Shown here: positions 1 through 64,000 of the stretch, one piece after another
Layout of the letters: every line of letters starts with the position of its first letter
Numbering within the stretch: the first letter of the stretch is position 1
NCBI RefSeq assembly: GCF_003173615.1
Contig: NZ_QGNA01000003.1
Span: 682,001 to 746,000 of the forward strand
Direction: 5' to 3'
Origin: Falsiroseomonas bella
GTDB taxonomy: Bacteria; Pseudomonadota; Alphaproteobacteria; Acetobacterales; Acetobacteraceae
Length of the DNA: 64,000 nt
Position numbers and translations under genes: made by a program
The notes under the pieces: model-generated
Seen by the model: the letters and a program-made list of their open reading frames with translations, nothing else
Told to the model about the DNA's origin: nothing
Database searches by the model: none

Positions 1-1
1 G

Positions 2-619
2 CCGGTCGCGATCGCCTGCGTCACCTCCGCGCTATTCGACTACCTGCCGCCGCTGGTCCGCGCGCTGCAGGCGGCGCGCCCGGACGCGGCGGTCTCGGTG
101 CGGGAGCTCGACACGACCGATGCGGTGGAGGCGCTGCGGCGCGGCGAGGTCGACCTCGCCTTGCTGCGGCTGGATCGTGACCGCCCGCCGGTGAAGCTGC
201 GCGCCCTCGGCCGCGACGTGCTGGCGGCCGCACTGCCGAGCGGCCATCCGCTGGCCGAGAGCAGCGCGCCGCTGCCGCTCGGCCAGCTTGCCGACGAGCC
301 GATGCTGGTGCTGCCCCGCGGCATCAGCCCCGCCTATTCGGATGCGATGGTCACCGCTTGCCGCGAGGCCGGCTTCACGCCGCGCGTCGTGCGGGAGGTG
401 GGCAGCGCGATGGCGCAGCTCGGCTTCGTCGCAGCCGGGCTCGGCATCGCGCTGGTCAGCGCGGGCATGGCGCGGCTGCGCCCGCCGGGCGTGGCGTTCC
501 GCGAGCTGGAAGGACCGATCCATGCTGTGGGCGTGGCGCTGGCCTGGAATGCCGAGCGCGAGAGCGAGGCGACGCGCCTGGCGCTCGATTTCGCGGAGAT
601 GCTCTTTCCGGGCGGGTGA
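2..619 (+). CDS. LysR-family transcriptional regulator, C-terminal part (cut by window edge)
   Basis: Only the last 205 codons are present; the gene starts before the window, so the DNA-binding helix-turn-helix is not visible. The frame is open from base 2 and reads as the effector-binding domain of LysR regulators: a VDLALLRL strand about 50 residues in, and the segment LGIALVSAGMARL about two thirds through, typical of the second lobe. Proteins of this type bind a small metabolite and control a neighbouring, often divergent, gene. Its target cannot be told here. The next gene is co-directional after 64 bases. Family assignment is firm; specificity is unknown. Confidence 0.85.
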   Translation, partial: PVAIACVTSALFDYLPPLVRALQAARPDAAVSVRELDTTDAVEALRRGEVDLALLRLDRDRPPVKLRALGRDVLAAALPSGHPLAESSAPLPLGQLADEPMLVLPRGISPAYSDAMVTACREAGFTPRVVREVGSAMAQLGFVAAGLGIALVSAGMARLRPPGVAFRELEGPIHAVGVALAWNAERESEATRLALDFAEMLFPGG

Positions 620-683
620 GTCTTTCCGAGACGTTGCCGATCTGCTACGAAATCGTAACCCCAATCAGCCCGCGAGATAGAGT

Positions 684-3600
684 GTGAGCGTGCGCGACCC
701 GCTCTGGTCCGTGCTGAACGCGACCAGTCTGCGCCTCAGCCTCGCCTGGCAGAGCCAGGACGGCGTGATCGCCTTGCAGCCCGACACCGAGATCGGGATC
801 GGCGACCGTTCCGCGCTGCTGTTCCAGGCGATCGACGCCACCGAGACGCGCGACATCCTCGGCGTCGATCTGACGGCGGGCAATCTCTACTATTTCTGGG
901 TCGCGGCGGCGTGGCAGCCGGTCATCGAGATCTTCGACGCCGAGGGCTACCGCCTCCTCTCGCTCGACGGCGACGACATCGGCTTCCCGGACCTCGTCGG
1001 CGAGGACTCGATCCTGTTCTTCGCGCCCGAGGTCAGCGGGCGCCATCACCTGCGCATCGGCTTCGTCGATCCGGCCCGGAAGGGCGACTACGTGGTCGAG
1101 GCCTGGGAGGATGTCGGCGCCAACTTCGTCAATGACCTCGAACCGGTGGTCAGCCAGGTCTCGATCGAGGCGACGGATGCGGTGAAGCGGGAAGGCGCGG
1201 CCGGCACCGCCACCACCTTCACCTTCACCCTCCGCCGCACCGGCGACCTCTCCACCCAGCAGGATGTGCTGTGGTTCGCCGCCGCCGCAGGGACCAGCCC
1301 GGCCGCGCGCTCCGACTTCGTGGACCCGGATTCGCTCGCCGAGCGCGTCACCTTCGCGCCGGGCGAGAGCGTGAAGACCATCGCGATCCAGGTCGCCGGC
1401 GACGACCTCGTCGAGGCGGACGAGACCTTCGAGGTCCGGCTCGCCTTCCCTTCCGCGGGGCTCGGCGTCGGCCAGGGCGTGGCGGTTGGCCGCATCCTCA
1501 CCGACGAGATGGCGATCGCCTTCTCTCCGGCGAGCCTCGCGATCGCGGAGGGCCAGTCCGGCGCCACACCCGTGACGGTGACCGTGACGCGCAGCGGCGA
1601 CCTTGCCGCCTGGAGCGGCTTCTGGACCGTGGAGGGTCATGGCGACCGCCCGGTGGACGCCGCGGATTTCGTGGGCGGTTCGCTGCCGCTCGGCGTCCTC
1701 TCCTTCGCGGCGGGGCAGGTCACGGCGGAGATCAGCTTCTCCATCCAGGGCGACCTGACGCCGGAATTCGACGAGGGCTTCCTGCTGCGCGTGGCCGAGC
1801 CTCCGTCCGGAACAGCCTTCGGTCGCACCGAGCGCCGCGTCTTCACCACCACCGGCACCGTGCTCGACGACGACAGCCGGATCGGCATCACGCGCATCAG
1901 CCCCTCGACCCCGGAGGGCACCGGCGAGGGCTGGCTGCAGGCCTTCTTCGTTCATCGCGTCGCGCCGGCGGGCTCGACGCACAGCGTGGCTTGGCGGGTG
2001 GAGGGCCTCGGCAGCACGCCGGCGACGGGCGCCGATTTCGCGGGCGGCGTGCTGCCCTCCGGCATCCTGACCTTCGCGCCGGGCGAGACGGTGAAGACCA
2101 TCGAGTTCCGCCTGGCCGGCGACAGCCTCGTGGAGCCGCTCGAGGAATTCCTGGTCCGCCTCAGCGATCCCTCGCCCGGCATCACGCTCGATGCCGCCTC
2201 GGTGGCTGCCGCGATCCTGGACGATGACGGCGCGGTGCGGGTGGAGGCGCTGGCCGACCAGATGGAGGAAGGCTCCGGCCCGGCGAGCGCGCTGCGCTTC
2301 CGGGTCAGCCGCACCGACACCGCGGACACCCAGACGGTGGATTGGGCGATCCTCGGCGGCGGCGCCAACCCGGTGGACGATGCCGATTTCGTGGGCGGCG
2401 TGCTGCCGTCCGGACGGATCACCTTCGCGCCCGGAGAGGCGGTGCGGCTGGTCTCGGTCCTGCTCGCCGGCGATTCCGTGCTGGAGGCGGCCGAGACGGC
2501 CCAGATCGCGCTTTCCGCCCCCTTCGGCGGCGTGCGCTTCGCGACGACCACGGCGGAGACGACGATCCTCGACGACGACGCCGAGGTGCTGTTCGGCCGC
2601 GACGGCATCGCAGGAAACGAGGGCGATGCCGGAACCACGGGCATCCTCGTCCGCCTCGAACGTCATGGGCATCTGGACCGGGAGGTCGCGATCCCTTGGA
2701 CGGTGACGCCGGCCGGGCCGAACGGGCAGCGCGCGGAGGCGAACGACTTCGCGGGCGGTGTGCTGCCCTCCGGCACGGCGCTTTTCGCGCCCGGCGCGAC
2801 GAGCACGAGCTTCACGATCCCCGTCGCCGGCGACACGCTGCCGGAGGCAACGGAATGGTTCAACGTCACGCTCGGCCGGGTGCACGGCATCGTGCTGCCC
2901 GAGCGCGCGCAGACCGGCTTGATCTACAATGACGAGCCCCGCATCGCGATGGCCTACAGTCCGACCCATGTGCGGGAGGGCGACGGGGGCACCACCGCCA
3001 TCGACTTCGTCATCCGGCGCAGCGACGATCTCTCCGGAACCGACAGCGTCGGCTGGCGCGTGACCAGCGGCGTGTCCGGCGTGGAGGCGAAGGCCTCGGC
3101 GCGGGATTTTGCCGGCGGCGTCTTCCCCTCCGGCCAGGTCACCTTCGCGCCGGGCGAAGCCGAGAAGGTCGTGACCGTCCGGGTTGTCGGCGACCGGCTT
3201 GTGGAGCCGGACCTGGAGTATTTCGCCTTCGAGCTCCACACGCCCTCCGCCGGCGTCTCGCTCGGCCTCGCCCAGGCCAGCGGGGCGATCATCAACGACG
3301 ATGCGCTGGTGACCGTGACCCCTGCCCAGCCGCGCATCGCCGAGGGCACGGGCCTGGCGACGCCGATCAGCTTCACCGCGACGCGCAGCGGCGACATCTC
3401 CGTCGCGCATTCGCTCGCCTGGTCGGTGCGGCCCGCCGGCACAAGCCCGGTGGACGCGCAGGATTTCGTCGGCCGCGCCCTGCCATCCGGCCGCCTCGAC
3501 TTCGCCCCTGGCGAGACGGTGCGGACCATCGCCTTCAGTGTCGTCGGCGACCGGCTCTTCGAGACCGACGAGACCTTCGCGCTGCGGCTGACGCCAACCT

Positions 3601-4388
3601 CCCCGGGATTGAGCGTCGCCGCCGCGACTCTGCAGGGCACGATCCTCAACGACGACACGCGGGTCTCCGTCGCGATCGATGCGGCCGTGCAGGCCGAGGG
3701 GCAGCCTGGCGGCACAACGCCCTTCACCTTCACCCTGACGCGCAGCGGCCCGCTCGACCTGGCGCAGAGCGTCGGCTGGTCCGTGGCGCCGACGGGGACC
3801 AGCCGCGCGGTCGCCAGCGACTTCCTGGGCGGAGTCCTGCCCTCCGGCACGGTCGCCTTCGCGGCCGGCGAGGCTGAGAAGACTGTCACGCTGCGCGTGC
3901 TGGGCGATGCGCTGATCGAGCCGGACGAATCCTTCGTGCTGCGCCTGCACAGCCCGACGGAGAGCCTGCAACTCGGCACCGCGACCGCCACGGCCACCAT
4001 CCGCAACGACGACGCCTCCATCACCGCGGCCATCGCCGCGCCGGCGCTGCCGGAAGGCGGGCCGGGCGCCGGCGCGGTCTTCACGGTGGCGCTGACCCGC
4101 AGCGGCGATCTGTCGGTCACCCATGACCTCGCCTGGTCGGTCGCGCCGACCGGCGCCGCCCGCGCGACCCAGCGGGACTTTGCCGGCAACGTCCTGCCCG
4201 GCGGCAGCCTGAGTTTCGCTCCGGGCGTCACCACGCAGGACCTGACGATCGCCGTGCAGGGCGACCTGCTGCCCGAGCCCGAGGAGACCTTCGTGCTGCG
4301 TCTCTCCTCGCCCTCGGCCGGCGTCGCCGTCGCGACCCCGAGCCTGCTCGGCACCATCCTGAACGACGACGGGGTGTGGCCGGGCTGA
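684..4388 (+). CDS. Large Calx-beta repeat protein with N-terminal PPC-like domain
   Basis: This 1234-residue protein begins at GTG. Residues about 30-150 resemble the pre-peptidase C-terminal (PPC) beta domain often found beside calcium-binding modules in secreted proteins. The rest is nine tandem Calx-beta-like units of about 118 residues. Each unit carries an EG near its start, a DF(A/V)GG loop, the strand L(P)SG-x-(L/I/V)-x-FAPGE, a GD-x-L-x-E-x-(D/E)E calcium-type acidic turn and an (L/N)(D/N)DD linker. Calx-beta domains bind calcium and are common in adhesins and surface proteins. No Sec signal peptide and no C-terminal RTX nonapeptides are seen; a type I-secreted surface protein is possible but not shown. 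It ends 15 bases from the convergent phosphonopyruvate hydrolase-like gene. Confidence 0.85.
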   Translation: MSVRDPLWSVLNATSLRLSLAWQSQDGVIALQPDTEIGIGDRSALLFQAIDATETRDILGVDLTAGNLYYFWVAAAWQPVIEIFDAEGYRLLSLDGDDIGFPDLVGEDSILFFAPEVSGRHHLRIGFVDPARKGDYVVEAWEDVGANFVNDLEPVVSQVSIEATDAVKREGAAGTATTFTFTLRRTGDLSTQQDVLWFAAAAGTSPAARSDFVDPDSLAERVTFAPGESVKTIAIQVAGDDLVEADETFEVRLAFPSAGLGVGQGVAVGRILTDEMAIAFSPASLAIAEGQSGATPVTVTVTRSGDLAAWSGFWTVEGHGDRPVDAADFVGGSLPLGVLSFAAGQVTAEISFSIQGDLTPEFDEGFLLRVAEPPSGTAFGRTERRVFTTTGTVLDDDSRIGITRISPSTPEGTGEGWLQAFFVHRVAPAGSTHSVAWRVEGLGSTPATGADFAGGVLPSGILTFAPGETVKTIEFRLAGDSLVEPLEEFLVRLSDPSPGITLDAASVAAAILDDDGAVRVEALADQMEEGSGPASALRFRVSRTDTADTQTVDWAILGGGANPVDDADFVGGVLPSGRITFAPGEAVRLVSVLLAGDSVLEAAETAQIALSAPFGGVRFATTTAETTILDDDAEVLFGRDGIAGNEGDAGTTGILVRLERHGHLDREVAIPWTVTPAGPNGQRAEANDFAGGVLPSGTALFAPGATSTSFTIPVAGDTLPEATEWFNVTLGRVHGIVLPERAQTGLIYNDEPRIAMAYSPTHVREGDGGTTAIDFVIRRSDDLSGTDSVGWRVTSGVSGVEAKASARDFAGGVFPSGQVTFAPGEAEKVVTVRVVGDRLVEPDLEYFAFELHTPSAGVSLGLAQASGAIINDDALVTVTPAQPRIAEGTGLATPISFTATRSGDISVAHSLAWSVRPAGTSPVDAQDFVGRALPSGRLDFAPGETVRTIAFSVVGDRLFETDETFALRLTPTSPGLSVAAATLQGTILNDDTRVSVAIDAAVQAEGQPGGTTPFTFTLTRSGPLDLAQSVGWSVAPTGTSRAVASDFLGGVLPSGTVAFAAGEAEKTVTLRVLGDALIEPDESFVLRLHSPTESLQLGTATATATIRNDDASITAAIAAPALPEGGPGAGAVFTVALTRSGDLSVTHDLAWSVAPTGAARATQRDFAGNVLPGGSLSFAPGVTTQDLTIAVQGDLLPEPEETFVLRLSSPSAGVAVATPSLLGTILNDDGVWPG
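1152..4373 (+). repeat. Nine tandem Calx-beta coding units, about 355 bp each
   Basis: Boundaries read from the (D/N)DD linkers fall near 1510, 1875, 2227, 2580, 2934, 3300, 3654 and 4010, with the last unit ending near 4373. Units are diverged at the DNA level but keep the same order of motifs, so they are old duplications rather than recent identical copies. Units 7, 8 and 9 share the most similar cores (AWSVRP/GWSVAP/AWSVAP followed by TG(T/A)). Confidence 0.8.
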
Positions 4389-4403
4389 GCCGCGCGGCCG
4401 CGC

Positions 4404-5267
4404 TCAGCGCAGGAAGCGCGCCTCGATCGCCCGCATCCGGTCGTCGCCCTGCAGGGCGAACACGTCGGCCACGCTGGCGATGCGTCCCTCCACACCCGCG
4501 ATGCCGCCTTCGGCCAGGATGCGGGCGAAGGTCTCGCGCATCGCGCCGACCGCGGCGCGGATGGCGTGGTTGCCGCAGATGATCAGCCCGACCTTGCCCA
4601 GCGCCGCCACCTCCGCGAAGGAGAGCTGCGGGTAGGAAGTCGGCACCAGCACCAGCGGCACGCGCCCCGTCCAGGCGCGGCAGAAGGCGAGGATCTCGTC
4701 GGGCGTCTTCTGCTTGGAATGGATCAGCACCGCATCCGCCCCGGCCTCGGCATAGGCCTCGCCGCGTCGCAGCGCCTCCGCCTGGCCGAGGCCGGCGATC
4801 AACGCCTCCGTCCGCGCGATCACCAGCGGGCCGTCCGGCACGCGCGCCGCTGCGATCTTGCCCTGGAACTCCTCGACGCGGACCAGCTCCTGCCGCCCGC
4901 CGGGGCGCAGGCTGGAATCCTTGGGGAAGGTCTTGTCCTCCATCACCACCGCCGCGACGCCGGCCGCGGCGTAGCGCGGCACGAGGTAGGCGACCGAGAC
5001 GGCGTTGCCGCCGCCGGTGTCGATGTCGGCCACCACCGGCGCATCCTGCACCTCGATCATGGCGCGCATCGCGGCCAGGTGCGTCTCCCAGGAGAGGATC
5101 GAGGCATCCGGCACCGCATGCGCGGCCGAGAGCTCGAAGCCGCTGCCCCAGATCGCGTCGAACCCCGCCTCGGCCGCCAGCTTCGCGGAGAGCGGGTTGT
5201 GCGCGGACATCGCGATGGCCGGGCGATCGGGCGTGAGGCGGGCGCGGAGGCGGGCGGCGGCGTTCAT
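4404..5267 (-). CDS. pphA: Phosphonopyruvate hydrolase-like enzyme of the PEP mutase/isocitrate lyase superfamily
   Basis: The 287-residue product matches the family of phosphonopyruvate hydrolase, which cleaves the C-P bond of 3-phosphonopyruvate to pyruvate and phosphate. Visible features are GSGFELSAAHAVPD (Asp54, the PEP-mutase nucleophile position), ADIDTGGGNAV (Asp81 and Asp83, Mg2+ site) and the gating loop EDKTFPKDSSL at 110-120. PEP mutases have Asn in this loop and the Variovorax hydrolase, as I recall it, has Thr; here the position is Ser118. The stretch GRQELVRVEEFQGKIAA also resembles the hydrolase. The ATG at 5267 is chosen because the fold begins just after it; a longer reading would add 19 unlikely residues. 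No other phosphonate gene lies nearby. PEP mutase or oxaloacetate hydrolase activity is less likely. Confidence 0.8.
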   Translation of the reverse strand: MNAAARLRARLTPDRPAIAMSAHNPLSAKLAAEAGFDAIWGSGFELSAAHAVPDASILSWETHLAAMRAMIEVQDAPVVADIDTGGGNAVSVAYLVPRYAAAGVAAVVMEDKTFPKDSSLRPGGRQELVRVEEFQGKIAAARVPDGPLVIARTEALIAGLGQAEALRRGEAYAEAGADAVLIHSKQKTPDEILAFCRAWTGRVPLVLVPTSYPQLSFAEVAALGKVGLIICGNHAIRAAVGAMRETFARILAEGGIAGVEGRIASVADVFALQGDDRMRAIEARFLR

Positions 5268-5377
5268 GCGGCGATGCTCGCGCCGCGCGGGGTCGGCAGC
5301 AAGACGACGGCGGGAAGGTTCCACGCGCGGCGCCCTGGGGCTAGCCTGCCGCCGACCAACGCCACCGAGAGGCCCGC

Positions 5378-6766
5378 ATGACCGACGCCGCCCCCTTCGA
5401 CCTCGTCGTCACCGGCGACGTGGTGCTGTCTGACCGCGTGATCCAGGGCGGCTATGTCGCGGTGCGGGGCGAGACCATCGCGGCGATCGGCGCCGGCGCG
5501 CCGCCGCCGGCGAAGCGCCTGGCCGATTTCTCCGGCAAGGTGATCATGCCGGGCCTGGTGGACGGGCACATGCACACCTCGTCCAGCACCGGATGGCCGG
5601 GGATCGAGGGCGCGACCATGTCGGCCGCGGCCGGCGGCGTCACCACGGTCTGCGACATGCCCTATGACGTGCCCAACCCGGTGACGACGGCGGCAATCTT
5701 CGCCGACAAGGTCGAGCATGTGCACCGCCTGTCGCATGTGGACATGGCGCTCTACGGCACGATCAAGAAATCCGGCGGGCTCGAGGACATCGCCGCCATC
5801 GCGGAGGCCGGGGCGAGCGCCTTCAAGGTCTCCACCTATGAATACGACGCGCACCGCTTCCCGCGCATCGACCACCCGACCATGCTCTCGGCCTTCGCGG
5901 AGATCGCCAAGACCGGGCTGATGGTCGCGGTCCACAACGAGGACCAGGAGCTGGTGGTGAAGCTGACCGAGGCCGCCAAGGCCGCGGGCAACACCTCCCC
6001 CATCTGGCACTGCCGCACCCGCCCGCCGATCACCGAGACGATGGCCGACCTCGAGATCTTCGAGATGGCGCTGGAGACGGGCGCGCATGTCCACATCGCG
6101 CATTCCTCCCTGGCGCGCGGCTTCGAGCTGGCGCGGATCTACCGCGGCCAGGGTGCGAAGACCTCGGGCGAGGCCTGCATCCAGTACCTGTGCATGACGG
6201 AGGAGGACATCGTCCGCCTGCAGGGCTTCGGGAAGTGCAACCCGCCCTTCCGAACCGCGGCCGAGGTGGAGCGGATGTGGGGCGCGGTGCGGGAGGGGAT
6301 CGTCTCCTACGTCTCGACCGACCATGCCCCCTGGCCGAAGCCGAAGAAGGAGTATCACGGCGACATCTTCGCCGTGGGCGCCGGGCTGACCGGCCTGCAG
6401 AGCTACGCGCCGCTGATGTACACCCTGCTGGCGGAGCGCGGCCTGCCGCCGACCGTCATGGCCCGCCTCTGCTCCGAGGAGCCGGCGCGCTACCATGGGC
6501 TCGACCCGAAGAAGGGCGGCATCCGCCTCGGCGCGGACGCCGATTTCTGCATCCTGGAGACGGGCGACTTCGTCTTCGACGAGCGCATCATCCAGGACCG
6601 CGAGGATGCGCGCTGGTCGCCCTATCACGGCCGCCCGATGAAGGCCCGCGTCGCCTCCGCCTGGCTGCGCGGCAGCGAGATCTGGGACGGCGCGGCGGTG
6701 AAGGCGAAGCCCGGCACCGGCCGCTTCGTGCCGCGGCAGCACAAGCGCTCCGCGCTTGAGTCATGA
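5378..6766 (+). CDS. Dihydropyrimidinase/D-hydantoinase/allantoinase-family cyclic amidohydrolase
   Basis: The 462-residue protein is a binuclear metal amidohydrolase that should open a cyclic amide (hydantoin, dihydropyrimidine or allantoin) to an N-carbamoyl product. The metal ligands are all present: His64 and His66 in DGHMHT, Lys150 in AFKVSTYEY (the carbamylated lysine position), His186 in VAVHNED, His242 in HIAHSS and Asp315 in STDHAPW. It is divergent from the phosphonopyruvate hydrolase-like gene across 110 bases and lies upstream of an AhpD-like protein and two D-carbamoylase genes. Those enzymes would act on its product, which favours a hydantoin or pyrimidine role over allantoin. 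The exact substrate is not decided by sequence. Confidence 0.85.
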   Translation: MTDAAPFDLVVTGDVVLSDRVIQGGYVAVRGETIAAIGAGAPPPAKRLADFSGKVIMPGLVDGHMHTSSSTGWPGIEGATMSAAAGGVTTVCDMPYDVPNPVTTAAIFADKVEHVHRLSHVDMALYGTIKKSGGLEDIAAIAEAGASAFKVSTYEYDAHRFPRIDHPTMLSAFAEIAKTGLMVAVHNEDQELVVKLTEAAKAAGNTSPIWHCRTRPPITETMADLEIFEMALETGAHVHIAHSSLARGFELARIYRGQGAKTSGEACIQYLCMTEEDIVRLQGFGKCNPPFRTAAEVERMWGAVREGIVSYVSTDHAPWPKPKKEYHGDIFAVGAGLTGLQSYAPLMYTLLAERGLPPTVMARLCSEEPARYHGLDPKKGGIRLGADADFCILETGDFVFDERIIQDREDARWSPYHGRPMKARVASAWLRGSEIWDGAAVKAKPGTGRFVPRQHKRSALES

Positions 6767-6787
6767 TGGCGCCCTCAAGCGCCGGGC

Positions 6788-6863
6788 GCCGCCTCCGGCG
6801 GCTTGGCTCGCGGCACTTGCCGCGGCCGCCATTCGGCGGCTCGCCCCGCGCAGGACGCGGGGC
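6788..6863. other. Cluster of four consecutive GC-rich stem-loops between genes
   Basis: Four perfect inverted repeats follow each other: 6788-6802 (6-bp arms), 6809-6824 (6-7-bp arms), 6825-6840 (6-bp arms) and 6843-6863 (8-bp arms, GCCCCGCG with CGCGGGGC). They fill the gap between the cyclic amidohydrolase stop and the ribosome binding site AAAGGAG (6866-6872) of the next gene. They could form a terminator, an mRNA-protecting structure or a transcription pause; no U-run follows. Confidence 0.6.
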
Positions 6864-6880
6864 GCAAAGGAGCACCATCG

Positions 6881-7450
6881 ATGCCTGATCCGCGCATCCC
6901 GCCCCTGCCCCGCGCCGCCATGCCGGAGCGTTGGCGGAAGGTGGCGGAGACCGCAGACCAGGTGCGCGGCGAGGCCACGCTGATCGAGGTGCTGGCCCAG
7001 GCGCCGGAACTGCTGGGCTGGTACTATGACGGCTTCTACGCCGAGGTCTTCTTCAAGGGGCGCGTCGAGCGCCGGATCAAGGAGATCCTGCGTCTCAAGC
7101 TCTCCACCCTGCATGGCTGCGCCTTCTGCAACCGCGGCAACACGAAGTCCGCACTCGAGGCCGGCGTGACCGAGGCGCAGGTCGCGGCAATGTGGGAGAC
7201 CGACAGCCCCGCCTTCGACGCGAAGGAACGCGCGGTGCTGCGCCTGGCGGAGCAGATGGCGCTGCCCAACATGCGCGGCGAGGTCACGCCTGCGCTCGCC
7301 GCCGAACTCCGGCACTTCTTCTCGGAGGCCGAGATGGTGGAGCTGGCGATGGTGGCCGCGGTGCTGACGGGCATGGCGAAGATGCTCTTCGTCTTCGACC
7401 TGGTGAGCCGCGAGGCGACCTGCCCGATCGGGCCGCAGGCGGCGGGCTGA
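6881..7450 (+). CDS. AhpD-like/carboxymuconolactone decarboxylase-family protein
   Basis: The 189-residue protein has the all-helical AhpD fold signature. GCAFCNRGN at residues 79-87 supplies the CxxC pair (Cys80, Cys83), with a preceding ERRIKEILRLKLSTLHGC helix. In AhpD this pair gives peroxidase or disulfide reductase activity; many relatives have no proven function. The ATG at 6881 follows AAAGGAG at good spacing and is preferred to longer upstream readings. It lies between the cyclic amidohydrolase and the D-carbamoylase genes and is probably co-transcribed with them. Confidence 0.8.
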   Translation: MPDPRIPPLPRAAMPERWRKVAETADQVRGEATLIEVLAQAPELLGWYYDGFYAEVFFKGRVERRIKEILRLKLSTLHGCAFCNRGNTKSALEAGVTEAQVAAMWETDSPAFDAKERAVLRLAEQMALPNMRGEVTPALAAELRHFFSEAEMVELAMVAAVLTGMAKMLFVFDLVSREATCPIGPQAAG

Positions 7451-7481
7451 CGCGCCGGGCGGCCGGCGCTACACCCCCCGC

Positions 7482-7775
7482 ATGGCTTCCGAACGCCCGC
7501 AGCACCAGCGCTGGATCAAGCGCCCTCCGCGCCCCTCACGCGGCGGGCCGGAACGTGCACCCGCGCGGCAGAAGCCGGGCATGACGCAGTTCGTCCTTGC
7601 GATGCTGGTGGGCATCGGCACCGGGCTGCTTGGCGCGATGCTCGGACCGTCTCTGGCACCGAACACGCCGGGGATGGGCGGGCTGTTTGCCGGCGTCGGC
7701 CTCGCCGGCGGCTTCATCGCGGTGTGGCGCAGCATCGGCGGCACGCGCCAGGACATCAGGGACCTGTTTCGATGA
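7482..7775 (+). CDS. Small membrane protein of unknown function
   Basis: The 97-residue product has a basic, proline-rich N-terminus (about residues 1-33), one hydrophobic segment from about 35 to 55 and a second from about 66 to 82, then a short charged tail. It resembles small inner-membrane proteins seen only in related bacteria, and I do not recognise a family. Its stop overlaps the start of the following carbamoylase gene (ATGA at 7772-7775), which supports translational coupling and makes it a real gene. Confidence 0.65.
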   Translation: MASERPQHQRWIKRPPRPSRGGPERAPARQKPGMTQFVLAMLVGIGTGLLGAMLGPSLAPNTPGMGGLFAGVGLAGGFIAVWRSIGGTRQDIRDLFR

Positions 7776-8719
7776 CCCGCAAGCTGATCCTCGCCGGCGC
7801 CCAGATGGGCCCGATCCAGCGCGCCGACAGCCGCGCCGCGACGCTCGCGCGCATGATCGCGCTGCTGGAGCAGGCGGCGGTGCAGGGCGCGAAGCTGGTG
7901 GTCTTCCCGGAACTCGCCTTCACCACCTTCTTTCCGCGATGGCCGATGGAGCGGAACGATCCGGAACTGCTCGGCAGCTTCGAGACGGCGATGCCGAACC
8001 CGCAGGTGCAGAAGCTGTTCGACCGCGCGCGCGAACTCGGCGTCGGCTTCTATGTCGGCTATGCCGAGCTCACCCCCGACGGGCACCGCTTCAACAGTGC
8101 GATCACGGTCGGGCCGGACGGCGCGATCCTGTTCAAGTACCGCAAGGTCCACCTGCCCGGCAGCGACCATGTGAAGGCGGGCCAGAAGTACCAGCAGCTC
8201 GAGAAGATGTATTTCGAGTATGGCGACCTCGGCTTCCCCGTGGCGCGCGGGCCTGAGGCATGGGGCCGGCCGGTGCTCGGCATGCTGGTCTGCAACGACC
8301 GCCGCTGGCCGGAGGGCTGGCGCTGCCTCGGCCTGCAGGGCGTGGAGCTGGTGATGGTGGGCTACAACTCCGCCGCCTACGACCCGAATGGCGGCGAGAG
8401 CGAGAGCGCGGAGCTGCGCACCTTCCACTCCACGCTCGCGGCGCAGTCCAACGCCTACATGAACGCGACCTGGGCCTGCGCGGTCGCGAAGGCGGGCAAC
8501 GAGGACGGCGCGGGGCTGATCGGCGGGTCCTGCATCGTGGACCCGAACGGCGTGGTGGTGGCACAGGCAAATACGCTCGGCGACGAGCTGATCCTTGCCG
8601 AGGTGGATTTCGACGCCTGCCGGCAGGGCAAGGAAAAAATGTTCAACTTTGCCCAGCACCGCCGGCCGCAGCATTATCGGCGCATCGTGGAGCAGGTGGG
8701 CGCAACGCCGCCGGCGTGA
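7772..8719 (+). CDS. N-carbamoyl-D-amino-acid hydrolase (D-carbamoylase), nitrilase superfamily, copy 1
   Basis: The 315-residue enzyme carries the nitrilase triad in D-carbamoylase context: Glu47 in VVFPELAFTTFFPRW, Lys125 in YRKVHLPG and Cys174 in LVCNDRRWPE. The CNDRRWPE motif is characteristic of enzymes that hydrolyse N-carbamoyl-D-amino acids to the D-amino acid, CO2 and ammonia. Length is normal for the family (about 304-320). It overlaps the preceding small membrane gene by ATGA and would use the product of the upstream cyclic amidohydrolase. A second paralogue lies at 10537. Confidence 0.88.
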   Translation: MTRKLILAGAQMGPIQRADSRAATLARMIALLEQAAVQGAKLVVFPELAFTTFFPRWPMERNDPELLGSFETAMPNPQVQKLFDRARELGVGFYVGYAELTPDGHRFNSAITVGPDGAILFKYRKVHLPGSDHVKAGQKYQQLEKMYFEYGDLGFPVARGPEAWGRPVLGMLVCNDRRWPEGWRCLGLQGVELVMVGYNSAAYDPNGGESESAELRTFHSTLAAQSNAYMNATWACAVAKAGNEDGAGLIGGSCIVDPNGVVVAQANTLGDELILAEVDFDACRQGKEKMFNFAQHRRPQHYRRIVEQVGATPPA

Positions 8720-8728
8720 TCGCCCGCC

Positions 8729-9607
8729 TCAGGTAAAGGCCCAGCGCAGCGTCCGCGCGACGCCGAGCGTGCCGGCGCGCACCAGCGGGCGCGCCAGCAT
8801 GGGCGTGTCGAGCCCATGCATCCGCCGCGCCCAGTCGGGCAGCAGGTCCACACCGGCCTGCGCCGTCAGCGCCTCCACCGGCGTCGAGAGCGGATGGCCG
8901 CTGCGATGCGTCAGCAGCAGCCGGCAGATTTCGCGCGTGCGATCGTCCACCCGGAGGTCGCCCCGCGTCGCGTGCATCAGGCGTCGTGCCTCCAGCCGCG
9001 ACCGCGGCACCGGATCGGCGCCGAGCGCGGTGCCGATGGTGGCCATCTCGGCGAAATAGCGGTCCTGGTCCGCCGCCGGCATGCCCGGCTCGGCATAGCG
9101 GATCCAGCCGGCGAGGAAGCTCGTCGCCTCCGTCACATGCACCCAGGCGAGCAGCGCGGGATCGTTCGCCGCATAGGGCGTGCCATCGGGCAGGGTGCCG
9201 CGCACATGATCATGGATCCGGCGCACGCGAGTGATCGCCGCCTCGGCCTCCTCCCGCCCGGCATAGGTGGTCTGCGCGATGAAGCGCGCCGTCCGCCGCA
9301 GGCGGCCATGCATGTCGTGGCGGAAGCGCGAATGGTCCCAGACGCCCGCCAGCACGCCGGGATGCAGCATCTGCAGCAGCAGCGCCGCGACGCCCCCGAC
9401 CATCATCGCCGTGACGTCGCCATGCACCCGCCAGGCGACGGCGGCCGGGCCGAACAGGCCATCGGGCTGGCGCCGCACCGGCTGCTCGCCGCGGCTGCGG
9501 TCGTTGAACAGCGCGACGACCTGCCGCGCGATCGCGTCCTTCACCGCGCCGGCGGCGCCGGCGACGAGATCGGGTGCGGGACGGGCGACGCGCTTCGGAT
9601 ACGGCAT
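8729..9607 (-). CDS. MpaB-type oxygenase domain protein (DUF2236)
   Basis: The 292-residue protein matches the DUF2236/MpaB-like oxygenase family. This family is a heme-related helical fold that includes latex-clearing proteins and the fungal MpaB. Typical segments are the GLFGPAAVAWRVHGD helix, LLLQMLHPGVLAGVWDHS(R)FR around residues 76-97 and VTEATSFLAGW about residue 158. Its stop lies 9 bases from the convergent D-carbamoylase stop. It lies downstream, on the same strand, of the outer-membrane protein gene (69-base gap). The reaction is unknown. Confidence 0.75.
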   Translation of the reverse strand: MPYPKRVARPAPDLVAGAAGAVKDAIARQVVALFNDRSRGEQPVRRQPDGLFGPAAVAWRVHGDVTAMMVGGVAALLLQMLHPGVLAGVWDHSRFRHDMHGRLRRTARFIAQTTYAGREEAEAAITRVRRIHDHVRGTLPDGTPYAANDPALLAWVHVTEATSFLAGWIRYAEPGMPAADQDRYFAEMATIGTALGADPVPRSRLEARRLMHATRGDLRVDDRTREICRLLLTHRSGHPLSTPVEALTAQAGVDLLPDWARRMHGLDTPMLARPLVRAGTLGVARTLRWAFT

Positions 9608-9639
9608 GGCCAGTCACATCTCGTGTGCCGGCGGCGTCG

Positions 9640-9666
9640 GGCAAGCCGTCGCCGGCGGGGCTTGCC
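9640..9666 (-). terminator. Possible stem-loop between outer-membrane gene and MpaB-like gene
   Basis: The arms GGCAAGC (9640-9646) and GCTTGCC (9660-9666) enclose a GC-rich loop that can itself pair (GCCGGCG with CGCCGGC nearby). It lies directly downstream of the outer-membrane protein gene on the minus strand. No U-run is present, so its role as a terminator is tentative. Confidence 0.35.
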
Positions 9667-9676
9667 GCGGCCCGGC

Positions 9677-10426
9677 TCAGAACCGCCGACGATACCCGAG
9701 CTGCAGGACGTTCGACCCCTCCCACACGCCGTTGAACAGCCCGAACATGCCGCTGCGGTGCGCATAGCGCAGCACCAGCTCGTCCTGCGGACGGTGCGGC
9801 AGGCCGACGGCGATCTCCGGCGAGAAGTAGTGCAGGAACCTGGAGGTGTGCGGCTCGGGGTATTGCGGCGTGCCGGTCTCCACTTCCGGCAGGGTGTTCA
9901 GCCAGTTGATGCCGGTGGAGAGGCCGAAGCTGGTGTAGAGCCGGTCGCGCCAGGGAAAGCCGTCGTAGCGGAGATAGAAGGCGTACCAGGCTTCGGGCGA
10001 GTTGGTCTGCCCGGAGCGGTAGCCGGCACCCAGCTCGAAATCCACGGCGAAGTCCGTCCAGACGCGCAGAAGGCGGCGGCTGTAGGAAGCGCCGTAGAAG
10101 GTGTCGCCGCCCCAATCGTAGTTCCAGGGCTGGATGGCGATCTGGCGCAGATAGCCGTCCTCGGCCACCGAGCCGATCCAGACGGTGAGGCCGTTGCGCA
10201 GGCTGTCCCGCGCGATGCGGGCATCCCCCGCCGGCAGGCCGCCCCACCAGTTCGGCACGGTGGCGGCCAAGGGTGCCGGCGAGGCCGGGGCCGGCTGTGC
10301 GCCGGCCGGCGGCGCGGCGGCCGCCAGGGCAAGCGCGCAGGCAATCGGGCGCACCGCCAGGGACAGAAGCTGCAAGGCGATGCATCCCGTTTCGAGGGGT
10401 GATCGCGTACCCACCGACCGGCGCAT
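9677..10426 (-). CDS. Outer-membrane beta-barrel protein, possibly PagL-type lipid A deacylase
   Basis: The product has an N-terminal hydrophobic signal segment ending near PPAGAQ, then alternating aromatic/polar strands, and ends in a C-terminal Phe (LQLGYRRRF) as outer-membrane barrels do. Near the C-terminus is RYAHRSGMFGLFNGVWEG. This resembles the PagL active site, where a His-x-Ser pair is followed about 13-14 residues later by Glu, and here His, Ser and Glu occur in that order. PagL removes the 3-O-acyl chain of lipid A. The barrel call is good; the enzymatic call is tentative. The exact start is uncertain: ATG 10426 is used, but TTG 10375 or GTG 10354 would place the signal peptide nearer the N-terminus. 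Confidence 0.6.
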   Translation of the reverse strand: MRRSVGTRSPLETGCIALQLLSLAVRPIACALALAAAAPPAGAQPAPASPAPLAATVPNWWGGLPAGDARIARDSLRNGLTVWIGSVAEDGYLRQIAIQPWNYDWGGDTFYGASYSRRLLRVWTDFAVDFELGAGYRSGQTNSPEAWYAFYLRYDGFPWRDRLYTSFGLSTGINWLNTLPEVETGTPQYPEPHTSRFLHYFSPEIAVGLPHRPQDELVLRYAHRSGMFGLFNGVWEGSNVLQLGYRRRF

Positions 10427-10536
10427 CGGCAAGCCTGTGCACGGACGGAACCTTGTCCGGTTCGGGCGGATCCGCCCCGCTTGACCCGCCCCGCCACGGC
10501 CTGGATCGTCGCCGCCTTGCCGCCAGGAGCAACCGC

Positions 10537-11496
10537 ATGTCCCGCCGCCTCGTCGTCGCCGCCGCCCAGATGGGCCCGATCCAGAAGGCCGAGGGGCGCG
10601 AGGTGGCGGTCGCGCGCATGGTCGCGCTGATGGAGAAGGCGGCGCGGCGCGGCGCGGAGGTGGTGGTCTTTCCCGAACTGGCGCTGACCACCTTCTTCCC
10701 CCGCTGGTACCACGAGGACCTGGCCGAGGCCGATCATTGGTACGAGCACGCCATGCCGTCCAACGCCACGGCGCCGCTCTTCGACGCGGCGAAGCGGCTC
10801 AACCTCGGCTTCCACCTGGGCTACGCCGAGAAGACGCCGGACGGGCATCGCTACAACACCGCGATCTACGTCCATCCCTCGGGCGGCATCGCGCTGAAAT
10901 ACCGCAAGGTCCACCTGCCCGGTCACGCGGAGTACGACCCCGTGCGCAAGGTGCAGCACCTGGAGAAGCGCTATTTCGAGCCGGGCGACCTCGGCTTCCC
11001 CGTGGTGCGCGCGCCGGTCGGCGGCGCGGGGCCGGTGAACATCGGCATGATGATCTGCAACGACCGCCGCTGGCCGGAAGCCTGGCGCGTGCTCGGCCTG
11101 CAGCAGGTGGAACTGGTCATGCTCGGCTACAACACGCCCAGCCTGAACATGGAGAACCGTGGCTTCGAGGCGCATCACCTGCGCGTCGCCCACAGCCATC
11201 TCTCGATCCAGGCCGGGTGCTACCAGAATGCCTGCTTCGGCGTCGGCGTGGCCAAGGCCGGCACGGAGGACGGGCACGAGCTGTTCGGCCATTCCATCAT
11301 CGTGAACCCGCAGGGCGAGATCATGGCCCAGGCGACGAGCTGGGAGGACGAGGTCATCACGGCCGATTGCGACCTCGGCATGTGCGAGCTCGGGCGCACC
11401 ACCATCTTCAACTTCGCCCGGCATCGCCGGCCCGAGCACTACACCCGCATCACCAGCCAGATCGGCAGCGAATCGCCGCCGGTCTGGAACCCGTGA
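10537..11496 (+). CDS. N-carbamoyl-D-amino-acid hydrolase-like enzyme, nitrilase superfamily, copy 2
   Basis: This 319-residue paralogue of the enzyme at 7772 keeps Glu47 (VVFPELALTTFFPRW), Lys124 (YRKVHLPG) and Cys174 (MICNDRRWPE). It differs in the substrate-facing loop after GYN: copy 1 has SAAYDPNGGESE and copy 2 has TPSLNMENRGFE. The C-termini also differ. The start follows CCAGGAGCAACCGC. It is divergent from the outer-membrane gene across about 110 bases and so has its own promoter. A different side-chain preference from copy 1 is likely but not proven. Confidence 0.86.
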   Translation: MSRRLVVAAAQMGPIQKAEGREVAVARMVALMEKAARRGAEVVVFPELALTTFFPRWYHEDLAEADHWYEHAMPSNATAPLFDAAKRLNLGFHLGYAEKTPDGHRYNTAIYVHPSGGIALKYRKVHLPGHAEYDPVRKVQHLEKRYFEPGDLGFPVVRAPVGGAGPVNIGMMICNDRRWPEAWRVLGLQQVELVMLGYNTPSLNMENRGFEAHHLRVAHSHLSIQAGCYQNACFGVGVAKAGTEDGHELFGHSIIVNPQGEIMAQATSWEDEVITADCDLGMCELGRTTIFNFARHRRPEHYTRITSQIGSESPPVWNP

Positions 11497-11592
11497 CGCC
11501 GCCGGGGTAGAGGGGCGCCGGCGCCATCCTTCCGGTCGCGCCTCTCCCCCGACCCTCCCCGCAGACGGGCGGGCGATTCCACAGGATCACCG

Positions 11593-12351
11593 ATGACGGC
11601 ACCCTCCCCCTACCCCGTGCTGTACCGCGTCGCCGCCGCGACCGAGCTCCGCGAAGGGCCGGGGCCGGAGCACAAGGCGCTGCGAGCCCTGCCGGTGGAC
11701 CAGACCCTGACCCTGGTCGGCCAGCCCGGCCAGGCCTGGCTGGAGGTGGAGGCGCCGCAGGGCAATCGCGGCTTCGCCCCCGCCGGGCTGCTGCGTCGCC
11801 AGGTGGCCGGCGCCAAGCCGCCGCAGCAGGTGACGGAGATGTTCCCGTGGCGGAACGTGGAGCGGGTGAACCGCGATCCGAAGATGCTGCACCCCGCCTT
11901 CCGCAACCGCGCGCTGCGCACCGTCGCGCGGCTGAACGCGGAGGGCATCCCCTTCGGCATCTACGAAGGCCTGCGCGGTCCCTGGCGGCAGAACCACCTC
12001 TATGCCTCAGGCCGCACCCGGCCGGGCCGCATCCTGACGCCCGTCCAGGCCTGGGACAGCCTGCACCAGTTCGGCCTCGCCGCCGATTTCGTGCTCGCGC
12101 TGGAAGGCCGCTGGTCCTGGGACGACGACGAGGCGCATGCGCCGATGTGGGACCGGCTGGAGGCCGTCGGCGCCGATGAGGGCCTGGTCTCCCGCCCCGG
12201 CGAGCGGCCGCATCTGCAGTTGGCGGATGTCAGCGTCGCCGACCTGAAGGCCGGCAAGCTGCCGCCCAACACCGACGCAGCCTGGACGACCGCCTTCACC
12301 TGGATGGTGGAGAGCTGGGACGGCAAGCCAGGCGCCCCGAAGCTGCGCTGA
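11593..12351 (+). CDS. SH3-like plus M15-type peptidase domain protein
   Basis: The 252-residue protein has an SH3b-like segment at about residues 8-70 (TELREGPGPEHKALRALPVDQTL pattern). A D-Ala-D-Ala carboxypeptidase/endolysin-like M15 domain follows. Zinc ligands are visible in SLHQFGLAADF (His158, Asp165) and GERPHLQL (His207). Such enzymes cut peptide stems of peptidoglycan. No signal peptide is present, which is unusual for a wall enzyme and resembles phage-type endolysins; no other phage gene is nearby. The start ATG follows AGGAT. It is convergent with the Bug receptor gene, with a strong hairpin between them. Confidence 0.78.
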   Translation: MTAPSPYPVLYRVAAATELREGPGPEHKALRALPVDQTLTLVGQPGQAWLEVEAPQGNRGFAPAGLLRRQVAGAKPPQQVTEMFPWRNVERVNRDPKMLHPAFRNRALRTVARLNAEGIPFGIYEGLRGPWRQNHLYASGRTRPGRILTPVQAWDSLHQFGLAADFVLALEGRWSWDDDEAHAPMWDRLEAVGADEGLVSRPGERPHLQLADVSVADLKAGKLPPNTDAAWTTAFTWMVESWDGKPGAPKLR

Positions 12352-12362
12352 AGGCCGCAGAT

Positions 12363-12393
12363 CCGGCGCCGCCCCGCACGGGGACGGCGCCGG
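12363..12393. terminator. Bidirectional terminator-like hairpin between convergent genes
   Basis: CCGGCGCCG (12363-12371) pairs perfectly with CGGCGCCGG (12385-12393), and CCCC/GGGG inside extends the stem. It lies in the 48-base gap between the convergent M15 peptidase and Bug receptor genes, the expected place for a shared terminator. No U-run is seen, as is common in very GC-rich genomes. Confidence 0.6.
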
Positions 12394-12399
12394 CAGGGA

Positions 12400-13392
12400 T
12401 CACTCGGAGCGGATGCCGCCCGCGCGGATGATCGGGGTCCAGCGCGCGATCTCGCCCTGGATGAACTCGCCGAACTGTTGCGGCGAGCCGCCGACCACCG
12501 CGCCGGCCTGCGTCTCGAAGATGCGCTGCTTCACCGCCTCCATCGCGGCGATGCGGCCGAACACCTCGTTGATGCGCGCGACCAGCGCCGGGTCCATGCC
12601 CGCCGGCGCGACGATGCCGTGCCACACCGCCACGCGGAAGTTCGGAATCACGGTGGAGATCGCCGGCACATCCGGCAGCAGCGGCGTACCTTCGGGGTTG
12701 CCGATGCCCATCGCCTTCGCGTTGCCCTGACGGATCTGGCCGATGCCGGAGGAGACGGTCGGGAAGCCGAACTGCGCGTCGTTGCGGATCAGCGCCGTGA
12801 CCATCTCGGCGCCCGAGCGGTAGGGCACATGCACCATGCTGATGCCGGCCTCCTTCAGGAACAGCGCCATGAAGAGGTGGCTGCCATTGCCGTTGCCGGC
12901 GGAGGAATAGGTGAAGCCGTCGGGCCGCGCCTTCGCCTGCTCGATGATCTCCCGGATGCTGGTCGCGGTCACCGAGGGATGCGCCATCAGCACCGCCGGC
13001 AGGTTCACCAGGTGGATGATCGGCGTGAAGGAGGTCGCCGGATCATAGGCGAGGTTCGGGTTCAGCTCCTTGCCGATCGCATTGGCGCCGACATCGGCCA
13101 TCATCAGCACGCTGCCGTCCGGCCGCTCGCGCGAGACGGCGAGGCCGGCGATCGTGCCGCCCGCACCGGCCCGGTTCTCCACCACCAGCGTCTGGCCGTT
13201 GGTGACCTCGGGGAAGCGCTGGGCGACGGTGCGCGACAGGGTGTCGATCGCGCCGCCCGCGCCGAAGGGCACGATCAGGCGGATCGGCCGGTCAGGCCAG
13301 GTCGCCTGGGCGCGGCTTCCCGCCGGCCAGAGCGCCGGTGCGGCAAGGGCGGAGGCCAGCAGCAGGGCGCGGCGGCGCGGCAGCGAAGTCAT
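12400..13392 (-). CDS. Bug/TctC-family periplasmic tricarboxylate-type solute receptor (1)
   Basis: The 330-residue protein starts at ATG 13392 with a signal peptide (MTSLPRRRALLLASAL, cut after RAQA). It then reads WPDRPIRLIVPFGAGGAIDTLSR, the Bug-family signature with the ligand-binding beta-alpha loop. Later family marks are VENRAGAGGTIAG and VPYRSGAEM. Bug proteins bind small organic acids or amides for TTT (TctA/TctB) transporters or act as sensors. No TctA/TctB gene lies in the window. It is divergent from the DUF1028 gene (111 bases), which suggests a shared control region. The ligand is unknown. Confidence 0.9.
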   Translation of the reverse strand: MTSLPRRRALLLASALAAPALWPAGSRAQATWPDRPIRLIVPFGAGGAIDTLSRTVAQRFPEVTNGQTLVVENRAGAGGTIAGLAVSRERPDGSVLMMADVGANAIGKELNPNLAYDPATSFTPIIHLVNLPAVLMAHPSVTATSIREIIEQAKARPDGFTYSSAGNGNGSHLFMALFLKEAGISMVHVPYRSGAEMVTALIRNDAQFGFPTVSSGIGQIRQGNAKAMGIGNPEGTPLLPDVPAISTVIPNFRVAVWHGIVAPAGMDPALVARINEVFGRIAAMEAVKQRIFETQAGAVVGGSPQQFGEFIQGEIARWTPIIRAGGIRSE

Positions 13393-13503
13393 CGGATCGT
13401 GTCCTCCCGTTTCCAAGATGGGCGCAAAATGCGGCGCCGGGCGCTTGCGCGCAACCGCGGCAGCCGATGTAGTGCCCGGACAGGTGGGATTCGGAATGGC
13501 TCC

Positions 13504-14223
13504 ATGACCTGGTCCATCGTCGCGCATGATCCCGGCACCGGCGCCTTCGCGGTGGCCGTCGCCACCTGCGCCTTCGCGGTCGGCGCCTATTGTCCCTTCG
13601 TCCGCGCGGGCGTGGGGGCCGTCTCCACGCAGTCCATGACCAACCGCTATCTCGGACCGGCGGTGTTGGACGCGATGGCGCGCGGCCTTTCACCCGCTGC
13701 GGCGATCGAGGGCGCGCTGGTCGGCGACGAGGGAAAGAACCTGCGGCAGATCCATGCCGTGGACCGCCACGGCCGCGCCGCCGCCTTCACCGGCGCCAAC
13801 TGCGTGGAGTGGTGCGGCGACGTCACCTCGGCCGGGGTGTCCTTTGCCGGCAACATGCTGGCCGGGCCGGCGGTGCTGGCGGACACCTACGCCGCCTATG
13901 TCACCCATGCCGAGCTGCCGCTGCCGGAACGCCTTCTGATCGCGCTCGATGCCGGCGACGCGGCCGGCGGCGACAAGCGCGGCCGGCAATCCGCGGCGAT
14001 GGTGATGGTCACCACCGAGGACTTCCCGGACCTCTCCATCCGCGTGGACGACCACGGCCAGCCGCTGGACGAGCTGCGCCGGCTCTACGAGATCTGGCAG
14101 CGCGACCGCGCCCCCGGCCTGAAGGACCAGCCGAGCAAGGCAAGGCCCTCCGGCACCGTGGACATGGACGCGATCGAGGCGCGCTGGAAGCGCCAGGGCC
14201 TGGACCTGAAGTTCCGGCGCTGA
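13504..14223 (+). CDS. DUF1028 family protein (Ntn-hydrolase-like fold)
   Basis: The 239-residue product begins MTWSIVAHDPGTGAFAVAVAT, the standard DUF1028 N-terminus, followed by GVGAVSTQSMTN and GNMLAG. The family has an Ntn-hydrolase-like alpha-beta sandwich, but its reaction is not established to my knowledge. The length is typical of the short form without a peptidoglycan-binding tail. It is followed after 53 bases by an MFS permease and is divergent from a Bug receptor, so a role in processing an imported amide or peptide is a reasonable inference. Confidence 0.85.
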   Translation: MTWSIVAHDPGTGAFAVAVATCAFAVGAYCPFVRAGVGAVSTQSMTNRYLGPAVLDAMARGLSPAAAIEGALVGDEGKNLRQIHAVDRHGRAAAFTGANCVEWCGDVTSAGVSFAGNMLAGPAVLADTYAAYVTHAELPLPERLLIALDAGDAAGGDKRGRQSAAMVMVTTEDFPDLSIRVDDHGQPLDELRRLYEIWQRDRAPGLKDQPSKARPSGTVDMDAIEARWKRQGLDLKFRR

Positions 14224-14276
14224 GCCTCGCCCCCCGGCTTTACGCGGCGCGTGGCCGGACGCAGGCTGCGCAGCCG

Positions 14277-15491
14277 ATGCGCGCGCCCTGGCTGCCGGCC
14301 CTTCTCGCCACCCTCCTGATCCAGACCGTCGGCAGCGCCACCAGCCAGTTCGTGCCGGTCGTCGCGCCGCGGATGACGGCGGATCTCGGCGTGCCGCCGG
14401 AGATGGTCGGCAACTTCTCCTCGCTGAACACCTTCGGCGCGATCCTGTTCCTGCTGTTCGGCACGCCGCTGGTCGCCGCCTTCGGGCCGGCGCGGATGTT
14501 GCAATGGGGCGTGCTGACGGGCGCGGCCGCGCTCACGCTGGTGGCGATGGGCCAGCTCTGGCTGCTGCCCTTCGCGGCGATGCTGATGGGCATCGGCTAC
14601 GGCCCGACCGGGCCGGCGGGCAGCCGCATCCTGCAGGCCACGGCGCCGCCGCGGCACCGGGTGCTGATCTTCTCCGTGAAGCAGGCCGGGGCGCCGGCCG
14701 GGGGCGCGCTGGCCGGGCTGATCGCCGCGCCGGTCGCCGCGGCCTGGGGCTGGCAGGCCGCCATGTTCTGCGGCGTCGCGGCGGCGCTGGCGGCGGCGCT
14801 TGTCCTGCAGCCCATGCGCCACACCCTGGACGCCGAGCGCAATCCCGCCTTTCCCATCCGCGAGGCCTTCACGCTGAAGCGCCTGGCCGCGCCGGTGACG
14901 ACGCTGCGGCTGCATCCCGTCCTGCCGCCGCTCTGCCTGCAGGCCTTCGCCTTCGCGGCGCTGCAGGGCAGCCTGTTCAGCTTCACCGTGACATGGCTGG
15001 TGGAGGCGCATGGGATGGCGCTGACGACCGCCGGCACCCTCTACGCCGCGATGCAGCTTGCCGGGGTGGTCGGCCGGCTCATCCTCGGCTGGGCGGCGGA
15101 CCGGCTGGGCGATGCGACGCGCAGCCTCTGCGTCCACGGGCTTGCGGCGGCGGGGCTTTCCGCCCTCTGGGTGCTTGTCGGTCCGTCGTTGTCCTGGCTG
15201 CCGGCGCTCGGCCTCGCCTTCCTCTGCGGCTTCACCGCGGCATCCTGGAACGGGATCTTCCTGGCCGAGGTCGCCCGCGTCGTGCCAGCGGACCGCGTGG
15301 CGGAGGCGTCCTCCGGCGCGATCATGCTGTGCTTCCTGGGCTATCTCTCGGCGCCGACCGCCTTCGCCTTCGCGGTCGGCGCGACCGGAAGCTGGACCCT
15401 GCCCTTCATGCTGGCCTGCGGCCTGCTGGCGGCGATCTCGCTGCTGGTGATGCTCTGGCGCGGTGCACGCGGCGCCGCGGTGCGACGCTAG
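14277..15491 (+). CDS. Major facilitator superfamily permease
   Basis: The 404-residue protein has about twelve hydrophobic segments. The start ATG 14277 directly precedes the first one (APWLPALLATLLIQTVGSA). The second half includes GRLILGWAADRLGD, the loop 8-9 variant of the MFS motif A. Single-component permeases of this family move small solutes by proton coupling. Its position after DUF1028 suggests uptake of that enzyme's substrate, but no ligand can be named. Its stop overlaps by four bases the convergent small membrane protein gene. Confidence 0.85.
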   Translation: MRAPWLPALLATLLIQTVGSATSQFVPVVAPRMTADLGVPPEMVGNFSSLNTFGAILFLLFGTPLVAAFGPARMLQWGVLTGAAALTLVAMGQLWLLPFAAMLMGIGYGPTGPAGSRILQATAPPRHRVLIFSVKQAGAPAGGALAGLIAAPVAAAWGWQAAMFCGVAAALAAALVLQPMRHTLDAERNPAFPIREAFTLKRLAAPVTTLRLHPVLPPLCLQAFAFAALQGSLFSFTVTWLVEAHGMALTTAGTLYAAMQLAGVVGRLILGWAADRLGDATRSLCVHGLAAAGLSALWVLVGPSLSWLPALGLAFLCGFTAASWNGIFLAEVARVVPADRVAEASSGAIMLCFLGYLSAPTAFAFAVGATGSWTLPFMLACGLLAAISLLVMLWRGARGAAVRR

Positions 15492-15982
15492 CGAAGGCGC
15501 GCCGTCACGACGAGCACCAGGGCCGCCGCACCCAGGGCGAGGAGCCCGTGCGGCAGCAGCAGGGCGACGAAGCCGAACCAAGGCGCGAACCACCACGCCA
15601 GGAGGCCGGCGATGGTGGCGAGACCGAGGTCCCGGATGCCGCGGACGGAGCCGAGGGCCCGGAAGCAGGAAACCGCCAGCCCGCCGCCGCCGACCAGGAT
15701 GAGGCCGCCACTGAGGATGAGGACAGCGATCCCCATCAGCGCGGCGCCTTCCTTCAGGGTCTCCAGCGCATAGGCGCCGCCGGCGAACAGGACGATGCCG
15801 ACCAGCAGCAGGATGCCGCTGATCGTCGTGCCGAATTCGATGCTGCCGCCGCCCGTCGGCGCCGTGCTGCGCCGCTGTGCGTCGAGATAGGGCTGCGCGG
15901 CGGATTCGGCGGCGTTCGTCGCCGGCCCGAGAGCGTCGCCATGCGTCATGCGCCGATTGAAGTCGTCCAGCGGCTTGCTCAT
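15488..15982 (-). CDS. Hypothetical four-helix membrane protein
   Basis: The 164-residue product has a polar N-terminal 45 residues followed by four hydrophobic segments (about 51-72, 80-103, 118-137 and 140-162). I do not recognise a family. It stands alone on the minus strand, overlaps the end of the MFS gene by four bases, and is divergent from the Gfo/Idh/MocA gene across 222 bases. In that gap I see only GC-rich repeats of CCTGCCGGC near 16025-16050 and no further gene. Confidence 0.55.
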   Translation of the reverse strand: MSKPLDDFNRRMTHGDALGPATNAAESAAQPYLDAQRRSTAPTGGGSIEFGTTISGILLLVGIVLFAGGAYALETLKEGAALMGIAVLILSGGLILVGGGGLAVSCFRALGSVRGIRDLGLATIAGLLAWWFAPWFGFVALLLPHGLLALGAAALVLVVTARLR

Positions 15983-16204
15983 CGCGCCATCCCATTCCCG
16001 CCAGGGCAGGAACGTGAGCAGGCCTGCCGGCCGACCTGCCGGCGCGGGCCCTCACCATTCCGCCTGCGAGTAGTAGCCCGCCACCCGGCGCCGTCCACCC
16101 TCGGATCGCGCAGCCATGCGCCCGGCGGCGCGGATTTGCACGACCGGGTGATGCCGGGCGGCGCGGATCTGATCTATGCAGCGCCACGCACCTGGGAGGG
16201 CAGC

Positions 16205-17170
16205 ATGTCCGTCGCGCTCGGCATCGTCGGTTTCGGCATCATGGGGGAGCGGCTGCTGCGCGCGGCGCTGAACCACGATCCCGCGGTGCTGCGGCCAGCC
16301 GCGGTGTGGGATCCCGCGCCCGCCGCCGCCGCGCGCCTGGCGGCGATCGCGCCGGGGCTGCCGATGCTCGAATCGGCGGCGGCGGTGATCGCGGCCTGCG
16401 ACGTGCTCTATGTCGCCTCCCCGCCCTCCTCCCACATCCAGCATGCGGAGGCGGCCTTCGCCGCGGGCAAGGCGGTGTTCCTCGAGAAGCCGCTCGCCTC
16501 CGACCTCGAGCAGGCACGCCGCTTCGTCGCGGCAGCCGAGGCCGCGGGGCGGCGCGCCGCGGTGAACTTCCCGATGGCCTCCTCCCCCGCCGTCGCGCAG
16601 CTTGCGGCCTGGCGCCGCGACCTCGGCGCGGCCAAGGCGCTCTCCATCCATCTCGCCTTCGCCACCTGGCCACGCGGCTGGCAGCAGGGTGCCGCGGGCT
16701 GGCTCGCGAAGCGCGCCGAAGGCGGCTTCACGCGGGAGGTGCTGTCGCATTTCCTCTTCCTCACGCGCCGCCAGCTCGGCCCGCTGACCCTGCATTCGCG
16801 CGACGCCACCTTCCCACCCGGCGACGGCGCCGAGACGGCGATCCGCGCAACGCTCTCGGCCGGCGGCGTGCCGGTGGAGATCACCGGCGGCGTCGGCACG
16901 ACGGAAGCGGACGACCACAACGAGTGGAAGCTGGAGAGCGAGGGCGGGGCGATCCGCCTGCGCGACTGGTCCTATGCCGAGAAGCTGGCCGTGGATGTCG
17001 GCTGGCACGCCGCGCCGGATGCGCTGCCCAACGAGAAGATGCGCCCGATGGTGCTGAAGGGGCAGCTCGACAAGCTGGCGGCGCTGACGCGGGGCGAGAC
17101 GGTGAACCTCGCCACGCTGCGGGAGGCGCTGGAGGTGCAGGAAGTCGTGGAGGCGATCCTCGGGGCTTGA
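16205..17170 (+). CDS. Gfo/Idh/MocA-family NAD(P)-dependent oxidoreductase
   Basis: The 321-residue protein begins with a Rossmann motif GIVGFGIMGERLL at residues 6-18. It carries the family signature VFLEKPLASDLEQA at about 96-109, where Lys of EKP is the catalytic lysine. The C-terminal half has the expected alpha/beta substrate domain. Members oxidise sugars, inositols or related alcohols, and a few reduce biliverdin. No linked sugar gene is evident. The histidine phosphatase gene follows after 31 bases and may share its transcript. Confidence 0.85.
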   Translation: MSVALGIVGFGIMGERLLRAALNHDPAVLRPAAVWDPAPAAAARLAAIAPGLPMLESAAAVIAACDVLYVASPPSSHIQHAEAAFAAGKAVFLEKPLASDLEQARRFVAAAEAAGRRAAVNFPMASSPAVAQLAAWRRDLGAAKALSIHLAFATWPRGWQQGAAGWLAKRAEGGFTREVLSHFLFLTRRQLGPLTLHSRDATFPPGDGAETAIRATLSAGGVPVEITGGVGTTEADDHNEWKLESEGGAIRLRDWSYAEKLAVDVGWHAAPDALPNEKMRPMVLKGQLDKLAALTRGETVNLATLREALEVQEVVEAILGA

Positions 17171-17201
17171 GCTGCGGCGCGGCGCAACGATGTAGCGCCG
17201 C

Positions 17202-17846
17202 ATGTTGCGCCGCACGCTTCTCGCCCTGCCGCTTCTCGCCACGCCTGCCCTGGCGCAGCCGCGCCAGGTGCCCGTCACGCCCGAGCAGCCGGAGGGCGCC
17301 GCGCTGGTGGCGCGGCTGCGCCAGGGCGGGCTCGTGCTGTATTTCCGCCACGCGGACACGCGCGGCGAGCCCTGCGATTCCAGCTACCGCATCGGGGACC
17401 GAGCGGGCCAGCGGAACATCTCCCCCGACGGCGTGGCGCAGTCCCGCCGCATCGGGGAGCGGCTGCGCACTCTGGGCATTCCCGTCGTGAAGCCGGTGCT
17501 GGCCGGACCGGTCTATCGCGCACGCGACACGGCGGAGCACGCCTTCGGCGCGGCCGATGTCACCGTCACCGATAGCCTGCTGGCGGACGACTATGCCGGC
17601 GCGCGGCTTTCCTGGGTGCTGGCCGAGCATCGCCGCCTGTTCGCCGAGGCGCCGCCGGCCGGCACCAACCGCGTGCTGGTCGGACATCGCACGCCGGGGA
17701 TCATGGTGTTCGGCGATGCGGTTGCCGGCCGCGCCTTCCCGGAAGGCAGCGCGCTGGTGATCGCGCCGCGCGGCGACGACTTCGCGCTGCTCGGCGTGCT
17801 GGAGCTTGCGCCGCTGCCGGGCGGCGGCTTCCACAATTGCGGCTGA
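17202..17846 (+). CDS. Exported histidine phosphatase-family protein
   Basis: The 214-residue product has a Sec signal peptide (MLRRTLLALPLLATPALAQP). LYFRHADT at about residues 47-54 gives the phosphate-binding Arg and the catalytic-position His. NISPDG, a conserved Arg-rich segment (PVYRARDTAEHAF) and VGHRTPG at about 161-167 complete the family pattern. Members hydrolyse phosphomonoesters; the substrate is unknown. It is convergent with the small hypothetical gene at 17866. Confidence 0.8.
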   Translation: MLRRTLLALPLLATPALAQPRQVPVTPEQPEGAALVARLRQGGLVLYFRHADTRGEPCDSSYRIGDRAGQRNISPDGVAQSRRIGERLRTLGIPVVKPVLAGPVYRARDTAEHAFGAADVTVTDSLLADDYAGARLSWVLAEHRRLFAEAPPAGTNRVLVGHRTPGIMVFGDAVAGRAFPEGSALVIAPRGDDFALLGVLELAPLPGGGFHNCG

Positions 17847-17865
17847 CGCCCGCGACCAGCCGGGT

Positions 17866-18282
17866 CTACGGGGTGAACTGCAAGTCCTCCCTGGGCGCCG
17901 GCGCCGCCCGATGACCGGTCCCGCAGAGGCTGTCCTTGAGCGCCGCAGTGGCCGCGGCCGACAATGCGAAGGCGAGCCTGCCACCTGACTCGAGCGCAAG
18001 CACCAGCACGAAATTGCCGTCAGCGTCGTCATGCCCGTTGCACCATCGGGCGCGAAAGACCCCATCGGTGCCGATCAGCTTGCTCCGGATGTCCTGGCCG
18101 CCCTGGGCGGATTCGGCGAGCAGGCGCGCGAAATGCTCGATCGCCGGCGGAAGCTGCGCGACGGGCATGCCCAATGTGAAGAGGCCCGTATCCAGCTCGC
18201 GCAGCCACAGCACGCAATGGGCCTGGTCGCTCGAGAGCGTGGATTCGACGACGCCATCGACCATCGTCACGGGAACCCTCAT
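17866..18282 (-). CDS. Hypothetical protein, 138 residues
   Basis: This short soluble protein begins MRVPVTMVDG at ATG 18282, with GGAG eleven bases upstream. No domain is recognised. It has a central helix-rich segment (PPAIEHFARLLAESAQG) and a strand NFVLVLALESGGRLAFAL. It lies 11 bases downstream of the AEC permease gene on the same strand and is probably co-transcribed. Reality is supported by the ribosome binding site and operon position only. Confidence 0.5.
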   Translation of the reverse strand: MRVPVTMVDGVVESTLSSDQAHCVLWLRELDTGLFTLGMPVAQLPPAIEHFARLLAESAQGGQDIRSKLIGTDGVFRARWCNGHDDADGNFVLVLALESGGRLAFALSAAATAALKDSLCGTGHRAAPAPREDLQFTP

Positions 18283-18293
18283 GTCGAGACTCC

Positions 18294-19184
18294 TCAGGGC
18301 GAGAGAAACCACAGCAGCGCCGGCACGCTGACGATCGAGGCGAGCGTCGAGGTGACGACGAGGCCCGCGACCTCCTCCGGCTCGTTGTTCCATTTCTGCG
18401 CGAAGAGGTAGTTGTAGACGGCCACCGGCATCGCGCATTGCATGATCAGCACGGCCTTGGCCGCGTCATGCAGGCCCAGCAGCACGGCGACGCCGTATCC
18501 CACGGCGGCGCCCGGCACGATGCGAACGGCGGACAGCATGGCGGCCCGGCCCAGCGACCGGACGCGGATGCGCGCGAGCGACGCGCCCAGCATCAGCAGC
18601 ATCAGCGGGATGGTCATGCCGCCGATCAGCGTGATGGTGTTCGTGATCCAAGCGGGCGGCGCCGCACCCAGGAAGGAGACGGCGGCGCCGAGCGCCGTCG
18701 CGTAGATCAGCGGCAGTTGGAGCACCGCGCTCCAGTTCGACCGCCCGGCCGCGACGGCCTCGCCGACCGTGAACTGGCCGACCATGCAGATCGCGTAGAA
18801 GACGATGGCATAGCCCAACCCCTCGCTGCCGAAGGCATAGGCGGCGAGCGGCAGGCCCAGATTGCCGTTGTTGGGGAAGGTCAGCGACGGCAGGTAGGTC
18901 CGCACGCGCAGGCCGAGGACCTGCAGCACGACGAACGCCACCACGGCAAAGGCGAGGATCGCCACCACCGTCGCGAGCGCCATGGTCGCGAAGCTTGCCG
19001 GCGATATCTCGGTGCGGATGAAGGTCGCGAGGATGAGGCACGGCGTGCCGATGCTCACGACGAGCGGCGTGAGGCTCTTGTTCTCCAGCGATCGCCCCGA
19101 GCGGACCCAGAAGAATCCGATCGCGATGGTGACCAGCACCGGGACGACGGCGGCCAGTACCGGGGCGATCGCCGACGGCGTCAT
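18294..19184 (-). CDS. AEC-family (auxin efflux carrier-type) permease
   Basis: The 296-residue membrane protein has about ten hydrophobic segments and matches the AEC family that includes MdcF and YfdV. The characteristic segment TFPNNGNLGLPLAAYAFGSEG occurs mid-protein. LMLGASLARI and MPVAVYNYLFAQKW lie in the C-terminal half. Bacterial members move malonate, malate or other small organic anions. ATG 19184 is chosen because the first membrane segment starts a few residues later. The 210 bases upstream, to the end of pobA, hold no recognisable gene. Confidence 0.82.
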   Translation of the reverse strand: MTPSAIAPVLAAVVPVLVTIAIGFFWVRSGRSLENKSLTPLVVSIGTPCLILATFIRTEISPASFATMALATVVAILAFAVVAFVVLQVLGLRVRTYLPSLTFPNNGNLGLPLAAYAFGSEGLGYAIVFYAICMVGQFTVGEAVAAGRSNWSAVLQLPLIYATALGAAVSFLGAAPPAWITNTITLIGGMTIPLMLLMLGASLARIRVRSLGRAAMLSAVRIVPGAAVGYGVAVLLGLHDAAKAVLIMQCAMPVAVYNYLFAQKWNNEPEEVAGLVVTSTLASIVSVPALLWFLSP

Positions 19185-19394
19185 GACCGCGTCGCCGGCG
19201 CCCGCGACGAGCAACGAGACGCGCCTGCGCCAGGGAGAGCCTGGAAGCGACCCATCGGTGCCATCCGCCTGCAGCCCACGCGAGTTAACGGGCCATCGTC
19301 GCGGAACGGCAACGGAACAGCTTGGAATTTCCACGGAACATCGGCGCGCGCGCCGGCCTTCCCGCCGCCGCCCGCGTTGCGGACGGCCCCGGCG

Positions 19395-20618
<1,224 letters not shown>

Positions 20619-20701
20619 TCAATGTGCCCATCCCGGCCCTGTTGGCAACGGGGACAGGCGGGCGGAGGATGCGCGGCGGCAGACGCAGAGGGGACGCCAG
20701 G

Positions 20702-21445
20702 ATGAGCAAGGTCGCGGTGGTGACGGGCGGGGCGCGCGGAATCGGGCGGGGCTGCGCCCATGCGCTGGCGGAGCGCGGCTTCGACCTGGTGCTGGTGGAC
20801 CTGCTGGCACCCGAGATGGCGCGCACCAGGGGCGAGCTGGAAGGGATGGGCGTGCGCTGCCTCACCTTCGAGGCCGATGTCGCCGACCATGCCAGGGCGA
20901 AGGCCATCGCCGCCGAGGTGGAGGCGCAATGGGGCCGCTGCGACGTGCTGGTGAACAATGCCGGCAAGGCGAACCCCAAGGGCATCCTGGACTGCACGGA
21001 GGAGGAGTTCGACCGCACAATCGCGATCAACCTGAAGTCCTGCTTCAACTACATCCAGGCCTTCGTGCCGCTGATGAGGAAGGGCGGCGGCGGGCGGATC
21101 GTGTCCATGTCCTCGCTGAACGCGCATACCGGCGGCGTGACGAGCGCGGTCAGCAAGTTCTCCTACGCCGCGGCCAAGGCCGGCATCATCGGCATGACAC
21201 GGTCCCTGGCGAAGGAGCTGGGGCCGGAGATCGCGATCAACTGCGTCTGCCCCGGCATCATCGAGACCGAGGTCGGCAACAGCCTGACGAAAAGCCGCGG
21301 GCCGGAGCTGGCGAAGAAGATCGCGCTCGGGCGCGTCGGCAAGCCGGCGGATGTGGCACGGGTGGTGGCCTTCCTGGCGGCGGAGCAGCCGAACTTCATC
21401 ACCGGCCAGGACATCAAGATCGACGGCTTCCAGTGGGAGATCTGA
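20702..21445 (+). CDS. Short-chain dehydrogenase/reductase, FabG-like
   Basis: The 247-residue protein has the classical SDR motifs: TGGARGIG at 8-15 (NADP(H) loop), NNAG at 85-88, SMSS around 135-138 and Tyr155-x3-Lys159. The C-terminus GQDIKIDGFQWEI is typical. Members reduce or oxidise ketone/alcohol substrates. The true substrate is unknown; the neighbourhood (pobA divergent, tartrate/malate-type dehydrogenase downstream) argues for hydroxyacid or aromatic-side-chain catabolism rather than fatty acid synthesis. Confidence 0.85.
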   Translation: MSKVAVVTGGARGIGRGCAHALAERGFDLVLVDLLAPEMARTRGELEGMGVRCLTFEADVADHARAKAIAAEVEAQWGRCDVLVNNAGKANPKGILDCTEEEFDRTIAINLKSCFNYIQAFVPLMRKGGGGRIVSMSSLNAHTGGVTSAVSKFSYAAAKAGIIGMTRSLAKELGPEIAINCVCPGIIETEVGNSLTKSRGPELAKKIALGRVGKPADVARVVAFLAAEQPNFITGQDIKIDGFQWEI

Positions 21446-21455
21446 GCTCTTCAGT

Positions 21456-21492
21456 CCCTCCCCCGCTTGCGGGGGAGGGTCGGGGTGGGGGC
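21456..21492 (+). repeat. Dispersed GC-rich palindromic repeat, copy A
   Basis: CCCTCCCCCGC and GCGGGGGAGGG form perfect 11-bp arms around a TT loop, followed by a tail TCGGGGTGGGGGC. An almost identical copy in opposite orientation lies at 40874-40911. It sits just downstream of the SDR stop and could act as its terminator. Confidence 0.75.
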
Positions 21493-21566
21493 GGCGCGCC
21501 CGCTCCCGGCGTTGCCGTCACCGCGCCGCGTTGTTAGACCCGCCGCCCTACGGAAAGGGCCAGGAC

Positions 21567-22643
21567 ATGCGCAGGCACAGGATCGCGGCGATGGGCGGCG
21601 ACGGCATCGGGCCGGAGGTGATCGCCGCCGGCTGCCGCGTGCTGGACGCCGTGGCGGAGGCCGATGGCGGCTTCACCTTCACCACCGAGACCTTCGACTG
21701 GGGCAGCGCGATGTATCGCGCGACCGGCCGCATGATGCCGGCGGACGGCCTCGATCGCCTCAAGGATTTCGACGCGATCTTCTTCGGCGCCGTCGGCGCG
21801 CCCGACATCCCCGACCACATCACGCTCTGGGAGCTGCGGCTGGCGATCTGCCAGGGCTTCGACCAGTACGCGAATGTCCGCCCGACCCGCCTTCTGCCCG
21901 GCGTGGTCGGCCCGCTGCGCGAGGATCTCGGCCGGCGCATCGACTGGGTGATCGTCCGCGAGAACTCGGAGGGCGAGTATTCCGGCGTCGGCGGCCGCGC
22001 GCATCGCGGCCTGCCGATCGAGGTCGGCATGGATGTCGCGGTCTTCACCCGCGCGGGCGTCGAGCGGATCTGCCGCTACGCCTGCGAGCTGGCGATGACC
22101 CGGCCGCGGAAGAAGCTGACGGTGGTGACCAAGTCCAACGCGCAGCGCCACGGCCTGGTGATGTGGGACGAGGTCTGCGCCGAGGTCACCGCGCAATTCC
22201 CCGAGCTCACCGTGGACAAGATGCTGGTGGACGCCATGACCGCGCGCATGGTGATGAAGCCGGAGACCATCGACACCGTCGTCGCCACCAATCTGCATGC
22301 CGACATCCTCTCGGACCTCGCCTCGGCGCTGGCCGGCTCGCTCGGCATCGGCGCGACCGGAAACATCGACCCGACGCGCAAGCGCCCTTCGATGTTCGAG
22401 CCGATCCACGGCTCGGCCTTCGACATCACGGGCAAGGGCATCGCCAACCCGCTCGGCTCCTTCTGGACCGCGTCCATGATGCTGGAGCATCTGGGCGAGG
22501 GCGACGCCGCACGGCGCCTGATGCGCGCGGTGGAGGCGGTGACGGCGCGCGGCGAGGTGCTGACGCCGGATCTGGGCGGCCGCGCGACGACGGCGGAGGT
22601 GACGGACGCGGTGATCGCGGCGCTGAAGGGCGCGAATTTATAG
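21567..22643 (+). CDS. Tartrate/D-malate dehydrogenase-type isocitrate/isopropylmalate dehydrogenase family enzyme
   Basis: The 358-residue enzyme belongs to the beta-decarboxylating dehydrogenases that use NAD(+) and a divalent metal. Visible motifs are GDGIGPEV, FFGAVGAPDIPDHITLWELRL (the tartrate/D-malate dehydrogenase pattern with WELRL), VRENSEGEYSGVGGRAHRG and FEPIHGSAFDITGKGIANP. It would oxidise tartrate or D-malate to oxaloglycolate- or pyruvate-type products. It follows the SDR gene after 121 bases that contain repeat copy A. Isopropylmalate dehydrogenase (LeuB) is less likely from the DITLW/WELRL region. Confidence 0.85.
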   Translation: MRRHRIAAMGGDGIGPEVIAAGCRVLDAVAEADGGFTFTTETFDWGSAMYRATGRMMPADGLDRLKDFDAIFFGAVGAPDIPDHITLWELRLAICQGFDQYANVRPTRLLPGVVGPLREDLGRRIDWVIVRENSEGEYSGVGGRAHRGLPIEVGMDVAVFTRAGVERICRYACELAMTRPRKKLTVVTKSNAQRHGLVMWDEVCAEVTAQFPELTVDKMLVDAMTARMVMKPETIDTVVATNLHADILSDLASALAGSLGIGATGNIDPTRKRPSMFEPIHGSAFDITGKGIANPLGSFWTASMMLEHLGEGDAARRLMRAVEAVTARGEVLTPDLGGRATTAEVTDAVIAALKGANL

Positions 22644-22650
22644 GACGGTC

Positions 22651-22684
22651 AAAAAAGCCCTCTCCACCCATAGGGGGGAGAGGG
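22651..22684 (-). terminator. Rho-independent terminator of the minCDE operon
   Basis: Read on the minus strand, CCCTCTCC pairs with GGAGAGGG (22677-22684 with 22658-22665), followed by AGGGC-then-TTTTTT at 22656-22651. This is the clearest U-run terminator in the window. It lies about 130 bases after the minE stop and is built from a copy of the palindromic repeat. Confidence 0.7.
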
Positions 22685-22699
22685 TGGGGTGAGAGGGGC
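22657..22699 (+). repeat. Second palindromic repeat family, copy C
   Basis: GCCCTCTCCACCCATAGGGG continues into GGAGAGGGTGGGGTGAGAGGGGC. An inverted, slightly diverged copy lies 35 bases away at 22735-22776, so the pair can itself form a long imperfect stem. Confidence 0.65.
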
Positions 22700-22734
22700 T
22701 TCCAGGTGGCTGACGGTCAGGTCGTCTTGCGCGT

Positions 22735-22776
22735 CCCCCTCACCCAACCCTATCCCCCATAAGTGGGGGAGAGGGC
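22735..22776 (-). repeat. Second palindromic repeat family, copy D (inverted)
   Basis: Read on the minus strand this begins GCCCTCTCCCCCACTTATGG and ends in GGGTTGGGTGAGGGGGAC. It matches copy C with a few substitutions. It sits between the tartrate-dehydrogenase-type gene and minE, in convergent non-coding DNA. Confidence 0.65.
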
Positions 22777-22812
22777 TATCACATGCGGCTGGAGAGGGCC
22801 GTCACGCCGCCC

Positions 22813-23097
22813 TCAACTCGCGCGCCGGAGTCCCGCGCCCTGCGGACCGGGCAGGTCGATCTCGATCGCCAGGGTGGACATGTCGCCGCCGCGGTCGAGC
22901 GAGACGTTCACCTTGCCCGGGTCGATCGCGACGTATTTGGCCACGACCATCACGATCTCCTGCTGCAGCTTCGGCAGGAAATCCTCCCGCGTGCGGCCGA
23001 TGCGCTCATGCGCGAGGACGATCTGCAGCCGCTCCTTCGCCTGGTCCGCGGTCGCCGGCTCCGGCTTGCGCGAACGGAAGAAATCGAGCCAGCTCAT
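22813..23097 (-). CDS. minE: Cell division topological specificity factor MinE
   Basis: The 94-residue protein begins MSWLDFFRSRKP, the amphipathic membrane-targeting start of MinE. AKERLQIVLAHER (residues 20-32) is the MinD-binding helix, and EIVMVVAKYVAI and KVNVSL form the dimer core. MinE stimulates MinD ATPase and drives pole-to-pole oscillation that keeps Z-rings at midcell. Its ATG overlaps the minD stop (ATGA at 23097), showing translational coupling. Confidence 0.95.
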   Translation of the reverse strand: MSWLDFFRSRKPEPATADQAKERLQIVLAHERIGRTREDFLPKLQQEIVMVVAKYVAIDPGKVNVSLDRGGDMSTLAIEIDLPGPQGAGLRRAS

Positions 23098-23915
23098 CAG
23101 GCAGCCCTCCCCCCGAACAGGCGCGAGAAGATCCCCTTCTTCTGCGCTTCCAGGAAGCGGTGCTCCACCTTCTCGCCGAGGAAGCGGCCAACCGCGTCCT
23201 TGTAGGCCTGGCCCGCGATGCTCTCGGCGTCCATCACCACCGGCGTGCCGGTGTTGGAGGCGCGCAGCACGCTCTCGCTCTCCGGGATGACGCCGAGCAG
23301 CGGGATCGCCAGGATCTCGCGGATGTCGTCGAGCTTCAGCATCTCGCCCTTCTCGACGCGGGCGGGGTCGTAGCGGGTGACGAGCAGGTGTTCCTTGACC
23401 GGGTCCCGCTTCTCCTCCGCGCGCTTCGACTTGGACTGCAGCACGCCGAGGATGCGGTCGCTGTCGCGCACCGAGGAAACTTCCGGGTTGGTCACCACGA
23501 CCGCCTGGTCGGCGAAGTAGAGCGCCAGCAGCGCGCCCTTCTCGATGCCGGCCGGGCTGTCGCAGAGGATGTAGTCGTGGTCCTTCGACAGCTCCTCGAT
23601 GATGGTGCCGACGCCTTCCTTGGTCAGCGCGTCCTTGTCGCGGGTCTGGCTGGCCGGGAGGATGGAGAGCGTGTCCACGCGCTTGTCGCGGATCAGCGCC
23701 TGGTTCAGCCGCGCCTCGCCCTGGATCACGTTGACGATGTCGAACACCACGCGCCGCTCGACGCCCATAATGAGGTCGAGGTTGCGCAGGCCGACGTCGA
23801 AATCGATCACCACCACCTTCTTGCCGCGCTGCGCGAGGCCGGTGGCGAAGGCGGCCGAGCTGGTGGTCTTGCCGACCCCTCCCTTCCCCGACGTGACGAC
23901 GATGACTTCCGCCAT
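23097..23915 (-). CDS. minD: Septum site-determining ATPase MinD
   Basis: The 272-residue ParA-like ATPase has the deviant Walker A SGKGGVGKTT at residues 9-18 and VVVIDFDVGLRNLD. CDSPAGIEKGA and VVTNPEVSSVRDSDR are also present, all characteristic of MinD. The C-terminal LGEKVEHRFLEAQKKGIFSRLFG is the membrane-targeting amphipathic helix. It recruits MinC to the membrane. minC lies 35 bases upstream and minE overlaps downstream. Confidence 0.95.
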   Translation of the reverse strand: MAEVIVVTSGKGGVGKTTSSAAFATGLAQRGKKVVVIDFDVGLRNLDLIMGVERRVVFDIVNVIQGEARLNQALIRDKRVDTLSILPASQTRDKDALTKEGVGTIIEELSKDHDYILCDSPAGIEKGALLALYFADQAVVVTNPEVSSVRDSDRILGVLQSKSKRAEEKRDPVKEHLLVTRYDPARVEKGEMLKLDDIREILAIPLLGVIPESESVLRASNTGTPVVMDAESIAGQAYKDAVGRFLGEKVEHRFLEAQKKGIFSRLFGGRAA

Positions 23916-23950
23916 GCAAACCCCCTGCCTTGTCCCCTGTCGCTGCCGGT

Positions 23951-24733
23951 TCAGGCCAGCGGATCGAATCGCATCTGCTCGCCGATCAGCCGGGCCATGA
24001 CGGCCTTGCCGATCGGCGCACCCCCGAGGCCCTCCCGCACCGCGTAGTAGCCGGCGATGGAGACGAGCTCGGGGTCGAAATGGGTGGCGAAGATCCGCGC
24101 CTCGTTCGCCGACTGACCGCCGGCGATGGCGCGGCCGAGCAGCCGCCCATAGACGTGGATGTTGCCATCCGCGATGACCTCGGCGCCCGGGTTGACCGTG
24201 CCGACCACGATCAGGTCGGTGCCCTGCGCCCAGATGCGCGTGCCCGCGCGGACATGCTGGTCCACGATCATGGCGGGCTTCGCCGCGGCCTGCGGCTGCG
24301 GCGGCGCGGGGGTGGCCGGCTCGGGCGCGGCCGGCGGCGGCGCAGGTGCCGCCGCGGCCGGCTCCGCGGCGGTTGCGATCTCGGTCTCCTTGCCGCCGGC
24401 CATGCGCAGCGGCGGCAGGCCGACGCCCATCGCGGCGTTGCGCATCTCCGTCGTGCCGCCGGTGGTGCCGACGGGCACGATCTCGATGGCGCGCAGGCCA
24501 TGGGCGAGGGCGGCGAAATCCACCTCCTCAGGCCGGGCGGTGATGTCGTCGAGCCCGATCACGACCGGCGCGAAGCGCAGAAAGCCGGGGGCGCGGCGGA
24601 ACTGGTCGCCGATGGCAGGCACCACCGCCTCCGCCCGATGATCGAGCAGGCGCAGCACCAGCAGGTTGAAATTGGCGCCGCGGAGCCGGAAGGGCTCTAG
24701 GCGGGGGCCGGTGGACCTGGGCGCGGCGGACAT
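23951..24733 (-). CDS. minC: Septum site-determining protein MinC
   Basis: The 260-residue division inhibitor has an N-terminal FtsZ-binding domain (about 1-100) and an alanine/proline-rich linker (about 118-150). The C-terminal beta-helix domain includes HVRAGTRIWAQGTDLIVVGTVNPGAEVIADGNIHVYG and GRLLGRAIAG. It is the first gene of minC-minD-minE. The 145 bases upstream should hold the operon promoter; I cannot pick it out with confidence. Confidence 0.93.
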   Translation of the reverse strand: MSAAPRSTGPRLEPFRLRGANFNLLVLRLLDHRAEAVVPAIGDQFRRAPGFLRFAPVVIGLDDITARPEEVDFAALAHGLRAIEIVPVGTTGGTTEMRNAAMGVGLPPLRMAGGKETEIATAAEPAAAAPAPPPAAPEPATPAPPQPQAAAKPAMIVDQHVRAGTRIWAQGTDLIVVGTVNPGAEVIADGNIHVYGRLLGRAIAGGQSANEARIFATHFDPELVSIAGYYAVREGLGGAPIGKAVMARLIGEQMRFDPLA

Positions 24734-24878
24734 CGCGGCAATGGTTTCTCGGGCTCGGGGGGCTTTCGGCGTCTATAGCCGTGCCCCCCGCGGCGGCGAA
24801 GCCTTCTTCCGCCGATGTTACGGAATCAAGGACTTTGGCGGCGAAAGCTGAGGCGATCTGTCAGGTGCGACTCGGCGC

Positions 24879-25844
24879 TCAGCCGCCGCGGATGTTCAGG
24901 GCCCGCACCAGCTCGCTCCATTTGGCGACCTCGACCCGAAGATGGGCCGCGAGCGCCTCGGGCGAGGTGTCCTCGAACACGTCCACCCCCGCGCGCGCCA
25001 GCCGCTCCTTCGTCGCCGGGTCGCGCACCGCGGTCGCGGCGGCGGCGGCGATGGGGCGGATGGCGGAATCCGGCGTGCCGGCCGGCGCGTAGATGCCGTT
25101 CCAGGCGGAGCTGTCGTAGCCCGGCACCCCGGCCTCGGCGAGGGTGGGCAGCTGCGGCAGCATGCTGCTGCGCTGCGCCGTGGTGACGGCCAGGCCGCGC
25201 ACGCGGTTGTCCGCCATCAGGGGCGCCAGCAGGGTCTGGCTGTCGATCATGAACTCCACGCGCCCGGCGGTGAGGTCCGAGACGCCCTGCGGCGTGGTGC
25301 GGTACGGCACCACGGTGAAGCCTGCGCCGGTCAGCTTGCGCAGCAGCTCGGCCGAGAGATGGCTCGTCGCGCCGATGCCGGCCGTGCCGAAATTCGCCTC
25401 CCCGTTGCGGCTGCGCAGCCAGGCGAGGAAGGAGGGGACGTCGGTCGCGGGCACGGAGGGATGCACCACCACCACGAAGGGCTGGCGCGTGGTGAGCGCG
25501 ACAGGCGCGTAGCTCTCGATCGGGTCGAAGGGGAAGTTGGCGTAGAGCGCCTTCATGGCCGTGTGGCCGACACTGCCGACCATGATCGTGTTGCCGTCCG
25601 GTGCGGCGCGCGCGGCGGCGGCCGCGCCGATGGTGCTGCCGGCGCCACCGAGGTTCTCCACCACCATCGGGCGGCCGAGCGCGGGCGACATGAATTCGAT
25701 CAGGATGCGCGCCACAACGTCGGTCAGGCCGCCGACGCCGAACGGCACGATCACCCGGATCGGACGCGGCGCCTGGGCCAGCGCGGGTGCGGCGAGCGGC
25801 GCGGCGGCTAGCGCGCCCAGCAGCGCGCGGCGATGGATGGTCAT
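24879..25844 (-). CDS. Bug/TctC-family periplasmic solute receptor (2)
   Basis: The 321-residue protein has a signal peptide (MTIHRRALLGALAAAPLAAP, cut after ALAQA). It then reads IRVIVPFGVGGLTDVVARI, VVENLGGAGSTIGAAA and FTVVPYRTTPQGVSDL. ATG 25844 is used because it heads the signal peptide. It is divergent, across about 80 bases, from the NMT1-like gene at 25924, which suggests shared regulation of two binding proteins. No membrane subunits are nearby. Confidence 0.9.
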   Translation of the reverse strand: MTIHRRALLGALAAAPLAAPALAQAPRPIRVIVPFGVGGLTDVVARILIEFMSPALGRPMVVENLGGAGSTIGAAAAARAAPDGNTIMVGSVGHTAMKALYANFPFDPIESYAPVALTTRQPFVVVVHPSVPATDVPSFLAWLRSRNGEANFGTAGIGATSHLSAELLRKLTGAGFTVVPYRTTPQGVSDLTAGRVEFMIDSQTLLAPLMADNRVRGLAVTTAQRSSMLPQLPTLAEAGVPGYDSSAWNGIYAPAGTPDSAIRPIAAAAATAVRDPATKERLARAGVDVFEDTSPEALAAHLRVEVAKWSELVRALNIRGG

Positions 25845-25923
25845 GGTCCTGCTTCTCCCCCGGTTTCCGGATACGCCCCTATTGCTGCAATCTGCGGGCC
25901 ACGCAAATCCGGGAGAGCGCCGC

Positions 25924-26826
25924 TTGTCCGTCCTGACCCTGCAGGAGCCCTTCCGGGCCATCTTCTACACGCCCTTCTACGCGGCGCTCGCGCGCGGCGA
26001 CTTCGCCGCCGAGGGTGTGGAGGTGCGGCTGCTGACCGTGGGCGAGCCTGACCGCGCCGTGGCCAACCTGCTCTCCGGCGCGGCAGACCTGGCCTGGAGC
26101 GGGCCGATGCGGGTGATCCGCGACCATGCGGCGAATCCAGGCAGCCAGTTGGTCAGCTTCGGCGCGGTGGTGATGCGCGATCCCTTCCTGCTGGTCGGCG
26201 GCGCGCCGCGCCCGGACTTCGCGCTGCGCGACCTGGCCGGCGTGACGCTCGGCGTGGTCAGCGAGGTGCCGACCCCCTGGTGGTGCCTGCAGCACGATCT
26301 GCGCCGCGCCGGGATCGCGGTGTCGGCGCTGCGCCCCGTCACGGGCCGCGGCATGGCGGAGAACGTAGAGGCGGTCGTATCCGGCACGCTCGATGCCGCA
26401 CAGCTCTTCGAGCCCTTCGTGAGCCTGCTGGAATCCCGCGGCGGGCATGTGTGGCACGCCCAGGGCTCGCGCGGCCCGACCAGCTACACCGCCTTCTACG
26501 CCGCGCGCCCGGCGCTGACGGAAAAACGGGCGGCGATGCGCGCGATGGTGCGCGGCATCGCCGCCATGCAGCGCTGGCTGCATGCCGCCACGCCCGCCGA
26601 GATCGCCACGACCGTCGCCCCCTTCTTCGAGGACACCGACCGCGCCATCCTGCAGAAGGCGGTGGCGCGCTACCTCGGCCTCGGCATCTGGAGCCGCACG
26701 CCGCATTTCCCGCGCGAGGCCTTCGAGACGCTGGAGGCCGCGATGCTCGGCGTCGGCGCCATCCCCCGCGCGCCGGGCTTCGACGCCTGCGTGGACGAGA
26801 CGATCGTGGCCGAGGCGCTGGCATGA
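25924..26826 (+). CDS. NMT1/SsuA-like binding protein without a signal peptide
   Basis: The 300-residue product has the type 2 periplasmic-binding fold of the ABC substrate-binding/NMT1 family: IFYTPFYAALARGDFAAEGVEV near the start, then LLSGAADLAWSG and DLAGVTLGVVSE. The best start is TTG 25924 behind GGGAGAG, and no in-frame upstream start gives a signal peptide. The protein therefore seems to be cytoplasmic. Its last codons overlap the thioesterase gene by ATGA (26823-26826). It could be a cytosolic enzyme or sensor derived from a binding protein. If an untested upstream start exists, it could still be a transporter component. Confidence 0.7.
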   Translation: MSVLTLQEPFRAIFYTPFYAALARGDFAAEGVEVRLLTVGEPDRAVANLLSGAADLAWSGPMRVIRDHAANPGSQLVSFGAVVMRDPFLLVGGAPRPDFALRDLAGVTLGVVSEVPTPWWCLQHDLRRAGIAVSALRPVTGRGMAENVEAVVSGTLDAAQLFEPFVSLLESRGGHVWHAQGSRGPTSYTAFYAARPALTEKRAAMRAMVRGIAAMQRWLHAATPAEIATTVAPFFEDTDRAILQKAVARYLGLGIWSRTPHFPREAFETLEAAMLGVGAIPRAPGFDACVDETIVAEALA

Positions 26827-27272
26827 GCAAGGCCCGCCCGACCCGCGCGGACTACCGCTTCTTCCTGGAGATCCCGACGCGCTGGATGGACAACGACGTC
26901 TACCGGCACGTCAACAACGTCACCTACTATTCCTGGTTCGACACGGTGGTCGCCCGCTTCCTGCTGGGATCGGGCGCGATCAACCTCACCGACAGCCCGG
27001 TGATCGGCGTGGTGGTCGAGACGCTCTGCCGCTACCACGCCCCCATCGCCTTCCCCGAGACCGTCACGGCCGGGCTGCGCGTGGAGCGGCTCGGCAACAC
27101 CTCGATCCGCTACGGCATCGCGATCTTCCGCGAGGACGAGGACAGCGCCAGCGCCGAGGGCCACTTCGTGCATGTCTATGTGGACCGCGCGACGCAGACG
27201 AAGCCGCAACCCCTGCCGGATCGCCTGCGCGATGCCGCGGCGGCGCTGGTGGTTCCCGGCGCGGCGGCGTAG
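26823..27272 (+). CDS. Hotdog-fold acyl-CoA thioesterase (4-hydroxybenzoyl-CoA thioesterase type)
   Basis: The 149-residue protein carries the 4HBT-family active-site motif RWMDNDVYRHVNNVTYYSWFD at about 20-40, where the first Asp after W is the catalytic-position acid. It hydrolyses an acyl-CoA thioester; aromatic or short branched acyl groups are possible. It overlaps the NMT1-like gene by ATGA and is followed after 31 bases by a 2-hydroxyacid dehydrogenase, so the three are probably one operon. Confidence 0.85.
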   Translation: MSKARPTRADYRFFLEIPTRWMDNDVYRHVNNVTYYSWFDTVVARFLLGSGAINLTDSPVIGVVVETLCRYHAPIAFPETVTAGLRVERLGNTSIRYGIAIFREDEDSASAEGHFVHVYVDRATQTKPQPLPDRLRDAAAALVVPGAAA

Positions 27273-27303
27273 ATCGCCTGCAAAGACCGCCGAAGGGACG
27301 ACC

Positions 27304-28263
27304 ATGCCTGAACTCAAGCGCCTTGCGATCCTCGACGACTACCAGGGCGTCGCGCTCTCCATGGGGCCGTGGGACCGGCTGCCGAACTCGCTCGCCATCG
27401 AGGTCTTCCGGGACACGCTGAAGGACCGCGAGGCGCTGGTGCAGCGCCTGCTCCCCTTCGACGCCATCCTCGGCATGCGGGAACGCACGCCCTTCCCCGC
27501 TTCCCTGATCGAGCGCCTGCCGAACCTCAAGCTCCTCATCACCACCGGCGAGCGGAACCGCGGCTTCGACGTGGCGGCGGCGAAGGCGCGCGGCATCGTC
27601 GTCAGCGGCACGCCGGGCGCCGGCGCGCCGACGGTGGACATCACCTGGGCGCTGATCCTGAACCTGCTGCGCAACGTGCCGGCGGAGATGGAGAGCCTGC
27701 GCGCCGGGCGCTGGCAGACCACGGTCGGCACCTCGGCCGGCGGGCTGACGCTCGGCGTGGTGGGTCTCGGCAAGCTCGGGACGGCGGTGGCGAAGGTCGG
27801 CGCCGCGCTCGGGATGAAGGTGATCGCCTGGAGCCAGAACCTGACGCCGGAAAAAGCCGCGGCGGCCGGCGTGGAGTACGCGACGAAGGAGGAGCTGTTC
27901 GCCCGCGCCGACGTCATCACGCTGCATGTCATCCTCTCCGACCGCTCGCGCGGGCTGGTCGGCGCGGCGGACATCGCCCGGATGAAGCCGGGTGCGATCC
28001 TGGTGAACACCTCCCGCGGGCCGCTGATCGACCAGCCCGCCCTGATCGCCGCCCTGAACGAGAAGAAGATCCGCGCCGGCATCGACGTGTTCGAGGAGGA
28101 GCCGCTGCCGCCCGACGCCCCGATCCTCGCCTGCCCGAACACGATGCTGACGCCGCATCTCGGCTATGTCTCGACCCAGGCCTATGCCGCCTATTTCGAA
28201 GGCGCGGTCGCAGCGGTGGAGGCCTATCTCGCCGGCAAGCCGATCATGGAACTGCCGGCATGA
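27304..28263 (+). CDS. D-isomer-specific 2-hydroxyacid dehydrogenase family protein
   Basis: The 319-residue NAD(P)-dependent enzyme shows GVVGLGKLGTAVAKVG (dinucleotide loop) and VNTSRGPLIDQPAL (catalytic Arg). GIDVFEEEPLPPD (catalytic Glu region) and MLTPHLGYVS (catalytic His) complete the set. It should reduce or oxidise a 2-keto/2-hydroxy acid. The early part (AILDDYQGVA) is typical of a large proteobacterial branch of unknown substrate. It overlaps the following alpha/beta hydrolase by ATGA. Confidence 0.88.
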   Translation: MPELKRLAILDDYQGVALSMGPWDRLPNSLAIEVFRDTLKDREALVQRLLPFDAILGMRERTPFPASLIERLPNLKLLITTGERNRGFDVAAAKARGIVVSGTPGAGAPTVDITWALILNLLRNVPAEMESLRAGRWQTTVGTSAGGLTLGVVGLGKLGTAVAKVGAALGMKVIAWSQNLTPEKAAAAGVEYATKEELFARADVITLHVILSDRSRGLVGAADIARMKPGAILVNTSRGPLIDQPALIAALNEKKIRAGIDVFEEEPLPPDAPILACPNTMLTPHLGYVSTQAYAAYFEGAVAAVEAYLAGKPIMELPA

Positions 28264-29090
28264 CCCCCCTGCCCGGCTTCTGGGCCACCGCCAGCCAGGC
28301 GGAGCGCGACGCGGCCTATGACAATGCCGGCGCCGTCGCCGACAGCCCGGCGCTGGTCGCCGAGCGCAACGCCGCCTCATCCGCCTTCCGCGCGGCGCAT
28401 CCGGGGCATCTCGACCTCGCCTTCGGCGACACGCAGCGCGAAGCCTGGGACCTGTTCCCCGGCCGCGACCCGCACGCGCCCTGCCTGGTCTTCATCCATG
28501 GCGGCTACTGGCAGCGCAACCGGCGGGAGGATTTCGTCCACCTTGCCGAAGGCGCGCTGGCGATGGGGTGGAGCGCGGCCTTCAACGGCTACAGCATCGC
28601 GCCCGAAGCCTCGCTGACGCGCATCGCCTGGCAGGTCCATGCCGCGCTGGACTGGCTCTCGGCGCATGGCGCGGAGCATGGCATCGCCGGGCCGATCGTC
28701 GTCTCCGGCTGGTCGGCGGGCGGGCACCTCACGGCGCTGGCGCTGGAGCATCCGGCGGTGACGGCGGGCCTCGCCATCTCCGGCATCTTCGAGCTCGCCC
28801 CGATCCGCGACACCAAGCTGAACACCGCACTGAAGCTGACGGAGGAGGAGATCGCCGAGCTCTCCCCCATGCGCCGGCCGGTCGTGCAGAAGCCCCTGGC
28901 TGTCGCCTATGGCAGCGCGGAGCTGCCGGAGCTGTGCCGCCAGTCGCGCGACTTCCACGCGCTGCGCAGCGCAGCCCATGCGCCGGGGCCGCTGGTGCCG
29001 GTGCCGGGGGCCGACCATTTCCGGGTGCTGGAGGCGCTGCGCGTGCCGAATGGCAGCCTGCTGCGCGTGGCGGCGACCCTGCTGGACTAA
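28260..29090 (+). CDS. Alpha/beta hydrolase, kynurenine formamidase/esterase-like
   Basis: The 276-residue enzyme has the oxyanion motif HGGYW (80-84) and the nucleophile elbow GWSAGG with Ser152. A C-terminal PGADHFRVLE supplies the catalytic His. HGGYW is typical of arylformamidases and carboxylesterases of this branch. It overlaps the dehydrogenase gene by ATGA. Its TAA stop interlocks with the stop of the convergent EEP-family gene at 29087-29090. Formamide and carboxyl ester substrates are both possible. Confidence 0.8.
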   Translation: MTPLPGFWATASQAERDAAYDNAGAVADSPALVAERNAASSAFRAAHPGHLDLAFGDTQREAWDLFPGRDPHAPCLVFIHGGYWQRNRREDFVHLAEGALAMGWSAAFNGYSIAPEASLTRIAWQVHAALDWLSAHGAEHGIAGPIVVSGWSAGGHLTALALEHPAVTAGLAISGIFELAPIRDTKLNTALKLTEEEIAELSPMRRPVVQKPLAVAYGSAELPELCRQSRDFHALRSAAHAPGPLVPVPGADHFRVLEALRVPNGSLLRVAATLLD

Positions 29091-29809
29091 TCCAGCAGCA
29101 CCGGCCGTCTCGCGCCGAGATCCACCTCCGCGACCAGCGGCAGGTGGTCGGAGGCGCGGCGCGCCAGGGGCGTGTCGTGCGCCCGCACCGCCGAGACCAG
29201 GCCGGTCCGGTCGCCGAGGATGCGGTCGAAGGAGAGCCACGGCCGGAAGGCCGGGAAGGTGGGTGCGCGCGGCGGCGCGCCGAAGACCGGCCGGAGCACC
29301 TCCAGCGCGCCGCCATCCTCCCGCCGCTCGTTCAGGTCGCCCAGCAGCAGGGTCGGCAACGCCGGTCCGACGCCGGCCTGCATCGCCTGCAGCAGCAGCC
29401 GCGCCTGGCGCCGCCGGCGCTCGCTTCCCAGGCTGAGATGCGTGGCCAGAAGCCGGAACGGTCCTTCGCCCAGGTCCAGTTCCACCAGGATCGCTCCTCG
29501 CGGCTCGGCCCCGCCCAGGCGGAGCCCGACCGGCGCGCGCAGCACGCGCGCATGCTGCGCCACCAGCAGGACGTTGCCGCGCCAGCCGAGATGCGCGGGC
29601 TGCTCCGCCACCGCCAGCGGCCGCAGCCCGAGCACCTCGCCCATCGCGTGCCCGTCCAGCATGTCCACGCCGGGGCGGAGCCAGTGCTGCGCTTCCTGCA
29701 GCGCGACCACATCGGCGCGCAGCTCCGCAACGACATCAAGGATGCGGTCCGGGCGATACCAGCCCACGGCACCCCAGCCGCGGTGGATGTTGTAGGTGGC
29801 GACCCGCAC
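29087..29809 (-). CDS. Endonuclease/exonuclease/phosphatase (EEP) family protein
   Basis: The 240-residue protein starts at GTG 29809, directly abutting the stop of the upstream membrane gene. It has the EEP motifs ATYNIHRG (metal-site Asn), VVALQEAQHW (catalytic Glu), ATHLSLG, LLLGDLNERRED (Asp-Asn pair) and SDHLPLV (Asp-His). The family cleaves phosphodiesters or phosphomonoesters, and the YNIHRG form is common in small stand-alone phosphohydrolases. Nucleic acid, lipid or sugar phosphates are all possible substrates. Confidence 0.82.
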   Translation of the reverse strand: MRVATYNIHRGWGAVGWYRPDRILDVVAELRADVVALQEAQHWLRPGVDMLDGHAMGEVLGLRPLAVAEQPAHLGWRGNVLLVAQHARVLRAPVGLRLGGAEPRGAILVELDLGEGPFRLLATHLSLGSERRRRQARLLLQAMQAGVGPALPTLLLGDLNERREDGGALEVLRPVFGAPPRAPTFPAFRPWLSFDRILGDRTGLVSAVRAHDTPLARRASDHLPLVAEVDLGARRPVLLD

Positions 29810-30376
29810 TCAGCGCCGGCCGCCGGCCCGCAGCCACAGCGCCGCACCGGCCGATGCGCCGAGCGCGGTGAGCACGACATCGGTCCAGGTGTCGCGCCAG
29901 TCGCCGATGATCGCGACGGCCCATTCGAAGACTTCCCACGCGACGCCGAGCGCGAGCCCGAAGGCGGCGCCGGCCAGTGCCATCCGGCCGGGCCCGCGCG
30001 GCCTGCCATCGGCCAGCAGCAACGCGGCGAAGACCGCGCCGGCCAGCATCCCGCTCAGCGCGTGCACGATCTCGTCATAGGGGTTCACGCCATAGAAGTA
30101 GTTCAGCCCGTAGCCGGGGCTCGCCAGCACGGTCGCGAGCACCGGCGTCGCATCCAGCCGGCGTGGCAGGGCGCGGACGCGCCAGGGCAGCACCTCCATC
30201 CGTTCGCGTGGCGGAAGGATCAGGGCGAGGCAGCCGACCAGTGCCGCTGCGGTGCCGATCGCGGCGTTGCGCCGCTCGACCGCCCAAAGCGCAACGATCA
30301 CGGCCGCAAGCCCGAGCAGGCAGAGCCAGGCGAAGCGCGAATGCCGCCGCAGATCCTGCTTCGTCAAAAGCGCCAA
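29810..30376 (-). CDS. DUF2238/YjdF-like inner-membrane protein
   Basis: The 188-residue protein has about five hydrophobic segments. It carries the family motifs YDEIVHALSGMLAG, GVAWEVFEW and DTWTDVVLTALGA, the usual signature of the YjdF/DUF2238 group, whose role is unknown. TTG 30376 is chosen as start because GGAGG lies five bases before it; a longer TTG reading would begin at 30415. The stop directly abuts the GTG of the EEP gene, so the two form a transcription unit. Confidence 0.72.
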   Translation of the reverse strand: MALLTKQDLRRHSRFAWLCLLGLAAVIVALWAVERRNAAIGTAAALVGCLALILPPRERMEVLPWRVRALPRRLDATPVLATVLASPGYGLNYFYGVNPYDEIVHALSGMLAGAVFAALLLADGRPRGPGRMALAGAAFGLALGVAWEVFEWAVAIIGDWRDTWTDVVLTALGASAGAALWLRAGGRR

Positions 30377-30483
30377 GCGAGCCTCCGTTCCAGGCGGCCC
30401 GGGCCGCGGAGGCAATGAACGCGCGAGGACGGCGAAGGTGGCGCCCCTTTCGCGCCGCGCGCCGGGCGCGTTAGCCTGCCGCC

Positions 30484-31656
30484 ATGCCGACCATCTCCGC
30501 GATCCAGGTCTTCCCGATCCGAAGCGACCTGGTCGGCGGCCCGCCGCGCACGAAGCCCCGCCGGCCGAGCTGGAACGGCACCGCGGAGGTCGCGGGGCCG
30601 ATGGCGCGGCATGCGCGCTTCAAGGTGGACCGGACGATCTGGCGCCCCACCTGGCCGGGCGTCGGCTGCCTGGTGACGGCCAGCGACGGCACATGGGGCT
30701 TCGGCATCACGCGCTATGCGGGGCCGGTGATCCCGACCATCGAGAGCCACCTGGCGCCGCTGCTGATCGGCGAGGATGCGCTGGCGACCGAGACGCTGTG
30801 GGACATGATGGCGCGCATAGCCTCGCCCTATTCCGCGGCGGGGCTGGCGGCCTATGCGATCAGCGCAGTGGACCTCGCGCTCTGGGACCTCAAGGGCAAG
30901 ATCCTGGGGCAGCCGGTGTGGCGGCTGATCGGCGGGCCGGCGCGTCCGGCGATCCCCTGCTACGCGACGGGCGGCGACACCGACTGGCACATGGAGCTGG
31001 GTTTCCGCGCCACCAAGCTGCCGCTGCCGCATGGCCCGGCCGATGGCCTGCCAGGCCTCAACCGCAACGAGGACCTCGTCGCGCGCACGCGGGAGATGAT
31101 CGGGCGCGACGTGGAGCTGATGCTGGATTGCTGGATGGCGCTCGATGTCGAATACGCGGTGCGCCTCGCGGAACGGCTGCGCCCCCATGGCCTGCGCTGG
31201 ATCGAGGATTGCCTGACGCCTGAGGACCTGGACGGCCAGGAGGCGCTGCGGAAACGCCTGCCCTGGATGGGGCTCGCGACAGGCGAGCACTGGTACATGC
31301 CGCCGCCCTTCCTGCACGCCGCGGCGCGGCGCGTGGCCGACGTGCTGCAGCCCGACATCGCCTGGGCGGGCGGGCTGACGGCGCTGCTGCGCATCCACGC
31401 CATCGCGGATGCCGCCGGCATCGCGGTGATCCCGCATGCGGGCATGAACACGCCATACGGGCAGCATTTCGGATTCGCCATGCCCGGCGCGCCGATGGGC
31501 GAGATGTTCGTGGGCACCGCGCCGGGCATCCCGCTGGAGGAAACGCGGCTGTTCCCCGGCATGGCCGTGCCGGTGAACGGCGATCTGGTGCCGAATGACG
31601 CGCCCGGCTTCGGCCTCGGCGCCACGCTCGACGACATAGCGGCGATGAAGCCGTGA
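30484..31656 (+). CDS. Enolase-superfamily sugar acid dehydratase, L-rhamnonate dehydratase-like
   Basis: The 390-residue enzyme resembles L-rhamnonate dehydratase: LMLDCWMALDVEYAVRLA and WIEDCLTPEDLDGQ (metal ligands). TGEHWY follows with the Glu ligand and His, and the C-terminal VIPHAGMNTPYGQHFGFA holds the catalytic His region. It should dehydrate an acid sugar to a 2-keto-3-deoxy acid. The linked Bug receptor at 31671, 14 bases downstream, probably captures its substrate. L-rhamnonate is the nearest guess, but other deoxy-sugar acids are possible. Confidence 0.83.
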   Translation: MPTISAIQVFPIRSDLVGGPPRTKPRRPSWNGTAEVAGPMARHARFKVDRTIWRPTWPGVGCLVTASDGTWGFGITRYAGPVIPTIESHLAPLLIGEDALATETLWDMMARIASPYSAAGLAAYAISAVDLALWDLKGKILGQPVWRLIGGPARPAIPCYATGGDTDWHMELGFRATKLPLPHGPADGLPGLNRNEDLVARTREMIGRDVELMLDCWMALDVEYAVRLAERLRPHGLRWIEDCLTPEDLDGQEALRKRLPWMGLATGEHWYMPPPFLHAAARRVADVLQPDIAWAGGLTALLRIHAIADAAGIAVIPHAGMNTPYGQHFGFAMPGAPMGEMFVGTAPGIPLEETRLFPGMAVPVNGDLVPNDAPGFGLGATLDDIAAMKP

Positions 31657-31670
31657 AGGAGGAAGGGTCC

Positions 31671-32630
31671 ATGTTGCTCAATCGTCGCGGCCTGCTGGCC
31701 GCCGGCGGCGCGCTGGCGCTGCCCGCCATCGCCCGCGCCCAGGACGGGCCGGTGCGCATCGTCGTCCCCGCCCCGCCCGGTGCCTTCAATGACGGCCTGG
31801 CGCGGCTGCTGGCGGATCGCCTGCCGGCCAGCCTCGGACAGAATGTCGTGGTGGACAACAAGGCCGGCGCGGGCGGCATGATCGGCACGCGGGAGGTGGT
31901 GGAGGCGCGCCCGGATGGCCGCACCATCGGCATCGCCAACACCGCGACCATGGCGATCAACCCGCATCTCTTCACCAATGCGGGCTACGACCCGATGAAG
32001 GACCTGACGCCGGTGGCGGGCTGCGCCGAGATCATGATCGTCATGGTCGCATCGCAGAAGCTGAGCGTATCCTCCGTGGCGGAGTTGGTGGCGGCGGCGA
32101 AGGCACGGCCGGGGGCGCTGAACTATGCCAGCGCGGGCATCGGCGGCAGCACGCATCTCGCCTTCGAGCTGTTCAAGCTGCGTGCCGGCGTGGACATCAC
32201 CCACGTCCCGTATCGCGGCGCCGCGCCGGTCGCGACCGCGCTGCTGGCCAAGGAGATCGACGTGGCCTTCGAGGGCGTGCCGCTGCTGCTGCCGCATATC
32301 CAGGCCGGCACGCTGAAGCCGCTGGCGGTGTCGGGCGCCGAGCGCCATCCCGCGCTGCCGAACGTGCCGACGATGAAGGAAGCCGGGATCGACTACGAGA
32401 TGGCGATCTGGTTCGGCCTGGTCGCGCCGAACGGCGTGGCGGCGCCGGTGCTGGCGAAGCTCGAGGCCGAGACGCTGAAGGTGATGCGCGACCCCGCCAT
32501 GGCGGCCCGCGTGGCCGACCAGGGCGCGCGCGTGACGCCGCGCGGCGCGGCGGAATTCGGCGCCTTCATGCGGGCGGAGAACGCCAAGTTCGGCGAGGTG
32601 GTGCGCGCGGCCAACATCCAGGCGCAGTAG
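31671..32630 (+). CDS. Bug/TctC-family periplasmic solute receptor (3)
   Basis: The 319-residue protein has a signal peptide (MLLNRRGLLAAGGALALPAI, cut after ARAQD). It then reads VRIVVPAPPGAFNDGLARLLAD, VVDNKAGAGGMIG and ITHVPYRGAAPVATAL. ATG 31671 lies seven bases after a strong AAGGAGG; an upstream GTG is in frame but poorly placed. The gene is tightly linked downstream of the rhamnonate dehydratase-like gene, so it probably binds the related sugar acid. No TctA/B is present. Confidence 0.9.
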   Translation: MLLNRRGLLAAGGALALPAIARAQDGPVRIVVPAPPGAFNDGLARLLADRLPASLGQNVVVDNKAGAGGMIGTREVVEARPDGRTIGIANTATMAINPHLFTNAGYDPMKDLTPVAGCAEIMIVMVASQKLSVSSVAELVAAAKARPGALNYASAGIGGSTHLAFELFKLRAGVDITHVPYRGAAPVATALLAKEIDVAFEGVPLLLPHIQAGTLKPLAVSGAERHPALPNVPTMKEAGIDYEMAIWFGLVAPNGVAAPVLAKLEAETLKVMRDPAMAARVADQGARVTPRGAAEFGAFMRAENAKFGEVVRAANIQAQ

Positions 32631-32667
32631 TCGCCGAACGCCACGGGCGGCGGGGCGTTGCCGGCAC

Positions 32668-33282
32668 ATGCCGCACGAACTCCGCCTGCCCGCCTTCCTG
32701 TTGGGCTTCGCACTCGGAGGCTTCTTCGACGGGATCCTGTTCCACCAGATCCTGCAATGGCACCACCTGCTCTCGCTCTGGGCGCCGGAGGAGGGAATGC
32801 CCTTCCATGTGGTCTGGGATGGGCTGTTCCATGCGGCGCACTACGCCGTTGCCGTATTTGGCCTCGGGCTGCTCTGGCAGCATCGCGAAGGGATCGCGGC
32901 ACCGCGCGCCGGCCGCGGCCTGGTCGCCTGGGCGTGGATCGGCTTCGGCGCGTGGCACATCCTGGATGTGGTGCTGAACCACTGGGTGCTCGGCATGCAC
33001 CGCGCGCGCATCGGCGTGGCGAACCCGCTCGCGTACGACATGATCTTCGTGGCGCTCGGCGTGGTCGGCCTGATGCTGGGATGGCTGCTGCTGCGCCGGC
33101 CGGGCAGCGGAGCGCGAGGCGCGCCGGTCGCGACCGGGCTTGCGATCCTGCTGTTCGCAACCGCGCCAGTGGCCGCGCTGCCGCCGCGCGACCCGGATCC
33201 GGCCATCGCCTCCCTGCTCGGCGGCAGGCTGCTGCCCGCGTTCTGCGCGAGCTGGGCGCGGGTGGACTACGCCGCCAGGTAG
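32668..33282 (+). CDS. DUF2243 membrane protein
   Basis: The 204-residue protein begins with the DUF2243 hallmark LGGFFDGILFHQILQWHHLLS and contains histidine-rich turns (VVWDGLFHAAHYA, WHILDVVLNHWVLGMHR). It has about five membrane segments and a short C-terminal domain. The family is often called a predicted membrane protein linked to metal or heme functions, but its role is unproven. The 3' end overlaps by 16 bases the convergent amidohydrolase gene. Confidence 0.82.
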   Translation: MPHELRLPAFLLGFALGGFFDGILFHQILQWHHLLSLWAPEEGMPFHVVWDGLFHAAHYAVAVFGLGLLWQHREGIAAPRAGRGLVAWAWIGFGAWHILDVVLNHWVLGMHRARIGVANPLAYDMIFVALGVVGLMLGWLLLRRPGSGARGAPVATGLAILLFATAPVAALPPRDPDPAIASLLGGRLLPAFCASWARVDYAAR

Positions 33283-34460
33283 CGCGCCGCGCCTTCGGCA
33301 AGAACCCGCACGCAGAGCGCCAGGTCCTCCTCCTTCGTGTCCTCGGCCCAATGGTGGCTGATGCCGTTGATGGAGGGCGTGAACAGCATCGCAGCCGGCA
33401 TCACCCGCGCGATGTATTGCGCATCGTGCCCGGCGCCTGAGGGCATGCGCTGCCAGGCGCCAGGTGCCAACGCCTCCGCCGCGTCGGCCAGCGCCTGCTG
33501 CAGCGCCTGGTCGCAGAGCGCGGGGGTGGAGAGGCTGACCGGCTCCAGCACGCAGGGGCATTTCTCGCGGCGGTTGCTCTCCTGCACCAGCGCATGCAGG
33601 CGCTCCTCCATGCGGGCGATGATCGCGGTGTCCACGTCGCGTAGCTGGAACAGCACCTCGCAGCGGCCGGGGATGATGCTGGCTGCGCCAGGATCGAGGC
33701 TGATGCGCCCCGTCGTCCAGGTGCTGCGCGGCCCGCAGACCAGCGGGAATTGCCGGTCGATCTCTGCCAGCAGGCGGATCGCGGAAAGGCCCGCGTCGCG
33801 CCGCTCCGCCATCGTCGTGCCGCCGGCATGGTCCTGCATGCCGGTGAAGACCAGCTTCCACTGCCGGATCGCGACGATGCCGGTGACGACGCCGACGCGC
33901 AGGCCCGCGCTTTCGAGCTGGGTTCCCTGCTCGATATGCATCTCGAGGAAGCCCCTGTAGCGACCTTCCGCGCAGCGCATGCGCGGGCGGCCTTCCAGCC
34001 CGGCTTCCTTCAACGCCTCCCGCAGGGGCTTGCCATGGTAGCGGTTGGCGAGGCGGTCGATCTCGGCGTCTTCGAGTTGCCCGATGAAGCTGCGGCTGCC
34101 GATGAAGCCGCCATAATGGCCTTCCTCGTCGGCGAAGGCGATGACATCCACCGGCAGGCCCGCGCGGGCGAGCGCAAGACCCGAGACGACCCCGAGAGCG
34201 CCATCCAGCCAGCCGGCATGGTTCTGCGTCTCGATATGGCTGCCGACGAGCAGATGCGGCCCGGCGCCCTTGTGGCGGCCGATGACGTTGCCGATGCCGT
34301 CCATCTCCGGCTCCAGGCCGCATTCCGTCATGCGGTCCATCAGCCAGCGGCGGCTTTCCATGTCCTCCTTCGTGTAGGTCGGGCGGTGCACGCCGGTCTT
34401 GTAGGTGCCGATCTTCCGAAGATCGTGCAGGTCGGCGAGGAAGCGGGCGGTGTCCACCAT
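33267..34460 (-). CDS. M20-family amidohydrolase (N-carbamoyl-L-amino-acid hydrolase/allantoate amidohydrolase-like)
   Basis: The 397-residue enzyme shows the M20 ureidase ligands: VGSHIETQNHAGWLDGALGV (His and Asp), AFADEEGHYGGFIGS (Glu) and EMHIEQGTQLESAG. QDHAGGTTM and a C-terminal ISHHWAEDT (His) complete the set. The first metal loop reads HIETQNHAGWLDG rather than the usual HxDTQPxGGRxDG, which may mark a different substrate. The start overlaps the SDR stop (TGATG at 34460). It is the last of four genes that form a tight minus-strand operon. Confidence 0.85.
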   Translation of the reverse strand: MVDTARFLADLHDLRKIGTYKTGVHRPTYTKEDMESRRWLMDRMTECGLEPEMDGIGNVIGRHKGAGPHLLVGSHIETQNHAGWLDGALGVVSGLALARAGLPVDVIAFADEEGHYGGFIGSRSFIGQLEDAEIDRLANRYHGKPLREALKEAGLEGRPRMRCAEGRYRGFLEMHIEQGTQLESAGLRVGVVTGIVAIRQWKLVFTGMQDHAGGTTMAERRDAGLSAIRLLAEIDRQFPLVCGPRSTWTTGRISLDPGAASIIPGRCEVLFQLRDVDTAIIARMEERLHALVQESNRREKCPCVLEPVSLSTPALCDQALQQALADAAEALAPGAWQRMPSGAGHDAQYIARVMPAAMLFTPSINGISHHWAEDTKEEDLALCVRVLAEGAARYLAA

Positions 34461-35227
34461 CACGTCGTCAGCCCGCCATCCACCACGACGGTCTGGCCCG
34501 TCACCATCGCAGCACCCGCCAGCAGGAACACCACGACCTCGGCGATGTCCTCCGGCGTACAGCGGCGCTTGAGCAAAGCGTTCTCGATGGAGTTCGCGCG
34601 CTGCTCGTTGGTCCATTCGATCATCCAGGTGGAATCCACGGCCCCCGGCGCGACCGCGTTCACCCGCACCTCCGGCGACAGGCCGCGCGCCAGGTTCTTG
34701 GTCAGGCTGATCACGCCCGCCTTGGTCGCGCCATAGGCCATGGACGACCCCGCATGGTTGATCCCGGCGATGGAGGCGATGGACACGATCGCGCCATGCG
34801 CCTTCTTCAGCGCCGGCGCCGCCGCCTTGCTGCAGCGGAACACGCCGAGGAGGTTCACCTCCAGCAGCGTGTGCCAGACCTCCTCCGTCAGCCTTTCCAG
34901 CTCATGCGGCGCGATGGTTGTGCGCGTGGCGGGCGTGCCGGCGTTGTTCACCAGATAGTCGAGCCGCCCGAGATCGGCGACCGCGCGCTCCACCATGCCC
35001 GCGCAATCCGCCGCGTCGCCGACATTGCCGGGCGCGGAGACGACCTTGGCGCCCGTCATCGCATGCAGCTTCGCCACCGCCTCCGGCCCGCGCGGATCGT
35101 CGGCCAGGTGGTTGATCGCAACGGCCGCCCCGCCGCGCGCCAGCATCGTCGCCGTTGCGAAGCCGATACCGGAGGCGCCGCCGGTGACGAGCGCGGCCTT
35201 GCCCTTGAGGTCGTAGGTGATGCTCAT
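34460..35227 (-). CDS. Short-chain dehydrogenase/reductase
   Basis: The 255-residue protein has TGGASGIG near residue 15 (dinucleotide loop), LVNNAG, SIASIAG and YGATKAG (Tyr-x3-Lys). It ends in GQTVVVDGG, all classical SDR features. Four bases separate it from the upstream hydroxyacyl-CoA dehydrogenase-like gene, and its stop overlaps the start of the M20 amidohydrolase. It probably oxidises or reduces an intermediate of the same unknown pathway. Confidence 0.87.
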   Translation of the reverse strand: MSITYDLKGKAALVTGGASGIGFATATMLARGGAAVAINHLADDPRGPEAVAKLHAMTGAKVVSAPGNVGDAADCAGMVERAVADLGRLDYLVNNAGTPATRTTIAPHELERLTEEVWHTLLEVNLLGVFRCSKAAAPALKKAHGAIVSIASIAGINHAGSSMAYGATKAGVISLTKNLARGLSPEVRVNAVAPGAVDSTWMIEWTNEQRANSIENALLKRRCTPEDIAEVVVFLLAGAAMVTGQTVVVDGGLTT

Positions 35228-35231
35228 GGCC

Positions 35232-36197
35232 CTACTCCTGCACCCGCGTCGCGCCGGCCATGGTGCCGATCTCGCGCATCGCCTTCTTCAGCGCCACCAG
35301 CCGCCGGTCGCGCGCGGCCATCAGCTGCTGCGTGTCGGTCCCCCACTCGTAGTAGCCCGCGCCCGTCATCACGCCGGTGCGCCCTTCCTCGATCAGCCTG
35401 TCCAGCGTCTCGCTGTTGTTGCGCGGCGGTGGCGGCTGGTAGGTGGCGTTGCGCAGCGCGTGCTGCAGCAGCGGCAGGCCGGTGAAGTCCGCCTTCGCCA
35501 TCACCGCGACGACGGGGATGCGCAGCGCAAGGCCATGCACCACCGCGGTGTCGATGTCCTCCGGCGTGCAGACGCCTTCGTCCAGCAGGCGATACACCTC
35601 GGCCGCGATGGCGGACTGGATGCGGTTCGCGATGTAGCCGGGGACGAATTTCTGCATCACCAGCGGCACCTTGCCCATCGCCGCGACCAGGTCGCTCGCC
35701 CAGGCGATGATCGCGGGATCGGTCTTCGGCCCGCCGACGATGTCCACAAGGTCCACCAGGTAGGGCGGCGTGTACCAGTGCATGACGAGCGACCGCGCCT
35801 GCCGCCGTTCCGGGATCAGTGGGAAGGGATCGAGATAGGAGGTGTTGGAGGCGATCACCGCGTCCATCGGCGCCAGCCGGTCGAGCTCCGTGAACAGCAG
35901 GCGCTTCGTCTCGGGGTTCTCGATGATCGCCTCGACGATCAGGTCGGCGCCTTCCACCGTCTCGGCCAGCATCGGCAGGCGCGTGACCTGCGCATGCAGC
36001 CACTCGGCCGTGCATTCCGCCGGCGCCTCCCCATGCGCGACGAGCGAGGCCAGCGCCGTTTCCATCAGCCCGCCGGCCTTGTCGAGCATGCTCATGGAGC
36101 TGTCGGTCAGGCGCACCTCATGCCCGCCCAGCGCATAGACCAGCGCGAGGGCATGGCCCATCGTGCCGGCGCCGATCACTGCGACCTTGATCGCCAT
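35232..36197 (-). CDS. 3-hydroxyacyl-CoA dehydrogenase-family (lambda-crystallin/L-gulonate dehydrogenase-type) enzyme
   Basis: The 321-residue protein starts MAIKVAVIGAGTMGHALALVY (NAD loop). It contains EGADLIVEAIIENPETKRLLF and HWYTPPYLVDLVDIVGG around the catalytic His, plus KFVPGYIANRIQSAI, the 3-hydroxyacyl-CoA dehydrogenase C-terminal linker. The sequence lacks a crotonase partner, so it may act on a free beta-hydroxy acid such as a gulonate, as lambda-crystallin relatives do. It lies five bases from the ThDP enzyme gene. Confidence 0.82.
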   Translation of the reverse strand: MAIKVAVIGAGTMGHALALVYALGGHEVRLTDSSMSMLDKAGGLMETALASLVAHGEAPAECTAEWLHAQVTRLPMLAETVEGADLIVEAIIENPETKRLLFTELDRLAPMDAVIASNTSYLDPFPLIPERRQARSLVMHWYTPPYLVDLVDIVGGPKTDPAIIAWASDLVAAMGKVPLVMQKFVPGYIANRIQSAIAAEVYRLLDEGVCTPEDIDTAVVHGLALRIPVVAVMAKADFTGLPLLQHALRNATYQPPPPRNNSETLDRLIEEGRTGVMTGAGYYEWGTDTQQLMAARDRRLVALKKAMREIGTMAGATRVQE

Positions 36198-36202
36198 GGT
36201 CT

Positions 36203-37870
36203 TCACCCTCCCGGGATGCTGGCCTCGGGGGCCCGCGATTCGATATCCGTGCGCACATCCAGCACGGTGGTCTCGTTGCGCGCCAGCGCCGCACGCAGCG
36301 CGGGCGCGATGTCGCCAGGGCGCTCCACCGTGACGCCGTGCAGGCCGAAGCCGCGCGCGATGGCGGCGAAATCCGCGCTCTCGCCGAAACGCAGGATCTC
36401 GGCCGCCGCATCGCTGTCGTTGCCGGCGACACGGCGCACATTGGGCCAGCCCTGGCCGAAGCCGCGGTTGTTGTTCACCACGACGACGACGGCGAGCCCG
36501 AGGCGCCGCGCCGTCTCCAGCTCCGGCATGTGGTAGTGGAACGCGCCGTCGCCACAGTAGCAGACCACGGGCCGGTCCGGCGCGGCGCATTTCGCGCCGA
36601 GCGCGGCGGGAAAGGCCCAGCCGAGCGAACCGGCCGCGCGCAGATACGCCTGGCTCGTGATCTCCACCAGCGTGCCGGTCCAGATCCCGGAATAGCCGGT
36701 GTCGGCCACCAGGATCGCATCCTCCGGCAGCGCGCGCGACAGTTCGGCGCAGAGCCGCGCCGGGTCGATCGGCACCGCCTCGCTCGCCAGGCGCGGCGCG
36801 ATCTCCGCGCGCCACTCGGCCAGCTGCGCCTGCGCATCCTGCAGGAAGCCAGGGTCGCGCGGCGCATCCGGCAGGGCGGCGGCGAGCGCGGCCAGCGCCG
36901 CGCGCGGATCGGCCAGCACGGCCACATCTGCGGGATAGCTGCGGTCGAACTCGGACGGATCGGCGTCGATCTGCACGACGGGCGTGCCCGCCGGCGGCAC
37001 GCGCCAGCCATGCGTCACCTGGTCGCCGCTGTCGCAGCCGACCAGCAGCAGCAGGTCGGCGCCGGCGGCGATGCGGTTGGCCGGCGGCGCGGAATAGCTG
37101 CCGACAACGCCGGCATGCAGCGGATGCGTCGTCGGCACCAGGCCGCGCGCGCCGAGCGTCGTCAGGATCGGCGCGGCCAGCTTCCCGGCCACGGCCAGCA
37201 GCTCCGCCCCGCAAGCCGACAGCGCCGCGCCGTCGCCCGCGATGATGGCGACGCGCCGCGCGCGGGCGAGAACGGCGGCCGCCTGCTCGATCGCCTGCGG
37301 ATCGGGCGCCGGGCGGAAGCGCGGCGCGGTCAGCGCGCCGAGTTCGGCGGGCGGCGCCGCCACCTGCCCCTGCTCGATCACCTCCGCCTGCAGTCCGGCG
37401 AGATCGAGATGCACCGGCCGCGCCGGCACGCTGACCGCGGCCGCCCAGGCCTGGCGCAGACGCTGCGGCAGTTCGTCGGCCGCCGCGACCTCGGCGGCGA
37501 ATTTCGTCACCGCCTGGAACAGCGGCGCATGCGCCACTTCCTGATAGGCGTTGCGGTGCTGATGCGCCGCCACCTTGCGCCCGGTCATCGCGATCACCGG
37601 CGCGCGCGCCAGGAAGGCGTCCTGCAGCCCGGCGGCGAGGTTCGCGGCACCCACCGACTGCGCCGCCACAACGCCGGGCCGCCCGCTGACCCGCGCATAG
37701 GCATCGGCCATGTAGACCGCCGCCTTCTCGGTATGCGCGAGCACCGGCTTCACGCCGAGGCGCGACAGCGCCAGCAGCGTCGGCCGCAGCACCGCATCCA
37801 CGAAGAACACATGGGTCTGGCCGGAGGCGGCAAGGCTACGCGCCAGCCATTCGGCGCCTGTGATGCTCAT
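36203..37870 (-). CDS. Thiamine diphosphate-dependent enzyme, acetolactate synthase-like
   Basis: The 555-residue protein has the two-domain ThDP plan. HTEKAAVYMADAYARVSGRPGV near residue 46 carries the catalytic Glu of the PYR domain. CYCGDGAFHYHMPELETARRL followed by VVVVNNN near residue 445 is the cofactor-binding PP domain. It resembles acetolactate synthase large subunits and benzoylformate-type decarboxylases but lacks a linked regulatory subunit. It heads a four-gene operon, so it probably decarboxylates or carboligates a 2-keto acid of a catabolic route. The substrate is unknown. Confidence 0.83.
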   Translation of the reverse strand: MSITGAEWLARSLAASGQTHVFFVDAVLRPTLLALSRLGVKPVLAHTEKAAVYMADAYARVSGRPGVVAAQSVGAANLAAGLQDAFLARAPVIAMTGRKVAAHQHRNAYQEVAHAPLFQAVTKFAAEVAAADELPQRLRQAWAAAVSVPARPVHLDLAGLQAEVIEQGQVAAPPAELGALTAPRFRPAPDPQAIEQAAAVLARARRVAIIAGDGAALSACGAELLAVAGKLAAPILTTLGARGLVPTTHPLHAGVVGSYSAPPANRIAAGADLLLLVGCDSGDQVTHGWRVPPAGTPVVQIDADPSEFDRSYPADVAVLADPRAALAALAAALPDAPRDPGFLQDAQAQLAEWRAEIAPRLASEAVPIDPARLCAELSRALPEDAILVADTGYSGIWTGTLVEITSQAYLRAAGSLGWAFPAALGAKCAAPDRPVVCYCGDGAFHYHMPELETARRLGLAVVVVVNNNRGFGQGWPNVRRVAGNDSDAAAEILRFGESADFAAIARGFGLHGVTVERPGDIAPALRAALARNETTVLDVRTDIESRAPEASIPGG

Positions 37871-37980
37871 GAGGTCGTCCCGCTCCCCGCCGCGCTGTGC
37901 GCTCCGCGGCCTTGGGCGCAAACCTGCCGGCTGGTCTGCGCGGAGACAAGCCGGCGCGCGCGCAAACTATCCGGCGCGGT

Positions 37981-38319
37981 TCAGCTACCGCGGTAGGTCG
38001 CGTAGCTCCAGGGGGAGCACAGCAGGGGCACGTGGTAGTGCCCCTGCCCTGCCTCCAGCTTCACCGCGATCGGCACGACATCGAGGAAGCCCTCGCCGCC
38101 GAAATACGCGCCGACGTCGAAGCGCAGCTCGTAGCGCCCGGCGACGAAGCTTTCGGGCGTCAGCAGCGGCGCGTCGGTGCGGCCATCGGCATTGGTCAGC
38201 CGCTCCGTCACCTTCGCCGCGCCGCCAGGCTCGATGCGCCAGAGCTCCACCTTCACGCCAGCGGCAGGCCTGCCGGCCGCCGTGTCGAGCACATGCGTGG
38301 TGAGAGCCGACGCCTTCAT
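37981..38319 (-). CDS. uraH: 5-hydroxyisourate hydrolase
   Basis: The 112-residue transthyretin-like enzyme hydrolyses 5-hydroxyisourate to OHCU in urate breakdown. Catalytic residues are visible: His9 in LTTHVLD, Arg47 in NADGRTDAPL, a His-x-His at 94-96 (GHYHVPLL) and the C-terminal YRGS tetrapeptide, which distinguishes the hydrolase from transthyretin. It overlaps the urate hydroxylase gene by ATGA (38316-38319), so the two steps are co-expressed. Confidence 0.95.
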   Translation of the reverse strand: MKASALTTHVLDTAAGRPAAGVKVELWRIEPGGAAKVTERLTNADGRTDAPLLTPESFVAGRYELRFDVGAYFGGEGFLDVVPIAVKLEAGQGHYHVPLLCSPWSYATYRGS

Positions 38320-39503
38320 TGGGCCGGCGCCCCAGCCGCGATCCAGGCGAGCAGCTTCGTCCGTTCCTCGGTGGTCAGTTCGGTGAGGTTTCCGGGCGGC
38401 ATCGCCTCGGTCTCGATCTGTTGCCGCATGGAAGCCGCCCAGCGGCGGATCTGCTGCGGTGTCTCGAGCATCACGCCCTTGGGTGCGGCGGCGATGCCCT
38501 CGAAGGTGGGGCGCGCGGCGTGGCAGGTGGCGCAGCGCGCGGCGGCGATGGCATGAACCTCGGCGATCGGCGGCACCTCGATGCCGGCGAGCGCCGGGTT
38601 CGGCGCCGGGCGCAGTGCGAACATCAGCCCGACCACCACCGCCGTCGCCGCCGCCGGCAGCACCAGCGGGTTCCGGCCCAGTTGGCGGGAGACGAAATAC
38701 TGCCGCACCAGGGCGCCGGCCAGCGCGACGGCCAGCAGGATCACCCAGTTCCAGTCATGGCTCCAGGTCATCGGGTAGTGCGGGCTGATCATCAGGAACA
38801 GCACCGGCAGCGTCAGGTAGGTGTTGTGGACGCTGCGCTGCTTGCCCCAGCGGCCGTATTTCGGGTCGGGCTCGCGGCCGGCCTGCATCGCCGCGACCAT
38901 CTTCCGCTGGCCCGGGATGATCACCATGGCGACGTTGGCCACCATGATCGTGCCCGTCATCGCGCCCACCTGCAGGAAGGCGCCGCGGCCGCTGAAGACG
39001 TGGCAGGCGACGAAGGCGGTCACGACGAGCAGCGCCACCATCGCGACGGAAAGCTTGGTCTCGTCCTCGCCGAACTTCGACCGGCAGAGCAGGTCGTAGA
39101 CCACCCAGCCGCCTACAAGCATGACCGCGCTCAGCAGCACGGCCAGCCAGGGCGGCATGTCCAGCACCGCCGGGTCCACCAGGTAGGTCGAGGCATTCGC
39201 CCAGTAGATCAGCACGAACAGCGAGAAGCCGCTGATCCAGGTCCAGTAGGCCTCCCATTTGAACCAGTGCAGCTTCTCCGGCAGCACCGCGGGCGCCACG
39301 GCGTATTTCTGCTTGTGGTAGAAGCCGCCGCCATGGATGGACCATTGCTCGCCCTTGACGCGCGGGTTGCCGTCCCGCGGCGGGTCGAGCTGGTTGTCCA
39401 GGCCGATGAAGTAGAAGCTGGTGCCGATCCAGGCGATGCCGGCGATCAGGTGCAGCCAGCGGATCAGCAGGTTGGCCCATTCGGCCAGGTAGGCGAGGTC
39501 CAT
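38316..39503 (-). CDS. puuD: Membrane-bound urate hydroxylase (PuuD-type) with C-terminal cytochrome c
   Basis: The 395-residue protein has about eight membrane helices in the N-terminal 300 residues, including WLHLIAGIAWIGTSFYFIGLDN and HGGGFYHKQKY, the PuuD signature. The C-terminal 75 residues form a c-type cytochrome with heme motif CATCH (324-328) and a Met in EAMPPGN as likely sixth ligand. PuuD oxidises urate to 5-hydroxyisourate and passes electrons to the respiratory chain rather than making peroxide. ATG 39503 fits the first helix. The product goes directly to UraH. Confidence 0.93.
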   Translation of the reverse strand: MDLAYLAEWANLLIRWLHLIAGIAWIGTSFYFIGLDNQLDPPRDGNPRVKGEQWSIHGGGFYHKQKYAVAPAVLPEKLHWFKWEAYWTWISGFSLFVLIYWANASTYLVDPAVLDMPPWLAVLLSAVMLVGGWVVYDLLCRSKFGEDETKLSVAMVALLVVTAFVACHVFSGRGAFLQVGAMTGTIMVANVAMVIIPGQRKMVAAMQAGREPDPKYGRWGKQRSVHNTYLTLPVLFLMISPHYPMTWSHDWNWVILLAVALAGALVRQYFVSRQLGRNPLVLPAAATAVVVGLMFALRPAPNPALAGIEVPPIAEVHAIAAARCATCHAARPTFEGIAAAPKGVMLETPQQIRRWAASMRQQIETEAMPPGNLTELTTEERTKLLAWIAAGAPAQ

Positions 39504-39652
39504 CCGAATCCCGGTCCTTCGGCGCGTTGCGGCGCCTGTGCGGTGCAACAATCGCGCCGCCGACAGGGCCGGGCAAGCCTTGGCCACATCTTCCGCAGGG
39601 CGCCCGCGCCGCCTAGTTTCCTGGCAGCGAAAGGCCGGGAAAGGATCAGGGC

Positions 39653-40846
39653 ATGGCGGAACCGCGCGTCCTCATCGCGGGGGCCGGGCCGGCGGGGCTG
39701 ACGGCGGCGCTGTTCCTGGCGCGTGCCGGCGTGCCCGTGCGCGTGCTGGAACGCCACACCGAGCCCTTCGAGGATCCCCGCGCCGCCACCATCCATCCGC
39801 CCACGATGGAGATGTATGCCGAGGCCGGCGTCACCGCGGACCTGCTGGCGCAGGGCATCCGCGCGCCCGTCTGGCAGTTCCGCGGCCGGGCGGAGGGGGT
39901 GGTGGCGGAGTTCGACCTTTCCATCCTGTCGGACGTCACGCCCTACCCGTTCCGCCTGCAATGCGAGCAGCACAAGCTCTGCCGCATCCTGCTGGCGCAT
40001 CTGTCCCGGCATCCGCATGCCGAGATCCGCTGGGGCGTGGAGGTCGAGGGCGCCGTGCAGGACGCCGCAGGCGTCACCGTCACCACGACGCAGGGCGAGA
40101 CGCAACGCGCCGACTTCCTGATCGGCGCCGATGGCGGGCGCAGCAACGTAAGAAAGTCGCAGGGCATCGGCTTCGAGGGCTTCACCTGGCCCGAGCGCTT
40201 CCTGGTGATCACGACGCCGGAGGACATGGGCGCGAAGGGCTACGCCATCTCCTCCTACGTCTCCGATCCGGTGACCTGGTGCGCGATGTTCAAGGTGCCG
40301 GCGAAGGGCCCGCCGGGCCTCTGGCGCATCGTCTTCCCGACAGACCCGGAGGCGGACGAAGCCGGGCTGCTCGACCGCGCCGCGGCGCGCGAGCGGGTGC
40401 GCGCGCTGATCCCCCAGCAAGGCGCCTTCGAGGTGGTGCACACCAACCTCTACGCCGTGCACCAGCGCGTCGCCGCCACCTTCCGCAAGGGCCGCGTGCT
40501 GCTGGCGGGCGACGCGGCGCATGTGAACAACCCGCTCGGCGGGATGGGGATGAATTTCGGCATCCATGACGCGATCCTCGCCGCCGAGCGCATCGCCGCG
40601 GTCCTTGATGGCGGCAGCGACGACCTGCTCGACCGCTACGACCGGCAGCGGCGGCATGTGGCCGAGGCCTTCCTGCAGGCCATGACCATCGCCAACAAGA
40701 AGACGCTGGAGGAGAAGGACCCGGCGAAGCGCGCAGCGCGGCTGGATGAGCTGCGCGCGACGGCGGCGGACCCGGCGAAGGCGCGCGCGCATCTGCTGCG
40801 GACCAGCATGATCGAGGGGGTGCGCGCCGCGGCGGCGGTGGCGTGA
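39653..40846 (+). CDS. FAD-dependent monooxygenase (class A flavoprotein hydroxylase)
   Basis: The 397-residue protein has VLIAGAGPAGLTAALFLARAG (FAD), FLIGADGGRSNVR (DG motif) and VLLAGDAAHVNNPLGGMGMNFGIHDA (GD motif). RAATIHPPTMEMYAEAG places it with the MhpA/phenol hydroxylase-like branch. It should hydroxylate a phenol- or heteroaromatic-type substrate with NAD(P)H. It is divergent from puuD across about 150 bases. A role beside urate metabolism (as HpxO-type enzymes have) is possible, but the sequence branch fits aromatic hydroxylation better. Confidence 0.82.
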   Translation: MAEPRVLIAGAGPAGLTAALFLARAGVPVRVLERHTEPFEDPRAATIHPPTMEMYAEAGVTADLLAQGIRAPVWQFRGRAEGVVAEFDLSILSDVTPYPFRLQCEQHKLCRILLAHLSRHPHAEIRWGVEVEGAVQDAAGVTVTTTQGETQRADFLIGADGGRSNVRKSQGIGFEGFTWPERFLVITTPEDMGAKGYAISSYVSDPVTWCAMFKVPAKGPPGLWRIVFPTDPEADEAGLLDRAAARERVRALIPQQGAFEVVHTNLYAVHQRVAATFRKGRVLLAGDAAHVNNPLGGMGMNFGIHDAILAAERIAAVLDGGSDDLLDRYDRQRRHVAEAFLQAMTIANKKTLEEKDPAKRAARLDELRATAADPAKARAHLLRTSMIEGVRAAAAVA

Positions 40847-40873
40847 CGGTGGAGGGTCGGTAGGGTCGGTCGT

Positions 40874-40911
40874 GCCCCCACCCCGGCCCTCCCCCGCACA
40901 GCGGGGGAGGG
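40874..40911 (-). repeat. Dispersed GC-rich palindromic repeat, copy B
   Basis: The same 11-bp arms as copy A (CCCTCCCCCGC and GCGGGGGAGGG, loop ACA) lie between two convergent genes, with the tail reading GGGTGGGGGC on the minus strand. Together with 21456-21492 this shows an interspersed repeat family. It probably doubles as a bidirectional terminator here. Confidence 0.75.
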
Positions 40912-40921
40912 AGAGACAGCC

Positions 40922-41893
40922 TTACTGGAAGCGGATCCCCGCCACCCGCACCACCTCGTTCCAGCGCGCCACATCTGCCTTCAGCCGCGCGGCGAAGGCA
41001 TCCGGCCCCTCGCCGAGCGGATCGGCGCCGATCCTGTCCATGCGCGCCCGCACATCGGGCCGCTTCAGCGCCTCCGCGATGACGCCGGAAATCCGCGCGA
41101 CGATGGGCGCGGGCATGCCCTTCGGCCCCATCAGCCCGTTCCAGGTGATCGTCTCGAAGCCCGGCAACTGCTCGGCGATCGCCGGCACGCCCGGCAGTTG
41201 CGGGCTGCGCTGCAGGCCGGAGACGCCATGCAGCCGCACCGCCGGGTTCTGCGCATGCGGCACGGCCTCCGACAGGTTGGCGAACATCATCGGCGCATTC
41301 CCCGCCAGCACATCGGCCAGCGCGGGCGCGCCGCCGCGATAGGGCACGTGCTCGGCCTGCACGCCGATGCGCTGCAGCAGCAACGCCATCGACAGATGCT
41401 GGAAGCTGCCCACGCCGCCCGAGGCATACACGAAGCGGCCCGATCGCGCCTTCATCCATGCCAGCAGCGCGGCGAGGTCCGCGGCCTCCACGCTGCGATG
41501 GGTCATCAGCACGAAGGGATTGGTGCCGAGGTTCACGATCGGCGTGACATCGGCCACCGGATCGAAGCGCGGCGGCTGCGCCATCGCCGCCGGCGCCACC
41601 GCCAGCACGGCGACGGCCATCATCATCAGCGTGTAGCCGTCCGGAGCGGCGCGCACCATCTGCTCGGCCGCCAGCAGCCCGCCCGCGCCGGTGCGGTTCT
41701 CCACGACGAAGCTCGATCCCGGCAGCGCCTCCTGCAACAGGTCGGCGGCGAGCCGCGCGAGACCATCCGTGTTCCCGCCGGGCGCGAAGGGCACCAGGAT
41801 GCGCACCGGCCGTTCGGGCCAGGATTGCGCGGCGGCGCCCCCGGGCATGGCAAGCAGGGCGGGCGCGGCGAGCAGGGCGCGGCGGCGGATCAT
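40922..41893 (-). CDS. Bug/TctC-family periplasmic solute receptor (4)
   Basis: The 323-residue protein has a signal peptide (MIRRRALLAAPALLAMPGGA, cut after AAQSW). It then reads VRILVPFAPGGNTDGLARL, VVENRTGAGGLLAAEQ and EHVPYRGGAPALADVL. It shows the usual Bug length. It is convergent with the flavin monooxygenase, with repeat copy B between, and divergent from the exported unknown protein. No transport subunits are nearby. Confidence 0.9.
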   Translation of the reverse strand: MIRRRALLAAPALLAMPGGAAAQSWPERPVRILVPFAPGGNTDGLARLAADLLQEALPGSSFVVENRTGAGGLLAAEQMVRAAPDGYTLMMMAVAVLAVAPAAMAQPPRFDPVADVTPIVNLGTNPFVLMTHRSVEAADLAALLAWMKARSGRFVYASGGVGSFQHLSMALLLQRIGVQAEHVPYRGGAPALADVLAGNAPMMFANLSEAVPHAQNPAVRLHGVSGLQRSPQLPGVPAIAEQLPGFETITWNGLMGPKGMPAPIVARISGVIAEALKRPDVRARMDRIGADPLGEGPDAFAARLKADVARWNEVVRVAGIRFQ

Positions 41894-42016
41894 GCGTTCA
41901 TCTCCCGGTCGTTTCCGCAGGCTAGCAAGCCGCGGCGCGGAGGGAAGCGCCATCGCGTTGGACGGACCGCGCCGCGCGCCCTACTCTGCCCGCCAAGCAA
42001 GCACATGGAGCCCGGA

Positions 42017-43681
42017 ATGCGTCATCGCCTCCCTGCCTACGCCCTCGGCGGCGTGCTGCTCGTCGCCGGCGCCGCGGCGCTTGCGCAGGCGGAAGCGGAG
42101 CGCCGGCTGGACGCGGCGATCGAGCGTCTGCGCGCGGCCCTGCCGCCGGAGATGCGGCTCGAGATCGGCGGGCGGCAGGTGGACCCGGTGACCGGCCGCG
42201 CCACCCTCTCCGGCGTGGTGCTGACCGACGGCAAGGGCCGGCTCGAGGTGCCGGAGCTGCGCCTGGCCGATGTCACGGAGACGCGGCTCGGCCGCGCCGA
42301 GGCGCTGCGCGTCACGCTCCGCACGCCGGAGGGCGGCACGGGCGAGGTCGCGCGCCTGCTGGTCGCCGGGCTGCCCGTGCCGGTGGAGGGCAAGTCGCTC
42401 AACCTGCAGAACATCACGCTCGACGCGCTGGAGGTCGAGGCGGCGCGCATCCAGGACCCGGCCCAGGGCGCCGTCAGCCTCGAACGGCTCACGCTGCGCG
42501 AGCTGCGCCCCGACGGCGTCGCCTCCGCCGCCGCCAGCGGCTTCGCCTTCCGCGGCACGCAGCAGGACCCGCAGGAAGCAAGGCTCGGCCGCATCGAGCT
42601 GGAGGCGGTGACGCTGCCGGTCGACAATGCCGACTTCGCCCCCCAGAAGTTCCGCGCGGGCCGCATCCTGATCCAGGGGGCGCAGCTGCGCGACCCCACC
42701 GATGGCGTGACGCTCGGGCTGCGGGAAGCGAGCCTGCGCGACTGGACGCCGGGCAACGCCATGACCCTGGCCCTGCAGGGGCTGCAGGTCGCCGCTCCGG
42801 CCACCGGCTACGGCCAGATCGAGATGAGCCTCGGCCGCCTGGACGTGTCCGGCGTGGATGCCGCGGGCACGGTGGATGCGGTGATCGGCGGCCTGCAGGT
42901 GCCCGATCCCATGGCCGGCACGCCGCAGCGCCTCAGCCTGGAGGGCCTCGACGCGCGCTGGGACGGGCAGCCGGTCTTCGCGCTCGGCCGGCTGCTGAGC
43001 GAGGCCTCGCTGGAGAACGGCGTGGCGCGCGGCAGCATGGCGGCGGAAGGGCTGCGCATCATCCCGCCGCGCGGCTATGCTGACTGGCTGGAGATGCTCG
43101 GCTACCAGGAGATCGCGGGCGGCCTCGAGATCCGCGGCAGCGTGCCGCGCGAAGGCGGGCGGATGGAGATCGCGCCGATCCGCGTCAGCTGGGACCAGGC
43201 CGCGACGCTCGGCATCGAGGCGCAGGTGGACGGCGCGCCCCCGGCGCCGGAGGCCGGCACCGCCATGGACCCGGCCGAGACCGCCATGCAGTTCGCCGCG
43301 GCGCAGCTGGCAGGGCTGAGCCTCTCGCTGCGCGACCACGGGCTGCTCGGCCGCGTGCTGACCGTGCAGGCGCGGCAGCAGCGGATGCCGGAAGCGCGGC
43401 TGCGCGAGCAATGGGCGCAGATGGCGCTGGCCATGCCGATGCCGGGCTCCCCGCCCCCCGGCCGGCGCGGCGCCGCGCCGCAGGCCAAGGGCGCGCCCCA
43501 GGCCGCGCAGGATCCGATGGCGCCGATCCGCCAGGCCGTCGCCAGCTTCATCCGCCAGCCCGGCACGCTGGAGATCACCGTCCGCCCGCCCAAGCCCGTC
43601 GCCTTCGGCGAGATCTCGGCCATGGGCGGCGATCCGGCGCAGGCGATCGCGCGGCTCGGGATCAGCGTGGTGGCGCGCTGA
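42017..43681 (+). CDS. Exported protein of unknown function, 554 residues
   Basis: The protein starts MRHRLPAYALGGVLLVAGAAALAQA, a signal or N-terminal membrane anchor; ATG 42017 is preferred because GGAG lies just before it. The rest is long beta-rich repeats with alternating LRL/LEV stretches (for example LNLQNITLDALEVEAARI and TLALQGLQVAAP), reminiscent of the AsmA/DUF945-like outer-envelope families. A Pro/Ala/Gln-rich segment near residues 465-500 precedes the C-terminal strand. I do not assign a function. Confidence 0.62.
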   Translation: MRHRLPAYALGGVLLVAGAAALAQAEAERRLDAAIERLRAALPPEMRLEIGGRQVDPVTGRATLSGVVLTDGKGRLEVPELRLADVTETRLGRAEALRVTLRTPEGGTGEVARLLVAGLPVPVEGKSLNLQNITLDALEVEAARIQDPAQGAVSLERLTLRELRPDGVASAAASGFAFRGTQQDPQEARLGRIELEAVTLPVDNADFAPQKFRAGRILIQGAQLRDPTDGVTLGLREASLRDWTPGNAMTLALQGLQVAAPATGYGQIEMSLGRLDVSGVDAAGTVDAVIGGLQVPDPMAGTPQRLSLEGLDARWDGQPVFALGRLLSEASLENGVARGSMAAEGLRIIPPRGYADWLEMLGYQEIAGGLEIRGSVPREGGRMEIAPIRVSWDQAATLGIEAQVDGAPPAPEAGTAMDPAETAMQFAAAQLAGLSLSLRDHGLLGRVLTVQARQQRMPEARLREQWAQMALAMPMPGSPPPGRRGAAPQAKGAPQAAQDPMAPIRQAVASFIRQPGTLEITVRPPKPVAFGEISAMGGDPAQAIARLGISVVAR

Positions 43682-43741
43682 ACGCCCCCGCTTGATCGGA
43701 CGCCCCGCGGCGTGCAGTTGGGCGCCGCTGGGGAGAGAGGC

Positions 43742-45010
43742 ATGACGGGCGAAGTTCAGACGCGCGCCGCCGCGGCGGTGGACCAGGCGCGGCAATGGGA
43801 CAGGCTGATGCGGATGGCCGCGCTCGGCGCCATCCCGGGCGACGGCGTGAACCGCGCCTGCCTGACCGAACTCGACCGCGAATCGCGGCGGCTGCTGATC
43901 GGCTGGGCGCAGGCGGCGGGGCTGACGGTCTCGGTGGACCGGCTGGCCAACCTGTTCCTGCGGCATGAAGGGACGGAGCCCGGCCTGCCGCCGGTGCTGA
44001 CCGGCAGCCACATGGACAGCCAGCCCAATGGCGGGCGCTTCGACGGCATCTGGGGCGTGATCGCGGGGCTGGAGGCGGTGCAGGCGCTGCGCGGGGCTGG
44101 CATCACGACGCGCCGCCCCATCGAGGTGGTGGCCTGGACCAACGAGGAAGGCGGCCGCTTCGCGCCGGGCTGCATGGGCTCCATGGCCTATGCCGGCTTC
44201 AAGCCGGCCGACACCTGGGACGCCGTGGCCGATGGCGAGGGCCTCACCTTCGGCGCGGAGCTGGCGAAGCAGCTTTCGCTGGAATCGGACATCCCGCGTC
44301 GCGGCCTCGGCGTGGTGGATGGCCCCGCCCCCTTCGCCTATGTCGAGGCGCATATCGAGCAGGGCCCGCTGCTCGAATCCGCCGGCCTCGACATCGGCGC
44401 GGTCGAGGGCATCCAGGGCAGCCGCTGGTTCCTGGTGGAGGTCGTCGGCAAGTCCGACCATGCCGGCACCGCGCCGCTCCGGCTGCGCAAGGACGCGGTG
44501 CAGGACATGCTGCGCGCCATCGCCGCGCTGAACGAGCTCACCCACGACCCGGATGACGTGCTGCGCTTCACCGTGGGCCGGATCGAGGTCTCGCCGAACA
44601 GCTCGAACTCCGTGGCGGAGCGCGCGCGCTTCACCATCGACCTCCGGCACCCGGACAAGGACGTGCTGCTGGCCAAGGGCGACGCGATCGAACGCACCGT
44701 CCAGGCCGCCATGACCACCTGCGCCGCGACGGTGACCGAGCGCTTCCACGCCCTGCCCTCACGCTTCGACCCGCTGGTGCCGGGGCTGGTGGAGCAGGCG
44801 GCGCGCGGCCTCGGGCTCGGCGTGCGGCGGATGGCCTCGGGCGCCTTCCACGACGCGCAGTTCCTGGCCCAGGTCTGCCCTTCGGGGATGATCTTCGTGC
44901 CCTGCCGCGGCGGCGTCTCCCACCACCCGAGCGAGTACAGCTCCCCGGAGCAGCTCGGCGCCGGCACGCGGGTGCTGGCGGCGGTGCTGGCGGAGCTGGC
45001 GAACCGGTAG
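43742..45010 (+). CDS. M20-family ureidase (N-carbamoyl-L-amino-acid hydrolase/allantoate or ureidoglycine-type)
   Basis: The 422-residue enzyme shows LTGSHMDSQPNGGRFDGIWGVIAGLE (His, Asp) and AWTNEEGGRFAPGCMGS (Glu). VEAHIEQGPLLESAG, KSDHAGTAP and a C-terminal GGVSHHPSEYSSPEQL (His) follow. This is a canonical HyuC/AllC/AtzE-type metal site that hydrolyses N-carbamoyl or ureido compounds to an amine, CO2 and ammonia. GGGAGAGAGG precedes the ATG. Unlike the M20 enzyme at 33267 it keeps the standard HMDSQPxGGRxDG loop. Placement after an unrelated exported protein leaves its pathway open. Confidence 0.86.
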   Translation: MTGEVQTRAAAAVDQARQWDRLMRMAALGAIPGDGVNRACLTELDRESRRLLIGWAQAAGLTVSVDRLANLFLRHEGTEPGLPPVLTGSHMDSQPNGGRFDGIWGVIAGLEAVQALRGAGITTRRPIEVVAWTNEEGGRFAPGCMGSMAYAGFKPADTWDAVADGEGLTFGAELAKQLSLESDIPRRGLGVVDGPAPFAYVEAHIEQGPLLESAGLDIGAVEGIQGSRWFLVEVVGKSDHAGTAPLRLRKDAVQDMLRAIAALNELTHDPDDVLRFTVGRIEVSPNSSNSVAERARFTIDLRHPDKDVLLAKGDAIERTVQAAMTTCAATVTERFHALPSRFDPLVPGLVEQAARGLGLGVRRMASGAFHDAQFLAQVCPSGMIFVPCRGGVSHHPSEYSSPEQLGAGTRVLAAVLAELANR

Positions 45011-45025
45011 GCGCGCCGAACGCCG

Positions 45026-45646
45026 TCAGGCGGCGGCGCCGGCCGGCAGCCCCAGGGCACGAAGCTCGGCTGCCAGACCTGCCGCGTCGCGGAAATGATG
45101 GGCGCGCATTCCCACCTCCTGCGCGCCGCGCACATTCGCCGCGCTGTCGTCCACGAAGAGGCAGCGCGCGGCCTCGAGCCCGTTGCGGTCGAGCAGCAGG
45201 CGGTAGATCGCGGGATCGGGCTTCACCATGCGCTCATGCGCGCTGACCACCGTGTCCCGGAAGCCGCGCAGCAGGGGGAAGCGCTCGCGCGCCTCGGCAT
45301 ATTTCTCGGCCGAGAAGTTGGTGATGGCATAGAGCGGCACGCCGCCGTCCCGCAGCGCTTCCAGGATCGCGGCGCTGCCCGGCACCTCGCCGGGCACCAT
45401 CTCGTGCCAGCGGTCGGAGAAGGCGCGGATCAGCGCCTCGTGCCGGGGAAAGAGGGCGATGCGCTCTGCGACGGCCTCGGCCCAGCTCCGGCCGCGATCC
45501 TGCTCGAGGTTCCAGGCGTCGGTGCAGATCTCCGCCAGGAACGCCTCGACCTCCGCCTCGCTGGCAAAGAGCTTCCGATAGAGGTGGCGGGGATTCCACT
45601 GGATCAGCACGTTGCCGACATCGAAGACCACGGTGTCCACGCGCAA
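45026..45646 (-). CDS. HAD-superfamily hydrolase, YihX/HAD-IA type
   Basis: The 206-residue protein starts at TTG 45646 (RVDTVVFDVGNVLIQWNP) with GGGAG about seven bases upstream; GTG 45640 is a close alternative. Motif I is FDVGNVL, with the catalytic Asp followed by a Gly in place of the second Asp, a form known in YihX-like phosphatases. ITNFS, VKPDPAIY (Lys) and CLFVDDSAANV (Asp pair) are motifs II-IV. It probably dephosphorylates a sugar or small phosphomonoester. It is convergent with the ureidase. Confidence 0.82.
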   Translation of the reverse strand: MRVDTVVFDVGNVLIQWNPRHLYRKLFASEAEVEAFLAEICTDAWNLEQDRGRSWAEAVAERIALFPRHEALIRAFSDRWHEMVPGEVPGSAAILEALRDGGVPLYAITNFSAEKYAEARERFPLLRGFRDTVVSAHERMVKPDPAIYRLLLDRNGLEAARCLFVDDSAANVRGAQEVGMRAHHFRDAAGLAAELRALGLPAGAAA

Positions 45647-45695
45647 GGTCTGGCTCCCACTTCGCCGCCGGATGGGTTTGCGCCCTAGCACCGCC

Positions 45696-46256
45696 TCAGG
45701 CGGGCAGCAGGGGTGCGACGATGCTGGTGCCGGCGACCAACAGCACCGCCGTCCATGCCAGGGCGGCAGCCGCGAAGCCATAGCCCGCCAGCACGAAAAG
45801 CCCGTCGCGGCGCAGCATGCCGAGCCCGATCGCGGCCACGGCCAGGCTGGGCAGCTGGTTGCCGAAGGGGATCGGCAGCACGATCACGATGCCGCAGGCA
45901 ACGAGCACCGCCCCCGGCAGCGGGCGCGGCGCGCCATCGGCGCCGACCGCGCCGGGCAGGCGGCGGCGCAGCCGCAGGCCGCAGCGGCGGAGCACGCCGA
46001 ACAGCCTGCCGAGCCCCTGCGCCACCTGATCGCGCCGCAGCGTGAAGCGGCGCAGCCAGCCCGGCAGCCAGGGACGGGGCCGCCCCAGCGCGAGCTGCGC
46101 ACCGAGCAGTGCGACGGCGATGCCGGCGGGGATGCCGGTCGGCAGCGGGATGGGCAGGAAGGCGGGAATGGAGAGCAGCAGCAGCAGCGCGCCCGAAGCG
46201 GCCACGCCGAAGCGGTCCGCAAGCGCGCCGACCGAGACATCCGAAACGGCCGTCAT
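45696..46256 (-). CDS. ExoD-family membrane protein
   Basis: The 186-residue protein matches the ExoD family linked to exopolysaccharide synthesis. It has hydrophobic segments LLLLLSIPAFLPIPLPTGIP and VLVACGIVIVLPIPFGNQLPS and the family motif AAIGLGMLRRDG near the C-terminus, with about four membrane helices. ATG 46256 heads a short soluble start. It is divergent from serA over 146 bases. The mechanism of ExoD proteins is not known. Confidence 0.8.
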   Translation of the reverse strand: MTAVSDVSVGALADRFGVAASGALLLLLSIPAFLPIPLPTGIPAGIAVALLGAQLALGRPRPWLPGWLRRFTLRRDQVAQGLGRLFGVLRRCGLRLRRRLPGAVGADGAPRPLPGAVLVACGIVIVLPIPFGNQLPSLAVAAIGLGMLRRDGLFVLAGYGFAAAALAWTAVLLVAGTSIVAPLLPA

Positions 46257-46402
46257 GTCGCCCACTGGTCGGCGGTGGATTCGCTGCGCATGACATAGAC
46301 GTAATGTGAAGCCGGTGCCATTCAACCACCTGCGTGACGCACCGCACTTGCCCGGACCTCGGCGCGCGGGCAAAGACGCCGCCTCCCCGCACCGGCCCCG
46401 AC

Positions 46403-47650
46403 ATGACCGACCGCATCTCCCTCCCCAAGGACCGCATCCGCATCCTGCTGCTGGAAGGCATCGCGGACAGCGCGGTCGAGCTCTTCGCCGGCGCCGACTA
46501 CGCGACCGTGCAGCGCGAGAAGCGCGCCCTGGAAGGCAGGGCGCTGATCGAGGCGGTGAAGGGCGTCCACATCCTCGGCATCCGCTCCCGCACCGAGGTG
46601 ACGGAGGAGGTGCTGGAGGCCGCCGACCGGCTGATCGCCATCGGCTGCTTCTGCATCGGCACCAACCAGGTGGCGCTGCAGGCGGCGGCGCGGCGCGGCG
46701 TGGCCGTCTTCAACGCCCCCTTCTCCAACACCCGCAGCGTGGCGGAGCTGACGCTGGCCGAGGCGGTGATGCTGTTGCGCGGCATCGTGGACAAGTCCAA
46801 CGCCGCCCATCAGGGGGGCTGGGACAAGTCGGCGGCGAATTCCTGGGAGATGCGCGGCAAGACGCTCGGCATCGTCGGCTACGGCAACATCGGCAGCCAG
46901 CTTTCGGTGCTGGCCGAGGCGTTCGGCATGCGGGTGATCTACTACGACCACACCGCCAAGCTGCCGCATGGCAACGCCCACCAGGCGGCGAGCCTCGGCG
47001 AGCTGCTGCGCCTGTCGGACGTCGTGACGGTGCATGTGCCGGAGACGCCGGAGACCATCGGCATGATCGGCGCGGCCGAGCTTGCGCAGATGAAGTCGAG
47101 CGCGGTCTTCATCAACAATGCCCGCGGCACGGTGGTGGATGTGGACGCGCTGGCCGCGGCGCTGCGCGACCGGCGCATCCTCGGCGCCGCGGTGGACGTC
47201 TTCCCCGAGGAGCCGAAGCGCAACGGCGATCCCTTCGTCTCCCCGCTGCAGGGGCTGCCGAACACCATCCTGACCCCGCATATCGGCGGCAGCACGGCCG
47301 AGGCGCAGGACCGCATCGGCATGGAGGTGGCGCGCAAGCTGGTGGAATACAGCGACACCGGCGCCACCATGGGCTCGGTGAACCTGCCCAACGTGCAGCT
47401 GCCGCCGCGCCCGACCGGCGCGCGCTGGACGCATCTGCACCGCGACGCGCCCGGCATCCTCTCCCGCATCAACGAGAGCTTCGGCCGGCGCGGGCTGAAC
47501 ATCGCGGCCCAGTACTACCAGACCGATTCCGAGCTCGGCTACGTCGTGGTCGAGAGCGTCGAGGCACGGCAGGAAGCCGAGGCCATCCTGGCGGAGCTGC
47601 GCGCCCTGCCCGGCACGGTGCGCGCCCGCCTCATCTACGAACGCCACTGA
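46403..47650 (+). CDS. serA: D-3-phosphoglycerate dehydrogenase
   Basis: The 415-residue enzyme performs the first step of serine synthesis (3-phosphoglycerate to 3-phosphohydroxypyruvate). It carries LGIVGYGNIGSQLSVLAE (NAD loop) and INNARGTVVDVDALAAAL (catalytic Arg). AAVDVFPEEPKRNGDPF (Glu) and ILTPHIGGSTAEAQ (His) follow. The C-terminal ACT-type segment includes HRDAPGILSRINESFGRRGLNI, the usual serine-sensing domain. Length is close to E. coli SerA (410). ATG 46403 is preferred to a longer upstream reading, whose added residues match nothing. Confidence 0.92.
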   Translation: MTDRISLPKDRIRILLLEGIADSAVELFAGADYATVQREKRALEGRALIEAVKGVHILGIRSRTEVTEEVLEAADRLIAIGCFCIGTNQVALQAAARRGVAVFNAPFSNTRSVAELTLAEAVMLLRGIVDKSNAAHQGGWDKSAANSWEMRGKTLGIVGYGNIGSQLSVLAEAFGMRVIYYDHTAKLPHGNAHQAASLGELLRLSDVVTVHVPETPETIGMIGAAELAQMKSSAVFINNARGTVVDVDALAAALRDRRILGAAVDVFPEEPKRNGDPFVSPLQGLPNTILTPHIGGSTAEAQDRIGMEVARKLVEYSDTGATMGSVNLPNVQLPPRPTGARWTHLHRDAPGILSRINESFGRRGLNIAAQYYQTDSELGYVVVESVEARQEAEAILAELRALPGTVRARLIYERH

Positions 47651-47884
47651 CCACGCGCTGCTGATTGCGCCCTGCGAAGCATGCGCGACCGGGCAGGGCA
47701 GCGCGGGCACTCCCGCCGCGCCCATGACGATCGCCGCGCCGGCGAATGACCGGGGCGCGTGCGGACAAGGCTGACCGGGTCATCTGCCCCCACGTCGCGG
47801 AGCACGGCAAACATCACGCGACGGTGAAAGAGAGGAACGGACCCGTTGAATGGATCGGGCCGCTCCTCGCCAGTAGGGTGGACC

Positions 47885-50260
47885 ATGCCCCGCACGGTCG
47901 ACAAACCGGTCGCAGAAGGTTCCGCGGAGCATATCCCCGGGCGTCCCGCATCGCGGTCGCGTCCGGTATGGACCCATCTCGCGCTCTTTGCCCTCTGCAT
48001 GGTTCTCCCGCTCTGGGGCCTGCTCGGCTGGATTGCCTGGACCTCGGTCCAACAGGCACGCGACGACTACCAGCAGCAGACCCTGATCGTGGCGCGCAAC
48101 CTTGCGCTCGAGCTCGACCGCGAACTCGCGAGCTTCGGCGGGACCCTCCGCGCCCTGGCGACGTCGCCGGCGCTCGAGGATGGCGACCTCCGGCGGTTCC
48201 ACGAGCAGGCGGTGCAGGTCGCACCGGCCGGCGGCGCCATCGTCATGCGCGACCGTTCCGGACAGCAGTTGATCAACACGCTCTTTCCCTTCGGCACGCC
48301 CCTGCCGGTCACCGCGGCCCCGGCGGTCCTCGCGGCCGACGCCTGCGTCTTCCGCACCCGGTCGAGCTGTGTGTCCGACCTCTACACCGGCACCACCGAC
48401 CGGCAGCCCTACATCCTTCTCGACGTGCCGGTGCTGCGGGAGGGGGAGATCGAGCGTGCCGTCAACATCGGCGTCCGGGCGCAGCACCTGGCTTCGCTGC
48501 TCTCGCGGCACAGGCTGCCGCCGGGTTGGTCGGTCTCGATCATCGACCGGCAGGACAGGATCGTCGCGCGCTTCCCCGAGCATGACCGCTTCGTCGGAAG
48601 CCTTGCGAACGAGGCCCTCCGTCGGAATGCCGCGGCGGACGAAGGCAGCGTGCGCACGGTGAACGTGGCTGGCGTGCCGGTCTGGGGCGCCTTCGTCCGC
48701 ATGCCACACTGGGGCTGGCGCGTGGCCATCGGCGTGCCGGAATCCGACCTTCGCGCGCCGATGCAACGCTCGGCCTTCTACTTCGGCGCGGCGGGGCTGC
48801 TCGCGATCGGCCTGTCGGTGGGCGCCGCGTTGTTCGTCGGCCGGCGGCTCGCACGCTCGATAGGCGCGCTGAGCCGCATGGCCGAGCAGGTCGGCCACAA
48901 GGCCACCTTGTCGGGGGTGCGGACGTCGATCCGCGAGCTCAACCAGGTCTCTGCGTCGCTCGCCGAGGCGGACGCAAGGCTGCGCGCTTCCACCACGGAG
49001 CGCGATCGTGCGCAGACGGAGTTGCGGCGGCTGAACGATGAGCTCCGCGCCCGCGTCGAGGCGGAGGTGGCGGCGCGCGAGGAGGCGCAGGCCCGGCTTG
49101 CGCAGGCCCAGCGCATGGAAGCGCTTGGCCAGCTTGCCGGCGGCATCGCACACGACTTCAACAACGTCCTGCAGGCCGTCCAGGGCGGGGCCCGCCTCAT
49201 CGCGAGCGACGCCGCGGATCCGGGCCGGGTGCGCCGGCTGGCGTTGATGGTCGTGGACGCGGCCTCCAGGGGGGCCGCCGTGACACGCCGCCTGCTCACC
49301 TTCGCCCGGCGCGCGGACCTGCGCGCCGAGCCGGTCGATGTCGCCGACCTGCTCACAGCGATGCGCGAGATCCTCCGGCACACGCTCGGCAGCGGCATCG
49401 AGGTGCGCGTGCAGGTGGCGCCAAACGTCCCGGCGCTGCTCGCGGACAGGGGGCAGCTCGAGACGGTGCTGGTGAACCTCGCCGCGAATGCGCGGGACGC
49501 CATGGGCGGCGCCGGCGTGCTGACCCTGTCCGCCATCCATGAGGCGGTCGCGAACGGGAACGGAGCCGCCGCCGGTGCCGCCGGCCTCAAGGCGGGTGCC
49601 TATGTCCGGCTCTCGATCGCCGACACCGGGGTTGGCATGGACGCGCCCACCCTCGCCCGCGCGACCGAGCCGTTCTTCACCACCAAGCCGCGCGGACAGG
49701 GGACCGGCCTCGGGCTCGCCATGGCGCGCGGCTTCGCCGAGCAAAGCGCCGGCGCGCTGACCATCGAGAGCGCGCCGGGCTTCGGCACCACGGTGCGGCT
49801 CTGGCTGCCGGTCGCCCCCAGCGAGCCCGTCGCCCCCGCGCCGCATGTCGCGGAGCCGCGCCCCCAGGCCGACGCGCGGCGCCGGCTCCTCCTCGTCGAC
49901 GACGAAGCGCTCGTCCGCGCGCTCACCGCGGAAGCCCTGGAGGCGGCCGGCTTCGTCGTCCACTCGGTCGGCAGCAGCGCGGAGGCCCTCGAGCTGCTCG
50001 ATGCGGGCGAGGCCGTGGACATCCTGGTCACGGATCTCTCGATGCCTGGCCTCGATGGCCTCGCGCTCATCCGGGAGGCGCAGCGACGGCGGCCGGACCT
50101 GCCGGCCATCCTGCTGACCGGCTTCGCCACCGACATGGCCGAGCTCGCCGTCGGCGGCGCCATCAGCGGGCGCTTCTCGCTTCTGCGCAAGCCGATCGAT
50201 GCGGGGATGCTGGCCGAGCGTGCGGATGTGCTGCTCAGGGCCGCTGTGGCCGGGCGCTGA
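47885..50260 (+). CDS. Hybrid sensor histidine kinase with receiver domain
   Basis: The 791-residue protein has a membrane segment at about 28-52, an extracytoplasmic sensor (about 55-280), a second membrane segment near 285-305 and a HAMP-like/coiled region (about 310-400). A HisKA domain follows with GGIAHDFNN (His423), then an HATPase domain (NLAANARDAM, DTGVGM, GQGTGLGLAMARGF). A C-terminal receiver has LLLVDDEALVRAL, Asp717 in VTDLSMPG and Lys in LLRKPID. It autophosphorylates and passes phosphate to its own receiver. Its output partner is not visible. It is convergent with a second kinase, and a 13-bp perfect stem covers its stop codon. Confidence 0.9.
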   Translation: MPRTVDKPVAEGSAEHIPGRPASRSRPVWTHLALFALCMVLPLWGLLGWIAWTSVQQARDDYQQQTLIVARNLALELDRELASFGGTLRALATSPALEDGDLRRFHEQAVQVAPAGGAIVMRDRSGQQLINTLFPFGTPLPVTAAPAVLAADACVFRTRSSCVSDLYTGTTDRQPYILLDVPVLREGEIERAVNIGVRAQHLASLLSRHRLPPGWSVSIIDRQDRIVARFPEHDRFVGSLANEALRRNAAADEGSVRTVNVAGVPVWGAFVRMPHWGWRVAIGVPESDLRAPMQRSAFYFGAAGLLAIGLSVGAALFVGRRLARSIGALSRMAEQVGHKATLSGVRTSIRELNQVSASLAEADARLRASTTERDRAQTELRRLNDELRARVEAEVAAREEAQARLAQAQRMEALGQLAGGIAHDFNNVLQAVQGGARLIASDAADPGRVRRLALMVVDAASRGAAVTRRLLTFARRADLRAEPVDVADLLTAMREILRHTLGSGIEVRVQVAPNVPALLADRGQLETVLVNLAANARDAMGGAGVLTLSAIHEAVANGNGAAAGAAGLKAGAYVRLSIADTGVGMDAPTLARATEPFFTTKPRGQGTGLGLAMARGFAEQSAGALTIESAPGFGTTVRLWLPVAPSEPVAPAPHVAEPRPQADARRRLLLVDDEALVRALTAEALEAAGFVVHSVGSSAEALELLDAGEAVDILVTDLSMPGLDGLALIREAQRRRPDLPAILLTGFATDMAELAVGGAISGRFSLLRKPIDAGMLAERADVLLRAAVAGR

Positions 50261-50274
50261 ACCCGGCCACAGCG
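50242..50274 (+). terminator. Perfect 13-bp stem-loop overlapping the kinase stop codon
   Basis: CGCTGTGGCCGGG (50242-50254) pairs exactly with CCCGGCCACAGCG (50262-50274) around a 7-base loop that includes the TGA stop at 50258-50260. It is the strongest perfect stem in this part of the window and probably terminates the plus-strand kinase transcript; the minus-strand kinase ends at 50334. No U-run follows. Confidence 0.65.
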
Positions 50275-50333
50275 CCGTAGCTGGCCAGGCTGCAGAGGGA
50301 GGACGCGGCGCACCCGCGCCAGCGGCCCCGCCG

Positions 50334-53300
50334 CTACGGCTCCGGTCGCGCCTCGCGCGGCGTCGCCTGCGGCCACCGGAGCTGGGCCGCGGGCAGCGAC
50401 AGCGTGAGATCCAGGCCGCCGCGCGGCCAGTCGAAGCGGACCCGCCCGCCGAGCTGGCGCTCCACCGTGTTGCGGATCACCGACGAGCCGAAGCCGCGGC
50501 GCTGCGGCGGGCCTTCCAGTTCGGGCCCGCCCTCCTCGATCCAGCGCAGCGCGAGGCCGCCATCCTCCGTGGCGGCCCAGGCGACGCGGACCCGCCCGGC
50601 CGGGCTGGTGAGGGCACCGTATTTCGCCGCATTGGTCGCCAGCTCGTGCAGCGCCATGGCCAGCGGCTGCGCGGCGCCGGGGGCCAGCGCCACCGACGGG
50701 CCGGAGATCGCCACGCGCTCCATCCCGTCCTGCATGGCGCTGCTGTGCGGCGCGACCTCCGCCTCGATCAGCTCGCGCAGCTCCGCGCTGCCCCAGCCTT
50801 CGCGGGCCAGCAGCGTGTGCGCGCGTGCCATCGCCGCGATGCGGCCGGTGACGGCGGCGCGGAACTGCTCGGGGTCGCTGTGACGCGTGAGCCCGACGAT
50901 CGCCTGCACCACGGCCAGCGCGTTCTTGGCGCGGTGGTCCACTTCCCGCGCCAGCAGCAGCTGCCGCTCCTCCGCCCGCCGCCGTTCCGTAACGTCGTAG
51001 TTGACGCCGCGGATCACCATCGGCCGGCCCGCGGCGTCCCTCACCACCTCGCCGCGCGTCGCGATCCAGCGCACCTCGCCCGAGTCGGCGCGGCAGATGC
51101 GGAACTCGAAGGCGAAGCGGCTCTGCGACGGATCGCCGCGCATCGCCTCCCGGCGCGCGCGATGCAGCTCACGATCCTCGGGGTGCAGCAGCGCGAGGTG
51201 CTCCTCCTCCCCTATCCAGGGGCTGCGTCCCGCGGGATCGAGGCCGTAGAGGCGGAACATGGTGGGCGACCAGTGGGCGTCGAGGCCCGGCAGCACGCGC
51301 TCGAACACGCCGATCTCGGCCGCTTCCTGCGCCAGGCGGAAGCGCGCCTCGCTCTCGGCCAGCGCCGCCTCGGCCTCGTGGCGCTTGGTGATGTCGGTGG
51401 CCGAGGGCACGAGATGCGTCACACGCCCCGCGGCGTCGCGCAGCGGCGCGATCTGGAAATCCGCCATCCGGCGCCTGTCGCCCGCCATGCGCAGCTCGAT
51501 GTCGAAGCGCAAGGCCTCGCCGGCGGCCGCACGCTCGCAGGCCTCGCGCAGCCGCGCCTGCACCGCCGGGTCGTGCGACCACCAGAAACAGTCCCAGAAG
51601 GGCCTGCCCCGCACATCGGGCAGCGTCAGCGCCGCGGCCTCCAGCGGCGTGCGGTTCACCTCCTGCAGCCTGCCCGAGGGCGACAGCACCGCGACGAAGA
51701 CGAAGAGGTTGTCGAGCACGCGGCGCAGATGCGCCTCGCTTTCCCGAAGCGCCGCCTGCGCGGCGCGCTGCTCCGTCACGTCGGTATGGGTGCCGAACCA
51801 GAGCGCGATCTGCCCTTCCCCGTCCCGCACCGGCATGGCGCGGGAGAGGAACCAGCGATAGCCGCCATCCTTGGCGCGCAGCGGGAAGGTGTCCTCCCAG
51901 GGATGGCCGCCTTCCCAGGCGCGGGAGAGGCGCGCGACCACATGCTCGACATGGTCGGGATGGTGGACGTTGCGCCAGCCCTGGCCCTCCATCTCGGCCA
52001 GCGTCGTGCCGGTGTAGTCGAACCAGCGGCGGTTGAACCAGAAGATCCAGCCATCCGGCCGCGCCATCCAGGCGAGCTGGGGGATGTTGTCGGCCATGGC
52101 GCGGAACCGCGCCTCGCTCTCCGCCACGCGCGCGGCCGCCTCGCGCTCCTGCGTCACGTCGCGGAAGAAGACGACGACGCCCCCGTCCTCGCGCGGGTGG
52201 CTCTCGGCGCGGAACCGGCGGCCGATGGCGGGCCAGGCCGCCTCGACCACGGAGGGCAGGCGCTGCTCCATGGTGCGGCGATAGGCGGCGGCGAACGGCG
52301 TGCCCGACGCCTCGGGGAAGGCGTCCCAGAAGACCAGGCCGCGCAGCTCGCGCCCGGCGGCCAGCGCGGCGGCGGCGCGCCGGTTGACGAAGCTGATCCG
52401 CCAGGTGGCGTCGAGTGCGAGCACGCCGTCGCCGGTGGCCTCCAGCACCGCGGCCAGCTCGCGCTGGCCCGCCTCCGCCGAAAGCCTAAGGCGAACGCCG
52501 CGCGCCAGCGCCGTCGCGACTGCGCCGGCCAGCGCGAGCACCACCACGCCGGCCAGCGCGAAGAGCAGCGCGTTGCGCAGCACGCGCGCATTGAAGGGCG
52601 CGAGCGCGACGCTGCGCGGCATGCCGGCCGCGGCGATCAGCGGCGGCCCGGGGCTGGCCAGCCGCCAGGCGACGAGATGGCGCTGCCCGCCGGGCCCGGC
52701 CCATTCGAAGCGGCCATCCCGGAACTGCGTCGTCGCCGCGGCGCGCAGCGCCTCGGGCGGGGGCGTCAACTGGCTTCCCCGCGGCAGCCCTGCCGCGTCG
52801 GCCGCCTGCGGCAGCGGCGAGAGCATCAGCGGCGCGCCGTCGGGCAGCCGGAACAGCCCGACCCGTCCGCCGGCGCCGAGCCCAAGGCCGCGCTGGAAGC
52901 GCTGGAACTCGTCGGCATGCATGGCCGCCAGCACGACCGCGCGCAGATCCCCGGTCGGGCCGCGCACGGCCCGCGCGAAGCTGAAGAACCAGATGGGGGA
53001 GGCGTGATCGAGCCGCATCGGGCCCAAGGCGCTGTCGGCGCCCTGGCGCAGCGCCTCCTCATAGCCGCGGTGCGTCAGCGTGCGGGGCGCGGGATCGGGG
53101 TCCAGGCTGCTGGCGAGGACGCGGCCCTCGGGCCCCGTGACGAGGACGGCACCGATCTGCGGCACCTCCCGCAGCATCGCCGTGAGTTCGGCCTGGCCGG
53201 CACCGCGGAACACCTCCGCGCCGTCGCGCTGGACCGCCTCCGCCACGCGGTCGGTCACCAGCCGCGCGGCGCTCAGCCCGCGGCCGGCATGCTCCGCCGC

Positions 53301-53531
53301 GCCCAGCGCGGCGCGCTCGGCCGCGGCCCAGCCATCCTCAAGCGTGGCGACATGGTCCTGCCAGGTGATCGAGACGAAGACGGTGCTCAGCAGCAGCAGG
53401 ACCGCCGCGACGAGCACCGCGAGGCGGCCGCCGGCCGGGCCGAGCAGGGAGAAACGCCGGTTCCGCGGCGCCCGGGGCGCGGTCAGGTCGGGAGAGGCTC
53501 GGCGTTCCGCCGCAGTCCCGGTGTCCGGCAT
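50334..53531 (-). CDS. Multi-PAS HWE-family sensor histidine kinase
   Basis: The 1065-residue protein has two membrane segments (about 28-52 and 310-335) flanking an extracytoplasmic sensor. Four consecutive PAS/PAC domains follow, each ending in a RDVT/TDVT/TDIT/YDVT motif. The C-terminal kinase is HWE-type: REVDHRAKNALAVVQAIVGLTR (His866) and ALHELATNAAKYGALTS. HWE kinases, common in alphaproteobacteria, often feed general stress or light responses. Lov-type cysteine motifs are not seen, so the PAS ligands are unknown. It is convergent with the hybrid kinase; no response regulator is adjacent. Confidence 0.88.
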   Translation of the reverse strand: MPDTGTAAERRASPDLTAPRAPRNRRFSLLGPAGGRLAVLVAAVLLLLSTVFVSITWQDHVATLEDGWAAAERAALGAAEHAGRGLSAARLVTDRVAEAVQRDGAEVFRGAGQAELTAMLREVPQIGAVLVTGPEGRVLASSLDPDPAPRTLTHRGYEEALRQGADSALGPMRLDHASPIWFFSFARAVRGPTGDLRAVVLAAMHADEFQRFQRGLGLGAGGRVGLFRLPDGAPLMLSPLPQAADAAGLPRGSQLTPPPEALRAAATTQFRDGRFEWAGPGGQRHLVAWRLASPGPPLIAAAGMPRSVALAPFNARVLRNALLFALAGVVVLALAGAVATALARGVRLRLSAEAGQRELAAVLEATGDGVLALDATWRISFVNRRAAAALAAGRELRGLVFWDAFPEASGTPFAAAYRRTMEQRLPSVVEAAWPAIGRRFRAESHPREDGGVVVFFRDVTQEREAAARVAESEARFRAMADNIPQLAWMARPDGWIFWFNRRWFDYTGTTLAEMEGQGWRNVHHPDHVEHVVARLSRAWEGGHPWEDTFPLRAKDGGYRWFLSRAMPVRDGEGQIALWFGTHTDVTEQRAAQAALRESEAHLRRVLDNLFVFVAVLSPSGRLQEVNRTPLEAAALTLPDVRGRPFWDCFWWSHDPAVQARLREACERAAAGEALRFDIELRMAGDRRRMADFQIAPLRDAAGRVTHLVPSATDITKRHEAEAALAESEARFRLAQEAAEIGVFERVLPGLDAHWSPTMFRLYGLDPAGRSPWIGEEEHLALLHPEDRELHRARREAMRGDPSQSRFAFEFRICRADSGEVRWIATRGEVVRDAAGRPMVIRGVNYDVTERRRAEERQLLLAREVDHRAKNALAVVQAIVGLTRHSDPEQFRAAVTGRIAAMARAHTLLAREGWGSAELRELIEAEVAPHSSAMQDGMERVAISGPSVALAPGAAQPLAMALHELATNAAKYGALTSPAGRVRVAWAATEDGGLALRWIEEGGPELEGPPQRRGFGSSVIRNTVERQLGGRVRFDWPRGGLDLTLSLPAAQLRWPQATPREARPEP

Positions 53532-53647
53532 GGCTCCGCTTCGAGGTGGCGCCGGTCGGCACCCCGAGCGGGCTGCTGCGGCGCAAGGTGCATACGTCAT
53601 GCACGCTGCGCGAGCGGCAGGCAATCGGATACATCAGCGGGTACATG

Positions 53648-53674
53648 AAAAGGGCGCCGGCATAGCCGGCGCCC
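53648..53674 (-). terminator. Rho-independent terminator of the coxSLM operon
   Basis: On the minus strand GGGCGCCGGC (53665-53674) pairs with GCCGGCGCCC (53652-53661) around a TAT loop and is followed directly by TTTT (53651-53648). It starts 19 bases after the end of coxM. The U-run and spacing make this a good intrinsic terminator. Confidence 0.72.
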
Positions 53675-53692
53675 GGGCGGCTGCGCGGCGCG

Positions 53693-54490
53693 TCAGCCCG
53701 CGTTGGCGACGGCCCGCTTCGCCATGACGGTCACCAGATGCGCGCGATACTCGGCGCTGCCGTGGATGTCCCCGTTCATCATGCCGGCGTCCATCTTCAC
53801 GCCGGCCACCGCATCGGGCGACCAGTTGGCCGACAGCGCCTTCTCCATCTCGGTGGCACGGAAGGCACCGTTGGCCCCTGCCCCGTTCACGCCGACCCGC
53901 ACGCCCGCCGGCCCCTTGGCGACGAACACGCCGGCCATGGAGTAGCGGCTGGCCGGGTTCTTCATCTTGGCGTAGCCCGCCTTCTCCGGCACCGGGATGT
54001 GGATGGCGGTGACGATCTCGCCGGTCTCCAGCGCCGTGGCGAACATGCCCTGGAAGAAGTCGTCGGCGCTGATCTTGCGCTTGTTGGTCTGGATGGTCGC
54101 ACCCAGCGCGAGCAGCGCCGCCGGATAATCCGCCGAGGGGTCGTTGTTGGCGACCGAGCCGCCCATGGTGCCGCGGTTGCGCACCTGGGTGTCGCCGATG
54201 GTGCTGGCCATCCAGGCGAGCGCGGGGATCGCCGCCTTGATGTCGGCATTGGTCGCGATCTCGTAGTGCTTCGTCAGCGCGCCGACGACGATCGTGTTGC
54301 CCTCGCGCTTCACGCCGCGGAGCTCCGCGATGCCGGAGAGGTCCACCACCGAGGTCGGCTTGTTGAGGCGCAGCTTCAGCGCGGGCAGCAGCGTCATCCC
54401 GCCGGAGATCGCGCGCGCATCGGGGTCCGCCGCCAGCAGCTTCACCGCATCGGCGACCGAGGACGGCTTGTGGTAGCTGAAGTCATACAT
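53693..54490 (-). CDS. coxM: Xanthine dehydrogenase/CO dehydrogenase family FAD subunit (form II CoxM)
   Basis: The 265-residue FAD subunit begins MYDFSYHKPSSVADAVKLL. It carries the FAD motifs AISGGMTLLPALKLRL (about residues 27-42) and STIGDTQVRNRGTMGGSVANNDPSADYPAALLAL. It passes electrons from the iron-sulfur subunit to the chain. It is the last gene of coxS-coxL-coxM, separated from coxL by 11 bases, and its terminator follows. Confidence 0.88.
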   Translation of the reverse strand: MYDFSYHKPSSVADAVKLLAADPDARAISGGMTLLPALKLRLNKPTSVVDLSGIAELRGVKREGNTIVVGALTKHYEIATNADIKAAIPALAWMASTIGDTQVRNRGTMGGSVANNDPSADYPAALLALGATIQTNKRKISADDFFQGMFATALETGEIVTAIHIPVPEKAGYAKMKNPASRYSMAGVFVAKGPAGVRVGVNGAGANGAFRATEMEKALSANWSPDAVAGVKMDAGMMNGDIHGSAEYRAHLVTVMAKRAVANAG

Positions 54491-54501
54491 GGCCCGGTCT
54501 C

Positions 54502-56880
54502 CTACTCCGCCGCCTTGCGGGCGTGGATGATGTTCCAGATCTTCGCCGGCGTGGCCGGCATCTCGATGTGACGCACGCCGAAATCCTTCAGCGCGTCCAC
54601 CACGGCGTTCATCACCGCGGGCGGCGAGCCGATGGCGCCGACCTCGCCGCAGCCCTTCACGCCGAGCGGGTTGTGCGTGCAGAGCGTGGTGTGGGTCGCG
54701 ACGCTGACCGGCGCAAGATCGTCCGCGCGCGGCATGGTGTAGTCCATCATGCTGCCGCTGATCAGCTGCCCCTCCGCGTCGTAGATCGCGCTTTCCAGCA
54801 GCGCCTGGCCGATGCCCTGCGCTACGCCGCCCTGCACCTGGCCCTCCACGATCATCGGGTTGATGACGCGCCCGACATCGTCCACGGCGGTGAAGTTCAC
54901 CATCGACACCTTGCCCGTCTCCGGGTCGATCTCGACCTCGGCGATGTGGCAGCCGCCGGGATAGGTGAAGTTCTTCGGATCGTAGAAGGCCGTCTCCTCG
55001 AGCCCCGGCTCGATCTCCTCGATCGGATAGTTGTGCGGGACGTAGGCCGCGAGGCTGATGTCGGTCAGCGACTTCGTCTTGTCCGTGCCGGCCACGCGGA
55101 AGGTGCCGCGGTCGAACTCCACGTCCTCGACGCTCGCTTCCATCAGGTGGGCGGCGATGCGCTTGCCCTTGGCGATGATCTTGTCCATCGCCTTGAACAT
55201 GGCCGAGCCGCCGACCGCGAGCGACCGCGAGCCGTAGGTGCCCATGCCGAAGGGCACCTTGGCCGTGTCGCCATGCACGATGTCCACATTGGCGATCGGC
55301 ACGCCGAGCCGGTCGGCGACGAGCTGCGCCAGCGTCGTCTCATGCCCCTGGCCGTGGCTGTGCGTGCCGGTGAGCACGGTCACGCTGCCCGTCGGATGCA
55401 CGCGGATCGTGCCGACCTCGTAGAGGCCCGCCCGCGCGCCGAGGCTGCCCACAACGGCGGAAGGCGCGATGCCGCAGGCCTCCAGATAGGTGGAGATGCC
55501 GATGCCGCGCAGCTTGCCCTTGGCCTTCGCCGCGGCGCGCCGCGCCTCGAAGCCCTTCCAGTCGGCGGCTTCCAGCGCGGCGTCGAGCGTCGCGAAGTAG
55601 TTGCCGCTGTCGTACTGCAGCGCCACCGGCGTCTGGTACGGGAAGGCGTCCACGGGGATGAAGTTCTTCCGGCGGAACTCCACGCGGTCCATGCCGATCT
55701 CGGCGGCCGCGACATCCATCAGCCGCTCGAGCAGATAGGTCGCCTCCGGCCGGCCGGCGCCGCGATAGGCATCCACCGGCACGGTGTTGGTGAAGACGGC
55801 CTTCACCTCCGCATAGATCACCGGCGTGGTGTACACCCCGGCGAGGAGCGTGGCGTAGAGATAGGTCGGGACACATGGGGCAAAGGTGGAGAGATACGCA
55901 CCCATGTTGGCGTAGGTGTGGACCTTGAGGCCGAGGATCTTGCCGTCCTTGTCCACCGCCAGCTCGGCCTTCGAGACATGGTCGCGGCCATGCGCGTCGG
56001 ACATGAAGGATTCGGTGCGGTCCGCGGTCCACTTCACGGGGCGCTTCACCCGGCCGCTGGCCCAGGTGACGATCGCCTCCTCGGCGTAGTGGTAGATCTT
56101 GCTGCCGAAGCCGCCGCCGACATCGGGCGCGACCACGCGCAGCTTCGCCTCCGGGATGTTCAGCACGAAGGCGCCCATCAGCAGCCGGATCACATGCGGG
56201 TTCTGGCTGGTGGTGTAGAGGGTGTAATCGCCCGACTGCGGATCGAAGTCGCCGACCGCCGCGCGGGGCTCCATCGCGTTCGGCACCAGCCGGTTGTTCG
56301 TCGTCTCGAAGGTGACGACCTTGTGCGCCTTGGCGAAGGCTGCTTCCTGCGCGGCCTTGTCGCCGATGTGCCAGTCGTAGCAGAGGTTCCCCGGCGCGGC
56401 CTCATGGATCTGCGCCGCACCGGATGCCAGCGCCGCCTGCATCGTCGCGGCGGCGGGCAGCGGCGCGTAGTCCACCACGATCGCCTCGGCCGCGTCGCGC
56501 GCCTGCTGGCGCGTCTCCGCGATCACCACGGCGACGGGATCGCCGACATGGCGCACCTTGCCCTCGGCGAGCACGGGATGCTTCGGCTCGGCCATCGGCG
56601 AGCCGTCCTTGTTGTGGATCTGCCAGCCGCAGGGCAGGCCCCCGATCGCGGCGAGGTCCGCGCCGGTGAAGATCGCGACGACGCCGGGCATGGCCTTTGC
56701 CGCCGCCGTCTCGATCGCGTTGACCGCGGCATGGGCGTGCGGGCTGCGCAGGATGTAGGCGTGCGCCTGGCCCGGGCGGTTGATGTCGTCGGTGTAGTGC
56801 CCGCGGCCCGAGAGGAAGCGCAGGTCCTCCTTGCGGCGCACGGATGCGCCGATGCCCTCGAAGGGCGCCACGACGTTCAT
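54502..56880 (-). CDS. coxL: Molybdopterin large subunit of a form II CO dehydrogenase-like enzyme
   Basis: The 792-residue subunit binds the molybdopterin cytosine dinucleotide cofactor (for example [16 protein letters not shown] and [14 protein letters not shown]). Its active-site loop reads AYRGAGR (371-377). This is the form II signature and differs from the AYxCSFR of true (form I) CO dehydrogenases, so the Cys that carries the Mo/Cu cluster is absent. It may oxidise another small carbonyl or heteroaromatic compound, and CO oxidation is uncertain. Gene order coxS-coxL-coxM is the form II arrangement. Confidence 0.88.
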
Positions 56881-56911
56881 TGTTCTTGTCCCTCCCCCGT
56901 CGCCGGCGCCG

Positions 56912-57415
<504 letters not shown>

Positions 57416-57486
57416 CGCGCCTCTCCCCGAATCCTGTGGCGCCCCTGATCTGGGGGTGCCGTTTCGCGGGGGAAGCCTCGCCCTGC

Positions 57487-57514
57487 CCCGCGCGCGCGTC
57501 AAGCCGCGCGCGGG
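57487..57514 (-). terminator. GC-rich stem-loop after the CHRD/PEP-CTERM gene
   Basis: CCCGCGCGCG (57487-57496) pairs exactly with CGCGCGCGGG (57505-57514) around an 8-base loop. It lies just downstream of the CHRD gene on the minus strand and upstream of coxS, so it may separate the two units. No U-run is present. Confidence 0.5.
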
Positions 57515-57527
57515 CGGGCGCCCAGGC

Positions 57528-58112
57528 TCACGGTGCCGCCGTGCGCCGGCGCAGCGCCGACAGCGCGGCGAGGCCGAGGCCGAACAGGCCGAGCGCCGCG
57601 GGCTCCGGCACGGCGGCGAGGAAGCCGCGGATCTCACCGGGAGGGAACGCAGTGGAGTGGATGTTGAAGTAGGCCTTGCCGGCACGCATGCCGGCGATCA
57701 GCGCGGCCTCGGCCCCGTCCGTCGTGCCGGCGCCGGCGCCCGTCAGGAAGCCGCTGGTGTAAGTCGCCGTGTCGTCGGTTGCGAAGGTCCGGTCATAGCT
57801 GCCGGAAGTGACGCCGGTGGGGAAGCCGGTGAGCGTCCCCGGCGTCACCGCCACGCCCACCGTGCCCGTGCCCGGAATCGTCGTGCAGCAATGGATGTGC
57901 GCCACGGTGGTGTTGCCGGTCAGGCCGCTGAACTCGGCCTGGATGCGCAGCGTGTTGGCCACAGGGTCGAGCCACACCCAGGCAGAACCGGAACCGGTCG
58001 CGCCGGGCACCTCCGGACCGAGCGTCGTGCGGAACAGCAGCGCGCCGGCCTGCGCCCCGTTCGCCGCAGCGAGGCACGCGGCGAGCACCGAGGCCGACAG
58101 AAGCTTACGCAT
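57528..58112 (-). CDS. CHRD-domain protein with PEP-CTERM sorting signal
   Basis: The 194-residue protein has a Sec signal peptide ([20 protein letters not shown]) and a CHRD-like domain ([51 protein letters not shown]). The C-terminus reads [23 protein letters not shown], the PEP motif plus hydrophobic segment and basic tail recognised by exosortases. GGGAGGG lies before ATG 58112. It should be exported and processed at the surface. No exosortase is in the window, though an ExoD-like protein is. Confidence 0.87.
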
Positions 58113-58243
58113 TGCACCCTCCCGCATCGCAAAGCTTGCGATTGGGAGAGTGTGATGCGACGCGATCGGACCGCCACTGAAATGGCGGTCGCTCACGATC
58201 TCGTGACGGTGCCGGCCCGGCGAGCGCCGGGTCAGGGGCGAGG

Positions 58244-59283
58244 CTACTGCGCAGCCAGCAGCGCCGCGCCCTTCGAGCCGGAGAGCGGGTTCTCCGCCGG
58301 CGAGAGGTCGTGCAGGTGGCAGGCGGCGACATGCCCCTCGCCCAGCGCATCGGCGACGGCGCGCAGCGGCGGCTCCTCCGTCCGGCAGCGGTCGAAGGCG
58401 TAGGGGCAGCGGGTGTGGAAGCGGCAGCCCTTGGGCGGGTTGATCGGGCTCGGCACGTCGCCCTTCAGGATTATTCTTTCGCGCGCGGCGCCGGGCTCCG
58501 GCACCGGCACGGCGGAGAGCAGCGCCTCGGTGTAGGGGTGCTTGGGCGCGGCGAAGAGGCTGCGCTTCGGCGCCACCTCCACGATCTTGCCGAGATACAT
58601 CACCGCGACGCGATGCGTCATGTGCTCCACGATCGCCAGGTCGTGGCTGATGAACAGCATCGCCAGGCCGAGCTCCTTCTGCAGGTCCTGCAGCAGGTTC
58701 ACGATCTGCGCCTTCACCGAGACATCGAGCGCGCTGACCGCCTCGTCGCAGATGATGATGTCGGGCTCGGCCGCCAGCGCGCGGGCGATGCCGATGCGCT
58801 GGCGCTGGCCGCCCGAAAATTCGTGCGGCCAGCGGTTCACCGCATCGCGCGGCAGCCGCACCTTGTCCATCAGCGCGGCGACCTTGGCCTCTAGCTCCGC
58901 CCCGTCCTTCGCCAGGCCGAAGTTGCGGATCGGCTCGGCCAGGATGTCGCGCACGCGCATGCGGGGGTTCAGCGAGCTGAACGGGTCCTGGAACACCACC
59001 TGCATGCGGCGCCGCATCGGCCGCAGCGTGCCGGAGGGCATGTCGTCGATCCGCTCCCCGTCCAGGATCACCTGGCCCGCGGTGATGTCGAACAGCCGCA
59101 GCACCGCCTTGCCGACGGTGGACTTGCCGCAGCCGGACTCGCCGACCAGCGACAGCGTCTCGCCCTTCGCGATGTCAAAGGAGACGCCGTCCACCGCATA
59201 GACATAGCCGGTGGTCCCGCCGAGCAGGCCGCCGCGCAGCGGGAAGTGCTTCTTGAGGTCGTTGACCTGCAGGACAGGCGTGC

Positions 59284-59287
<4 letters not shown>
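58244..59287 (-). CDS. Peptide-type ABC transporter ATP-binding protein, DppF/OppF-like
   Basis: The 347-residue ATPase has Walker [10 protein letters not shown]-loop [13 protein letters not shown], signature LSGGQ-type [15 protein letters not shown] and Walker [13 protein letters not shown]. The C-terminal oligopeptide-transporter extension [16 protein letters not shown] holds the conserved Cys cluster. It is the second ATPase of the transporter, overlaps dppD-like by ATGA (59284-59287), and lies last in the operon. Confidence 0.92.
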
Positions 59288-60276
<989 letters not shown>

Positions 60277-60281
60277 GGTCC

Positions 60282-61214
60282 TTACAGCCTCTTGGCCATG
60301 CGCGGATCCAGCGCGTCGCGCAGGCCGTCGCCGAGCAGGTTCACCGCCAGCACCGTGATCGAGAGGAACACGGCCGGGAAGAACACGATGTAGGGCTTCA
60401 CCTGCCAGAGCGCACGGCCCTCGGCCATGATGTTGCCCCAGGAGGGGATGATCGGCGGCGTGCCCGCGCCGATGAAGGACAGGATCGCTTCGGTGATCAT
60501 CGCCGAGGCGCAGATGTAGGTGGCCTGCACCGTCAGCGGCGCCAGCGTATTCGGCAGGATGTGGCGGATGATGATCATCGGCGTACGCGTGCCGGCCGCG
60601 ACCGCGGCGTCCACATAAGGCTGCTCGCGAAGGCTGAGCACCACGCCGCGCACCAGGCGCGAGACGCGCGGGATCTCCGCGATGGTGATGGCGAGGATCA
60701 CGTTGCCGACCGACCCGCGCGTGAGCGCCATCAGCGCGATCGCGAGCAGGATGGAGGGGATGGACATCATCCCGTCCATGATCCGCATGATGACCGCATC
60801 CGCCACGCGGATGAAGCCCGAGACCAGCCCGATCACCAGCCCGATCAGCGATGCGCAGATCGCCACCGAGAAGCCGACGGTCAGCGACACGCGCGTGCCG
60901 TAGATCACGCGCGAATAGACGTCGCGGCCCAGCATGTCGGTGCCGAACCACCATTGCGCCGAAGGCTCGCGGGTGCGCATCGCGGGGGCGAGCGCGGTCG
61001 GATCCTTGGTCCAGAGGAAGGGCGCGAAGATTGCGACGCAGACCATCAGCAGGACCAGGAAGCCGCCGATCGCGATGGTCGGGTTGCGCCATAGGAAGCC
61101 CAGGAACCCCTTCCGCTGCTTCACGGGGGGCATGATGTCCGGCATCGGGGTCGCGGCCGCGACCTCGTGCGGAAGCGTGGCGGCGACGCCGCCCGGGGAG
61201 ACGAGCGTGCTCAA
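60282..61214 (-). CDS. Peptide-type ABC transporter permease, DppC/OppC-like
   Basis: The 310-residue permease has six or so helices and the OppC N-terminal extension (about 1-70, [22 protein letters not shown]). ARTRTP-type loop residues and the DppC feature [22 protein letters not shown] are present. TTG 61214 is the best start because GAGG lies eight bases before it and TTG overlaps the stop of the upstream permease (TATTGA); ATG 61145 is a shorter alternative. Confidence 0.85.
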
Positions 61215-62152
61215 TACCGGATCCTCGGATCGAACAGGGTGTAGAGCAGGTCGATGGCCAGGTTGACCAGCACGTAGACGAAGCTGAACAGCAGCACCAC
61301 GCCCTGGATCACCGGGTAGTCGCGGCGAAGGATCGCATCCACCGTGAGACGGCCGAGGCCGGGGATCGCGAAGACGCTCTCCGTCACCACCGCGCCGCCA
61401 ATCAGCAGCGCGATGCCGATGCCGATGACGGTGACGATCGGCACGGCGGCGTTCTTCAGCGCGTGCAGGAACAGGATCGCCCGCTGGCCCACGCCCTTGG
61501 CGCGCGCGGTTCGGATGTAGTCCTGCTGCAGCACCTCCAGCATCGTGGCGCGCGTGATGCGCGCGATCAGCGCGATATAGACCGATCCCAGCGCGATGGC
61601 CGGCAGGATCAGGTTCTCGAGCCAGGGCCAGAAGCCTTCCGAGAAGGGCGTGTAGCCCTGCACCGGCAGCAGGTCCCACTCCAACGCGAAATAGTAGGCA
61701 AGCAGGTAGCCGACGACGAAGACCGGCACCGAGAAGCCCAGCACCGCGAAGGCCATCACGGCGCGATCGATCAGCGTGCCTTGCTTCCAGGCGGCGACCA
61801 CGCCCATCGGCACCGCGATGCTGATCGCCAGGATCAGCGTGACGATCATCAGCGACAGCGTCGGCTCGATGCGCTGCGCGATCATCGTGCTGACCGGCAG
61901 GTTGGTGAAGATCGAGACGCCGAGATCGCCGCGCAGGATGTCCCAGACCCAGGCGCTGAAGCGCACCAGGTAGGGGCGATCGAGGCCCAGGCTCTCGCGG
62001 ATGCGCTCGACATCCTGCGGCGTCGCCTGGTCGCCGGCGATCACGGCGGCCGGGTCGCCCGGCGCGATGTAGAGGAGGGAGAACACGAACAGCGCCACCA
62101 CCGCCATGACGGGGATGGTCGCCAGCACGCGCCGGACGACGTAAGCGAACAT
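61211..62152 (-). CDS. Peptide-type ABC transporter permease, DppB/OppB-like
   Basis: The 313-residue permease begins [24 protein letters not shown] and carries the EAA loop [25 protein letters not shown] that contacts the ATPase. [27 protein letters not shown] is typical of DppB. It pairs with the following DppC-like protein. It lies 56 bases after the binding protein gene, across a strong stem-loop. Confidence 0.92.
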
Positions 62153-62173
62153 CTAGATCCTGCCTGCCATGCG

Positions 62174-62201
62174 GCCGGCCGGGCATTGCTGCCCGGCCGG
62201 C
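62174..62201 (-). promoter_or_regulatory. Intercistronic stem-loop between binding-protein and permease genes
   Basis: GCCGGCCGGGCA (62174-62185) pairs exactly with TGCCCGGCCGGC (62190-62201) around TTGC. It lies between the SBP stop and the permease start on the minus-strand transcript. Such stems commonly protect the upstream message and lower downstream readthrough, giving more binding protein than permease. Confidence 0.6.
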
Positions 62202-62208
62202 GCGCGAC

Positions 62209-63807
62209 TCACGACTTCGAAACGCCCCAGGCGAAGGGGATCGGGCCCTTGACGATGCCCGACACGTTGCGCCGCCACGCCTGGTAGCCCAGGAAGAAGC
62301 CGGTCGGGCAATACACCACATTCTCCACCGCGGCGCGGTTCAGGCGGCCGATCGCCGCCCGCTCCTGCTCCAGCGTGGTCGCGGCGAGCCAGTTCGGCAC
62401 CTCCGCCTCCACCGCCGGGACAGTCGGCCAGCCGAACCAAGCGCCGTCGCCATTGGCGCGCACCGCGTTGTAGAGCACGGGATTGATGGCGTCCGCGCCG
62501 GCATGCCAGGTGTGGAACATGCCCCAGCCGCCCTGGCCGGGCGGGTTCTTCATCGCGCGGCGCTGGCCGACGGTGCCCCAGTCGGTCGCCACGTATTCCA
62601 CGTTCATCCCGAGCCGCTTCAGCAGGTCGGCCGTCACGTCGCCCTGCGCCTTGGTGATCGGCTGGTCCTGCGCGACCAGGCAGACCACCGGCTCGCCGGC
62701 ATAGCCGGATTCCCTCAGCATCTGGCGGCCGCGCTCCATGTTGGCGGCCTTCATCATCTCGCCGCCTTCCTCGGTGTACAGCGGCGTGCCCGGCGTGAAG
62801 AAGCCGCCCATGACCTTCCACAGGTTCTGGTCGGAGCCGACCAGCGCGGTCATGTAGTCCTGCTGGCTCAGCGCCGTCATGACCGCCTGGCGCACCTTCA
62901 CGTTGTTGAAGGGCGCATGCAGGTGGTTCATGCGGAAGCTGCCGATGTTGCCGAGCGGATCGGCGATGTCGACCGCGATGTTCCGGTTGCGTCGCAGCAC
63001 CGGCACGAGGTCGGTGATCGGGTTCTCCCACCAGTCGATCTCGCCGTTCTGCAGCGCCGCGGCCGCGGTGGCGGGATCGGGCATGATCACCCACTCCACC
63101 CGGTCCACCATCATGCGCTTGCCGCCGGCAAGCCAGCTCGCCGGCTCGTTGCGCGGCACGTACTGGTCGAAGCGCTGGAAGACCGCGCGCGCGCCCGGCA
63201 CCCATTCGTTGCGCACGAAGCGCATCGGGCCGGAGCCGACGTATTCGTTGATCTGCGTGAAGCTGTCGAAGCGCGAGGCGATGCGCTCCGGCATGATGAA
63301 GCACATCGGCGTCGCGTTCTTGCCCAGCGCCATCTTCATCTTGGTGAAGGGCGCGCTCAGCACCCAGCGGAAGGTGCGGTCGTCCACCGCGCTGAGCTCG
63401 ACATTGATGGCGCGCAGCAGCTGGCCCATCGGGTCGCGCGGCATCCAGCGGTTGATCGAGGCGACCACGTCGCGCGCGCGCACCGGCTCGCCGTCATGGA
63501 AGCGCAGGCCCTCGCGCAGCTTGAAGGTCCAGGTCTTGCCGTCGGCGCTGACCTCCTCGCCCTCCACCATCTGGCGCTGCGGCTCCAGCTTCTCGTCGAA
63601 GCCGTAGAGCGTGTCCCACACCAGGACGGAGGCGTTGCGGACGACGTATTGCGTGCCCCAGATCGGGTCGAAATTGGCCAGGTTGGCCTGCGGCACGAAG
63701 CGCAGCGTGCGGTTGGCCGCCTGGCTGTAGGCCGGCGCGGAAAGCCCGCCCGCAGCCGCGACGGATCCGGCGGCTACGCCGGCCTTGAGAAACGACCTGC
63801 GATCCAT
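62209..63807 (-). CDS. Family 5 ABC transporter substrate-binding protein (peptide type)
   Basis: The 532-residue periplasmic protein has a Tat signal MDRRSFLKAGVAAGSVAAAG (RRSFLK twin-arginine motif) and then the SBP_bac_5 fold. The N-terminal part (NRTLRFVPQANLANFDPIWGTQYVVRNASVLVWDTLY) is the usual start of dipeptide/nickel-type receptors. Length is normal for the family. It is the first gene of the operon SBP-B-C-D-F. Ligands could be peptides, opines or other small cationic or amide compounds. Confidence 0.9.
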   Translation of the reverse strand: MDRRSFLKAGVAAGSVAAAGGLSAPAYSQAANRTLRFVPQANLANFDPIWGTQYVVRNASVLVWDTLYGFDEKLEPQRQMVEGEEVSADGKTWTFKLREGLRFHDGEPVRARDVVASINRWMPRDPMGQLLRAINVELSAVDDRTFRWVLSAPFTKMKMALGKNATPMCFIMPERIASRFDSFTQINEYVGSGPMRFVRNEWVPGARAVFQRFDQYVPRNEPASWLAGGKRMMVDRVEWVIMPDPATAAAALQNGEIDWWENPITDLVPVLRRNRNIAVDIADPLGNIGSFRMNHLHAPFNNVKVRQAVMTALSQQDYMTALVGSDQNLWKVMGGFFTPGTPLYTEEGGEMMKAANMERGRQMLRESGYAGEPVVCLVAQDQPITKAQGDVTADLLKRLGMNVEYVATDWGTVGQRRAMKNPPGQGGWGMFHTWHAGADAINPVLYNAVRANGDGAWFGWPTVPAVEAEVPNWLAATTLEQERAAIGRLNRAAVENVVYCPTGFFLGYQAWRRNVSGIVKGPIPFAWGVSKS

Positions 63808-63829
63808 TCAGAGACTCTCCCACGTGCTC

Positions 63830-63885
63830 TTGCCCGGCTGCCGGGCAAACTGCCTCATTCCTGGGCGGGGCGCCAGCACCCCGCC
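63830..63885 (-). promoter_or_regulatory. Two stem-loops upstream of the binding-protein gene
   Basis: TTGCCCGG (63830-63837) pairs with CCGGGCAA (63841-63848), and GGCGGGG (63864-63870) pairs with CCCCGCC (63879-63885). They lie 22-78 bases before the start codon of the ABC binding protein, in its likely leader. The remaining bases to 64000 hold no recognisable gene, only GC-rich sequence that should contain the operon promoter. Confidence 0.45.
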
Positions 63886-64000
63886 ACCAAGAACCGCCGT
63901 ATCCGTCACGGCCACCTCGTCACTCAGCACACGGCATGCCACGAACCGTGAGGGCGGCCGCCCGCTGTCTCAGCGCCCCCTGTCAGGCCCGGCGCACGCC

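Follow-up and report, generated by a model that had tools for sequence, protein, structure and literature searches.

One gene in a 64,000-nucleotide stretch of Falsiroseomonas bella DNA (the window, meaning the whole stretch analysed) is a real, intact and ordinary-looking member of the phosphonopyruvate hydrolase (PPH/PalA) family. Judging from the aligned residues, its product would most likely hydrolyse phosphonopyruvate in a metal-dependent reaction, with Ser118 doing the work of Thr118 in PphA, a reading that we hold with about even confidence. The enzyme family, which splits the C–P bond of phosphonopyruvate, is already known, and the window gene is a modest variant of it.

The minus-strand open reading frame (stop included) is intact and encodes 287 amino acids from an ATG, and a Pfam scan of the protein returned PEP_mutase as its sole domain. 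The closest solved sequence was the Variovorax phosphonopyruvate hydrolase 2dua (398.4 bits, E = 1.5e-118), followed by the PEP mutases 5unc (247.8 bits) and 1m1b (207.3 bits) and the related entry 1s2u (203.7 bits), whereas carboxyphosphonate mutase, methylisocitrate lyase, PA4872 (structure 3b8i, 74.9 bits) and oxaloacetate acetylhydrolase (3lye, 63.8 bits) each scored 82 bits or less. The PPH equivalog model TIGR02321 was passed with 422.8 bits against a curated cut-off of 374.4; the PEP mutase model TIGR02320 (259 against 319.55) and the prpB model TIGR02317 (117.5 against 354.4) were missed. An AlphaFold2 model of the protein (pLDDT 87.2) had 2dua as its top structural match (Z 34.4, 1.9 Å over 235 residues), with PEP mutases close behind (Z 31–33) and PrpB at Z of about 26–28. 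The sequence-only reading had called the protein PPH-like and quoted the motifs GSGFELSAAHAVPD and EDKTFPKDSSL; both are present, and sequence match, model score and tree placement bear out the assignment.

Features of the window that bear on the PPH-family gene, with the residues discussed in the text.
Feature	Positions	Strand	Basis
PPH/PalA-family enzyme, 287 aa	4404..5267	-	ORF, domain, sequence match, NCBIfam score, tree
Residues 110–120, EDKTFPKDSSL: Glu110, Lys116, start of gating loop	4908..4940	-	alignment with 2dua and PEP mutase
Ser118, codon TCC; equivalent to PphA Thr118, PEP mutase Asn122	4914..4916	-	alignment, codon positions
Arg152; equivalent to PphA Arg155, PEP mutase Arg159	4812..4814	-	alignment; role from an excerpt of PMC7916636
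His183; equivalent to PphA His186, PEP mutase His190	4719..4721	-	alignment; role from an excerpt of PMC7916636
Cys231, codon TGC; equivalent to PphA Tyr234, PEP mutase Trp237; second clade-diagnostic residue	4575..4577	-	alignment
Divergent ErtD/allantoinase-like amidohydrolase, 462 aa	5378..6766	+	NF058538 495 bits, below the cut-off of 600
LysR regulator, C-terminal part, start outside the window	98..619	+	context only; prpD and prpC lie beyond

Relatives came from a genome-contig scan. The 82 PPH-type rows compared here are the best 80 of 212 confirmed loci together with the window gene and locus L013, and more distant family members lie outside these counts (the best-80-of-212 set). By gating loop, they comprise 34 rows with Ser118, 41 with Thr in a KDTSL loop and 7 with a KVTSL loop. 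In the trees, every group formed one side of a branch (S118, 100/99; T118 with 2dua, 95/93; KVTSL, 99/97; PEP mutases, 96/84), and S118 and T118 were sister clades inside PPH. Removal of columns 118 and 234 left the same groups, with SH-aLRT values of 98 (S118) and 96 (T118). Methylisocitrate-lyase-like paralogues from the own genome were placed separately from the PPH groups; the tree, which had been proposed as a check, placed the gene with PPH and not with these paralogues or the PEP mutases, no solved oxaloacetate enzyme (PA4872, oxaloacetate acetylhydrolase) being among the sequences included. Among 299 genomes of the same taxonomic family, 21 had a match at E ≤ 1e-90, 17 of them Ser-type and 4 Thr-type by loop. 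The four Thr-type loci (L120–L123) have Tyr at position 234 and are not part of the Ser clade: L122 groups with the KVTSL rows (95), and the remaining three are placed next to that group with low support (43). The rows are not independent: L044 duplicates L013, and the majority of the 15 further Ser-type loci found in the family (L105–L119) apparently come from the same genomes as earlier loci. The window gene is under purifying selection (NG86 dN/dS of 0.05–0.20 in 11 pairs of Ser-type genes, 6 of which include it).

Aligned with 2dua, the protein has the first serine of KDSSL at PphA Thr118 and PEP mutase Asn122. The place of this residue at the mutase/hydrolase position was therefore read correctly from the letters; as a mark of this one gene it does not stand, because a single supported clade, made up mostly of Roseomonas-type Acetobacteraceae, has Ser118 in 34/34 rows (best-80-of-212 set). 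PphA position 234 is divided in the same way, with Cys in 34/34 Ser-type, Tyr in 41/41 KDTSL and Trp in 7/7 KVTSL rows (best-80-of-212 set). Between Ser-type and KDTSL rows of that set, positions 118 and 234 differ without exception, and 11 further columns have at least 90% agreement within each group. Both T118S and Y234C shrink the side chain and are fixed in the Ser clade. As judged by alignment, Ser118 and Cys231 are subfamily markers typical of Roseomonas-like Acetobacteraceae and not peculiar to the window gene. Cys231, which the sequence-only reading missed together with the own-genome phnJ and the prpD and prpC genes beyond the window edge, is the final residue of predicted strand 226–231, the last predicted barrel strand of the AlphaFold2 model. 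End points of the structural alignments put it near PrpB 235 and ICL 346–347, where ICL Thr347 is presumably a substrate contact; Cys231 may line the pocket.

The rest of the active site is conserved. The metal and catalytic phosphonyl ligands D54, D81, D83, E110, R155 and H186, whose roles in PPH are described in an excerpt of PMC7916636, are all present in the window protein, and the equivalents of these six together with K112, K116, S119 and L120 (PphA numbering) are invariant across the 34 Ser-type, 41 KDTSL and 7 KVTSL rows (best-80-of-212 set). At gating-loop position 118, Ser in place of Thr is a conservative change. PphA Arg188 is Lys in the window protein, in 35/41 KDTSL rows and in 33/34 Ser-type rows (best-80-of-212 set); in the same excerpt, Arg155 is said to contact the phosphonyl group, and Arg188 is named for substrate binding only, with a phosphonyl contact in the open form. 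According to that excerpt, most authors assign the mutase/hydrolase difference to Asn122Thr, which the review itself doubts. The motif EDKX5NS, given for PEP mutase in an excerpt of PMC12723261, is missing from the window enzyme, which reads EDKTFPKDSSL. Across the Ser-type rows, Ser118 is encoded by TCN in 11 and AGY in 23, and the tree implies 3 changes; such codon switching says little about selection for Ser118, because the invariant Ser119 also switches (4 changes). Our literature searches found neither an assay of a Ser-type member nor a published test of Ser at position 118.

From these residues we infer a reaction in which the substrate carboxylate and keto oxygen would chelate Mg or Co held by Asp81, Asp54, Asp83 and Glu110, Arg152 and His183 would hold the phosphonyl group, and the 114–121 loop would close. 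Breakage of the C–P bond would give pyruvate enolate, and water would take the phosphoryl group to yield pyruvate and phosphate. The hydroxyl of Ser118 would replace that of PphA Thr118, where mutases have Asn; since the ligands are kept and Ser can supply the hydroxyl that Thr does, hydrolysis of phosphonopyruvate should still be feasible. Where no close PalB is encoded, phosphonopyruvate might be formed from phosphonoalanine by a general aspartate-type aminotransferase or arrive from outside, with C–P lyase alongside.

No phosphonate genes were found in the window by tblastn with the own-genome proteins around phnJ plus one PalB, one pal permease and one PalR, a query set outside which PhnW, PhnX, PhnA, PhnZ, Ppd and other types of phosphonate transporter fall; the sole matches were generic ABC ATPases at 58–60 kb. 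The palB/palR/transporter cluster of Variovorax Pal2 is absent beside the gene, so that the claim that it stands alone holds for these queries, but as a peculiarity the claim fails: most of the family is likewise without palB, which lies near 10/82 family genes, all Thr-type (10/41 T, 0/34 S and 0/7 KVTSL by tblastn; best-80-of-212 set). The divergent amidohydrolase is separated from the PPH-family gene by 110 bases. Between the PPH-family gene and the LysR gene lies a 1,234-aa protein with seven Calx-beta stretches (684–4388, plus strand), for which no homologue was found in the other 81 loci (tblastn, E 1e-5; best-80-of-212 set); past both genes, just outside the window, are prpD and prpC (named via homologues). 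Two nitrilase-superfamily genes (7724–8719 and 10537–11493, plus strand), with N-carbamoylputrescine amidase as best NCBIfam model at 108 and 104 bits against a cut-off of 410, stand near the hydantoinase-like amidohydrolase, which suggests a group for cyclic-amide breakdown. Elsewhere, 33270–39503 holds a urate-breakdown-like group with a hydroxyisourate hydrolase (TIGR02962 over cut-off), a hydantoinase/carbamoylase-family amidase (TIGR01879 over cut-off) and, at 38319–39503, a gene that is PuuD-like by eye with no NCBIfam match. At 36206–37870 is a ThDP enzyme with an acetolactate-synthase-like score, under every cut-off shown.

Neighbours in the 82 loci (best-80-of-212 set) were counted by tblastn instead of gene calls because five of the loci had no PPH gene called; these five (L021, L024, L027, L047 and L058) are left out of the operon list. 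Homologues of palB, the pal permease and PalR were found in 0/34 Ser-type loci (tblastn; best-80-of-212 set), some of which are short contig ends where absences are weak, and a PalB match was likewise not found for the Thr-type family members L124, L125 and L127. The amidohydrolase homologue occurs in 14/34, prpD in 14/34 and prpC in 12/34 Ser-type loci, the own genome included for the prp genes (best-80-of-212 set). We do not take this neighbourhood to prove a function: links to the amidohydrolase and the prp genes are confined to one group of near relatives (14/34 Ser-type loci; best-80-of-212 set) and may therefore be plain shared synteny. Close same-strand partners of Ser-type genes elsewhere are a BKACE of the 3,5-dioxohexanoate type (L025, L034), CoA-transferases and a thiolase-like protein (L041), a NuoF-like protein and a molybdopterin oxidoreductase (L044), and the housekeeping genes gyrB (L049, L061, L076), valS (L045) and cmk (L035). 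In L128, an acetolactate-synthase-like ThDP gene (9290–10831, minus strand; NF005760, 747.7 bits over 363) lies directly upstream of and abuts the Ser-type gene (8421–9290, minus strand). Three Roseococcus/Rubritepida loci have a protein of 129–130 aa directly after the Ser-type gene (L025:8843-9229, L033:938-1327 and L041:7510-7899); the L033 copy, the one scanned, had no Pfam match. KVTSL genes, from Reyranella-type Rhodospirillales (L086, L089, L090, L092, L093, L094 and L096), stand between ATP12 and propionyl-CoA carboxylase genes, with 4-base gene overlaps in several (ATP12 7/7, pccB 7/7, pccA 6/7; best-80-of-212 set). In Achromobacter (by titles; for example L079 and L082), a DacC-like gene and a SulP sulfate permease flank the Thr-type gene, with no palB, an arrangement seen in 22/41 T loci (best-80-of-212 set).

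Whole-genome searches covered 26/34 Ser-type and 4/7 KVTSL loci and, for PalB, phnJ and PEP mutase, also 14/41 KDTSL loci. A PalB of at least 72% identity was found in 7/14 Thr-type genomes (one being that of the query itself), 0/26 Ser-type and 0/4 KVTSL genomes, with identity peaking at 57% among the 26 Ser-type genomes and at 54% in the own genome; Ser-type genomes including the own (0/27) differ from Thr-type genomes (7/14) at Fisher p = 0.00015, kinship ignored. A phosphonoalanine aminotransferase elsewhere in the genome, which the sequence-only reading had proposed to look for, did not emerge. The candidates, two tandem aminotransferases at C7:323–326 kb with 54% and 49% identity to a PalB, are read as aspartate aminotransferases because comparable matches (47–57%), one or more per genome, occur in all 26 Ser-type genomes. 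NCBIfam scores do not separate the two kinds: both candidates and the PalB query alike score best with the same aspartate transaminase model, below its cut-off (543, 517 and 521 against 617). The own genome carries the C–P lyase gene phnJ (C8:333856-334671, 482.8 bits) on the same contig, about 352 kb from the PPH-family gene, in a region that resembles a phn operon (L104; G000:C8:325001-344000). The gene phnJ was also found in 24/26 other Ser-type, 3/4 KVTSL and 7/14 T genomes. In the family sample of 299 genomes, where scoring stopped at 8 candidates per listed genome, so that a few absences may be misses, it was found in 15/17 Ser-type and 2/4 Thr-type genomes and in 144/278 without the gene (Ser-type versus gene-less, Fisher p = 0.004, kinship ignored). 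This association is nominally significant, yet confounded by kinship, because all five own-genus genomes in that sample without the gene have phnJ too.

Several results count against phosphonopyruvate as the substrate: the missing palB locus and orthologue, Arg188Lys (common to most KDTSL rows), T118S with Y234C, and tight partner genes in relatives that point to CoA or 2-oxo-acid chemistry. Since PalB is missing genome-wide in the Ser-type genomes searched, two linked positions have changed and such partners are present, there is room for another 2-oxo acid. The Ser118/Cys231 branch might keep the PPH scaffold and act on a 2-oxo acid that is bulkier or lacks phosphorus (branched, or resembling oxaloacetate), with C–C or C–P cleavage beside a pyruvate enolate; this is the main rival reading, which we consider less likely than not but far from negligible. 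It would fit a gating-loop residue and an end of the last predicted barrel strand (E226–231) that are both smaller and fixed in 34/34 rows (best-80-of-212 set), the operon-like BKACE, CoA-transferase, thiolase-like and ThDP partners, and the setting of the KVTSL group between ATP12 and propionyl-CoA carboxylase genes. However, the named metal ligands, Arg155 and His186 are all kept, and the Ser branch is a short one whose sister clade contains the palB-linked enzymes. No single pathway is indicated, because the partners vary by lineage and several are housekeeping genes. Superfamily C–C lyases have a loop Cys at this position and, because the ICL C191S mutant is inactive (excerpt of PMC7609661), a loop Ser in place of the ICL/MICL Cys gives a lyase reading no help. 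On the boldest form of this reading, which we likewise regard as less likely than not, the branch would be an unrecognised enzyme, classed as PPH by homology, whose wider pocket would let it act as a hydrolase or lyase of 2-oxo acids in CoA or 2-oxo-acid catabolism.

The prp genes nearby raise the idea that the PPH-family gene fills the PrpB (methylisocitrate lyase) step for prpD and prpC, which we consider very improbable. The proximity is real in a good part of the Ser-type loci, but the own genome has its own PrpB over the cut-off (C14, 411.6 bits; loop KKCGH, L003), so that nearby prpD and prpC do not make the gene a methylisocitrate lyase. PrpB was likewise over the cut-off in 24/30 Ser-type or KVTSL genomes (22/26 S, 2/4 KVTSL) and in 11/12 of the searched prpD-neighbour genomes. 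The window protein also has a low prpB score and no catalytic loop Cys, and in the own genome a LysR gene on the other strand separates its gene from prpD. The loci with a prpD link come from close relatives that have synteny in common. That the enzyme is a PEP mutase making phosphonopyruvate is scarcely credible: it belongs to the same superfamily and 5unc is its second-best sequence match, but Ser and not Asn occupies the mutase position, the TIGR02320 score is below cut-off, the protein lies outside the PEP mutase clade and the one ThDP enzyme noticed in the window scores as acetolactate-synthase-like. A PEP mutase over cut-off was found in 0/45 genomes, the own genome among them.

PPH is a rare C–P-cleaving enzyme, and the gene palA is taken as a marker of phosphonate breakdown. 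Should the Ser-type branch have another substrate, palA genome counts would be inflated and part of the genes counted would not be phosphonate genes; if, as we prefer, Ser-type enzymes hydrolyse phosphonopyruvate, the branch would put to a natural test the rule that one residue, Asn or Thr, separates mutase from hydrolase. Excerpts of PMC10574752 and PMC8154272 describe PPH as substrate-specific and Co-dependent, centre published palA work on a palR/palA–E cluster with a LysR regulator and report 50 palAB clusters in 19,425 complete genomes; a survey based on annotation and catalytic residues is credited with 201 genomes carrying palA (excerpts of PMC10574752 and PMC9381506). In contrast to that published cluster, the window gene encodes the enzyme without the cluster.

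Compared with known enzymes, the window protein shares with PEP mutases (Mytilus 1pym/1m1b, Streptomyces 5unc) the superfamily, the EDKxFPK stem and the metal ligands, but it is without the Asn122 motif, under the TIGR02320 cut-off and in a separate clade. With PrpB it has the superfamily fold in common, and prpD and prpC lie close to its gene, whereas Ser118 stands where PrpB has its catalytic loop Cys and the prpB score is far under the cut-off. The KVTSL group, of which both scanned members also pass TIGR02321 (402 and 399 bits), differs by its KVTSL loop with Thr118, by Trp at 234 and by the ATP12/propionyl-CoA carboxylase context. Relative to Variovorax sp. Pal2 PphA/PalA (2dua, 2hjp, 2hrw), the window enzyme has Ser for Thr118, Cys for Tyr234 and Lys for Arg188, is 3 residues shorter before PphA 148 and has no palB, palR or transporter neighbours that we found beside its gene; in fold, length, metal ligands, Arg155, His186, the KDxSLR loop and TIGR02321 membership, the two are alike.
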